From Sipunculus nudus (taxonomy: Eukaryota; Annelida; Sipuncula; Golfingiida; Sipunculidae), in NCBI GenBank assembly GCA_026874595.1, contig CM049310.1, forward strand, positions 40,489,558 to 40,553,557: a DNA stretch of 64,000 bases, written 5' to 3'. Made by a program: the position numbers and the translations under genes. Positions 1-64,000 of the stretch are shown piece by piece. The notes under the pieces are model-generated. The model saw only the letters and a list, made by a program, of their open reading frames with translations. It did not search any database and was not told the origin of the DNA. The stretch's first letter is position 1, and each line of letters starts with the position of its first letter.

Positions 1-323
1 GACGATACTTGTGTGGAAATAAAGGCCTTGATTACTAATGGCAAGTACCATGAGAACTTATTTTTTATGACAACGGCTCATCTGAATATACATGCATGTC
101 TGTTATTTGATGCCACCATTTTATGTAAAACAATTGTCTGTTTTGGTAAAATAGGACTCCACAAGGTTATCAAAATGTAAAGAAGATGCTACAACAAAAG
201 ACAACTCATAATTGTAAAAATGTTGAACCATTTATTTTCTCTAGTAGCGTTAATGTATCTTCAAGGGTGGGGGATGACTCGAAGGCGTGGGAGGGTCCCA
301 ACTTTTTTTTAAAAACACACACA

Positions 324-376
<53 letters not shown>

Positions 377-928
377 TACTGTCTTTGTGATACGTCAAAT
401 ATATTACAACTGAGTCTCAGGTTTTGAACTAAGATATTATATTTCCCAGTATATATTAATTCTAAAGCAGGTTTAGATATATTTTTCATAGTTAACTCAG
501 AAATAGAACCAGAATTCGTAATTCTAATTAATAATATATTTCATTTCTATTATATAAATGTTCTCTGAATATTAGGGGTCAAAGTAATCACACACCCCCC
601 CCCCCCCCTGTTTTACGTCCCTGATTTTCTCTTTCTCGGAGCGGCAGTCGGAATAATCACATTAAAAGAGAAGCAGATGTGCAGTTAAAGATAGGCATAT
701 TAATTTTAATTCAGTAATGCGAGGACAGCATGGACAGGTGTCGCTTTGTGTCTGGTGTTACCCCATTTAGTCAGACGAGATTGCTCCATCCGCAATTAAG
801 GCTGATCAGTCATAATGATTGCTGTCTGAATTTTAATTACATAGCTTTATGGAGACTCTATCTCAGTCAGACAAGGCCAAGAAGGAATTTTACACTAAAG
901 GGTTAGTTCTGGTGATAAAAAAACTCAC
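1..928. other. Part of a gene 1 intron
   Basis: Holds the (TA)n and poly-C tracts. No exon matching gene 2 exons 6 or 7 was found, so the gene continues left of the window. Confidence 0.6.
327..371. repeat. (TA)n microsatellite
   Basis: Uninterrupted alternating AT of about 45 bases. A poly-C run (595-608) follows 220 bases later. Confidence 0.95.
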
Positions 929-1043
929 TGTTTGCATCCCACTGGTCAAAGATGTTGGACCTAAAATCAGCAGTGGTAATGGTCTCACTGGAGACTTCCG
1001 CATGGCGAACAAACATGACGGCCCAGGATATATGGCGCATCAT
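929..1043 (-). CDS. Gene 1 coding exon 5 (last one inside the window)
   Basis: Encodes MMRHISWAVMFVRHAEVSSE followed by ITTADFRSN and FDQWDAN. It matches gene 2 exon 21139-21259 (SISWAVMFVRY, EEITTEQFRANVFDAWDGD). Acceptor tttccag, donor gtgagt. It ends in phase 1 inside an EF-hand loop, so at least two more exons are expected left of the window. Confidence 0.85.
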
Positions 1044-3563
1044 CTGGAAACATGACGAGACACATACAGCACAGCATAGTCTACAACATCAGCTACTTCT
1101 TCGACATATAAATCGTTTTATGACCTGTGCCATTTTCTCCTGTGATCATCAGAGCCATCACAAAAGTCAATTCTTTAAAGGGGCCCAATCATATATATGA
1201 CCTTTATAAACTAAAGGTAATCCCTTGGAGCTGTTATAAACTAGTCCAGAAAACGTGATTGCCACCCACACATGCCGCCTGTATTCTTTATATCAACGTG
1301 TTTACATACTGTGGGGGCCCGCCGAGATAACCATAACAAATTCAACAATGGCACCTGGCTGAAAATTAGATAAACCAGAGCTTGGCAAATGGCATTTTGC
1401 AAAAGTGGGCTTTCTACCCCCGCTTATAAACAACCTAACACTTATGTGCCATGTTTTTCCCCGTTTGTCAACATTGCTGTGTTTACAAACAAGTTGTTGA
1501 TAAACAAGTTCATATATCCTTCACATAAGAACTTTTCCTGGCCAGAATTACCCTTGTATTATTAATATATACACAGATGAATCGAGATATCACATAAATT
1601 TCATTTTTGCAAAAGGTTGGAGAATGGGTACCTTTTAAATAAATTGACCAGCTGAAAGAAGGTCATACCGCACAAACGTTTCGTATATAGGAAAAAATTA
1701 CCAATATAGGATAAGAACATCACTATCGGAAACACCAGATGATTTTGAAAAGCAACTGATATATTTATGTTTCGCATTTTTTTAATGTTTTCTTGATTGA
1801 TGAAATTTTTATGGAACTTAAGTTGCAAAGGAAACATGAAAACTTCAAACACATACCTTCGGCATTCCATCTTTGAACTCTGTCTCATCAACAGTACCCC
1901 TCCCTGAAATTAAAAAAAAGTATAAACATTTTAGTTATTCACGTTATGTGAACGGAGGTAACTAAGGAATAGAAGGATACACTTTTATCACGTGTATGAC
2001 AGTCGGTGGTTGGTTTTTGGTGTAATGCATATTCTAATTATAACAACTTTTCAACAGGAGGCACAGATGATGCTCTTCCAACCTCAAAAGACGGAGAAGA
2101 AAGCACAAATGTTGAAAAATAAAAAAAATTGTTTTTTTTTGTAGAGACCTTTTACTTCTCGTATCAAGCTTTTACTAAAACTTGATTTGATCAGGTGCAA
2201 ATTATGCAGAGATATAAAGTTTGAGAGAATAATCGATAAAACCTTTATCATTTCATCAGTTTGGATGAGGTCAAAGGCAAGGAATAATAAACACAAGAGC
2301 ATGTACTCTTTATTGACGATTAGATCATCTTACCCACTGATTGGCATAACATTCCTAATAAACTTAAGGCTGAGTGACGTCTAAGGCCAAGGACTGATTT
2401 ACTCATAAAAGATTCATTTATCGGTCAAGATGGGTGAGAAATGATTAAACCAGAATACAGTCGAACCTTAATGTGGGCACCCATGGAACTGGGCTAAACT
2501 GCCAACTTTATAGAGGTGCCCACTATACGGAGGTAATAACTGCTCCATTCAGTGCTGCCGCCTACTTTGAAATATTACTTAAGCAGTGCCTGTACTAAGA
2601 TAACTTCATTAATTTGATGCATGTACTTCTCCCTGTTTTAAAACATAAAGGTTACTAAGTAAAAATTAATAATTTAACATTTATATGTATATACCGTAAA
2701 TGAGTGTGTGTATGTGTGTGCGATATACTATATATCGATGAACATAAGCCACAACCATTGATCCTGTTATATAAATCTGTATAATATTATTATAAGTTAC
2801 CAAATGCATCCTTAGATATGCCATATTGTTGTACAAACGTTCTCTACGACAATCCATTCTCTGAATCTTTGAATTGGTACCCTTTTTAGGGGTATGCCAA
2901 ACCTTTATATTTCAGTTTTGGGTTGACATTTAATAAGTGGACAGTATAACAGTGAATATGACACAATGCATGCGAATGATAAATTGTGTTTGGTGCTGAT
3001 CATTAAGTGCAACTTCTAAGTAAACATTGCACTGGGCCAGGGGGACCTTACTCCTTTACTAAAGCAGTTTCTTTGCTTCGCTGACATTTGAAAGTATATT
3101 GTGACTGTCACATTAAAGTATGAATGGGTACTGAGTGGTGCATTCATTGTCTATAAACCATCACAGGAACAGCCAGTCTGGGCTGAGATCTGACCGGGGC
3201 ATGTGCAGGCACATAAAGGAAAGTAGTCTAATTATAGTATTCATGTATCCCATGCCTAGCCATGAGTCAAGAGGGAAATAATTATAATTACGCAATAAGA
3301 AAATAAAACACACCTCTTACTTTGTTCATATGTTTGATCATTAAAAGTTGAAATATAAATATTTAATAATCATGAATAATTAATTGGCTAATAATTAAAA
3401 ATTCACAATAAACGAAGCTCCAAACACAAAAATAAGATGATACTTCAACTGGAAAAATCAATGAAGTGGCCATATTAGTGGACTAAGGCAGCCGCACCGG
3501 AAATCGGAAGATCGTGGGTTCGAATCCCACTGGCAGTGAACCACTTTTCTGTGTATACCCTTT

Positions 3564-3612
<49 letters not shown>

Positions 3613-5210
3613 ATTATATATATATATATAAATGTGTGTATATATATATATCATACATAAATTTTATATGATATATAAAAACATCGTTTTTATCCGCAAT
3701 CGCGACCGCATAAAAGGAATGGCCCTTGCCGCAACCGCATACCGTATACCGCGGCCGCAACGGCAACCGCGTAAAAGGAATCGTAGCTTAAGAGACTGTA
3801 TTAACCTCCTACGCCAGAAGCAAAGTCAAAGGTCAAGAAATGAATAACACAATGATTGGTCAATTGTTACCATTAGCCAGAATGGTTGAATTCAGTTCAA
3901 GTTACGATTAACAAAATTATATAACTACCTAAATATGGTTTGGGTCAAAGGTCATTCAACGGTTGATAAGAATGTGTCAGAAAATGAGGCCGAGCAATGT
4001 TTTTAAACAAGAATGATGAGCAAATTAATGAGGACGAATGAAATCAAAGATTTAGAAATGACTCATGATTGAAACTGGTGAGGTTAAAGGTCAAGGAATG
4101 CCAATAGAATGATGTACTCACTGTCAGCGTCGATCCATCTGAACAGACGGAGCGTGTCATCTTCTGTGATGAGCAATCCGATTGGTTCATAGAAGTTGAA
4201 GACGCGGAAATAGGCGCGGGCCACCTCCACCGTGGTACCAAAATCCGTGGGCCAGTTGGAGGACCCGCCGGTGAAATCATCCTCCCAACATTCCAGTACG
4301 TGTAACACCGGAGCTACAAACATTGTCACATTGTGATAACTGCAGAGGTTTGATAAGCGTCATATAGACCCTCCTGCATTACGACCAGATCACTGGCACC
4401 AGAGTGTCATGGAACGCATTATGAAGATGCAAATATTTTTCGTAATTTCTGACAACGCATCGTGGCCTATAGGTACACTGTCAATCAGCGTAAACCAGAC
4501 CAATCGTTAGAATTTTTTGTGTACTTTCTAATAATATCAAATATGAGCGAGAAAAGTTCTAGTTTAACCCAGCACATTTGTTAACCCCTCGGCATGTTTG
4601 TTGAATTTATGACCGCATGAACACATGCGTGGCTCGCACAGGTTACAGGACGCAGGCAATACAGGAAATGACCCGTGTCCATAGAGACGGTGTTTCAGTT
4701 CGGGTTGTTAGCTAATATGTATACTATTGTGTTTATAAATCATTCTTAGCAGATATATTGAGATTATGGGCCGTTTACCACAATATGAAAGCAACCTGAT
4801 GCAAGACCACTGCGATACATTCCTCTGTGATCCTTGTATCACTACTCTAGTAGGCTCACCAGCCAAATTATCCGATTGCCTACTGTGTCGGGTTGTCACG
4901 GCTAAGGTTTGATAGCTTCAGTGTACACACTGGTGTTTCGATAAAAACAGGTTAACTGGAAAAACAACAATCCTAGCATATCTGAGGCCGCGAAAATTTT
5001 TCTTGGATCATTCATTTTTGTAAATGAGGACCAGATCCTCAGTAATGTTTGTTAATTGTGCTCTAGCCTCAATTCCCTTGAAGAGTTCTTAAAAGTTTAC
5101 GTAAAATTAACAAAATTTAGGGTTTACTGAGGCGAATATATATTTTTTTTCCTGGTAAGCTAGCAGAAAAAAAGTATTGTAGCCCGACTTGAAAATAAAC
5201 AAAAAAAATC

Positions 5211-5267
<57 letters not shown>

Positions 5268-5482
5268 AAAAAATCGCCTTCACGAACCATATTTTATTCT
5301 CAAAACAATTTAATTTTGTGTGTGGCCTTATCTCCTTCAGTAGCATATAATTTATAACTGATAATAACCAAAGCCGAATATACCATCGTATAAAAGAGTG
5401 TGACGGAAGCATTTACTATCACACATTTATTGTCCAAATTTCGCGGACGGATGAAGATTACTTATAATAATAAAAATAATAT

Positions 5483-5516
<34 letters not shown>

Positions 5517-5527
5517 TTTATAATAAT

Positions 5528-5567
<40 letters not shown>

Positions 5568-8500
5568 TTTTAAACATGAAGTGGATTTCTGCAGAATCAT
5601 TTGAAAAGTGTTTAATGAGGCAGCATCAGGAAATTATGTGCACAATTAAGAATAATTGATTTCATAATCAAGGCATCTTAATTAAACCACATCTTAACCA
5701 CGAAATGTTCCTTAGGTTTTAAATTCATAGCTTTGATGGTATAAAAATCCAAAATATTACAGCCCACCATGCATATGTTTTAGAAATGCAATCTGTTTGC
5801 ATAAATTGTCCTTTTTTTAGTGCAGACCTATAGCTTGCAGGAGCTGAGAGTTTAAGGTAAAATCATTTGATACATTCATTAAAGTCATATGGCGTAAATC
5901 CCATGTTACGTTAGGCAGTGAAAACTAAGTTTTCTGTTTACCGAATATTCAATCACAAAGTCGCAATCCATCATTTTTATATATTCGACATGATCAGATC
6001 CACACGGATCTACAGTATTTAGAAACATGTACTTTACATAACACTGAATTGTGTTTTTAATATCATGGGTTCATAAATATAATGAGATAAATGCGGAAAT
6101 ATAATTTAAAAACGGCAAGCAAAAAAGAATAAAAGTAGCCTTTATGTCTTTATAATTTGTCCAAAGAATCGTAAGCTATGGTCGCTGCGAAATGTGAGGG
6201 GGAAATCCACAAACTAGCGGACCCAGAGGTTGTGGTCCAGATAATTTAAAAACACGCCTTTTCAGCTGCCGCAACTTTTGTTGAGGATTTAAGATAATTT
6301 TGTGGCGGCATAGAATCGCCCTTTTCCCGGAAATGAGGATTTTTAAGGCTTTCTCATTTTCCTGGGTAGGACACCGCCCCCACCCCCTTTCAAAAATCAG
6401 GATTCGCCCCTGTCATATAAGTACTGCAGAGATGCCAATCTCTTTTGGCAAAAAAAAATCCGCTTGTGTGGCAAATTTACGATGCAGGATTTCGAACATT
6501 TTGTTCTGGTTTTCTTTTCTGCGACTACAGATCTTAAGTTTATCCACTCCAAAACACTGGTTTGAAAAATATTTACACTCACGTTGGCCCATGTAACGGC
6601 TGAAAAATTCAGTCAGCTGATCTTCAGTGATAAGACCGCCAACCTTGTTGAGCATCGTCCACCAAGTGTTGGTAATTGGTCTGAAATTGAATATTCATAA
6701 ATCATGCAAGTGGGAGTGATGAGAGACCGTAAGCATGCTTTTGAAGTGTCATAAAAGCATCCTTAATGTGTGAAAATTATTTTTGTATAATAATTCATTT
6801 CTTGATGAAATCTTGTTGTTCATCATATCGAAAGCAATATTTTGCTTATTTCAGCCCGCCAACCATATTTGAGACAAAATATAGGAGTTTTATAGGAATT
6901 TTCAGCCTGTATGACAGCAGTTTTTCACTGCAAAACTGTTTTTATTGGTTACTTGCCAGTGAAGTATAATGACAACGTTCATATTTTTTATTCTACATAT
7001 ACGAAACTGCACATAATCCTCTTATATTAAGCCTATAATGTTCCAGTCTTATTTCCACATGAAGAGCTGATTCTTACTTATAATTATAATATGTTAATGT
7101 ACATTTATTTTTTAAAAAGCTTAATATTTTCAATAATAACACTATAGTATATTGAAAATATAATTGTAAAGTGGACATATATACCACAATATGCTGAAAA
7201 TATAGGAAATAATCAGAGAATTTTTTTCATACGAAACTACCTGGAATATATAAGAATATAGGAGTCGAGTCGCTGTTAATTATACTCCATTCTACCAACC
7301 CTGTCCCTCTGATTTTATGCGATTATCTCCATAAAGGAAAAACTTATCAAACACAATTTGCACCAATTGCAGACAGAGGAAAATGCATAATTGTTGCTAC
7401 CCTAGCTCCTTACGTTGTAATATCATTCACTTTACGGCCTGGTAGATATGTTTATATATATCTGTGGTTCATGGCGTCCTTTACAGTGACCACTGTTTAT
7501 CCTCCTTGAGTATGTACTGTGACGTAACAGTGAAGCGCGTGCACGAGCAGAATATAATTCCTGCTGTAAACCGGGGTTGGCATAGACTGGTACCCTGCTC
7601 TATTATGGTCCTCAGCCAAGCATCGAAACAGGCGTACAACGCCATCTTAAGCACTCCCGGTTGCAACTCCTGACTTACCTGTAGACTGGTTCCAACTCCA
7701 GTATGCACGCTGATACTGAATGTCATGGATGTTCACGCGATGCTGGCTGATTATCCATGAAGATTTCTTATAAATGACTTCCTTTAGTTATTTAATTCTA
7801 ATTTTTAAATATTTAGAAATGTGTTGTTGCACAAAAATTGAATGATGTATGTATAGATAATATAATATACTGAATCTTTGATATTCCACTGTACGCGGCA
7901 TTGATTTACTATCAATATCTATTAATATCTACTCATTAATGTCACGCGAAATGTATAGCCAACTTTTGGCAACTTCTTTGAGCAAACGAAATGCTTATTT
8001 TATCATATATAATACATACTGAGTTGGAACCAGTCTGCCGGGAGTACATAAGATTGCGTTGTACGCCCGTCTCTATGGGCGTGTTTTGGCGCTCTGACCA
8101 AAGTTTGGTTGTACGTTTGGTTACGACCAAATGCGTTTTGGCGCTCCGGTTCAGGGCTTTGGTTGAACCAGTGGTCGGACCAAGCTGAACCGAGAATGAT
8201 TGTTGGTTTTGCACAGACAGAGGATGGAAATAAAGCCCTCATACAAAATCAAAGTACCGGGGCATAAACATCACTACACGTGGCCCCGGAACGAGCATAA
8301 GTATTATTAGACATTGAGTGCAAACGGGTCGAAACCCAGTCGCTTCAGGATCATTTTGCCTTGAAAAAACACGAAACCACAACAAGCTGAATACAGACAT
8401 CAGGATAAACCATCTCATTGTGGGTCTAAAAAATCTGTTGACCATTTTTTTTTATAGAAACACCCGCCTGTTGTTAAGAAAGGCGGCAAATGTTGACTCT

Positions 8501-11500
8501 TGATTTCGTCATTTCAGAGACGCCATTTTTGTTCTTGACCAAACGCGTTTTAGTGCAATCCAGCAACCAGCTTCTGTTCACAACCAACCAAACAACTCGC
8601 CAAAACGCACCCTATGATTGGCCTAGAGCAGCGGTGCCATAATGGAGCGGGGTACCAGTCTAGGGTTGGCAGCTCTTGGTCCACACTGCGCAGACTCGGA
8701 CTCTCAAGTTTTGAGTAGAAACGACCTCTGGCGAAAGGGTGCGCTCTTGGTCCGGCAATAAATAAAACTCGGAAGTCGGAAGTCGGAAGCCTTCGGAAGT
8801 CGGAAGCCGTTTTAATTTTTAGTATAATGTTAAAAATAACGATCATACCAACACTTTTTCGTGTTAAAATGTATGATATAGACCCCCTTTGCAAAACCAG
8901 GAAGTTGCACAAACGTATATTCCCATATATGAAAATTAAAGCATTTTTAATGCGTCGGAAGCCTCTCGGAAGTCATCCTGAGGTGTCAGATGATGCTCAA
9001 AATGCATAAAACTCGGAAGTCAAGACCATAGCACCAACCGACAATGACACAGAAAAAGTCTTGCATAATTCCAGATTTTGATTAAAGTGATATTTATGTA
9101 TTTGGATAAAATCATAATGTATATTACTAATTAAACATGATGATATATAAAATATATAAAAAAAATAAATGTTGAAATATACATTCAAATGTAATACATT
9201 ATATATCAAATCGTGACGTAATATTTTAATATGGAATGTTATTTTTTATAAATAAAATATAAAAGCATTTTAAATTTCGTAATTTTATCAAAATGGTGTT
9301 ATAATTCTTTTAGAATAGAATATTATATCATATAAAAAATAAGTATAACTTAATATTTATTTGTATTATAATAATTTTACATATATAATACTATTCAAAA
9401 ATTTGATAAAATACATAAATTTTTATATTAATGTAAAAAAGTATCAAACTGTCGCAGCCTTGCAGAAACTGGTAAAACCGTAAGAAAAGTCCATTCAGTT
9501 TTGTAATAATAAAACTAATTTATTTTATCCATTAGGGTGCTATATACAATATAAATGAAACTAAATTTTATCCATACATTAGGATGCTTTATATGGAACG
9601 CATATAACTCTCCAAGGCTTGCTGAATGCTAATCACCCAATGTATCAGGAAACATTTTTAGAACATTGCACAGACAATTTGCAGAAAACATTATAAAAAC
9701 ACTTCCAAAATATTTCGAAAATTTAAAAATATGTAAAACTACATATAACTATGAAAGATTTAAAAAAAAGGCATGTGATGTTGCAAAAACATTGATATAA
9801 ATTATAACAATATCTTTATATTTTAATTTTAGCTTAAAATAATTTATGTAGGAAGGATATTACATTATTATATGATTCCATAGAACATTTTTTTTAATTT
9901 TACACTTTAAAGCTACATTCTTTTTGGAAACATTTTAAGAACAGCTTCATAAAATGTTTATTCTAACTAAAGATCAGGCAATAAGAACAAGGAAACGCGT
10001 GTGCCTTTAAGGTAACGTAATGAAATATTACATAAATTGTAATCAGTTACAAACTAATAGGAGGAATCGCCACCTAAAATCTTTTCTGCCATTTGTTATC
10101 CATTTTATTTGTTAGAATAACTCGCTAGGTGGAGGGGATAAATTATCACATAAATGAATGGATATATAAATACTCATATTATATACAATTTAATAATTTC
10201 ATATATTAATTTATATTGACTTATATAACTTTGTCTCACTTAATTTAGGAATATTGATTATATTGTATTTTTATAATATATGATATTTTATCATATAATA
10301 TAATTTAATATCAAATTATATCGCTGTTGAATGAATATATAATTATATCGTCATCTATATATGTTATTTAACACATTGTGTATACATTTTAATATACTTG
10401 TTATTATGTAATTATATTATGCATCATGTATGTATTTGTTCAATGAAAAAAATAGAGAATACCGTTTTGTATTATAATGGGTTTTTTATTTGTTATTATA
10501 GTATTTTATATTCATATTTTACATTTCAATATCAATTTATATATTATTTTGTTATTTATATACATTTTGATTTTGTTCAAATACATATATAAATATTACC
10601 TAAATTAATATTTGGGTTGATGCAAGACCCTTTTTGTGTCGTTGTCGGTTGGTATAATGTGGCTTGACTTCCGAGTTTTATGCATTTTGAGCACCATCTG
10701 TCACTTCAGAATGACTTCCGAGAGGCTTCCGACGCATTAATTATGCTTTAATTTTCATATATGTTAATATATATCTTTGAAACTTTCTGGTATGAAAGAG
10801 GGTGTCTATATCTTCCGTTTTAACACAAAAACTTGTCGATTTGTTCGTTATTTTTAAAATTATGATAAAAAATAAAACGGCTTCCGACTTCCGAAGGCTT
10901 CCGACTTCCGACTTCCGAGTTTTATTTATTGCCTCTTGGTCCCGTGAATATGGGCGCCTCTTATGTGCGTCAGGTCTATTATGACGTCATCTATGTTCCC
11001 TGCCGTGTACATTTCATAGAATCGAGGCAAGATGTCGCTACAGAATAGACTTGTTACTCATAAAATGGTTTTAAATCATTTACAAAAAACTGACATAAAG
11101 AAGGATATTATTTGCATAGTAGTAAATAACGCATTATCCTCTAAATAAAACACCGGATGGTCCATAAGGCCATAGCTTTTACAATATATCATAATCCATT
11201 TGGCTTGTAACTAATGGTTAATATAAATTTGGGCGCATGTGAATCGTAATAATTAATTTAAAAAGGATAACATTCTTAGTATTTTCACACCTTTAAATTT
11301 CTCTGTCTGAATATTTGACTTGATTCTTTTAATCTCCTTCTGTTTGAACGAACAGATCTGACTTTGAACGAAGCTGGTTATTATTACATGTAATTGTTCT
11401 TCTGGTTTACTTTAACCCTCTTTTCATACCAAATATACATTCGTGCTCATTATTAACATTTATTTCTTATAAATAAAGTATTCATTGACAATTTTAGAAT

Positions 11501-11670
11501 ATTCCCTCCTATTCGTAGCTTAACTGATACGTGGATCAGCGTTTCGGGTCCTACTGGAACACTCTTTTCTTTAAAGATCGTTTGAAGTAATTAACTTACA
11601 CGTTGAGATCCATGAAGCCATGGCAGCCAACGGCAAGAAGCAACAGACCAATCCCAACTAGCGTTCGCAT
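929..11670 (-). CDS. Gene 1: secreted EF-hand protein (3'-truncated by window edge), exons 11600-11670, 6583-6680, 4122-4313, 1857-1903, 929-1043
   Basis: Five exons join in frame with GT-AG borders. The product starts with a signal peptide (MRTLVGIGLLLLAVGCHG, a hydrophobic core ending at a Cys-His-Gly cleavage-like site), so it should be secreted. It continues with a TWWTMLNK segment and a degenerate EF-hand-like stretch (NKVGGLITEDQL, one residue short). A Trp/Phe-rich linker follows (HVLECWEDDFTGG), then a calcium-loop-like DADRRGTVDETEF (D1, D3, G6, V8, E12 present; Arg at position 5), then HISWAVMFVRH. The last visible exon ends at the beginning of another loop (WDAN). The remaining exons lie left of position 1. 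The protein is a tandem paralogue of gene 2, with the same exon phases. I infer an extracellular calcium-binding role; the exact family is not recognised. Shell-matrix or extracellular-fluid EF-hand proteins are possible parallels. Confidence 0.85.
1857..1903 (-). CDS. Gene 1 coding exon 4 (EF-hand loop)
   Basis: A 47-bp exon that completes the loop DADRRGTVDETEF when joined to exon 3, then KDGMPK. Acceptor aatttcag, donor gtatgt. It has the same length and phase as gene 2 exon 21975-22021 (LGTVNEAEFKQEMPI). Confidence 0.83.
2457..2546 (+). mobile_element. Possible pogo/Tc1-like element terminus
   Basis: The stretch acagtcgaacc followed by alternating gtgggcacc, gtgcccac and acggaggt resembles the terminal repeats of pogo/Tigger-type miniature elements. 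No matching opposite end was found nearby, so this would be a solo or decayed end. Confidence 0.3.
3474..3546 (+). repeat. tRNA-derived SINE head (or tRNA pseudogene)
   Basis: Contains an A-box-like ttagtggactaagg and a perfect B box within gtgggttcgaatcccac (a 5-bp T-arm stem and TTCGAAT loop). The anticodon stem and acceptor stem do not fold properly, so it is not a functional tRNA. The wording agccgcaccgg...cggaagatcgtggg is typical of tRNA-derived SINE heads. It is followed by a (TA)n tract (3566-3631), a plausible tail. Confidence 0.65.
3566..3631. repeat. (TA)n microsatellite
   Basis: Slightly interrupted alternating AT after the SINE head. Confidence 0.93.
4122..4313 (-). CDS. Gene 1 coding exon 3
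   Basis: A 192-bp exon, the same length as its gene 2 counterpart. It encodes VLECWEDDFTGGSSNWPTDF, then an AYFRVFNFYEP segment, and ends LRLFRWIDAD at the start of a calcium-binding loop that the next exon completes. Acceptor tttgtag, donor gtgagt. Base composition is clearly richer in G+C than the surrounding intron. Confidence 0.88.
4356..4904 (+). mobile_element. Non-autonomous DNA transposon, family X copy 1
   Basis: About 549 bp flanked by a short direct repeat AGGTTTGATA (4346-4355 and 4905-4914; 8-10 bp depending on the exact end). The inner sequence is homologous, in reverse orientation, to 22685-23574. Element ends are short imperfect inverted repeats (outer motif like TAGCCGTGACA or TAAGCGTCATA). 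No coding capacity is seen. It lies in the intron next to gene 1 exon 3. Confidence 0.7.
5211..5570. repeat. Two (TAA)n microsatellites (5211-5262 and 5464-5567)
   Basis: Runs of aat/taa triplets separated by 200 bases of ordinary sequence. On the minus strand the first reads as a poly-tyrosine frame, which is an artefact of the repeat. Confidence 0.93.
6583..6680 (-). CDS. Gene 1 coding exon 2
   Basis: Encodes PITNTWWTMLNK... to ...RYMGQ between an acceptor (atttcag) and a donor (gtgagt). It aligns with gene 2 exon 24441-24541 (PLINTWWSKLNK) but is exactly one codon shorter. The missing codon falls inside the degenerate EF-hand loop (NKVGGLIT against NKTADGLIN). Confidence 0.85.
7630..8070. 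repeat. Inverted-repeat pair of about 55-80 bp with 300-bp spacer
   Basis: ggcgtacaacgccatcttaa (7630 onward) through gactggttccaactc..agtatg (to about 7712) reappears inverted at about 8013-8070. The left arm carries about 20 extra bases. Similar sequence (gagc.gggtaccagtcta) recurs inverted at about 7588-7605 and 8645-8665, so the structure may be nested. No coding potential. Confidence 0.55.
8754..10933. mobile_element. Mutator-like non-autonomous DNA transposon with long terminal inverted repeats
   Basis: The left arm (8754 to about 9066) and right arm (about 10617 to 10933) are inverted copies over more than 310 bp with many mismatches. The outermost 50-60 bp are nearly perfect, starting GGCAATAAATAAAACTCGG at both ends. 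Both arms carry runs of the CGGAAGT motif. The element is flanked on both sides by the identical 9-bp TCTTGGTCC (8745-8753 and 10934-10942). Long inverted repeats with 9-bp target duplications are typical of Mutator-like elements. The interior of about 1.5 kb is very AT-rich and has no transposase-like frame. Similarity between the arms continues weakly inward. It lies in the first coding intron of gene 1. Confidence 0.85.
11600..11670 (-). CDS. Gene 1 first coding exon (signal peptide)
   Basis: Translates to 23 residues plus two bases. The ATG (complement of 11668-11670) was chosen because it opens a typical signal peptide and lies one base after a good acceptor (tttctgttttag), which implies an upstream non-coding exon. 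The donor is gtaagt. Its length of 71 bp is identical to the equivalent exon of gene 2. Confidence 0.85.
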
Positions 11671-14600
11671 CCTAAAACAGAAACATATATGTCAGGGTGC
11701 TTACGGTATCAATAGTATAGATTGAATCCACGTTTGTCCTTTTCCTCGACCTATTGCGTGATTTTTTAAGATTTTAATTAATAGCAGCCGCAACTTGTGA
11801 CCTCCCGTTAGACTGGCCCTACCAGAAGGTACATCAAAATTCTTCCCGTCAGCCTCAGCTGGTTTAAACAATGGTTATGTGAGATGAGCCAGTCATACTG
11901 AAAGTCACTCGTGTTTTCCGGAAGGTCACCGGGTGTCATAACAGTGAGACATAATTATTAAAATACCCCTGATTTGCAGTGTTTTACAGCGATTATCGTT
12001 TTCACAACACACCCTGTTATAAGTCGATAAAATTTAAAGAAAAAATTGCAGATAACACTGCAAACCTTTATTGGTCCACTGACAGACGGAGCTAGTTGTT
12101 ATGTTGCTTTGTTTTTTCAGGGCCTTCGTGGCATCTGCGCATTTCTATGTAAACCACCTGACGGTTTACTACAGAACCTTTGACACTTTCATATCTCTGA
12201 TAACCTGTCAACGATTTTGTTCTGATTTTTATGTTTACAGCTATAATTTTGAGACGGATCTGATCAGTATTACTTAAAAGAAAAAACGGTTACAGATCTG
12301 GAATTTAGCTAATTCGCCCTCGTTCTGGCTACTGCTCTGTTTGTTTCTCAGTGAAATATTATTTAAAATCGATCCTGCACAAATTTATCAACCTCTTTCT
12401 AGGCAAATTGTCTGAATTACTTGAAAAAAATCATTCAAATAAATTACGATTATTTTTAGATATTATGTATATTTCACTTTCACTGGCCACTAGGAAAGTC
12501 ATGATGTCGTCTTAATGAAAGTATGATGCAGTCATCACGCCACTTCGTGACGTCATCATGGTGGAATTAAAAAAAAAAAGTTCAACGCATGGGGTTCTTT
12601 TTTTATAGGAACTTGACAGAGGGAGAAAGAGGAGATGTACTGGGGCAAATTCAAGCTATCAGAAATCGACATTTTTTTTAGAACTAAATGATCTGTTAAA
12701 TCCTTATAATATGAATTATAATGAATTGAGCAGCATGGAGGAATGGTGGAAAACTTGACAAGCTTTTCGGGCAGATAAATAATCTTTTCTGGGGGGGGGG
12801 GGGGGCGGGGGGGGGGATGGATCTGAATAAGGATCAACTAAAACAATAGCGTAGGTATGCGCTCTGTATGTGCTCTTTATAGTTCTGTGAAAGATTTTAT
12901 CGCTTGTTTATGTTTACGTCCCTTTATTTACCGCACAGGTTAAAACAATCCAATCTTTACTAAAACCAGTACACCATTTCAAGGCTGATGCGGGTTGGCT
13001 GACTGTCTGGTTAACTTCATTCCCAGCATTCCTCACTCTCCGCTTGTGTGTTCTGTGTTCTGGTTCATTGTCCATAGCAGTGACTTTTTATTATTTTTTT
13101 TTATTTTTTCTTTTTATTTTCCTTATGGGAAAGGCTGTCAATCACAACCCCCAGATCACTTTATCTTTATGCCTGTATGAATATACACAATACGGAATAA
13201 AACCGATTTGATTACACTTCAAATGAATCCGAATTGCCAAAATCGGTTTTGCATCTTTTGGAAATAATAATATATTGCATTTCTATCGTCAACTATTAAC
13301 AATTTGTAGTTTATAAATATGTGAAGTACCTGATTATTTTTGTTTTTAGTACAGATCGGTAATAAAGGAGAGCTATCGCGGTAAGATATAGTATTGTAAG
13401 GCATGTTCCTGTGCCAAAGTGTTCAGTGTATGTGCTATACCGTTTAGGCCAGACTTTTTTAATTTTTTGGTTTACAAACCCGCCGACCTCCGATTTCCTT
13501 ATTTCAGAAAAAAATAAAATTGGCATTTTGACTTTTTTCCTTTTATATTGCGTCGCCGAATCCAGCACGGTTGTTGACAAATGCCTTGTTTAGCTGTTTA
13601 GTGACCGTGTGTATTAGATCGCCTCAAACGTTAGAACTCATATGATTGGCTAATAAGGTCACTTTCATAATGACAGATGGAGGGTTTAAGCCAATCACAA
13701 TAGGGTATCCTTGGGCCATAAATGCAATTGATTGGCCATCAAGTAGACAAAAGATTCAGCAGGGAAATTGAGAATTCTTGGTGAGTTTTCAAAGTTCGTT
13801 TTCTGCACTACAGTACATTTTCAAACCAGCGTTCAGGTCATATTTGTTAAACATATTTGTTATAGATAGATGTGAATTGGAATAGAAAATTAGTTTGGTT
13901 GCATAGCGGCTTTACCAGCTTGCCACTGTTAATAACTTGCTGGATATACAAATAAATTTACTTCTTAAGACTAATTATTGCACTCAAAGTCATACGCTAT
14001 TTATTACTGCTAATTGGCTAAGTTTCACAAGTTTACTCTTAAAAAATATTATAACTTGTCAAACTTAAAAACGTAGTCTTGTAACGCTTAAAAGAAACTG
14101 CATGAGGTCGTCATGTACTGTTTGAAAACTCCAGGAATTCTCAGGGTTTCTGCAGTATTTCCGACTATCTGTAGTCTTAGTGGCGGGGTTTTATGTGAGG
14201 CGTTGGCTTTGCGGATATTTTTGTAGTCAAAACAAAAGCAAGCTAAAATGAAAGCCACTTAAAATGCAGAAACTTTGAAAGGATTCATTAAATTGTTCCA
14301 AACGGATGTGATGGAAGCTTTGATGTGTATGGATGCCGAAAAGCAATTCCGGACTTACAGTGGCCAAGTGACGGCATATTAAACTGAGTACGGTACGTAC
14401 TGTCACGGCCGTGGTAAGAAATGCAGATGAATAAATAAAAATTATTAATACTTTTTTAAAATTTTAAAATAGTTGAATAATTCAATGTGATCTCCAATGG
14501 AAACCTCACTTTATTAGCAGTTGTCGTATATTCAAAGGACTGTCGTGACATGTGCAACACCAAAAAGGAAAGGACATGGTCATGAATCAAACAACTCGAG

Positions 14601-15810
14601 TACGCGAGTTCGATGTTGTTGACATTTGATCTGTTGATAGCGAATAGCTGCAAGTCGCATATTGTCATTGTTATTGTCATTCACGACTGAAATATAAAAA
14701 CTGCAGTCTATCACGCTAGCAGTGAATATTTAAATTAGTTTTCTCCTTGCATATCTGACAAAAAATATATTATTTTGTATTTGTATAAGTGTTTGACTGG
14801 TCTTTAATTTGTAAAACTTTATAATTATATATAATATAAAATAGGCAGTTCACTTTTCAGGGACAGTGACTGAATATTTATTTCAGGTGTGTATGAATCA
14901 TAAGTTTTACTGTTTAAACTTTTATTTGTCATTAATTTACCTTAAATGACATTTGAATGGCTTGAAATAACATGGCACACGCAAGATGCACGTGGAAAAC
15001 TCAAGAGGATGTTGATAATATTTTAATTTTTATATTATATATTTTATACAGGTTTATATAGAGCCATTTAAATATGAATTTTATAACCTAACTGAACAAT
15101 ACAGGATTCACGAACACTAGTATCCAGGTTTGTTCCATTTTTTTTTCCTACCTCCTACCTATCACTTTTGTCAATCATGTTCGTAAACCAAAGAATTAAA
15201 AAAAGTCTGGCCTTACGTGTGCGTGTGCTTATGTGTGTGCATGTGTTTTGTTTTGTTTTTTTGGGGGGGGGGGGGGGGGGGGGCTATTCACGATTCCCGA
15301 CTTTTTAGTGTTTCGCAAGGGTTCAAAAGATCCAAAACGTTCGCTAGGTTCTCACTATTTCTAAAACCTATGTAAAGTATATGAAGGAATTTTATTAAAT
15401 ACTTGAAATATGCACACAAGTCTGACTTACTGAACAGAGACTTAACGAATATCAAAGGTGTTGACATTATTGTTCTTCAACGGATAGATAGTTCAATAGT
15501 CCCCACATAATTTATAAAACAAACTTTAAACATACAAGATCTGTTAACAGTTATAATTATTATTATATATATCTTTCACTTTTCGATTTCCTTTTCACGA
15601 TGGGACCTCTTATCCCCGAAGGTTTTATTTTCGCAACAATACTCCGCGAATATCGCAAATTTGAAACCCTCGCGAACAATAAGGCAACCACAGTACCTCA
15701 TCATCTTTATGTCTCATAAAAATATGAAAATCCCTGGCTTTTAAAGTTTTACCCTCAGATATAACGTTTGGGATGTTTCGTTGAATTGATAATTCTCTAA
15801 TTCTTTTATT

Positions 15811-16035
15811 GGAGGTAACTGCCTCCGTGTGACAGGGCAGTATCACACGCTTCCTTTCACTTGTTGTATCCTAGTGTTAACCAGGTGATTACTGCACCTT
15901 GCTGAGTAATAGACCCCGTTGCTGGGCCATTCCACCGGGTAACCCTCTAAAGGCGCACTCGTGTGTGAGTGAAACACTATAGTTTGGTATGGCCTTCCCA
16001 TTAAGCCTGCAGAGCGCTCACCTTTGGTAAGGGCT
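15811..16035. repeat. Dispersed repeat starting with ggaggtaactgcctcc, copy 1
   Basis: Shares its palindromic start and the segments gtgttaaccagg, aaggcgcactcgtgtgtgag, tgaaac and cctgcagagcgctcacc with 16645-16925. It is intergenic, between genes 1 and 2. Confidence 0.6.
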
Positions 16036-16644
16036 GACCGCCTCACCGCCTCGACTGAGATTCCAGCTCACGATCTCCCGGCTTTGAGTCCTACGTTCTA
16101 CACCGAAGCCACAAAAGCCGGTAATAATCTCTCATGCTGCGTCAATCTTACAGTGTTAATTGGTATTGAAAAAGCAGAGACAGGGTTGTCATACTGCCAG
16201 GTAACAACAGGACAGTAAAGAGAATCAGCAAAAATGTACGTAAATCAGCAAGTTAAATAAAAGAAAACAGTTTCAAAAATGGTCTGTTAAAAGAAAAAAA
16301 AATAAATTGTCCATCGATTCCGCTTGCAGTTTCTTAACCAACCCCCTCGGGTTAATATGTGAAACTTACCTAATTTACGTCCGAATAGCCCAATGTGAAA
16401 AGAATATGTGGGGAAACAGATCTGTTATCTTTAATATCCTGGGAACCATCACACAATCTACAGGTGACGTGGTCGCGGTAACGATCATAGGTCATTACAC
16501 GACACAGATACGAGTTCCCTATGTTCTGCTTATTTTTGAGGGCAGGATGTGTTATAATCGGTTCCTTCGACAGGTCGAGGTATTTACCTCTATTTAATGA
16601 ATCGGGGTCTTAAAGAGTATTATAGTTTTTTTTTTTTTTTTGGT

Positions 16645-16925
16645 GGAGGTAACCGCCTCCATTTTTTAAATGCTTGCTTAACTAAGTCTATATACAACCG
16701 CAGAATTTCCATTCCGGTTTCGGACTCCGTGACAGGGGCTTGCACACAATGCTCTGGCGTCAACCAGGCTCGGTGATTCACTCCTGCGGGTCCTGGGTGT
16801 GTCTCATCCCCATTGCTGGTTCATAACACCGAGGAACCCCCGAAAGGCGCACTCGTTTGTGAGTGAAACCCGACTGTTGGGTACAGTCTCCCCATTGGGC
16901 CTGCAGAGCACCCACCCTGGGTAGG
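16645..16925. repeat. Same dispersed repeat, copy 2
   Basis: Begins ggaggtaaccgcctcc and contains gcgtcaaccaggctcggtga, aaaggcgcactcgtttgtga and gggcctgcagagcacccacc. It is about 55 bp longer than copy 1 near its start and is preceded by a poly-T run. Confidence 0.6.
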
Positions 16926-17264
16926 TATATTATATATATAGATTATTATAGTTTTGCATATTTAGAATAAACCTAGAAGAATCGGGTCCTATTCCTTTTT
17001 TCTTTTAGCAGGTGTATTCCTTTAAATTGCATTTAGACCTTGCCTGGACCCAGTTTTGGATTATTTAGTTAAGCTTTTTAATTATCTACCTTTTGTAAAT
17101 CAATATAGGCAATATGGGAAGATATAAAAACACATACCTTGGCCTTATAAAAGGCAATGAAAAGATAAAGATGTAAAAATAAATAAAATGGAACAGTAGT
17201 AAAGCTGATATGAGGCCTTCAGTTCGCATCGTAAATTTGCACACGTCCCACTGATAATGAATAC

Positions 17265-17285
17265 TCACCTGGTGTTTCCGAGCCC
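17265..17285 (-). CDS. Tentative terminal exon of gene 2
   Basis: After an acceptor-like ctttattag, the phase-0 continuation reads GLGNTR and a stop. This would end the protein shortly after the last EF-hand. The same stretch also contains a donor-like gtgagt, so it could belong to something else. Other short terminal exons between 17300 and 18190 cannot be excluded. Confidence 0.25.
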   Translation of the reverse strand, partial: GLGNTR

Positions 17286-20200
17286 CTAATAAAGCACTGG
17301 CCATAAATAGGTCGTGAAAAATTCCAAGTTGAAGTACACGACAAACCTAAAAGCACATATCTTATCAATACAAAAGTACCAGTGATATAAGTTATAAATT
17401 ATTAGACTATCAGCTGTGTATCAGCTTCAGACTTACCTGTCAAACTAGCAACATTAGCTTAACGATTATAATAAAGACAAATGAGACATTAGGTCTACAA
17501 CGAGCATTATACGTGATTATTTCAACGTATAAATTTTAGCTGATATTCAACCATCCTGTGAAAGGCCTGTGGAAAAGCTGCATGATTATGGTTCAACAAC
17601 AGAAGAAAAATAGTTTCAATATTTATTTGGTATAACTGAAAATCATCTCCAGTCCAAGCAACCTGTTTGTTTACAAGCCATAAACCACAATGTCAATCTG
17701 TAGAATAAAGAAGAGATATCTAAATGAAAAAAAAAAGAAATAAAGTATACTGATCTACACATGATCGCTTAATTTAATGAAAGCAAACATAATATTACCT
17801 ATTAATTCCTCATTCTTATATCTGATATAACCTAGATACGGATTCGTCACAGGCCTTTGAGGCACAACTATGAATAAACAGGTGACTAATTCTGGTATTA
17901 TTAAATACTAAGTGTTACGTTTTAATTCTTTGTTCCGTAAATAAGCGTTCAAAACAAATATTTACCTATGTAAATATTTTACTTATATAATAATTTTGAT
18001 ACATTTGGCTGTTTAGAAGTAATTACGGTACAAATCAGTGTAATTTCAAAAGCTTTCAATAACATTAAAGATGGTTTGTTTTGAAGCCAGCCTTAGGACT
18101 TAACCTTTTCCGGTGACAGAAAAGTATAAAATATATTTCAGCTGAATTTGGTTTAATTTGTGAACGTCGGCGTAGAATGTGTACACTTACGTAACAGAAC
18201 TCGGTAAAATTCAAGATATCGTCGCCTGTGGAAAGAAACGAATAAAGTATATATATATTTACGAAAACGCATAAAGTATGTACCTTGACCCCGATACCTA
18301 CATCTACATGTATACTTACATATGTGTGGGGTTATTTACGTAGTTTCACATTTATTGTTTCCACCAATGGAAAGTCGGACCCTTATTCTCCTAACAGTAA
18401 ACTGTGATACATGATATATTTTAAAGACTTCACAACAATTGATTACTGTCAAGTTTTTAAGGGTTTCATTTTGAAATAATTCGCACTTACACACGTGACA
18501 GTTGTTAGCTTTACAGGTAGGTATGTCGTATTTTAATCTACACTTTTCATTAATCAGGGCGCTTCACTTAAAAAAATTCATGGAAACTAAAAACCCACGA
18601 AATGCAAACCACCACGAATAATTATTATACTTCAGATTATAAAAGTTACGATAAACCGTCCTACCAAATTCCCAAATAAAAACTTAAATGGACCATTTTA
18701 AATGAAAAATAAATTTCTTTTTATCAGGGGTATATATTCTGTTCTAAATGTCTAAATGTATGGTGGTGTCAAAGCGGACTAAAAATTCATACCTAAACAT
18801 TGGGAATCATCTACTAAAACGGACGAGTTTGGTAGGTTACATAGGAATTTTGACATTTTAAATTTCAGGATTTTTTTATTTAAAAATATTAATAATTTTC
18901 TTATTTCATTGCTGTAAGACGAAGGAACGAATTATATACCGTCATCAATTCTGTTGAACAGTTCATCTAGGTCTAGATCCCTGCTGATAGTGCCATCCTG
19001 ATCGAAATCCAGGGCTGTGTGGGCGTCCTGAGCCGTAGTGGCGTTACCGTAACCTCCTTTCTGCCAGAACCCATCGAACTCGCTAAGAGTCACCAAACCA
19101 TCGGCTACAAATAGAGGAAGTACGGTAACGGTGGATATCCCCATTGTACGTGTATACTTGTCAGTTAACTCATTGTGATATTGACGGTATAATCCCTTTT
19201 GTTGTTATGTTGCACTTTCTGCAAGGGTCAGGACGTTGGAGTTAAAGGAGCATACCATAATTATGTGCGTATGCAGTACGTATGCATAATGCGTATATAC
19301 ACAGCTAGGAACATATTCTCTTGGAGTAATTCCATATATACAGGGGTCGTAATAACGCCTTTCTGCCTGCCTAGGAAAGGCAAACGTATGCATGGAAAGG
19401 TATTTTTCATATTCCACCAATCCTTTTTAATGGTGAATTCCTTGATTTTCCTACATTATAAATAATGATAAATACAACTTAGAAACCTCCAGTTTAACTG
19501 GTTTCCCGCGTTATAATGGCTTCTTAGCGCACATGAAAGAGCTCCGAGATTTTCAGAGGAGCAGAGTCATTATAGAGCCGAGTACTAGTCTAAACCCCAC
19601 CCATTTTCTTACTCTCACTGCAGAGACCCAGACTCACTACGCTCCCGAGGCAGCGGAAATCTAAAGAAGCAACTGATTTTCACGCTGCCTGCTTTGACCG
19701 TTTATGATACATTTAGACACCAGATGGCGGTTCGTTGTCCGCTGAAAACAACGTGCGTATGATGTGACAAGCAGCCAACCAGATGCCAATTACCAAACAC
19801 TCGACAGGCATCCTGGCTCCACCCATAGCTGCGTTTCAAGCGCCGCTTGATGACAGTTTATGGTCGAATTTCAATTGCTCCCTCTGAATTCTCGCATCAT
19901 CGACCGATTTGATTATGACATTATGACTGTGTTAGCGTAGCCATGTATCTGTTGTCTGCAGAACTGAAACCAGCCAGCGAGGTGTGCACGCAGTCTTTGT
20001 TGTTACGTTTCGTTTGAAATACAGCTCACCGGCCGAGCATCCTATGTGCCCAAGTCCCTAAGAAAACCACGTCTGGGCCATTCTCTCTGAATCCTCGCTT
20101 GGCTGTGTGTTCCAGCACAACGTCTCATCTGATTGGACAAAAATACAGTGCTCCCCTCTGGTGTAGCAATTTAGGATACGAGGTCATAACAAACGGCGCT

Positions 20201-21260
20201 TACGATATTGGTAGTAGGCCTATTGGTAAAGCGCTGTGTAAAGAGCGTACAGACTCACAAGAGTACGACTCTGCTGTTTAGGGTTTATGGACGTCACAGT
20301 CTGACCCCCACTATGCACCACGACTTCTACATACACCAGCGGCGTAGGTATAAGTTAGTGAGCGGGTAGAGTGGTCCGTTCAAATATGTTGGACTAGAAT
20401 TGATTTAAGGCAAATTACATAAACACGGGTGGTTTTATGGGGAGGACTTCACGGAATAAGTAATATTTTGCAAGCATACGCATGTGAAATATAAACAGAG
20501 AATGGTTATGTGAAATGTAACAAATTTTAAAGATTGACAGTTGAGAAAGTAATTCTGGCCGTCCCTCAGAGCCTACCAGGAAGAGACTCGAAGGGTGATT
20601 CTGATTTTGTAAAGAACTACACCGGTCGATATTTAGTCACAGCGTACATAACAAAAAGATTGCCGGGTGTTGCCATTTGGACGCTGCACCATAATATAAA
20701 TCACAGTAAACCACGCTCTGCAGATATATCAAAATGATATCAGATGTGACAAATTGAAAGTTTGATATGATAGGATGCACTATAAGCAGAAAGGCAAATA
20801 TTTCTGCGAAAAGGCAAAGCTAGATTTGTTTTTCCGTTGGAAAGGTGACCTTTGCAAAAGTATTACAAACCCTGATATGCGTATGCAGCACGTTTCGATC
20901 GCTCGCGGTAGCGATGGAAAACTCATATACACGGTAAATTACAAACTTTGGCGACAATGACAGGGTATTCCTTTTTCAGATGATTTCTCTACTCACGCGG
21001 CTATATACTATAGGCCCAGTTATACGCATACCTATTAAGAGAATCACAGGCGTCTGTTTTCTAGCTGCGTTACGCATACGCACTATATACACATACATGC
21101 TATATATGTGGATTGCCAACTTAAGAGTTACAACCCACCGTCACCATCCCATGCGTCGAAAACATTTGCTCTGAACTGCTCTGTAGTGATTTCCTCTGTC
21201 CCGATAGCCTTCACCACGTAACGGACGAACATAACAGCCCAGGAGATGGAGCGCAATACC

Positions 21261-21329
<69 letters not shown>

Positions 21330-24190
21330 ATTACAATAAGTGATATATATTATAAAATATTATATAATTAGTTTGAATGTACATCTATGTATATATAGGC
21401 GTGTGTGAATATATATCTGAGTCATCCATAGCTTGTTATTGCCGGGAACGCAGGGGGTTTCTGTTAGACATAATTCGACAATCAAAAGTATATTTATTCA
21501 AGCTTTGTCCATGGATTGTGATGTGTCTAAGAAACACAACAAAAAAGTGACGAGGTATTATACTGGAATGTGTTTTGTTTGTATAGGCCCTATTCAGGTT
21601 TTTTATTTCGTGATTTTACGGTTACAATGTACACATGTAACTGAAGTTTTGTTCTATTTCGCTTACCTCGAAATCTGCAACAGAATAAAAAATACACTCT
21701 TATGAATGCAACGGGTATCTTAATCAGTGCGTGCATGGATGCATATTTTGCTTTAATGCACGAGCTTATAAAATGTATTTTTTGATGTGTAATATAATAC
21801 TGAATGAATATTTTAATTTCTTAACGCTTTGTATATTATGATTCTTTGTAAAATCATGTTATAAGTCAGTTTGGAAGAAGAATCACAAAATTGCTTTTAT
21901 TACCGAATATTATTTTAAGGTATATACGTCGTATGGTAAATGAATAAGGTAACATATATAAATGGTCATCTTACGATTGGCATCTCTTGCTTGAACTCGG
22001 CTTCATTGACGGTCCCAAGTGCTAAATAAAACAAAATAACATAAAGAACTTGCAGATAAAAGATCCAGAAGGCTTAATAAAAACACATAATTTTTATCAT
22101 AGTGATTCCTTCACCGTCAGTCAACGGTGCCATCAATAGGTTATGGATTCCTCTTTAAAATAATATGTAATAATAATAATAATAATAATAATGATATATT
22201 ACAAAGTTAGCTCCAGTATTACATTTAAATATAATATACTTCATATTCATCTCGTACATTATGTAACAGTCCGCCTTGTCATGGGACCTCACGTTGAATT
22301 ACATTAAGTAGGCTAGACACTTTAGTCCTGGTCGAGACTACAGACCGCCTTGCACACCGGTAATCAGTTCAAAGTCCATATCCCCGAAACCAGTATATAC
22401 AAATTCTCTATACAGTTATATGCAGAGAAATCTTTTCTAAAAGAGTCACTCTTTGTTTAAGGATTATCTAAAAATGAAGCTAATAACTCTTTTTTGGCAC
22501 TATTTTTTCAGCAGCAATGATTTCCCACTCTTTTTTCATAAAGAATTCCGATAGATATATACTATTTCTCTCTTGCTCTAACGGTCCTGATTAAACAAGA
22601 GTGGGACTCTTCGCAATTTTTTTTGTCCGCAAATGTCCATTTTGTGTCATAGCATGTGGAAAATACCCTTATCTTCATACAGGGTAGCCGTGACAACCGA
22701 CTAAGTAGGCAATGATATTTGGGCTTGAAAGCATACTTAAGTCGTGATTCAAGCAAAATCGAGGAATGCATCGCAGTTGTCTTCCATCATGTTGCATTCA
22801 TATTGTGATAAACAGCTCATAATCTTAACATTACGCTACAAATGATGAATAACACAAGAGAATACCTTTGTACTCACAACCCGAACTAAAAGTCCGTCTT
22901 TTTTGTAACGGGTCATTTCCTGTATCGCGTACAAATTGGCTGTGTCCAAACCTGAGGACCTTTTCTTATGGTATTCTCATTAACCTTCCTGAAATGCCCT
23001 AACCCCCCCCCCCCCCCCCGCCCTTTTAAGATAAAATCCTGGATCTGCCCCTGCACAGTTACTTATAACAACGTATCGTCATTATTTTATTGTTACCTTC
23101 ATTCTAAATGAAAGCTTATCGTCATCAACAGGCCATAGACTTGGACATGTCATTCAATACAAATTGAATGAACGGTAATCAAATATCACAACCCAAACTG
23201 AAATACCGTCCATATGATAACGAGTCCTTTCCTGTATCGCTAAAGTTGACTGCTTTTAGTAACTCGTGCGAGCCATGACTGTATTCATGCGATCAGAAAT
23301 TCCATAAACATGCGGAGGGGTTTACCAATATGCCTAGTTAAATCGGAACTATTCTCGCTCATGTTCGGGATTATTAAGAAGTACAATAAATTGCTAACGG
23401 TTAGTCTGGTTTATGTTAATTAACAATAGACCTGTAGGCCATGAGGTGTTGTCAAAAATGACGAAAATATTTGCATCCTCATGGGACCTTAAACTGCGTT
23501 CCCCAGACCTAGATGTGAAGGCATCCGGACAGCCAGTAATCTGGTCGTATTGTCAGAGGGCCGATATGGCGTTACATACAGGGGGCTGTGCACCATATAG
23601 GTTTCTGACTTTGGGAACAATTATATATACATATTTGTATACTATGCAAAGCACATCTTTATTCAGTATATTATATAAAAGGGGAATTCCTGCTAATTTT
23701 ACTTTTTTCCTAGCTCTTCATCTGAAGGAAGTGTACTGTTTTTCCAGTGCACATGCTCTATTTTTTGGGCATTACCTTTGTCAGGCCTGATATGCTCGTA
23801 TTACAGGTAGATTGATATACTTACAATCTGCATCAATCCACCTCAATATCAACAAGGTGTCTTGGTCAGTGAGAACCAACGCTGGAAGGTCATTCACATT
23901 CAGCAGCCGGAAGTAGGCCAGTGTTACTTGGTCTGTCGTATTGAAATCGTTTATCCAGTTTTCCGGTCCGCTGGTGAAGTCGTTCTGGTCACACTCGAGC
24001 GGACCAACCACGGGGGCTTAGGTCAATTTAGAATATAGCTAATATTAAATCATATAAGTGAACCAAAGTTACAACCGTCTTAAAATTATTTATTGCCTCG
24101 TGTTCATAGCATTATTTTCTCAATAAATGTAGTTTTTGTATCGCCTTGCATATTAATTATCTGATGTTCACTGTTTGTACTGCTTCAGTT

Positions 24191-24241
<51 letters not shown>

Positions 24242-25024
24242 ATATATATGTATGTATATATATATATCTAATTAGTGAAGAAAATATTTTATCAATACTA
24301 ATTTTACTATAAAATCCTCAAACTAATCTTTAGTCAAGAGGGTTAAACCTCAACGCTGGCGACGTCTCTATTGGTAACACCTTATAAGAGCGGGTCTAGT
24401 TATACAGGTCTATGCATGTTCTGAAGGTTAATGAACTTACGCTCATTGTGGTACCGGATTAGGAAATTGGTCAAATCATCCTCATTGATCAGACCATCAG
24501 CTGTCTTGTTCAGCTTGCTCCACCACGTGTTAATCAATGGACTGTAACAATAAATTATAATATTATGTTAAATTAAACTAGGTCACGGTGACCGCATAAG
24601 TCAACGTAATTTACATCATTACCGCAAGTCGCAAAAAAAAAACTCTTTAGAGTGGACAATTGGTCTTATTATAAACTATTTGGTTGAGACGAAATATATA
24701 ACCTATTGGGCTGACAATATTTAACAACTCACCATGTGCAACTTGAGACAAGGGACAAGCCCATGCTGCATTAACCTTGAACCCCTCTCCCTTCTCAAAA
24801 TTGAGAAATAAACGTAAAAATGTATGAAAAACACAGTCCAAATACAGTAACAGGTTAGAGAAATAGATGTTGGGACTAAGTGCTATAGGTTACATAATGT
24901 CAGCGGCATTTGCTTGACCGTCTTTATTACATACTATAGTATCATGCACATACCCGTTTAGGTCGAAGAAACCATGACAGCCAACAGCCAAGTAAAACAA
25001 ACCAATCACAAGCAGCAGTCGCAT
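17265..25024 (-). CDS. Gene 2: secreted EF-hand protein, exons 24954-25024, 24441-24541, 23825-24016, 21975-22021, 21139-21259, 18940-19104, 18191-18225, tentative 17265-17285
   Basis: About 250 residues if the tentative terminal exon is right. Layout: signal peptide (MRLLLVIGLFYLAVGCHG); degenerate EF-hand 1 (NKTADGLINEDDL); linker with LECDQNDFTSGPENW; EF-hand 2 (DADSLGTVNEAEF); an amphipathic SISWAVMFVRYVV helix; EF-hand 3 (DGDADGLVTLSEF, fully canonical at positions 1, 3, 5, 6, 8 and 12); a fourth loop (DFDQDGTISRDL, with Leu where Glu is usual); and a fifth, shortened loop ending NFTEF. The signal peptide and calcium loops indicate an extracellular calcium-binding protein. No enzyme domain is visible. 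It lies directly upstream of its paralogue, gene 1, on the same strand, so this is a tandem duplication. The specific function is not recognised. Confidence 0.85.
17286..18939. other. Gene 2 introns near the 3' end
   Basis: Two introns around exon 18191-18225. AT-rich; no repeat family recognised. Confidence 0.5.
18191..18225 (-). CDS. Gene 2 coding exon 7
   Basis: A 35-bp exon encoding GDDILNFTEFCY after the junction. Acceptor ttctttccacag, donor gtaagt. Joined to exon 6 it gives IDDGDDILNFTEF, an EF-hand-like loop one residue shorter than the usual twelve. Confidence 0.72.
18940..19104 (-). CDS. Gene 2 coding exon 6 (EF-hands 3 and 4)
   Basis: Begins by completing DGDADGLVTLSEF, a textbook EF-hand loop. 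It continues FDGFWQKGGYGN to ALDFDQDGTISRDLDLDELF, a fourth loop whose position 12 is Leu, with an acidic DLDLDE string just after. It ends FNRIDD. Acceptor atttgtag. The donor gtatat is weak, but an in-frame stop would follow at once if it were not used. Confidence 0.86.
19105..21138. other. Gene 2 intron between exons 5 and 6
   Basis: Holds family Y copy 1. The stretch 20530-20960 has short open frames that I do not recognise. Confidence 0.6.
19638..20249 (+). mobile_element. Non-autonomous DNA transposon, family Y copy 1
   Basis: A 612-bp element flanked by the perfect 9-bp duplication CAGACTCAC (19629-19637 and 20250-20258). Its termini are TACGCTC at the left and its complement at the right. 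It is highly similar to 48270-48953 in the same orientation. Relatively G+C-rich, without a credible open frame. It lies in the gene 2 intron between exons 5 and 6. Confidence 0.78.
21139..21259 (-). CDS. Gene 2 coding exon 5
   Basis: Encodes VLRSISWAVMFVRYVVKAIG, then TEEITTEQFRANVFDAWDGD. The final residues begin EF-hand 3. It is two codons longer than the gene 1 counterpart. Acceptor atattcag next to a (TA)n tract, donor gtgggt. Confidence 0.86.
21262..21324. repeat. (TA)n microsatellite next to a splice acceptor
   Basis: About 31 AT dinucleotides beginning a few bases upstream (minus strand) of gene 2 exon 5, so the acceptor's pyrimidine tract is replaced by TA repeat. Confidence 0.93.
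21975..22021 (-). CDS. Gene 2 coding exon 4 (EF-hand loop)
   Basis: A 47-bp exon completing DADSLGTVNEAEF, then KQEMPI. Acceptor tttatttag, donor gtaaga. Confidence 0.86.
22685..23574 (-). mobile_element. Non-autonomous DNA transposon, family X copy 2
   Basis: Inverted relative to copy 1 and flanked by the perfect 9-bp direct repeat CATACAGGG (22676-22684 and 23575-23583). It is about 340 bp longer than copy 1, because a segment (near 22877-22935) is repeated near 23189-23245 with unrelated sequence and a poly-C tract between. Different target duplications show that the two copies inserted independently. It lies in the gene 2 intron between exons 3 and 4. Confidence 0.72.
23825..24016 (-). 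CDS. Gene 2 coding exon 3
   Basis: A 192-bp exon encoding PLECDQNDFTSGPENW, the helix-like LAYFRLLNVND, and ILRWIDAD, which starts the second EF-hand loop. Acceptor gacctaag, donor gtaagt. It is collinear with gene 1 exon 4122-4313. Confidence 0.88.
24195..24270. repeat. (TA)n microsatellite
   Basis: Alternating AT with a few TATG interruptions, between gene 2 exons 2 and 3. Confidence 0.9.
24441..24541 (-). CDS. Gene 2 coding exon 2
   Basis: Encodes PLINTWWSKLNKTADGLINE, then DDLTNFLIRYHNE. The segment NKTADGLINEDD has EF-hand spacing (N1, D5, G6, I8, D12) but lacks an acidic residue at positions 1 and 3. Acceptor ttgttacag, donor gtaagt. Confidence 0.87.
24954..25024 (-). CDS. Gene 2 first coding exon (signal peptide)
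   Basis: A 71-bp exon beginning at the ATG one base after an acceptor (tatatccag). It encodes a hydrophobic leader ending VGCHG, then FFDLN. Donor gtatgt. The layout is identical to gene 1, including the inferred non-coding 5' exon. Confidence 0.87.
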
Positions 25025-28000
25025 CCTGGATATAAAAAGACTGTATATATTAAGAAGTTCCTTTTTATTCAAGGCTACCATGGGTTTTGGAGAAAAATTA
25101 CTGCAATTTAATCTGGCATTTAATTGTGATAAGCTTTCTGGCTGGAATGCATTCCTTAACCCGACATCATTTTATCATGAATTATTATTTCAAAATATTA
25201 TATTTAGATTTTTTTTTAAAACAGCAATTTCTATGGGGAATACATTCGGGCTGCTTTATGCATTTTAGTGGTACACTTTCCAAAATACGTAAGAGTATCT
25301 CGAGGCCTTTGTTTATCTATACCATTCATCTTTCATAATAAGATAGTTTAAATAAAATAAATTTGTAATTCTCAGTTAAACGTAGATCGCATGGTTTACA
25401 ATCTGGATCAAATTTGGAAAACCAGAAAAAAAGTCGAAAGTGAGGTTAGATCAAAAAGCAATTCCAAATAAATTCAGAGGTTTAACATTTTAGGAATAAA
25501 AATTTTTATTATGGAGGTAGGAAATTTATCCAGCGAAGTAGGCAAATATTGCAAAATGTTAACATACTTCCTATGGAAAAAGGACTGGTGTGAACTCTGT
25601 CATCCAATATATATTACGACGAAACTTGACGAAACAAAGACAGACAGTGCCATATAGGGAGGACTGTGTGACAAAGTAAACCTTGATTTGGATGATAATA
25701 TATCATGGACAAAACAATGAGTATATGATTCTGGACATCTCTGTTCAATCATTCCCGTATGTCATATTATTTTAATTAATATAACTAATAACATCTATGT
25801 TTCTTGAACAATATTGTTCAGAACACCATACCTGTTTACACAAGGTCCCTCAGAGTCGAACAGTATTATATTTAGCGAAGCATATTTATATATACCCCAC
25901 AGCTTATCTTGACCAGTTCTGGGAAATGACCACAGGACGGCAGATGTCACATCCGGTGGACACTCACATCCGGCTCTTCAACATAACAGCTGACTGAACC
26001 TTGTCGTTAAACGTCTCTCCAAAAAAAACCGGTATGATGTAGGTACACTTGCAGCCCTCACAAACGAAAAATTAAATTATTCATAACAATATATAATGAT
26101 GAAAACCCGAGTAATCAGCGAAAAAAGGCACGTCCAATATACGGTACTGACCCATGTGTAGGTAACATAAAGTTGACAGAACGTGCATTTTGTTTAGCTA
26201 TAATTGGTGATCAAATGAAGTGGTGGCAATGAAACCATGATGATCTTTGTTTACGACTTTGGTATTTTTTTTCTAAATAAAGTATGATGCATTATTAATG
26301 ACGTATAATTTAGGTACATTTGAACTTCTGGAATTATCTATATCAGCAGGTTCATGCCCTGTCAAAACGGGACGCAGTTTATCAGTAACAGCTGATAATG
26401 GAATGTATCGACGAAGGATGGGCTGATAGAATCTAAATATTATCAACATTGCCCAGGTCAAATTAAAGGGTCAAGGTCAAACCAATGTGCCAAACCCTGC
26501 ATTTTGCATTCGACAATCTTAAAATATGTATCACGCGCTTAGTTAAAATATAGTGAAACTATTTAAGATTCCCTTGTCAATATACAGGTCACCCATTATA
26601 TTTTCACAGCAGCACCATCTTCGCTGGAAGGCTTTAGTGTATTTCTTGTGTGTGTGTGTGGGTGTGTGGGGGGGGGGGGGGGAGGGGGGGGGGGGGGTCC
26701 TTCCTGGTTTGTTAGAGTTCAGAATAGTTCGTTCATAACCGATAGCGGACCAACAAGAACAATCTTTCATTTAACCATGCAGAGAACATTTGACACCATA
26801 TCGCAAGTTTACCACGCACAGTATACGGGCAAAACACAACAAGAAATAATCGTATAATAACATTTTATTTCACGCTGTCTGAAGCAACACTTTTTAGCTC
26901 AAAAGGTGCTCATACATACAATTTGTTACAAACCAAAAGCACTGAACCGATATATTATCATAGGGGAGGACTTGGATGAAGAACTGGACACGAAAATATA
27001 TGTAAAAGATGCCCTTTGTTAATCTACCAGCATCCATATTTTGTTCATGCCATCGGCCCACAGTCATCAAGGATCTGTTTATACCATCGGCTCATACATA
27101 TAATACCTGAAGGCCTGATGGTACCTGCGTGTCAATAAAGCATTTCCCCTATAAAATGCTCCTCTTAAATATGAACGTACCGGACCTCTGATGCACTTGT
27201 TATCAGTGAAAACATATTAAGAAATTTACGTTTTCATCAGCACAACACCTTGTCCAATGTGAGTGCGAGCGTATAACTGTATTTGGATCAGCTAACCAGC
27301 ACAGGAGGTACTCAAGATATCAAGTGGAATTATACACAAATCAGAAGCTTCTACAAGATACCTTAACAGTGAAACAGATTTGTTGTTAAAGATCAGATAG
27401 GGTATAACATTTAGAAATAACGCAAATCGTAACGAGACTGAATTTAATCTTTCTTTGACCAGGGAAACTGGATCTGAATATCCAGTGTTAATTTTTTTGC
27501 ATGTATGGGGGAAAAGTCTAATACAGGACAACAAATAAAACGGATGACAGAGATACAGATATAGCAAAAACTAAATGGATCAGTGTCAGACTAAACCTAG
27601 ACAAAGTTGGTCATATGGAAATAGTTACTTGCCGAAGGAGAAGGGCATAAGAAAGATATGAGAAAGATCTTGAGTTTCAAGGAAATTAATCTTCGGTGTT
27701 ATAACATCTCATGCCGATCGTAATAGGTGACTGCAGTTCAAATGTCCTTTTATAGCTCATATTACCATTATGGTACTCTAATATTTTAATACATAGCGAT
27801 ATCTATCACAGATATGAAGCTGTCATGGTACGTATACATAAAGCAGCTGTCAGAAAAGGTTTGAGATTCACTCCAAGGCAATAGATTGGGAAATTTACAA
27901 GTCCTGATATATACAGCGGCATTCATAATTATACAGTCACAATATAAATATCCAGTGAAAATGACTATCTGCACGACATTCCTTTCTTACTCATCTTTCA

Positions 28001-28285
28001 TGTTCAGGGTCACGGGAGCAACACCAAAAGTGAAAATCATCTCATACAACCTGGAACGTAAAAAACAAATTCATTACCTGAATACATATATAATACATAT
28101 ATAATAAGATCCAAGTATCCGAAAGGGAAGTAAGTTCAAAATAAAGACAAAGGAAATTGAGTAAATCGATAATGGCGTATTGTTTGAACAGAGGGTGGAG
28201 CATTACTTTTTTTTATAAAATGAAAAGATAATTTTTTTATTGAAAAAAAAAAAACTGGTAAAATTATAAAAACACCATAGATAAT

Positions 28286-28337
<52 letters not shown>

Positions 28338-28538
28338 GACGGTATATATGTTTGCAGAACGAATCCAATAGTGCTCTATTTGCGGGATGATAAGAATTGG
28401 TACAAAGTAATAATTTATGAAAATGTTCAGTTACACATTTACACGTGTTTTCATGCATTTGCAATCTTCAGATGTGATCTGTCAACCGTTGACATGAAAA
28501 AAAGTATTAATGTGTAACTGAACATTTCTATAAATAAT

Positions 28539-28616
<78 letters not shown>

Positions 28617-28761
28617 ATCATGTGCCCAGTCGACTTTTCAAATGAAGCATCCTATCTTAAATATCGGTCTGTTTGATTGTTACGTTCCTGAAACAAGCGA
28701 ATAGCGACACAATAATGACATAAGCAGTTTTCAATATTTACCATGAAGAATTCTTGTTGAT
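25025..28761. other. Intergenic region between gene 2 and the distal PFK exon
   Basis: Should hold the gene 2 promoter and the 3' untranslated region of the distal phosphofructokinase form. I see a broken poly-G tract (26668-26697), the hairpin with (TA)n flanks, and no coding exon. Confidence 0.5.
28406..28543. repeat. Inverted repeat (hairpin) flanked on both sides by (TA)n
   Basis: The arms 28406-28441 (agtaataatttatgaaaatg, then ttcagttacac) and 28506-28543 are reverse complements with few mismatches, around a 64-bp centre. (TA)n tracts lie at 28289-28337 and 28543-28615. The tracts are self-complementary, so the whole 330 bp could form one long hairpin. Confidence 0.6.
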
Positions 28762-28909
28762 CTAGGCGGAGAGAGATGCCGCCAGGTCATCCACCTCAGT
28801 CACGTGTAGCAGGGTCGCTTCAGTCAACTCGTACATAACCTCGTGGTGAGCGAGAATTCTCATTAATCCACGCAGCTTCAGCCACCATAAGTCAGTTCCG
28901 CGTCTGAAC
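28762..28909 (-). CDS. PFK: Candidate alternative terminal exon of PFK (distal form)
   Basis: Read on the minus strand after tttccccttttag-type acceptor sequence, this exon gives FRRGTDLWWLKLRGLMRILA, then HHEVMYELTEATLLHVTEVD, DLAASLSA and a TAG stop. It aligns without gaps through WW.KLR.L.RILA with the proximal terminal exon and accepts the same incoming phase. No stop or frameshift interrupts it. A second in-frame acceptor six bases downstream (exon end 28903) would drop two residues. No other phosphofructokinase exon was found between 28910 and 39608. I infer an alternative last exon of the same gene; a decayed partial duplicate is the alternative reading. Confidence 0.72.
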
Positions 28910-31900
28910 CTAAAGGGGAAATATTAATACAATTATAAGTTGACTGTTGGTCGTGTTTCATCAGATTTGAGACAAAAGTCTTTGATCTTTCGCTATCATA
29001 TTCTTTACCATCTAATAATAACGGACATTGAGTTTGACTGTTGATCATGAGATACGGTGACAACTGTGTTTCCTAGTTTTAAACTGTTTTAATCTTAGGA
29101 AGATTTCCTCGATGACGGAATTATATCACTGTATACCGTCTTGCATTTCCGAAAGAATACACATACCATGCCGGATGGTTTTAATTCATATGTTGGAAAA
29201 TTTTATCGACATTGCATGGAATATTGATATATATCATGAATGGAAAAAGATGTCCACGCATTAACATGCAGGAGTTTCACTTTTGTCATGCAAGCTTGTA
29301 TAAAGGGTCAAGAAATTATCTTTGAAGCATATATTACCAGAAAAAATGTGGAAAGTGATTTTCTTTCCTTTGCTTAAAGGATTGAGGTTTTAACTATAAA
29401 TGTGCCCGAACAAATCTATCATGGGAAAGGACAAAGAAAATCTAGACACCGCAGACACCTCATTCACGCCACCACAATAAAACTATGGACCTTTAACATT
29501 GAAAACAATATTTAAACGGAAAGGGTGGTTGTCTGCGACTACCAAGCGGTACCAGCTTTTAACAAAGTAGTTGTAAGAGAATTGTCTTTTAAAAAATATT
29601 CCAGCAGGGTCGTAAACAGCAAGTTCTTCTCTGATACATGCAAATGTAACATTACAAAATTGCATATTTGATTGATAGGCCGACAACATGCAAACATGGA
29701 ATAGAAGGGTACAAGCACGATGATAAATGTAGGCCTACTCCGGACTGCACGTTATCTGATCGCACCGACATGTTAGCTGGCTTAGACTACCGCGGTCTAT
29801 ATCTATACACTTAACAAATTTGCAAAGTAACGGGTATATTGATTAACTGCGAGGGTACAGCATTACGAAATGTGGAAATGCTAAGTTAGACCTGAAAAGC
29901 TTAAACATTTTCAAGAAATTGAACAGAATTTGATCATCGTATAGGAGGCCCCCTAAATTCAACTCAAAAAATGTCCCAATTATCGAGGCCTTTTACATAA
30001 GGTGTCAGAAGCAGTGTTTATAAAGAAAGCTTGACCTCCTAAATGGTAATGACATATTAAGCGAAGATGCCTAACCTTTCACTGCCATGTTCACACTATA
30101 GTGTGGATTTTCAATTTTGTTTATTTCATGTTTAAAAATGAAATTTATATTTCTGTAGTCGAAATTAACAAAAAAATTAACTTAATTCTAGAAAGAAACG
30201 GTTTTGAGATAGTGTCATGTTGTTAGATATTAGCCCATTAAAGAGTGGTTTGTGTATCAAATTACAATTTCACATAAAAATATATGTTAATTTCATAAAA
30301 ACATGTACCAAACAAAGTGCTCTGTACCTGTTTAAAAATATTTTACGGGGTCTAATACGCATTTGAAAGAGCTTCTGGATAGATTTTAATTTCGGGGATT
30401 TGCAGGGATGGTACTTTAAGGCACCGGATTAATTTATACAGAAGCGCGAACTAGTCTTTTGTTAGTCGGTATATACCAAGTCACTTTCCATTCACCTGTT
30501 GTCGTACACTCACAAATACACTGGCATAAAGAACAAGTTGATACAAGTAACGACACACACACTTTATTAAGTAAGGATCGGTGTAAATATACAAATTTCA
30601 GCATACTTCATTTCAGTAAGTCCACATTACCGCCAACGTTTATTATAATACGTCTGTGTTTGCATGTCATGTTCATAGCACCCTACAATATAAAATATCA
30701 CCTCATCATAGCGTTACTAAAGAACATCATTTATCAGAGGATTATAAGAGATTTAATTCACAAAGAATTTGCATCTTTTAATGTCCACAAGTGACCCATG
30801 GTCTGTAGCGCTCAGACGAAATCCAAGAATATCGCGAATGCCGATATGGGCATTAGCCTTAATTTAAGGCATATGATAAGCTTTCAAATTTTGTCTTTTG
30901 ATTACCTTTTGTAGATCCTCTCTTACTGCTAAAACTCGGTGGCAGGTCCTGTCCACAGAGTCCTTTAAAATCATTTAAAGGCTTTACTCGTGGCTTAAGA
31001 CTGACACATTCAGTCGATGTGTGTTCATGTGCGCACAACCTGGACTGCTCAAAAACTAGCTTACGCTGACTGCAATTTATCCCCAAACAATACAAAGTTA
31101 ATTCTAAATTATCCAGCATACCTCACTTCAAAACAAATGTACCTCCATGTTAAACAGAGTCTAAAAATGCGGTATATTCATTGCTTTTTACAGGATGCTT
31201 CGGGCAGGTTTGGATGGACTTTTTAGAAGTTGTCAGAATTATTTATTGACCTAGTCCGTTTATATACTTAACTTCTTGATTTTAAGAAACCCTTTTTGTA
31301 ATCTTTTCTTTCCATTCAAACATCTCAATTCATCCAAACATCTTCCTCTCGGACACATTTAAATACGATCACCTACCAGCAGATATACATTTTACATTTT
31401 AAGTGAAACTGCTCTATATTCCACAGAAATAAACTAATTGTATAAGACTTATTAAAAGCAAAGCACACAATATCCAAGTAAAGTAAAACTACCGCGTACT
31501 TGCGGTTACAGGTACCGCAATTGAATATCAGCACAAACTGATGCGCGTGCAAGATACTGCGACTCATAACATATTATATCTAATTCCGTATTTGTCTGTT
31601 AAAGAAAAATAAAGGAATTTCCAGTGTGAGCATATGGGTAAGGAATGTTTCATTTCACGAATGAACGCGAAAAATCCTTGGGGTACGCTTAATAATGAAT
31701 ATGCGATCGTTTCACATAAAACGACCGATCGAATGTTTATTTCTTTTGCCAAATATTAGCCGTAATCGTTCCTGTGATTATAATATCTAAATTTTTTAAA
31801 GCACTGTCCACTTGAAAAACATGATCACCCAAGCTCTTAAATATTTGGAAAAACAAGGGACCCATGGGTCACGGCGCTCAGCTGTTATATATGAAAAAAA

Positions 31901-33099
31901 AAATATGATTTGGGAAAGAGGCACATGCTTGTTTTGTGTGGTAATAAATATAAGCTTTATTATGAGTTGTTGGTGTTTAGCTTATGTATGATTTTGATAG
32001 TATCTTTGGAGACAGGGAAGAGGATTGATTTCATTTATTTTATTAAAAAAAAAGAGTGCTATTGTCACACAGATTTTGACTCGGCTATATAACTTATAAG
32101 CAGCACATATTATAAAAGAGTTTAACTATTTATTAAAATTTAATAACAAATATTGTGCCATAATTTTTATTAAAAAAAAAAGAAAGAAAATCATATGATT
32201 TTTTAAAATAAAATATAACTGAAATGATTATAGAAATAATATTATAGAATATATTCATGAATGTATTCATGAATACATTTTGAAAGTATCTGCACTGGTA
32301 TTCAAATACTTTCATTTTTACCTGAATTCCAATTCTTATGCAATAAAATTTTTTAATGCAGTACATATTCATATTCGTATTCAAATACATTTGCAAAGCA
32401 TTCGCACCATGTCTAGTATTTATTCAGTTTTAGCCAAACAAAGATGTTGAGAATCCAGAATATACAAAATTCACAAATTTAAATATTGATCATAAGTACC
32501 TGGTTTTATGGCTTTTATTTATATTAAAAAAAATAAATGTAATATATTCAATTTGGACTATTTTCACATCAATCTACACACTAGACACAGTAGGAATCTA
32601 GATTAATATTATCAACTGCATCTTTGTCTATCATTATTTTCCTTCATATGATCCCTAATGATTAGTAATGAATAATATGATTTATTTTTTTAACATTAAA
32701 ATTTCACTGAAAAATACCATAGGTGACTGCATGGTGTTATTTGGAATAACATTGACATTGACATTCTATCCATCCATACAAGATTCTTACATCATCAGTA
32801 ACTGCAAGTTAATTTTCTGTTACTCATCAACTAACAAATTCCTTTTCTATTTATTTTTCTTTAACTTGTTATAAAAAAAAATACAAAAATATTAATTTAT
32901 TGTTTATTGTTATGTTGTTTTTCAAAACAACTACTAGATGAGTTGGGTTGGGCACCTGGATCAACTGTGGCTGGCCATTAGCTGCCTGGCTGCCCCAGTG
33001 TATGCTTTGCTCAAGCATGCATAATGTGATGAAAGGTCAACAAGGTCAACATACAGGTGACTGAAGAGGGGCTGGATTAAGCCTGGGTCGGACATGGTC

Positions 33100-34490
33100 T
33101 CATATAAACATTAATAAAAGCTACAAGATTTGGCCAATTTCTTTCAGCTTTCTAAACTACAAAGATGAAATCCTTATGTGTGCATGATATGAAAATTATA
33201 TCAACAGTGCTCTCAGGAAACAAACGTGCCATGGTCAAAGTTGGGCAAAATTTAAGGTACTAATTTTATATTTATACTAATAACTTATAAAATTTGAAAA
33301 ATTCAGAACTAATTTTTGGTATTCAATTGAATCTTGATTAAATAATGTTACATCCCTGACAAAAAATCTCTAGCTTCAGCAATCCTCTTGTTAAGGGAAT
33401 AAATATATTTCTTGATTTTTTAAAAAGTGCATTATGTTTGGGCCCATAACTTGAAACAATTACGCATTACTGACATCATTTCTGGCATGTGCATAGCGAA
33501 TGTATAGAAAAATATGTATATTATATGATCAAAGTCAGATAAGTGGTTTTGATATTAGGCAGTCTTACAGTGTAACAATGGGTTTTTAATGGAACAATGA
33601 AGTATTTCATTGATATTTCGAAGGGATTAAGTCCTAGTGATAAAATTCTTGGCATGGTAGGGGATTTTGGAGACATCTAAACTGTATGCTAAATTTAAGG
33701 AACTTAGAGCTGAAGCTGGGGAGCTGAGCTCTAGCAAACTGCATAACACTAGCTTGATGTAAACTTGATGTGACATGGTGCTTGAAAACTTGAATAAAAT
33801 CTACAGTTTTTGATCAACTGGTTTCAAATTTTTGGTGTTAACAGACAAAATGCTAACAAAAACATGTTGTGAAAATTAAATCCACAGTACTAACAGGAAA
33901 AAAACGTGCCATGGTCAAACTTGGGCAAAATTTAAGGTACCAATTTTAAATTTAACAGATTTTGATCTAATTTTTGGTATACAATTAAATTTTGATCAAT
34001 TAAAGTTGTATTACTGAAAAAAAGTCCCTACCTTTAACACTTTTGGTCTTAAGTCACCAAATATCTTTCCTGATTTTTTTTACAAAGTCCATTATGTTTG
34101 GGCCCATTACTTTTTTAAATTTAAAATACTGACTTAATTTCTGGCATGTACATAGGAACTATATAGAGGAATATTTATGGTAAATATGAAGAAAACCAGA
34201 TGAGTGGTTTTGATATTAGGCCGTCCTGAAGTGTGAAAATAGATTTCTAATAAAAAAAGGTTTTTCCTTAATATCTCGAAGGAACGAAGTCCTATTGACC
34301 AAATTTTCGGCATGGTAGGAGATTTTTGGGACATCTAACTGTATGGCAAATTTCAGATTCGTAGGTCCAATGGTGTCGAAACATGTCAGTCTTACGGACG
34401 GACATCCGGACAGACAGACGGACGGACGACGGACAATGGACCATAACTATAGCTCAGATGACTTATAGTCAGCTGAGCTAAAAAAAACCT
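33100..34490. repeat. Dispersed molluscan-type intronic repeat, two tandem units of about 0.68 kb
   Basis: Two units share cgtgccatggtcaaa.ttggg (33227 and 33906), gtttgggccca (33434 and 34098) and tttttgggacatcta. The second unit ends in acggacggacgacggacaat, then tatagctcagatgacttata and gtcagctgagctaaaaa. Further copies lie at 55540-55660 and 56640-57300, and the end module is also at 49690-49785. Confidence 0.7.
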
Positions 34491-34840
34491 GCAGATTTTA
34501 ATCAGACAGAAATAGTAATTACAAATGATGGGACTATGATAAAGTAGTGCCTACCATAACTAAATTAATATAAATGATATGCATGACATAATTAACGTGA
34601 AAAAGTCGATGAACAAATAAATGTAATATTCACGCAGCATGAAAGCTCACTGATCGAAAGCTTCACAACTCAGTCCTCTGACAGGACAATAAATCACAAC
34701 ATTAAAAGAAAACACACCATTTCAATTGTTCAAACACTCAACTAACCGCAGAGTTTACTCAATGTGGACTTTCCTTTGTCACGGATTTCGATGTTAACTT
34801 CCGTTTTTGTGATTAACATCTGATGATTAGTATTTAGTAC

Positions 34841-34845
<5 letters not shown>

Positions 34846-34896
<51 letters not shown>
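34846..34896. repeat. (TA)n microsatellite
   Basis: About 25 uninterrupted AT dinucleotides. Confidence 0.93.
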
Positions 34897-34899
<3 letters not shown>

Positions 34900-35229
34900 C
34901 TAGTGTTGTATGTGCATGGTGCTTGTCTGATGTTTTCTACCATACTTTTCTTTCATGGTGCTCAACCTGAAACTAGTTGGTTTCTTAAGTTATGTTAAAG
35001 TAACGGAAAAGGGGGAAATTATCAAACATTTACACACAAGGTATTTGTGTTCTCAAAACGCCATCAAATTTCATTCAAACTTAAAATGTCGTACAAACTT
35101 TACAGAAATAATTATAATTTAATTTCGAATGACTGAATCACTGTTACAATATAATATCCACAAAAGCAAAACCTAGAAAAGAAGTCAATTTGTTCATGTT
35201 GAATCGTTTCTATATTTCTGAAGTAGGCA

Positions 35230-35560
35230 CAAACGTTTTCCACATACTAAAAGATATGCTGAGAAGTAACTTGTCATCCACCAGCTTGTCACATGACCCA
35301 GTACTGCTGGAACACTGGAACAACTTGTCACGTGATCTAAATGACCTACGCCTTTGGACAAACATTTCATAGGATCTAAACTTACTAGACCACTGGGCCA
35401 CCCAGTCACATGATCTTAAACTGCGACATCTAAGCAAACACGCCAGATAAATGGTCTGTCATATTATCTAAATGGTAGACGGTTGGACCATCTTTATCAT
35501 TATCTATACCTAACAGGTCACTGGATCATAATGTCACATGACCTATAACATGTGGGTCAT
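35230..35560. repeat. Degenerate repeat with recurring gtcaca/gtgatct motif
   Basis: cttgtcac.tgatctaaa and ggacca..tgg blocks recur about every 45-60 bases. Strongly diverged and non-coding. Confidence 0.35.
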
Positions 35561-38500
35561 TGGCTATTTCCTTACACTAATCTTGCAAGTACAAATGAAG
35601 AAACAAAAGGTTTTAGTCGGGAAAAAATATAACTTCATGTACACGATACATTGATCTTTGGCTCACAAGTGAAAAAACAAGCTTACTATCTACAACCTCA
35701 TGGATACTGTTTTCTGATTGATTACAGCTTTATCGTATGACCAAAAACACTAAACTTTCAATATAACAATATATTTCGAGAAAGCATTTGGGCCATGGGT
35801 CTTGCCACTTGGCTGAAAATCTAATGTCCACATTCATGAGGTTACGACAACCTAGTTTACGTGCTGCAAGTTCAACAGCAACCTATGTCACTAATATCAA
35901 GCAGGATCATAAACGTGAGTAAAGCCAATTTTACAGATTTTTTAGCAGCAATGTTTTTGCAGAATCGAATTTTTAGAATACACAAAATCAACCCGAATTT
36001 TGCAGCAGTGGTAACGGCAAGAAACTGTGGCAAGATTAAGACCACATAATAGTGACTGCAAATGAAACCTGACTGGCGTGCCAAGAACACCTGATATCAA
36101 AGTCAGTAACAGTTCTTGAGCAAGTGTTATCTAGACGACATTTAAATTTCCCACCTGTCTCTACATTGGCATCTTTTCACTGTGAAAACAACTGGGTACT
36201 GGCGTATCCTCCTCATAAGCAGCTTATATATATTAAAAGCTGGAGGGCCAGGACGTTTAAACTCTTACGGGTAATATAGACTGGTAATATAAACTAGATT
36301 TGCTATTTTGTGTCACATCAGGTTAATCCATGTAATTATTTATTTTTGGTTTGAACATATATATTTGGACAGAATTATAAAGGTGCCATTGGTTGACATA
36401 CGTGGTCCATATTGGTGGCAGACTTTATTACTAACTGCCGGGCAGTCTAGGCTACTCGTAGACTGCCTAAGCTGAACAAATAGTAAACCACATTTACCAC
36501 TGTGAGCACACAGTCAACAATTCCAAATAAAGTTGAAAAAAAAAATTACACAAGCATTAAACTGGTCTCTCTGTATTAAAACAGGATAAGGTTTCATGGC
36601 ACAATACCTGGTCCATATGATTTTTGTATATATTAGTCATTACATGACAAGCTCAACATAATGTACATTAAAAAAAGATTCATAGCATTTGCAAGCAACA
36701 CACAGAAATTAATGGATTTAGAAATATAAACATATCAACCTTGATTAAGAATACATGTAACCTCCTTTGGTAAAAAAAAACACTAGTACCGGATATATTT
36801 GGTGCTATCACGTATTGAGATGGTGATTATATAAACAATTACAATATACATAATCAGTAACACTAGGTCTGCTAATAATAACAATGGTACATAATCTAAT
36901 ACAAAATAAAAACTTTGAAACTTAAAGCACCTGGAGTATCAAACATGAAAACACAAAATACTTGAAGAAAGTTTTGGTTCCATCTTTAGAAATACGATTG
37001 GACAAACCCATATCACTTAACAAGTCAAGTTTTCTATCACAACTTCTAACCATGTAAATAAATTAGAGGTGCATGTGAACCTAATTTTCTGTTTCAATAA
37101 CACTCTTACATTCATGATACTTAAGTCTATATTTTTTTTATATTACAATCCCATAAATTTAAAAATTCAGCAAACTCACACTCTGATTTATTTAAATATG
37201 GTGTATTTAAGCCATCTATCTTTTTTTCTTATTTTCTGATTGGTTTTAGTCACTATGCAACAAAATAATAATAATAAATCCAACTGAAACAAGAGAAATC
37301 CACTTATGGCACATTTCAGGTTTTTCAGTCTTTTACCATATCATGAAGAAACATCAATTCAAATTTCCCACAAATAATAATGTTTCTATGAAAATGTCAA
37401 CAGCACCAACAGTTGTTTAAGTAGACAGGAGAGCTTAAGAAAACTGCAAAAGTGTAATCAAGCAGTCTGCATAATTCTATTTTGGTAGGCTTTCTGGAAA
37501 GAATAAACATTCTAAGATGATTTGTATTGTATGGTGTGTGTGTAATTAGGTTTTCATCACTGAAACCAACAACAGCAGGTATTGCACAAAATGTATGATA
37601 AAACTGGACTGTCCACATCATGTCAATATAAACAAACTTAGTCCCAAAAAAAGGAATGGTTCTCAAGCACTTTTTTATAAATCAGTGCGGGCATGAGGTT
37701 TTTTAATTACCTTTTTTTGTATGTTTTGAAAGAATGTCATATGATCAGGGAAAAGCATGATAATACCATAATTTTTTTCATAACAGGTAAAAGCACTACA
37801 TAACAAAGGTAAACTTATCAAAACTGTATTATTTTATCTTCCTATAAGCTGAAAATCAAAATCAAAATTTTTGATGCAAGGTTAAAATTGATGTAGGCAG
37901 TGCCTAAGAACCATACCTTTTAAATTTTTTTTCCTTAGCTGTATACCGGTATGTAAAGTTTGGAAGCAAGATCAGGAAAGGAAGAATAAAGTGCTGCTAT
38001 GATAAGTTTCATACAAAAGTCAATATTCCACTTATAACACTATTAATAAAATATACAAAAATATTGTCATGAAATCCATACAGATAAATTCTCTACAAGA
38101 TGTGTGCTCCAAGGGTGAAATCTCTGGACAACTGCCTGTGTTTGTGCGCATGTTTAAGAAAATACAGCTGAGATTCTGTACAGTAACCAGAGAGGGCTGA
38201 CATGGTTATAAAGTCCCAGAAAACTTGAGCTGCTCTTTATTCTCTTTAGATAAACACCCTGGGTAAAATTCCATTTTGTACAAGTTCAGTGAGTGCAACA
38301 TAATGATACCAATTTGCCTTAAATTGTCCAGGAACAGGATCAAAAACAACTTTAACATAAACCAGCAAGCCATTCTCCATAAGAATATTCATTTACACAA
38401 CCTCCCTTTGATTCAATGGAATATATATGAGATATTAATTTAGAATCCTAGGTCTATAAGGATAACTTTGGTGGTCATGATTGTCTGTTATACATATCTT

Positions 38501-39608
38501 AGCCTCTCATACAATTGAATCATGTTCTCTGCAAAACACAGTAGAAATCCATGCAATATTCTGTCTTCTGGATCATACTCAAAATAGGCTGACTGAATCT
38601 ATATGTGCACACAAATTTCAAATGTTTAAAAGAAAAGATAAAACTATGTGAATAGTTTACAAGACATTAAGGGGCAGCAGTGATTTATACACCAAACCTA
38701 TGAATTAATATAAACATCAGCACACATCTAATATGAGACAGGATGCAGTCTAAATAACTGCTTATATATGGTTGTAATATTGCATACACATGTGGGCATC
38801 CACCAGAGTACTGTAGCCATATGATGCCAAAGGTTTTAAATACATACATGAAAGAGGATTTTGTGTTGTCACTCTTCACTAGTATAAATTTAGCACTTCA
38901 CAACTACACTCACAGAACTGGTATATGCACATTATCTGGGGATAAACTTAGGCTTTTTAACAGTGCGTGTTTGATACATCACAGGCCAATGAAATAATTA
39001 CCATGTGAACAAGCTATAAAAACCATATTTTTGTTATTAAGCATAGCTGGAATATTGTTGTCATAGTATTGTGTAAATATTACACAGTTTCAAAGACAGC
39101 ACATGAACAGCTATATATGTATCATGGTACTTAAACCTTCAGAGTATTTGTGCTGATAATATTGTAAACTCAAAGAATTCAGATTATCCTACATTATGAC
39201 GAAGAACCTTTCAGATTTATAAATTATAAGCTTTTTTTAGTGGACATACATTCAGACTGCTTGTCACTGCATTATATAATACATGCAAATATTCACAAGT
39301 GAAATATGTATCACAGTGAATTCAACCTTTGTCCATAACTTCAGCTTATTGTAATATAATAATGTATCATTTATACTACTGTAACATAAAATGTTACAAA
39401 ACACGGGACCCACATTGAGGGTTCATTCTGTATAATAAAGGCCTAAAGCTGATCCCTAGATAAAGAACATATACCTGAATACTTGCTAAGTATCACAGTT
39501 ATATTTTGTAGATGGTTAAGAAGATACAAGCCACATGGGTAAATAAATTATACATAGTTTAACGTTGGCAGCCAGCACAACTATACAACAGGATAGAAGC
39601 CAGCGTGA

Positions 39609-39750
39609 TTAAGCCAACATGGTGTCTGCATGGTCCACTTCTTTCGCGCGGCCGATTTCACTGATTTTTTCATACGTAGACTCATGCTTGGCAAGGATAC
39701 GCAAAAGGGGACGCAGCTTCATCCACCATGCAGTACCTGGGAGGCGGTGC
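39609..39750 (-). CDS. PFK: PFK terminal exon (proximal form)
   Basis: Encodes [20 protein letters not shown], then [26 protein letters not shown] and a TAA stop. The WW(L/M)KLRP(L/I)L(K/R)ILAK block is the conserved C-terminal signature. Acceptor tctgtgttacag with a good pyrimidine tract. Confidence 0.95.
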
Positions 39751-42700
39751 CTGTAACACAGAGTTAGTAAGAAAAGGCTGAAGGGAAGAACAGCAGGAAC
39801 AAGAACTGTAACAAACAGCCAAGAACAAGAAAACCACTCCTGTACACGGGAACTCTTGAGATAAAGGCAAAAAAAACTCTCCATGAAGGCCCCCTCTTTA
39901 TCATCTGCTTTTTTAATTCTAAATCAATTCTTATATTAAGGTTTGTAAAATTCTCAACTGAGGGATTTACAGTGTACATGGCTGTAGCTTTCAACCATAT
40001 CTAATGATCATCATCAGCAGTGTAGCCCCCATAACAACAGCTGAGGTGTTGTCACACGACCACAATGATCATGTGACAAGTGGTGGTAGATCTGTGGGAG
40101 GCCCAGGTCTTGGTTTAGAGTGCGTCGGTGGCATTAGATGTTTAGTGCCTCCTTCACTTTCCTTGCAGTCATGCGAGTCACTGTCAAGGGCACTACACTG
40201 CTGATGATGATGGTGAGATATGGTCCAAAGCTACAGCTGCGTAAAATTTAAGTCCCTGAGTTGAAAATTTTACTAACCTTTGTGGAATCTCCAGGGACAG
40301 GACCCAACATACATAGTTTAATACATATATTGTCTTAATGCAATTTAAAGCTAGCTATTCACTTACATTTTCTACAGACATTATTTGATTTCTGCCTTAC
40401 TCTGGATACAAATTAATTAACTCTAGGTAATTCCTGTTAATCAGAGTGGGACTGGTGAAGTGAGGCATGGATTGAGTGGCAAGGGGAAATAGAGTGAGGT
40501 GTGTTGTATATTAGCATGGATTTCTGCAGCCGAAATGTGTATGTAGATTGGGCCACCTACCACAAAATCCAGAAAATTGTCCAAGATGTATAAACACGCA
40601 AAATTTTAGACAGATATGTCAAACCACTGCCAAGATATGAGTGATTTTGTCCCACGGCAGACAAACAGACAGACGCTGTGCAAAACTGATTGCAGGTGGC
40701 GCCACCAGTTTTGCGTATGATAAAGAGCTATGTGAGATCAACACACATGCAAATTTTCAAGAAGATACATCAAACCAGTCGGGAGATATAAGCATGGAAG
40801 TCTGCAGCGTGAATGTGAATGTAGGTGGTGCCATCTGTCATATAATCAAGAAAGCTATCCAGGATGTATATGCATGCTGAATTTCAAGTGAATTAGTCAA
40901 ACCACTGCAAAGATATGAGTGATTTTATCCCAAGGCAGATGAACAGATGGACACTGCGCTAACATGGTTGCAGGTGGCGCCACCATTTTTTGTGTATGTT
41001 ATAAAGCTACCCATGGGCTACATTTGTACAAATTTTTTTTCCTGATCGGTCAAAAGGTTCCTGAGATTTTTGGGTTTATGTGTGGAAACAGACGCACGAA
41101 TGGACGCTGGGCAGAGAGGAAAGGTCAGAGGTCAACGCCAATTGGTCAGGCACCAGTTCACATGACCCGATAATTGGTGTAAGTTTTCGGAAAAATCAGT
41201 CCAGTAGTCTCAGAAGAAACGAATGGGGCGGTGGCTGAAACAGGTCAAAAACATAGTATCCGCAAAACATTTTGGCGGATACAATTATAGGCATAAGGAC
41301 AGAGTGTGGGTATATCATAAAATGTCCTGTCAGAGATGAGCTTATGATAAAAGCAAACTCTGAACAGTTCTACTGCTTTTTCTTTGCACTATTTTAGACA
41401 CGAGTTCCCATGTACATTTTGGGTAAAATACTTTTTAGTTTGAAAATCATCATTCAGGAAAAAAAATCTGAAATTGACACAAAGACTATATCAAGTGATA
41501 CCATGATGAATTTATCATCCAAATGTTTGTGCATTGTCACACGGTGGTACATACAAAGATGTGCTAAAATACAGTTTGCTCCAGCTAAATTAAAGTGTGT
41601 TCAAGCTCAGCTATAGTCTGTTCTAGTTCATCTTAAGTCTGTTCAAACGAAGTCTATAGCCTGTTGGTTGCACTGTCTAATGAATAAGGCTGGGGTGAAT
41701 CAAGACCTCATAACCTGTGGTTGATATTTAAGAGTGAATCTCATGTTCTGTCAAGCTTTCTCTGTTTCAGATATTGAGATCCTGGTGAGTTTCAAACCAG
41801 TGACCTTCAGCTAGGAAGTTTCACACCTTACCCACTATCCCCCTACCCCATTTAGTTATATATTTTAGCTGAAATTAGAATTATGACATACCAGACAGGT
41901 CTTTCTGAATATCAACAACAGGTCAACCAATCTTGTAAATTTGAAGAAAAAGCGGACTATATAAACACATATTTGGCAGGTTGTGCATATCTGGACTGTA
42001 ACACTGAACTCTTGGGTGACTACAATCACAACAAAACAAAAGAAGCAGAGTTTCTTACCTGAAGTCTGTTGATTCCTTCAGCTCCGTGACAGGTGTGAAC
42101 AAGCTCTGTCTACTGACCATACCCAGCAGAGTGGCTGTGTCAGGGGTGTCACAGTACACAGAACCTGTTAACAAACAATACATTACAGCACCAGTCTGCT
42201 TTTTAGCTGTCAACAGTTATACAAAAGGCTATTATTCAAATAGTAATCGGTCACATTCTCAATGACTTTGTGCAGAGTTTATGTGTTCACCCATATCTCT
42301 TACTGTCTGTTTGTTCGTTTTCATACACATGATATATAAGTCACTAAGGAATCTCAAATAATGCAAAGATGAATTTATTAGGTTTAGAATCTTATGTGGA
42401 CTGACAGGTGGATAGAGAATCACTTTGTATGAACGTACATCTGTCCTCATGTAATTTTAAAACAAGGTGTACTGGCCTAATGCGAATCATTGCAATGGGA
42501 TATACATCAGGTAAAATGCTTCCATGCTGGACCATTACTTTTCAAGTACATGTGAGACATGTATATGTACAATGCAAGTACTAAACATTTTGAACCCAAG
42601 TATAAGCACAAATTTCACTCCTGAAATACTGGCATGGATGTGCACAACATAAAATGACTGTAGGTGGCGCCTCCTGTCTTGTGTATGAGAAGACCATTAA

Positions 42701-45700
42701 AGATGTATGGATATGCAATATTTCAAGCAGACACCTCAATCCACTCTGGGCTATGAGCATAGATGCATGAAACTCAAAAACAATTGTAGGTGGTGCCACA
42801 AGTATTGTATATGGACATGCATAATTTCAGGCTGATATGTCTAATCGCTCCTGAGAAATAAGCAGGAGCATACACTGTGCAAATAATTATTGTAGGTGGT
42901 GCCACCAGTCTTGTATAGAACAAAGCTATCAGAGATGTATACATGTGCTCAATTTAAGGTTGATATATCAAGTCCATCCTGCAAAATAAGAATGGACATA
43001 CACACTGTATACATTGTATACAGTCTTGTATACAATGAAGCTATCTAATATGTATAGATATGCACAATATCAGGCTGATTTATCAAATCCCTCCCGAGAA
43101 ATAAGCATGGACATACACCTTCTAAAAATCATTGTAGGTGGCGACATAAGTCTTATGTACAAGAAAACCATCAAACATGCATGTACAGGCCAAAATTTAA
43201 GGCAGATACATCAAATTCCTCTTGAGTCAGGTACGCTGGGCTGACCAAACTAAGCTGAGGCAGGCAGTTGCCCCAAGTCAAAGGAAGCTTATTGCTAGTT
43301 GCACCTACTGCACTGAGTGAACTCGAGACCTGTTGCAAAATCTTATACAGATGGCAGTCTGCCAAAGCAATAAACAGATCCAGACTTAAACTTGGTCTGT
43401 TGCCAAATCTGAAATAGTTGGCAGTCTGCCAAGTTATTTAAAGATACAGACAAAACTTTGGCATGTTGCCAAATCTGTTTGTACATACTGACAGACTTTG
43501 ACTAAAACCCTCTTTTCAAGCTGCATATTCATAAGTTTTTCTTATCAAAATGATTACAATAATAACAGATGCCTTTTGAAAGTAAAATTAGAAGACAGAT
43601 ATGTTTTTTTTCATGGATTTATCTTACACATAAGCTGGATATAGAACAAATTATATATGTTGTTTTTACAGCTCTGCTTATATACAAAAAAAGCTCAGTT
43701 TGTTAATACGATAAATCTAATAGCTTTGTTTACCAAAGAATCTCACAGTCCTTTCATTGTTTTAAGGTCTGATAATTCTGCCAAAAATCATACAAGTAAA
43801 CTTGAACAAAGGCCACCTAAGAATAATATTTGTGCAATGTTACAGAAGTTGTAACAACAGTTTTACAGAAGAAGACTATTGCGGCCCTCAGTTTGAAAAA
43901 GGCTTACTAATGGCCTCAAGACCAACAAGCTTTCTATGATTTTACCCAGAATCAATGAACCCAATCTATTCTTATACAATTTAAGGAACCCTACCCAAGG
44001 ATAATTTTTGTAAAAAATTAAACCATACAGCATGACAGTTTCATCAGAAAACATTTTTTAATCTGAAAGAGGCTAAACTTACAAGGTTATTGCCAGTCAA
44101 GAACAGGTTGATGTAGATGGCACCACAAAAACCTTAATTTCAAATATGACTAATGAGTCATATGACCAACATTTGTACAAAACTTGGTGATGCTAGCTCC
44201 TGTTGTTCCTAGATTGTTATGTTAGTATGCTTTCTTGGCCAAATGTTCAAATTCCTGTAAATCAGCCAAATTTCATCAAAACCAAACCATTCCAACAAAC
44301 TTGAGAGAGCTTATTTCTGGGATTATTTCTGTGAAATATTGAACAATTTGGCTGAATGATTTGGGAGAAAAAGATTTTCAAAGGTTTTCAAGCTTTTTTC
44401 CTGTAAAATGTAAGTTGATGCAGGTGGCATCACAAAAAGCGCAAAACAACAACATTTGATATGTGACTGTTTTGTGTAAATTTGGGGATGCTAGCTCCTG
44501 TTATTCCTGAGAAATTATTGGTACTGATGTACTGATGACCAATGATCCCTGAACAAAAAAGGTTAATGCTGGTGGTGCCACCAATACCTATGCTTCAAAT
44601 ATGACTCATATGACCAACATTTGCATAAAATTTGGTGATGATAGCTCCAGCCATTTCTGACATTATAATTTAAGTATGCTTTTTTTGCCAAATGACTTAG
44701 TTCAGCTTCCTGTAACACAGCCAAAAATTACCAAACTGGAACCATTCAAAGAAACTTGAGGGATCATTTCTATGAAATATTGGAAAATTTGGCTGAACAG
44801 TTTCAGAGAAGAAGACTCTTAAAGTTGTTTTTAGCTTTTCCCCTATAAAATTTATGTAAAATCTATAAAAAAAATAAGCAAAATCCAATGGAAATTTTTG
44901 GATAACTGATTTTTTTTTGCATAAGTGTGGTGATGCTAGCTCCTGCCATTTTTGAGAAAGTATGGGCTAACATACAGAAGACGGATGACGGATGACCCCA
45001 CACTATCGCATAAGCTCACAGTTTCGATAAAAAGCTGCAAATGGACCTGACATCTGGTAGAGGAATTTGTACTATACAGAGCTCAGGTAGTTGTTTAAGT
45101 CAATATACTGTAGGACACAGGACAGGTCTCATACACAATAGGAGGGAAAACTTGGAAAAGTTGCCCTAAAGGGAAGTCAAGTGTTATCATGTGAAAAATG
45201 ACAAAATGTGAATCAGTTCCATGATTTGCATGCCATCTCTTTCAACTGTCACCTGACATACGAAAATGTTAGAGCTTTACTCCTTTTACACAACATGTAA
45301 ATGTCACAGGTCATTTTTTAAGCTGGGACCTTAAGTTCTTATCTAGCAGTACCTAACAGTGCTTTCATTTATATTTTGTCCATGATTAATATATTAAGAC
45401 CAAGAGCACCAAAAACGTGCATAATATGCCCATAGTATGTCTTGGGACCTCTGACCTCATTAAATATGCATGGATTTTGCCCAAAATTTAATATAAGGTT
45501 AGAATCCTATTGGAAAATATTTATGATAAGTTTAATGAAAATCCATAAAATTCTTGTTAATCATCAAGGCACCACCAAGGTCTGTTATGCTCGGACCTCA
45601 TTAAATATGCACTGAATATGCAGGAAAATGAATTTAGGTGAGATATTTTATTGGTTTATATTTCTGTTCAATTTCATTATAATCCATCATATTTTTGGTA

Positions 45701-48700
45701 AGTTATCACAGTGAAGCCACAAAGAAGACTGACAACCTCCTACCTCATTAAATATGCTCTAGGTTTGCCTAGAATCTAACTTGGGCAATATTGGTAAGTT
45801 ATAGTGAGTTTCATCAAAATCCATTAAAGGCCTGGTAGGTTATCACTTTTTGCGGCAACGCTAAACATTTTCACCAACAGACAGGCAGGTGGTGGGTATA
45901 CCATAAAACTTCCTGTCTTAGACCAGTGAATAAACACCTGGTTGCTGTTAAGTGAACTCACCATCTTCTCTTTTATACTTGTCAACCTGAGCTGTCAGGT
46001 ACTCTGCCACTTTACATCCCATCTTTGTACCCATGTTGCGGTCAAACGGGGAAGGTACACCACCCTGTGAATGTCAGATATTTTCATTGATATTACAATT
46101 CTATTAACTTTGTCTAAAATTTCAACTTAATCTTGTTATTATTTTATTTGAAAACTGTAAGGAGACAGGAATCTGGTTCACTTCCTGATTCACAATACAC
46201 AATTCAGTTCAAGCTTAAAATCTGGATCTTTACCTTTTCAGTATAATCCTCACTCAGTGGTTATACTTTGCAGTCATTCTATATCTCCTTTGCTTTAACC
46301 GCTGCTATGATAAGCACCACCAGGGTTGGAACAGGGAAAAGAACTGTAATCTGACCAATGAGTGTGGCATGGTATTGTGCATCCAAGTTTCAAACCCATG
46401 ACACCCTGCTCTTGTTGGTTTAATGCACAATTCGATACCATGCTCTCATCAGTGTGATTATAATTCTTGGCCCTGTGCCAGCCCTTGTGGTGAAACCCTG
46501 AAAAACTTGCTAAATATAACAGCAGTTAAAGTGAAGGAGATCTGGAATGGCTGTAGTGTACAACTGCTGTGTAAGTAGTGTAAATTTATAGTAAAACCCA
46601 TGAAAAAAAAAAATTTTTTTATATTTAAACATAGTATAAGAATTAAAGTATTTTTTCAATATTCTACATTGATCATAACTGCAACATACAGAATTTTCAC
46701 CTTGAAAATTTTCTTTCACCAGCATATTCAGCTGTTATATTCTAACAGGATGTAACAGTATTACTAATGCACCAATTAAAACCGTGCTCACTAACAAGAG
46801 TCATCCTTGCAGGGCTTTTGAAGAACACACCCTATATACATTTTCGTACCTGTTGCATATGGCCGAGCACGTTCATTCTTGAGCTGAAGATTCCCTTCCC
46901 CTCTTCATTGTACAGGCGGTGGATAAAGTCGGTGGTGTAGTTGGGGTTGGCATTTTCATTCCTATGGATACGAAAATAACAGTCATTAAAAATTTCAAGC
47001 AGTTATATTTGAGACTCTTTATTTTATAAAAAGCAAGGTTATAGGCAGGTTCAATTTTATTTAATCACTCTGCACAATATTAATTTAACAGAAGTGCACA
47101 AATTTTTATATCACTTAAATTACATGGCTATTTTTTCAAACGTTCTCTAGGATATACTGTTATGGCCATTTATTTGTATAAAACAAACAAGTGAAAATAT
47201 TTTCTTGAAAATCTTCACTCTTTCTTTGTTCTACAATAATTGCCATGAAGTAATATAACAGCCATGGATGAATCTAAGCAACTAATCTCCATTCCATTTT
47301 CACTGTGTACACATGGGTGGGTTTAATGGTTAATATGGGACCTTCAGCTGGACCAAGAAGTTTCCAATTTAAAACAATCCTGTATTTTTTCAGTAATTCC
47401 TTGTTTTCTGTTTTATTTGGCAGAGGGCTGGCTAGTTCATTATCAAGATGGCTGGATACGACAGACCATAATATCTTGTAATATGAAGCTAATAAATTAA
47501 TAGTCTGTCCTTTTAACTGACACACAGTGACTCTCATTGCAGAATATCAACACTACATGAGTCATGTTAAATAGACCCGATCATTTGTGAGGTTTACTTT
47601 ATTCTGAATTCAGAAAAGCAGAATGGATAATGATAGTGAATGATTGATGTGAATTCAGATTTTACAAGTTCAAGCAGTGCATACAAAAAGGCAGACAAAG
47701 TGAAAGAAGAAGGAATGTCCCTGGTTGAATTAAAATGTGTTTTGATGATAAAATATTCTTCCCCTTTCACATAGGAATTCTGCATTTCCATCAGTATTTT
47801 CCAAATAATGCAAACTACCAGGCATTACATCTGTTGTACAGAGTATTCTAGACCCAGACAGACTGCAGACAGCTTACCTTAGGATAAGTCCTCTCTTCAC
47901 ACCATCCTTAATCTTGGCAGCCATGTGCTTCACATCACCCTGAATCAGTGATAGGTCTCTATTATATAAATTATCAATTCTATCTACTTTCCTCTAAAAC
48001 CACAACCAGATAATGGAATTATATATTATCAGCTGCACAAAAACAAACTAATTCATCTGTAATAATAAGCTTTCAGAAATCATAACCTATATCCTTTCAG
48101 TTGGATAATTTGCACTTCTATATGTCTGAACATTTCATACCTTAACTGAGCTCATCAGTCAATACATATCATGCTAAACTGTTACTTAAATTGAAAAGAT
48201 ATCTAACTCATCTGTCCCATGGAAAATGCATTACACTGGAATAATATAATTCTTGATACGTGAGTAGTGTACGCTCCCGAGGCAGCGGAAATAATACGCT
48301 TCTAAAGAAGCAACTGATTTTCACGCTGCCAGCTTTGACTGTTTATGATATATTTAGACATCAGATGGCGGTTCATTGTCTGCTGAACAAAATGTGCGTA
48401 TGATGTGACAAGCAGCCAACCAGATGCCAATAAACAAACACGCAACAGGCATCCTGGCTCCGCCCATAGCTGCGCTTCAAGCACCGTTTGAAGACAAGTT
48501 TACGTTCGAATTTTAATTGCTCCCTCTGCATTCTCGACTCATTGACCGATTCAATTCTGACAGACGTAGCCATGTGTCTGGTGTCTGCAGAACTGAAACC
48601 AGCCAGCGAGGTGTGCACGCAGCCTTTGTTGTTACATTTCGTTTGAATTACAGCTCACCTACTGGGCATCCTATGTGCCCAAGGCCCTTAGTAAACCACG

Positions 48701-51700
48701 TCTGCGGCAATTCTCTCTGAGCCTGTGGCCTGTTCATACAGTTACCGGGGCGATGAGCTGTCACTCAAAATGAAATGAACATGATTGGCTCCGTGGATTC
48801 CTCGCTTGGCCGTGTCTTCCAGCACAAGGTCTCATCTGATTGGACAAAAATACAGTGCTCCCTCTGGTGTAGCAATTCAGGTTACGAGGTCATAACAAAC
48901 AGCGCTTACCATATAGAAAGTAGGCCTATAGTTGAAGCGCTGTGTAAAGAGTGAAGTAGTAGTGGTGTGCTAATTAATTAAATATATCAATGATTAGTTA
49001 ATTTCCTTTCAAAATTGACAAAATTGGTTGAAATTTGCATAGTTGTTCACAAACAATTATGGATAATCATTCAAAGGAGTCATATTATCCATATAAAATA
49101 TTCTAATTCTGTAAGAGATATAAGAAAGATCTGACTCAAAAATAGCAAAAAACATTAAAACTGAACCTTGTGCAGTCAATAACTGTGTAAATTACTGGCT
49201 GTTACATTTTTCAGTCTGGTGTACAAGTCATGCTCAATTTACTCTATCAATATATAATATATAATTCTATGTAGCAGATATCACAGAAATACAGTAGATA
49301 CATAAAATAACTGATTAATAAGCAATCTTCAGTTGTTTCTTTCTCTCTCAGTCTTCAAATATGATTTTACAGCCAACTGCAACCACTAGTGAATACTATT
49401 AAAATTTCAACAAGCTGGATCTTCCTCAATTAAATCATCTTATATTACATCATATAAAATAACATATAACAATTGACCTAGGGGGCATGACACTCAGCTG
49501 ACTATGAAAACATTCACAAAGAAATGTTATCAATGCCAAATTTTGTAGGTGGTATCCCCATTCAACTTAAACATAGCTCGGAGTATATGGGTAACAGGGA
49601 CCTAATTTCAGGTTTTCAAGGAGATTTTTCATGGACCTCCCTAGATATGCAGCTAGAAGATTCCAGAATCAGCGGTTATGATTTGTGCCTGGTTAACAGA
49701 TGGATGGACAGACGGATGGACGGACGCCAGACAAAGGGTAATCACTATAGCTAAGATGACTTTCAGTCAGCTGAGCTAAAAAACCTGACACCCTGAAGGT
49801 CTAATTAACAATAAAATCCCTTATCATGAGAATATCTTCATCTTCATTAGGCATACAACATCCAATGCAGGTAATGGACCGTAACTAAAGATACATAATA
49901 AAATCCTATGTACCTGAAGGTCATGAATCGTATATTTTTCCTCATGGATATAAGCAGCATCTGCTCCACCCGCAAGGCCACTCAGGGTTGCTAGGTAACC
50001 ACAGTAGCCTCCCATGGTCTCTACCACAAAAACGCGGTTTTTGGTTCCCGAAGCGGAGAGCTTGATTCTATCACAGATCTGCAGTAAATCCATAAAACAG
50101 TTGGTCATACATAATTGTAGTATTATTTTAATAATAATAATATTTTCATTAAGGTGCAACAGGTAATATTCGTGTACTAAAAGTACAGACTTGTGAAAGT
50201 TAAAATCCAGCCTCAGAGGGCTTATGGTGCTGTAATCTAGCAAGTGCACTAAAAAGAAATTTCCAATTGATCAATTGTCATATACATGTGTGGCACACTG
50301 TGCAGTTTCAGTTACCATATCTGAGTTACTCACAAGTGTTAGAGTTTTCCACTGTTTGATATTGTATCAATAGAATTCCCAAATTCATCCTAGCAACATC
50401 AAACAAATCATTTTTCACACATCAAGAGCGGGTGCAGTTTATTTTCATAATGTACAGCTGATATTATCAATTGCAAAATAACCTCAAATTTCGTAATTTT
50501 TTTCCCTGATAAAAAAGGTATGTTTATATGATCTTTTGTGCAGGTTAGTGGGTTGCAAATGTTAGCTTTGTGCTGGCCGGCAGAAGCCAGTCTCGGCTAC
50601 CTCCGACCAATGTGGCTCTAACCCTTGCCATGACTTATTTCAGATTCTAGGGAATGTAATTTTGAGTATATCAGATTCTAGTGAATGTAGCCATGACTTA
50701 TATCAGTTTCTAGTGAATGTAGCCATGACTTACATCAGCGATTTCATTGAGAGCTGTGTCAGTTCCCACAGAGAAGTCCGTGCCGGGCACGTTATTGCTG
50801 ATGGTGGTTGGTATGATGGTCATCGGGATACACAGCTCTGGATACTTTGCACGAGCCTCGTGCATCATCAACACGCTGTGGAATGCCTGGTGTAACAGAA
50901 AATATAGTTAGTAATCATGGAATATTACAGATATCTTAATGAATGTCTTTAACATAAAATTTAACAAATTATTTGAATTAATAATTCCTTTCTTCCAGTA
51001 TGTTCATTACATGTTTATGGGCATGGGCATATGCAGACACAATAACACTGTGTATTCATAATAATATCTGTATTTATCAACTGTATGAAAAATTTTTTTA
51101 ATATCTGGGATGATTACTGACCTCTTCAACCTTGATTCACATAATCATACACAAATATACTCTTGTTAAGATTTTTTGTAGGGTTAAAACCCTACAAATC
51201 ACTGAGAAAATTGTGAAAATTAATCACATATACATGAAGAAAACTACAGTATATTGGTCCTTTAGGAGGCTGGGTTAGTTAATTATAAAGTTAAACTGTG
51301 CTTCACCTCAAACCCTCCTATGCACAACAGTCCATGGATGTTGTGTCTCTTCAGAGCAGCTGCCACTTTGTCTAGACCGATGTCCTTTGGAAGAGTTCTG
51401 AAACAGAAATATGAAGACATTCATTAATTGTGACAAATATTCAAGTCATTATTCAAGATTAACACTGTTCATACACAGCAAAGAAATTTCCAGGTCTTCT
51501 TTCACATTTTCCAGGACAAAATAATGAATACAATGGTAAATCCAAATATCAGGAAATAATTATCCCTGCAGATGAACAAATGATAAAAGAGACAGGAATA
51601 TTGGATGACATTAAATCAACAATATAAGTTTTGGTCAGTTTATAAATTTGCATTATTTTAAATTTCAAATATTCACATCTGGTCTAACCAGTTTTTCAGG

Positions 51701-54700
51701 TTGTTTAATACTAAATTCCAGGACATGCTGAAAACCCCTGTTTTTCAGGACTTCCAAGGCTTTGATTTTGAAAAGGTCATTTTCCAAGACTTTGCAGGAA
51801 ATCAAGGATGCATTCAAGTACTGATTAAGAAGATAATGACCTATACAAGTTTACTGTACAATCAAACTGTAACTGCAGAATCAAATCAACAGTCACAGTT
51901 GTTGGAGACACAGCTGATATTTTCATTAGCTCTTCTCCTTTATTTCTGGACTATTTTTCCGTCTACTTGTCTTATCTGATTGGTCTTGGAGATAATCTTC
52001 TAAACTTTTATATATAAAATTTGGAATCTGCAGGAGTTGTCTCCTGAGATATAAACTTTCTGTGATGAGCAGTTCATTCCATACACCTTGAGAAATTTTT
52101 TTTTAAGGCCTTCTAGCAGGATTTTTAAAAAGTACTGAACCAATCTCCAAGCTACTTTTTTGAAGAAGGAACATGGGCAAGGGAAGACCCCATATAATTT
52201 TAGTGCAGATCCAAATAAAGCGGCCAATCTGGTAAAACTTGATAGAGTGCAATTTTGTTATTATTAAAATGATGCACTGCACTGAAAACCACAAATCTCA
52301 GTTTGACTTGTAAGGTCATTGGGATCAAAGTTCATGAGGAAGCAAAATTCATATAACCTATCAGCTCAGATAACCTTTAATACTATTTCAAAACATTTAA
52401 TTTGCAATTTACTCTGTCATTGTTCATCAAACTGCAAATAAAATGTGAGTTTCAATGATCAGTTACCTGTTAGTTCCAAGACGGCTTCCTCCCAAACCAG
52501 AATATCCATGTACAGAAGTCCAGCTCATTGGATTTACCTGGAAAATAGACAACACAACTATAAACTGGTGAACAATACATTTATGCAAAACTTTTGTCTC
52601 TCTTAGTCATATGGCTTGGTGACATGGCATTACCAATGCGGTAATTGACAGCCTTTATTTAGTTTAACTAAACAAAACATTTGTCCATCAATGTCAGTAA
52701 GATGATATTGTTTGCTTAACAACATACATGTTTATAGATACATTGACTTATTGCAAGAGAGCACTCCGAGCATGATCAGTAAAAGGATTACTGTTCATTT
52801 CTGGGCCTTTTCTTTGAAATTTACACTAAAATCACCTGTACAAATACAATAATAAGCCTGTCACATCAATTATTACCAAACAATATATCGTCATTTCACA
52901 AATGTAGATGCTTAACTGGAATGAAAATCAAGTCCTACTGGTATTAGTGTATAACAGGATGTCTGAATATGCTACAACACATGATGTACCGTACAATCTC
53001 ATGTACTAGCCAGACCTGTGTATAAGATGGTCCAGAGTTTTGAGGTGGAAGAGCAGGGAAAAATGTTTTTGGGTCCTAAGGATCATGAGGAAGTCCCAGC
53101 TCATAGCAGCTGGGCAGACATAGTCATTGAAAAATTATCTATAACGTAATCTTATCTTTGCAGGTAAAGAAGGTAAAAACTGAGTAACGTTTAATAAAAC
53201 TTAATTACTTAGTAGTAATTTTCATAGATAAAATATTGTAAATTTAGTATATTGCAGAAATGAAGATCTTGTGACGCTCAGAACTGGCAGGTTGGCGATA
53301 ATAGAAGAGCCATGGGTTTCTCATACTTACCGTCATTGCTCATCAATTTTAATCCTCTGTTTATTGTTAATGTTTAATATCAGTAATACATTACTATTTA
53401 TGTGTTAATAAAACATGACTGTTGTTGACTTGCTGTTGCTTATCTACATTTTATATAATCTTAGTTGTAAAGAATGCACAAAGTTAGACCACTGGAATCA
53501 AAAGATAAGGCCAAGAGAAAGAGCTTTCTGTCCTTAGCTCAGCTTGTTTTTATCTGTGGATCACCGGCAATAATTTTTGTTGTCAGAGAATTGTATTACA
53601 CATTCTGTGAACACACAATAACAAGTTTTACTCAAGTTTTAATTAACATAGGTTTTCCTTTTCTCAACAGACAGATGTACTGAAGAACTATTACACTCAA
53701 AATAACTGCATATATGCGGCGCAAGTATCCATCATAGCGAACTGCATGGAGAGGCTAGGGAGCTTTGGCAACACGTGGACAAAATGTCCGTCATTCTTTG
53801 ATCAAACTCTGTCTTCTTATTCCATAAAAACTGGCATCCTGTCTTTTTTATGAGTTTTCCTGTGTTAAACCTATAATCCACAATCTGTGGAGTACTTATT
53901 CTTATTGTGTCCTTTTGTCCAATAACGTTGCAATATCAATGTCACTTTAGTCAGATCTGTTTTAGCCAGGATCCCAGTCATTCACTAGGAATTGGGGTTA
54001 TTTTAAGTAGGAATTTCTGAACAGAGTGACAATTTTCCCCCCGCGTGTCATTACACAGGTGCTTAGCGTGACCTATTTTAGGGCTTTTTGCAACAGGCTG
54101 CTTCCCAGTACAAGTGTACCGTCACACACCAGCTCTAAATGATTCTGAACGTATCCTTCTGCTGTTTTGCACTAGTCAAGCCAACATTGGTTTATCGGAT
54201 AATATCTTACCTGGTCTTTTGAAACAGAGATCTGTACAGATATTGTTTTTCAATTTGATCATGACAATATTGTCCTGCAAAGAAATCAATCTTTTTGGCA
54301 GAGTGATTTGTTTATATGGGAGTATAACCTGGGTTAGGTTCGCAGAGCCTGCTCAGTGAAATGCACGTCGTTGAATTCTTTGCGTGCATGTTGGTCATAT
54401 ACAATTTTCTATGATCAGGAGCTGTCATATGGTCAAAAGTGGGTAAACAAGGACAAAATGCGAACTCGATCTGTAAGTGGTCATTTTGCTACCACACATC
54501 AAATATCAGGCCAATATCTGAAGCCACTGCAAAACAAGGGACCCATGGGTCATGTCACTCAGCTGAATTTTGGAAAATATTAGTAACAGCAAAATATTTT
54601 TATTTCTTTTGGTTTTTCATGTATATTACCATTTGAAAAGCTAAGAGAAAATTGCCCTGCTGAAATGGACCTCTGTAAATTGTAGAATAATGGACATTAG

Positions 54701-57700
54701 CTAAAGCATATGCACTGTGTAATAAATGAAATTTTTGGCCTGAAACCATTTAGTGATGCACCTAGGAAATAAATCGGCCTATGGTAAGTGTTATAAAAAA
54801 GTTACATTTCATAAATAAATAATTTGTGAAGGTAATTAAGTTTTCAAAAGTTAAATATATGGCCATAATAGTTAAAAATTAATCCCACAAAGTTTGACCA
54901 ATATTCCTGATTTTAAATCTAAGTTTAACAGTGTTATTCACACCTAGGCTCGGCCCACTTTAAGAGATATGAATGAAATGCTACAAAGTATTTATATCTT
55001 ATTAAATCTTGTTAAATCTATCTTAAATCTATCTCATTTGAATATAGGATTAAATTCCTGAACATTTCTTTCTTTAAAAAAAAAATAAAAATGTCCAAGT
55101 CTCAACAAAAAGAATTTATTTAACATTAAAATTATAAGATTTGTCTTATTTATTAGTCCTGTGTATTGAAGGGGTGGGTGGGGGAGGGGTCTCTCTTGTA
55201 ACTGTTTGTTGCTAAAAAAAAGTGAAATTATAAGATTAATCTTGTTTATATTACAGGTCTGTCAACAGAATGGGGTGGGGGGGGGGGGGGGAGAGAGAAA
55301 GGCTCCCTGTGGTATTAACTGCAGACAGCCTGATCAAGATCAACAAGAGTGAGGGCTTGCCCCAGTGATGGGATTATATAACATCAGGGGAGCATAGGGA
55401 TGCACCAAATGACCTACAGTGACCACAGTGGACTGCTTGACAATGTTAGGGAATACAACAAGAGCCTAAAAAAAAATTCAATAACTAGCCTAATTTTGCA
55501 GCTTTTATTTTCAAATTTCAGATTTTATCAGATTAAATTCTTATGTGTACATGCTATGAAAATATAATCCAGAGTAACACAGGAAAAAAAATGTGCCGTG
55601 GCCAAAGTTGGGCAAAATTTAAGGTACTGATTTTATATATATGCTAATAACTTAAAACTAGGGCTCAATGACAGGGGGGGGGGGGGGGGGAGAATTACAA
55701 CACCCATGGATATTAATACAGAATACGGAATAAAAGTCAATGGTGCTTACAGGGACTGGTGGGAGTTACAGCACCTCTGCATATACATAATGTATAAAAT
55801 TTAATTTAAAAGAAATTATTTTTAAATATTTAAAAACAGGCAGAGAGATGGAAAACAAAGCAAATAACTTTAATTTCCATTCTACTGGGACAGGAAAATA
55901 ATGAACAAATATTTGATATGATCCTATTTTTTTTTGTTAAGTCATTTTTTTTTAAGTTTATAAATTTTACTATATATTTGCAGTATATCATATATATCTG
56001 AATATTTGAATTGATTCACAAATCTAAATTGCATCAACATTTATACTAAATTTAGTCAGGTTACATTAAATTATGCACACAGATATATTTTTTTTATAAA
56101 ATATTTTTAATTTTGCAAAGCAATAATATATATGAAAATAACACTCCAGAATTCACAATTTTAAATTTCACCTTTATTTATCCATGATTTGCTACAAATA
56201 TTATCAAATTATGCCTACTGATGGGTTAAATTATATTTTGTTTAATTATTTAAAAGGAAATAATTTCTTAAAAATGCTACATTAGAACAACATGGCATCT
56301 CTTGGATTACTCCTTGAATTAATATTTCAAGAAAAGTTGTGCACACTGGATCAAAAACAGCTTTACATTTAAAGAAATACAGTTGACAATAAAAAACCAT
56401 GTACTGCAATATAATTGGTGATGGTGGTGGTGTGTGTGGGGGGGGGGGGGGGTTAGGGTAGGGCCCATGAGAATAAATGTATGTTTATTACAGCAGGGCC
56501 GTTCTGCCAGTGCTGCATCACTAATAAGGGTACCTAGGCAAGCGTGTAGTGAGCAAGAGTGGGGTCTTAGATGTACAAAATGCAAATACATTAGAGCATC
56601 TGAAAAACGTCAATAATTAGAATAATTTTTAAGCTTTCATTTTCAAATTTCAGAATTCAACAGATTAAATCCACATGTATCCAAGCTGTGAAAAATAAAT
56701 TAAATATACTTATGAGAAAAAAAGGTGCCATGGTCAAATTTGGGCAAAATTTAAGGTACCAATTTTATATTTTTGCTAATATTTTAAAAAATTTAAAAGA
56801 TTTTGATCTAATTTTGGGTATAAAATTAAATTTTGATTAATTAAAGTTATATTACTGGAAAAAAGTCCATAGTTTTAACATTTTTTTGGTGTTAAGTGAC
56901 CAAATATTTTTCCTGATTTTTTACAAAGTGCAATATGTTTGGGCCGATAACTTTTTTAAATTATATAATACAGACCTAATTTCTGGCATGTACATAGGAA
57001 CTATATAGAGGAATATTTAGGGTAAATATGAGGAAAAACAGATGAGTGGTTTTGATATTAGGCAGTCCTGAAGTGTGAAAATAGATTTTTAATAAAAAAA
57101 TTGAGGTTTTTCCTTAATTTCTCAGAGGAACAAAGTCGCAAAGACCCAGTTTTCCGTTTGGTAGGAGATCTTTGGCACATCTAACATTATGCTGAATTTA
57201 GGATTCCTAGGTCTTACGGTTTCAAAACGTGCCACATCTACGGACGGACGGACAACGGACAATGGACCATGACTATAGCTCAGATGACTTATAGTCATTT
57301 TTCATGAAATGTTTTATGTTCAGGAGCTGCATACGGTCAAAAGTAGGTCAACCAGGACAAAACGCAAACTCCATCTGTAAGTGGTCATTATGCACCAATT
57401 AACCAAAAATTAAGCCAATACCTGCAAGCTTTGCGAAAAAAAGTCTGTACATGTGCATTTGTCATAAAAATTCCTAATTTTCATGAAATTTTCTATGTTC
57501 CAGGGTTGTTATACGGTCAAAAGCAGGGCAACTGGGACGAAATGCAACTGCTCATTACTGCCCTCACACCAAATATCAGGCCAATATCTGCAGGCATTGC
57601 GAAAAAAAGTCTGTACAACTGTTTCATTTAAAAAAGACGGAAGGACAGAATGACGGACATGGGTAAAACTATATACCCTGGCCACTTTGTGGCAGGGGCA

Positions 57701-58360
57701 TAACAAAAAACAGTACCATTATATGCAATAATTTTATTGCCAGAACTATATATTTTACACGCTGCAGGAATTGGCTGTTGACACCAGAACAAAATTTTTG
57801 CCTCCAAGTGACAGGATCGGTCAGAGAGGTCGGTTCGTAGTCAATTTTTTCGGCCCGCATATAAGCCTTTATGGATTTTTGACACTGATATTTGGGAATA
57901 AATTTTCTGGCTTGTATGCAAGACTTTATAGTACACACTTGCTCAGACAATAAATAGGCCATATGTTCACAATATTGTTATGAAGCTATTATCATAAATG
58001 AAAATTGAAACCACTTTGTGAAATATTCCTGGGGCACTGATATTTGAATAAGTTTCAAACATGAACACAAGGAGGCAATGAGAGTAGAAATGGTTCCAAA
58101 ATAGCTGCCAGATGGCACTGAGAGTAGGGACTGACTCGTATAGCATGCACGTACATGTATATATTTATTCACACTGTAAGGGTACATGTGCATGCATTCC
58201 ACATCTAACTTACATGATCAGCCACCAGGCCCTCAAAGCTGTCATGAATACCCAGAATGCCAAATCCATGTGTGAGGCCCAGTCGAACAAAGGCTCTGAC
58301 TGCAGCATTCACTCCGCAAGCAGGGGCCCCGACATTCATCACAGCCAGGTTAAATGGTTT
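39609..58360 (-). CDS. PFK: ATP-dependent 6-phosphofructokinase, C-terminal half (ten exons; 5' part beyond right edge)
   Basis: Catalyses fructose 6-phosphate + ATP to fructose 1,6-bisphosphate + ADP, the committed step of glycolysis, as a cytosolic tetramer. Ten exons join without a frame error into 383 residues plus stop. Animal phosphofructokinases are about 780 residues built from two homologous halves. Here the C-terminal effector half is complete. Signatures in order: [128 protein letters not shown]; and the closing [15 protein letters not shown]. The TISNN and METMGG-type motifs are those of the allosteric sugar-phosphate site in the vertebrate enzymes. The upstream exon border is phase 0. 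The introns are 0.4-5.7 kb and rich in repeats. An alternative terminal exon lies at 28762-28909. Confidence 0.96.
39938..40280. mobile_element. Foldback / MITE-like element with about 90-bp inverted arms
   Basis: The left arm (39938 to about 40029) and the right arm (about 40186 to 40280) are inverted copies. They share aaggtt.gtaaaatt, caact.aggga.tta, gctgtagctt, accatatct and catcatcagcagtgtag. The unique centre is about 155 bp. No open frame. It lies in the last phosphofructokinase intron, just upstream of the proximal terminal exon. Confidence 0.72.
40550..41010. repeat. Tandem repeat, about 130-145 bp unit with GGTGGCGCCACC core
   Basis: ttgcaggtggcgccacc at about 40693, gtaggtggtgccatc at about 40822 and ttgcaggtggcgccacc at about 40969, separated by similar text (gatgtat, catgc.aatttcaag, caaaccactgc.aagatatg). 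The core is palindromic. It lies in the last phosphofructokinase intron. Confidence 0.65.
42059..42164 (-). CDS. PFK: PFK penultimate exon
   Basis: Encodes [20 protein letters not shown], then [14 protein letters not shown] and the first two bases of Arg. It ends in phase 2, the phase needed by both candidate terminal exons (39609-39750 and 28762-28909). Acceptor gttaacag, donor gtaaga. Confidence 0.93.
42590..43235. repeat. Second array of the 120-130-bp GGTGG(C/T)GCCAC repeat
   Basis: Cores at about 42659, 42786, 42893 and 43133, with conserved gtcttgtgtatgagaa, gatgtat..atgca and tttcaggctgatatgtc spacers. The unit expected between 42893 and 43133 has lost its core. It lies in the phosphofructokinase intron upstream of the penultimate exon. 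Confidence 0.65.
44095..45010. repeat. Degenerate repeat, units of about 170-310 bp
   Basis: Recurring ggtggca(t/c)cac, catatgaccaacatttg, aaatttggtgatgctagctc and ttcaagc..tttcccctgtaaaat elements starting near 44105, 44410 and 44565. It ends in gacggatgacggatgacccc and ataagctcaca. No coding capacity. Confidence 0.55.
45420..45900. repeat. Three tandem units of about 145 bp
   Basis: cctcattaaatatgc recurs at about 45454, 45598 and 45748. Each is followed by a ttgcc..aattta segment and tttcatcaaaatccat(t/a)aa, and two units also keep ggtaagttat. It ends with a gacaggcaggtgg tail. Confidence 0.6.
45962..46064 (-). CDS. PFK: PFK exon
   Basis: Encodes [20 protein letters not shown], then [14 protein letters not shown]. 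It carries the PFDRN(F/M)GTKMG motif. Acceptor cattcacag, donor gtgagt. Confidence 0.96.
46850..46961 (-). CDS. PFK: PFK exon
   Basis: Encodes [20 protein letters not shown], then [24 protein letters not shown] and [10 protein letters not shown] are conserved in animal enzymes. Acceptor atccatag, donor gtacga. Confidence 0.96.
47878..47939 (-). CDS. PFK: PFK exon
   Basis: A 62-bp exon encoding [20 protein letters not shown] and the first two bases of Arg in LRNE. Acceptor ctgattcag, donor gtaagc. Confidence 0.94.
48270..48953 (+). mobile_element. Non-autonomous DNA transposon, family Y copy 2
   Basis: Starts with the same TACGCTCCCGAGGCAGCGG as copy 1 and ends near GTGTAAAGAGTG. It contains about 75 bp (around 48720-48797) that are absent from copy 1, so one copy has an indel. 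The flanking duplication is degraded (agtagtg-like). It lies in a phosphofructokinase intron. Confidence 0.72.
49470..49790. repeat. Copy of the same repeat class (short form)
   Basis: Starts gggcatgacactcagctga and ends gacagacggatggacggacg, then ctaagatgactttcagtcag and ctgagctaaaaa. The outer ctcagctga motifs are inverted relative to each other, like short terminal inverted repeats. Confidence 0.6.
49914..50078 (-). CDS. PFK: PFK exon
   Basis: Exactly 55 codons in phase 0, from [20 protein letters not shown] through [20 protein letters not shown] to IHDLQ. The [11 protein letters not shown] block is the strongest family signature in the window. Acceptor tttactgcag, donor gtacat. Confidence 0.97.
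50641..50740. repeat. Tandem duplication abutting a PFK splice donor
   Basis: tctagtgaatgtagccatgacttatatcag-type text occurs twice in full and once in part, ending at the exon 50734-50886 donor. Each upstream unit carries a decayed copy of the donor (gatataag instead of gatgtaag). Confidence 0.7.
50734..50886 (-). CDS. PFK: PFK exon
   Basis: Encodes [20 protein letters not shown], then [20 protein letters not shown] and [11 protein letters not shown]. It contains the TISNN effector-site motif. Donor gtaagt; the donor-proximal sequence is tandemly duplicated in the intron. Confidence 0.96.
51307..51397 (-). CDS. PFK: PFK exon
   Basis: Encodes [20 protein letters not shown], then [10 protein letters not shown]. 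The GGFE motif is typical. Acceptor ctgtttcag, donor gtgaag. Confidence 0.95.
52467..52537 (-). CDS. PFK: PFK exon
   Basis: Encodes [20 protein letters not shown] and GTN, the stretch that follows EGL in family members and leads into GTNRTLP. Acceptor ttttccag, donor gtaact. Confidence 0.93.
54360..54560. repeat. Dispersed repeat unit (about 170 bp)
   Basis: Contains tggtcaaaagtgggtaaaca, ctgtaagtggtca, atatcaggccaatatctg and then caagggacccatgggtcatg, ending tcactcagctga. Related units lie in tandem at 57310-57625. The acccatgggtca start module also occurs near 31857. Confidence 0.6.
55540..55660. repeat. Partial copy of the 33-34 kb repeat
   Basis: Shares tgccgtggccaaagttgggc and aaaatttaaggtactgattt with the other copies, then stops next to a poly-G tract. 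Confidence 0.6.
56640..57625. repeat. Copy of the 33-34 kb repeat followed by two tandem 170-bp units
   Basis: 56640-57296 parallels 33865-34480 closely, including gtttgggccgataactt, gagtggttttgatattaggc and acggacggacaacggacaat. It is followed by two units (57310-57450 and 57490-57625) with acggtcaaaag, gccaatatctgcaggc-like sequence and gaaaaaaagtctgtaca. Confidence 0.65.
58214..58360 (-). CDS. PFK: PFK exon: start of C-terminal half
   Basis: Encodes [20 protein letters not shown], then [20 protein letters not shown] and SFEGLVADH. This is the nucleotide-fold opening of the second half, matching the NVGAPAAGMNAAVR signature except for Cys in place of the second Ala. Acceptor cttgatcag, donor gtaagt, phase 0 at both ends. 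Confidence 0.95.
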
Positions 58361-60369
58361 CTGATCAAGAAAAAATTATGAATAAAGATTTGTTTAATAT
58401 GAGTACTGAAACATGGACATGAGTTAACAAACACACTGCAAGAAAAGAATGTTACAATCTACGGTGAGTTAATACAAAACTAAAGAAAGATTCACACCAG
58501 GTTTAATTAAAATTGTTCATCGTGTTATAATTACAGAAACTTATGAATCATGAAATTACAAACTAGTATCAACAACAATTATTGAATCTTTTTTTTCAAT
58601 ATTACACACGGTTCAAGTTATCTGATATCTTCATGAAAAGAAATCCATGCACCAAATCATTAAAGTTTCTTAATCTTCTTTCTGGCCCTCAAAGTTTTTA
58701 TCTCTGGAGTTTTTATGTTTATTTCTTTATTATATTACCCGCCACAATTATTATATTTGATCAAAGAATCTTACAATAATTTGACTGACAACTAAGCTGC
58801 TCTGGTGATTAAATTATGAATATTCTGTTGGTTTAATGCTCTTCCCTGTTATAGGTTAATGGTACAGGATTAGGGTACCACTTGACCTCTTTATGCAAAT
58901 TAAGTCTATGTGATATGACCATACTTCTACATCTACCGACCTGATTATGCAAGTTAGGATTGTTTATAATGTTACACAGAGCCATGGATAGACACATTCA
59001 AATGGCATAATATGACTGTTATGTTTCACCCATTGAGCTATTCAATTACCAGGTATGTAAATTAAACTAGTAAATGATCCATTAAATTTTATAAAAAGGC
59101 CATGACCATTTACTCATTCACCTAAACATATAAATGGTACAGAAAGGTATATTTTGCAACATTAAATGACAACTAAGTAATTAAGCTGGTATGACAAACA
59201 AGCTAGTATACTGCACTGAAAATACTGCCTACCCTGGCTTTAATACAGCATTAACCAGCCTTTTCCCTTTGGAGTGATTGGCCTTATTATCACACTTGCC
59301 ATTCTGAAGTGATAAAACTTGGCCCATCCCAAAATAAAACTTTAATAAGACCACAACCAGTAAGCACAGCAATAATTCTGATTATTTAAAGCTCTAGCAT
59401 TAGCAAAGAACTGCTGTTGGTAATGTAGACCTTATGTCTGTTAACCAGCTGGTAAGCTCACTAGTAACTGGACCTAAAGTTAAAATGAACTGTACTGTCT
59501 AAAACTTGTGACTGGTAGTCAAACTGGTAGTCAGATGACATTGCTGAAAATGAAACAAACCGCTATGGCCTGTTAACTTAATTATACTCAATATCAATTT
59601 TAAGAGGTTCTTGTGTAATACATAATAATTGTTGAATGATTTATATATGTCAATATTATTAAGCAATACAACATTACTGTATGAATAATTGTAATTTTAT
59701 GACTTTTAAAAGTAGATGAGGTAAATGCAAATAGGAAAAAAAAGGCATGCACCATACATGCAAGCAGCAGGATGAGCGCCCTGCACATATGAAATATGAC
59801 AATGACAATAAGCTGTGTCTGTACTGTGTCTCAAAGGCCTACATTACACATAAGGCAGCAGCTGTCCTACTAACTATTTACATGTATCTTAGTTACTTTC
59901 ACTACGTGACTTTTGTCTAAATTAGTGTTTTTATCTAATCACCAAAAAAATATAGATATACTTTAAATAAACCTGGTGGGATGACAAACACTGGTATAAT
60001 TAAGAATTTGTTCTTGTTACAAGTGTTTGTTTCTATATCTGGTAGATTCAACCATGGATGCCTTTTCATTGTTTCCCAAACATAGCACTGTTGAAATCTG
60101 AGAAGAAATGTTTGACCACTTGGTGGAATATGTGGCAAGTCAATAATATCAAACATCAGATTTATCTTATAATACAAATTCAACAAAACATCACTGACAA
60201 GATGTCAAACTGTACCTGTTTCAAGTGAAATTGAAGACACATCTTGTTTGCTTTACAAACCTATGTTAACTGTCCAAACCTGGTCTGGCTGCAAAAATGT
60301 AAAATTGCAAAGATCTGTGAGACCTCAGCCTCCCCTTTTTTTGTTTACTTGAATTGTTGAACATGATGA

Positions 60370-60735
60370 GATAAAGGTTTGGTCAAATTTGGCTGTAAGA
60401 AAACATGGATTTTACCTAATGGCTATGGATGGGAGTTTGGCTGAAACTGGCATTGAGGAGATACAAATTAGGTCAAATATGGCTCTGAGGAGAAGTAAGT
60501 TTGGTCAGATTTGTTTATGAGATGCAAGTTCAGCAGAACTGGCTGTGAGGTGCAAGTTTCAGGTGAATTTGGCTGTGAGGTGAGGTGGTATGCCGAATTT
60601 GGGAATTTGGCTGTAAGTATGGTATATGTTTATTATGGTGTGTGCTTGGCTGTGAGATGTATGAACTGCAACAGCTGCATGGGAATGTGAACTTGGTTGA
60701 ATTTGACTGTGAGAACATGTGAGTTAAGTTCTGAA
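60370..60735. repeat. Degenerate minisatellite, about 30-40-bp unit
   Basis: Repeated variants of gtcaaatttggctgtgagga with gtgcaagttc, about ten units, strongly diverged. It lies in the presumed phosphofructokinase intron at the right edge. Confidence 0.55.
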
Positions 60736-62688
60736 AACCATGCATAGATCCTGCCTCCTAACTTAATTATGTATTCCCTTAATGTGTTTCTTATACTACC
60801 AATTAACAGCCTTTTTACCTTGACAAGCTGATAAAACTAATATAGCATATCAGTCCCATGAACATGCTAGACTATAAAAGAGATCTAGGGTTTGAGTTCA
60901 ATGTTTTCCTCTTTCTCTGACATGTTACTTGGTGTTTGGGTTCCCTATTGTGCTTTGTCTGCCATAGAAGACCCTGACATATCGGATGGCACAATTTTAT
61001 ACACTGCACAATACTTTGAGAAACTAAATAAATCATCTGATATTACAATTTAAATTATACACTTTTGTCCATGTGTGAATATACCTGGCATGTCATATAA
61101 GATCAAATGCACAAGGTTACCTTGTTTTTGCTTCTAGTAATTAAACAGGTTTATCAAAATCAGTCAAAAGACAGCACTGTTGTACCTTAGGTATCCTTCT
61201 TGATATGACACTGTGGTGTGTCATTTGAATTTTGTACAAGACATGGTATCAATACAACAAAAGGAAACATATTTTCAGGTGGTGTACTACCATCTGATAT
61301 GTCACATGCACAGAGTTAAACTCAATCAGTGTATTTTCTGGATGTGGAACATGGGTAACTCTGTACGCTTGATAAGTGGTAAAACCTTTCTCCTGCAAAT
61401 ACCTATTTCAACCATAAAATAAACACTGGAGCTGATCAGTCAACATATAAGCAAACACTGCTGCAGCAACAACTGCTATTCCATATATATTCTAAATATA
61501 GAATTAGGAATATTCTTTCATAAAGCTTTTCTTGGATTCAAGTCATACTGAGAAATTCACTCCTGCTTAAAATGAACTGTGTCAACATTAACACTACTGT
61601 TTAAAATTCTTTTCTGAATGAGATTTGGATGTTTGATATTCTTTTTTCACTTGCTTATGATACCCTTCAAGACTTTCAACTCTGCCTTTGTTCAAATATT
61701 GTGCATACAATGGCATAGTAAAGTGTTAAAGAGTGTATGCAATGAAAACTGTGCTGAACCTGTGAAGGAAAAACCTGACCACATACAGTTGTGTTATATT
61801 GAGAACTGACATTATCATCTGTGAACCAATGAAAAGTGAAATCAGTAATAAAGAGAAAAAAATTGCATGCTGCCTTAAACATTCTTTGACATAAAAGATT
61901 CACAAAGACAGTTCTTATCAGCACTGATGTAGACTCTGCTATTGGAGTTAAGGAATATAAAGGTGCACATATTTAGTGTTGGCAATTTTGTTACTGATTC
62001 ATGGGGCTGAAATTTATAAACCCTGTAAACTAAAACTGTATTAAGTCTAAATGGGATGCTGTATAAAAAATATGTTTCATAACACAAAACTTGTTAGCAT
62101 TGTCATTAATTAGCAAATATGTGAATGTGACAACTTTCAGTAATGTTTCGAAAGTTTTCCCTAAGATCACAACAATCTACTTTATTTCTGTATTTGCTCA
62201 GGTAAAAGTGTGCTCAATAAGCAAAAGCATGAACTGTCACATTTTTGCTTACAATTTGAAGTAAAGTGGGTGTTTTGAATGGTGTTTTGTCTATTTCAAT
62301 GGTGTTTTGTCACAGGTACCAGTGTTTTTGGGGAATGGGCAGTTTACACTCATTAAACATGCAAGTTAACGGAGGTAACAATATGATGAGAGACTGTGTG
62401 TTATGAAGCATTCAAGATTTCAGGCATTCTGGATTTATGAGAAGTATGAGGAAAGGTCTGAAGTTGCTGCAGGCAATATTAAGGAATCTTTTTGGAGAGC
62501 TTATAAAATTAACCCACCCTACTTCACAACTCTCTTGGATTTGTCACTAAGACTTTATTTTTCATTTGATATCTATGATATTGAGACAGTTGTGGGAAAA
62601 ATATGAAAATGCCACATTGAATGTGTTAATAACAATTACTAGACTGCTAGCATGCACTTAGCTTACCATTTTATACACAGCGACATAA

Positions 62689-62967
62689 GTGCAAAGTACA
62701 GCAGTTTACAGAAAATCCAACAGATGGCATCAACAGTCTCAGAGAGAGCATAAGGATGCGACCGTGACGGACAAAGAGCAACAGACACGATGCTATGCGC
62801 CACTAATGAATAAACATACCACTCCAGTAGTCAACAAATACGGCGACAACTTCCGTCGCTTCTACAGGAGGAAGGAAACAAAACATGCCATCATGAAAAC
62901 CAACCAGATCCAAACATTCCATGCCAGAAAGTTTCAAGTAGCATCACTGCCTCAGCTTTTGTATTAG
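62689..62967 (+). CDS. Unassigned 92-codon open frame, possibly a coding fragment
   Basis: A locally G+C-richer stretch with codon choices that look coding (frequent C-ending codons in VVNKYGDNFRRFYRRKETKH and the following residues) and a TAG stop. I do not recognise the protein. It lies on the plus strand, opposite to all other genes, inside the presumed long phosphofructokinase intron. It could be a retroposed gene fragment, an exon of a nested gene, or chance. Confidence 0.2.
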   Translation: MQSTAVYRKSNRWHQQSQREHKDATVTDKEQQTRCYAPLMNKHTTPVVNKYGDNFRRFYRRKETKHAIMKTNQIQTFHARKFQVASLPQLLY

Positions 62968-64000
62968 TACAAAATCGTATACAAATTGCGTGGATGGCAA
63001 AGCACAAAACACAAGTTACTTGACTAAAGAGACAATTCTACAAGTCCTTCACCTTGACATAACACTATTTCAAAGTCTTCAAAAGCAACCCTATCTTTAA
63101 ATTTTTAATGGATAACCTAATCCTTTATTTTTTTTATATGTCAAGTAGCTATGTTAACAAATTTAAAAGTCCCACAATGACTAACAACACAATCAATACA
63201 TGTAATGAGGACAACACAATGAGGTCTAAAGCTGGTAAAAAAGGGTATTTGCTGAACTGGGTCTTTTAAAAAAAGTACATACAGAAGAAAGAGGATACAC
63301 AACAGGGCATTAAGGTTTATGCATTAAAGTCCATATATTACTATAATGATGTGGAAAACACTGCATGAAGTCCTTATATACAAAACAAAAAAATTGCCTT
63401 ATTAAGTGAGAATAAGACCTTCAGGTTAGAAAAATGACTGAGAATAGGAGAGGTCTGAAATATTACAAGATTATGTTTGGTTTTCACACACCAAAGGGCA
63501 AAGGCTAACTTTCCTGTTTATTATTTTTATCACTGCAACTGGAACGATTTGGAAACTGTCACGATTTGCAGACAGGACTGTACAAACAGCAGGAGAAACA
63601 GCAGTATACAGCAAACATGAACACTTGTCTCAGTAGGGACCGCAGGAAAAATGAAACCCACATAAACCAGACTGGGTTAATACCAATATACTGATTATGT
63701 GATATATAAATGACAGAGAAAATTCATGCATTTACATTCCCTGCTTGGGCCTACTCACTGTACCAATATAATATACAAATGTTTGCAATAAAATCTAATC
63801 TAGTTCAATAGGCACCCAATGTGCAAGATTTGAACTAAATCAGATAATATTTAGGCAAATTATCCTCAGAAACCGAATTGTGGTTAACTTGAGAAACTAT
63901 AACACAGATGGACAGATAGTCCAAGAAGTTACAATCCAAAACTTGTCTTAAGGGGAACCACAGTACCAAATGCACAAGATAGACAGACAGGACCAGGTGG

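Follow-up and report, generated by a model that had tools for sequence, protein, structure and literature searches.

The gene for 6-phosphofructokinase (PFK) of the sipunculan Sipunculus nudus appears to possess two alternative last coding exons. A short open stretch at 28909-28762, which lies 10.7 kb downstream of the standard last exon in the same gene orientation, is probably (at a rough probability of 0.75) a functional alternative last coding exon of an apparently single PFK gene, as judged from the genomic sequence. The window, i.e. the whole stretch of 64,000 nucleotides that was analysed, corresponds to C5:40489558-40553557 in a genome of 1.43 Gb and 153 contigs, and positions are given in window numbering throughout. 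Both last exons are present at the positions that the first-pass annotation had assigned to them (Table 1).

The PFK gene and its two ends

On the minus strand, the PFK gene extends from 89264, outside the window, to 39609; its 3' part falls inside the window and its 5' part lies just outside. The model includes 20 exons upstream of the last exon, from 89264 to 42059, with exon boundaries picked by eye, guided by splice signals and by the human protein, and 11 of these exons lie upstream of the window. Among the modelled donors, 19 are GT and one is GC, and the 20 upstream exons joined to either end contain no internal stop. The first coding exon being left out, the model comprises 760 residues if it closes with the standard exon and 762 if it closes with the second. 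The 760-residue form begins MNAAVRAV, and a human PFK-M probe is matched by the PFK exons from probe residue 29 onward. With two fused PFK domains and a C-terminal extension, the gene is a eukaryotic ATP-dependent 6-phosphofructokinase gene. Outside the window, the intron before the exon at 74414-74289 carries a repeat (about 74415-75158, minus strand) with at least four imperfect copies of the first 40 bases of that exon (82-92% over 36-40 bases; one with an in-frame stop), and, judged by these copies, the repeat is seeded from the start of the exon.

The penultimate exon, 42164-42059, ends ...GACTTCAG, followed by GTAAGA; it leaves AG in phase 2 and joins the standard last exon, which reads AG/GCACCGC... 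to TAA, in frame. The second last exon reads TTTAG/GTTCAG/ACGCGG... and has two acceptors 6 nt apart, at 28909 and 28903, both in phase. It accepts the same phase (2) as the standard exon and stays open to its own TAG, in agreement with what had been stated earlier of its incoming phase, frame and stop. Its translation from 28909 is R-FRRGTDLWWLKLRGLMRILAHHEVMYELTEATLLHVTEVDDLAASLSA.

Table 1. Features discussed in the text, in window numbering (all on the minus strand).
Feature	Position	Strand	Remarks
PFK exons inside the window, eight further	45962..58360	-	splice signals and human protein, by eye
PFK exon	58360-58214	-	
PFK exon	52537-52467	-	
PFK exon	51397-51307	-	
PFK exon	50886-50734	-	
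PFK exon	50078-49914	-	
PFK exon	47939-47878	-	
PFK exon	46961-46850	-	
PFK exon	46064-45962	-	
Penultimate PFK exon	42059..42164	-	shared splice donor, phase 2, CAG/GTAAGA
Standard terminal PFK exon	39609..39750	-	47 residues including split Arg, stop TAA
Candidate poly(A) signal, nearest AATAAA past standard stop	38236..38241	-	about 1.37 kb downstream
Second, diverged terminal PFK exon	28762..28909	-	49 residues including split Arg, stop TAG
GTTCAG between the two acceptors	28904..28909	-	inner acceptor gives exon start 28903, two residues fewer
Candidate poly(A) signal, nearest AATAAA past second stop	28236..28241	-	520 nt downstream
Start of a different gene, likely a secreted protein	24893-25171	-	ATG at 25024, signal-peptide-like by eye
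EF-hand-like stretch	18935-19204	-	E 0.011, below Pfam's cut-off

The two last exons are homologous terminal exons of one gene and one orientation. In a tblastn search of the window, the best non-self match of each is the other one (E 1.4e-6 and 2.1e-6), and the next-best matches (E 0.61 and 0.55) are about five orders of magnitude weaker. A search of all 1.43 Gb with the second exon brought up two candidates, both of which were scored: the exon itself and the standard exon (E 0.009). The homology proposed by the first-pass annotation is therefore borne out by a reciprocal best match in the window and by the sole other match in the genome. An ungapped alignment had also been described; it holds for the first 28 residues, 16 of which are identical, and fails for the later ones. 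The EVD said to be shared is indeed present in both exons, but it aligns only after a one-residue shift, and the remainder of the second tail is essentially unalignable with the standard one. With human PFK-P (4xyj), phmmer gives E 8.9e-7 for the standard exon and a weaker match, E 0.0037, for the second. The second exon retains nine core residues that the standard exon has in common with human PFK-P. In the HR.P entry, its His and Pro are lost, as is the Pro of KLRP. Pfam was run on ten stretches, namely the two last exons and eight other open frames drawn from the 306 of at least 45 codons in 1-39600; the second exon went without a match and the standard one had a chance match only, so that the Pfam result carries no weight either way.

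Evidence for and against use of the second exon

The acceptor at 28909 scores 8.6, compared to 8.2 for the standard exon and 6.0 for the inner site at 28903, with a matrix built from the other 20 acceptors of the PFK gene (leave-one-out range 0.9 to 10.2). A score equal to that of 28909 or better is reached by about 2% of 3062 AGs on the minus strand, and on score only the second exon has a usable splice acceptor. Its composition is coding-like in AT-rich flanks, with a GC content of 0.54 (third position 0.64) in the exon, as against 0.25 and 0.33 on its two sides. Of 1397 segments of 148 bases from 25.2 to 39.6 kb, 4 reach this GC content, and all four probably come from a stretch rich in G at 26.6-26.8 kb.

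Between the second and the standard exon, pS is 0.59 over the first 28 codons, and pS and pN are 0.74 and 0.23, respectively, over core codons 9-28; since many differences are silent, the split between the two exons is old. If the 34 base differences had arisen by random drift, 16 identities in 28 residues would be reached with P 0.0001; no third-position excess is seen over these 28 codons (13, 9, and 12 differences by position; P 0.47). Pairwise tests of this kind share the branch of the standard exon, which is itself under selection, and thus they overstate the case for the second exon; pairwise dN/dS is likewise unable to separate the two branches.

Among the alternatives, the one that survives best, although it is unlikely, holds that the terminal exon or the 3' end of the gene was duplicated, that the copy was perhaps once used, and that it is now unused and not yet decayed. 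The divergent tail of the second exon and the absent third-position excess are consistent with such a relic. So are neutral simulations (20,000 runs each, with the present second exon mutated as a proxy), in which 49 codons stay stop-free with a probability of 0.23-0.73 under 5-30% neutral change. However, the split is old, and yet the core, the frame, the acceptor, and the GC content are all intact. In the same simulations, an unused exon keeps both core and frame with a probability of 0.28 to 0.07 at 5-10% neutral change on its own branch, falling to 0.02-0.0005 at 15-30%. Since the evidence on the second exon is mixed and the pairwise tests overstate it, a used exon is given the probability of about 0.75 stated above, and a relic only a small share.

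Other PFK copies and the neighbouring gene

A genome search with PF00365 gave at least 26 matches from 30 candidates. Among the matches listed, 6 are on C5, all inside the PFK gene studied; 16 occur as intron-free pairs on eight bacterial-looking contigs; and four are adjoining pieces on C125. Searched against the genome, the well-conserved PFK exon at 50078-49914 matched strongly only to itself; its one other match lies on C125 (E 0.3, 41% identity). Neither the PF00365 matches listed nor the genome search with this exon revealed a second animal PFK gene, in keeping with the earlier opinion that a separate gene copy is unlikely. Further convincing PFK exons were absent from the window and from 40 kb on either side, the weak extra matches having E 0.78 outside the window and 1.3, 1.6, and 1.6 inside. 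Three other places between the last exons reach 47% GC over 120 bases, and none of them matched PFK. A separate tandem PFK copy was rejected since no convincing PFK exons apart from those of the gene itself turned up upstream of the second exon in the stretches searched.

Two further readings were rejected as well. The 501 bases around the second exon match only themselves genome-wide, in a search that does not consider simple repeats or highly frequent words, which argues against a repeat carrying the exon. The flanks of the two last exons are dissimilar, their alignments being no better than five shuffles each, which argues against a duplication with still recognisable flanks.

The second exon may instead belong to another transcript, either that of a second PFK gene or that of a neighbouring gene with a captured PFK exon. 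Some room for this is given by a different minus-strand gene, the coding part of which seems to begin at about 25.02 kb, 3.7 kb downstream of the second exon, and an AG immediately in front of its ATG is a hint of a non-coding exon further upstream. However, that coding part begins past the second exon. The lack of other convincing PFK exons, the single strong match of the well-conserved exon, and the GC-rich places without resemblance to PFK all speak against another transcript as well, and overall this explanation is improbable. The different gene likely starts a secreted protein (MRLLLVIGLFYLAVGCHG..., from the ATG on the minus strand). It is perhaps the next gene past the second PFK exon, and the EF-hand-like stretch at 19.0 kb may belong to it.

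An assembly error or a chance resemblance is highly improbable, and the latter was rejected: the assembly includes bacterial-looking contigs and is therefore not perfectly clean, but there is no sign of this at the exon itself, which sits inside a 93 Mb contig with correct phase and position and with flanks found nowhere else, and which matches the last exon of the same gene at E 1.4e-6 in the window and has no other match in the genome. Overall, the first-pass reading of the second exon as an alternative end of the PFK gene has become stronger on the genomic side, with only one animal PFK gene and no other copy of the exon found, a strong acceptor, and a coding-like GC content.

The eight contigs with intron-free genes (C61, C62, C72, C74, C83, C89, C90, and C77; L001-L008) each carry two adjacent PFK genes, whose open frames are 442 and 421 residues long. 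L001, the one contig inspected, has a GC content of 0.35 and a flavoprotein-like gene beside the PFK pair. Compared to L001 position by position over 3927 bases, L002, L007, and L008 show 17, 14, and 44 differences, respectively, and L003-L006 show 961-2940, perhaps through shifts. These contigs seem to come from a bacterial associate, present as several related genomes or as copies. A COX1-type search gave 11 matches, nine of which are of closely similar score and lie on eight contigs (C60, C61, C62, C66, C72, C74, C75, and C89); five of the eight also carry the intron-free PFK pairs, and C89 carries two COX1-type matches about 2 Mb apart. C123 (L026, L027; 112 kb, GC 0.53 in the first 20 kb) is also among the contigs with COX1-type matches; its open frames, viewed by eye, suggest another bacterium, different from the first.

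A possible exchange of C-terminal tails

A proposed origin and use of the alternative last exon can be described as follows. The second last exon would go back to a terminal exon that was duplicated long ago. The PFK primary transcript would sometimes remain uncleaved at the proximal poly(A) site, or the standard last exon would be skipped, and the donor at 42059 would then be spliced to 28909 or 28903, across 13.1 kb, giving a PFK isoform that ends in a different tail. Since both exons are terminal and 10.7 kb apart, the choice of poly(A) site must be involved. There is no AATAAA within 500 nt of the second stop or within 1.3 kb of the standard stop, the nearest ones being candidates only (Table 1), and such hexamers are common here because the sequence is A+T-rich. 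A (TA)n array at 28542-28614 starts 148 bases past the second stop and could interfere with the mapping of reads to the 3' UTR of the second exon.

The exchange would keep the core WW.KLR.L..ILA and replace the last 20 or so residues. It would most likely tune allosteric or assembly behaviour, not catalysis, because the C-terminal part of mammalian PFK is tied to inhibition by ATP and citrate and to filament formation. In mammals, losing the C-terminal part removes ATP and citrate inhibition, and an ATP-inhibition motif has been assigned to the C-terminal extension (PMC3087806); in PFK-L, the C-terminal regulatory domain decides filament formation (PMC10778546). Since these findings concern larger parts of the protein than the second exon, the functional link is suggestive only. 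The same C-terminal segment, WW.KLR...ILA, is present in vertebrate PFK-M, PFK-L, and PFK-P (PDB matches).

The second tail adds RRGT just before the conserved WW core. By reading, this motif is retained with either acceptor, 28909 or 28903, and the standard tail is without it; RKLS, elsewhere in PFK, is common to both forms. We take RRGT to be a PKA-type consensus, and four-residue motifs easily arise by chance. It is a tentative and rather doubtful suggestion that, in this animal with an apparently single PFK gene, the choice of last exon yields two isozymes which differ in an allosteric or assembly tail, the second of them bearing a PKA-type site. If it were true, phosphorylation control of glycolysis would be placed on one PFK isoform only.

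The swapping of duplicated exons is well established: 236 human events are known, 77 of which exchange C-termini (PMC9741552). As proposed for the present case, the human events involve homologous exons of one gene and isoforms that differ only in the homologous region, and two of the examples keep 28/55 and 16/39 residues, close to the 16/28 found here (PMC9741552). Human PFKP is named among the genes with such a swap; in the available part of that paper, the event is tied to a residue that binds fructose-1,6-bisphosphate and is not placed at the last exon (PMC9741552). The PFK copies described here, by comparison, are terminal and 10.7 kb apart. Three mutually exclusive exons that form a cluster are listed for Drosophila Pfk, which like the present gene belongs to a protostome (PMC6071210); nothing in the present analysis points to a common origin of that cluster and the exon pair.

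The first-pass annotation knew of no description of such an arrangement in molluscs. Among the literature matches listed (open-licence papers, by titles and abstract openings), no pair of PFK terminal exons is described; exon swaps in PFK and swaps of C-termini, however, are already on record. Therefore, the pair of last exons is probably a known kind of arrangement in a new place.

PFK is a main control point of glycolysis. In vertebrates, the diversity of PFK comes from three genes, whereas here a single gene may have two ends. Should both of these be in use, an animal that has a single PFK gene could obtain isozymes by the choice of last exon where vertebrates use three genes, and a tissue- or condition-specific choice of last exon in PFK would be a directly testable switch.
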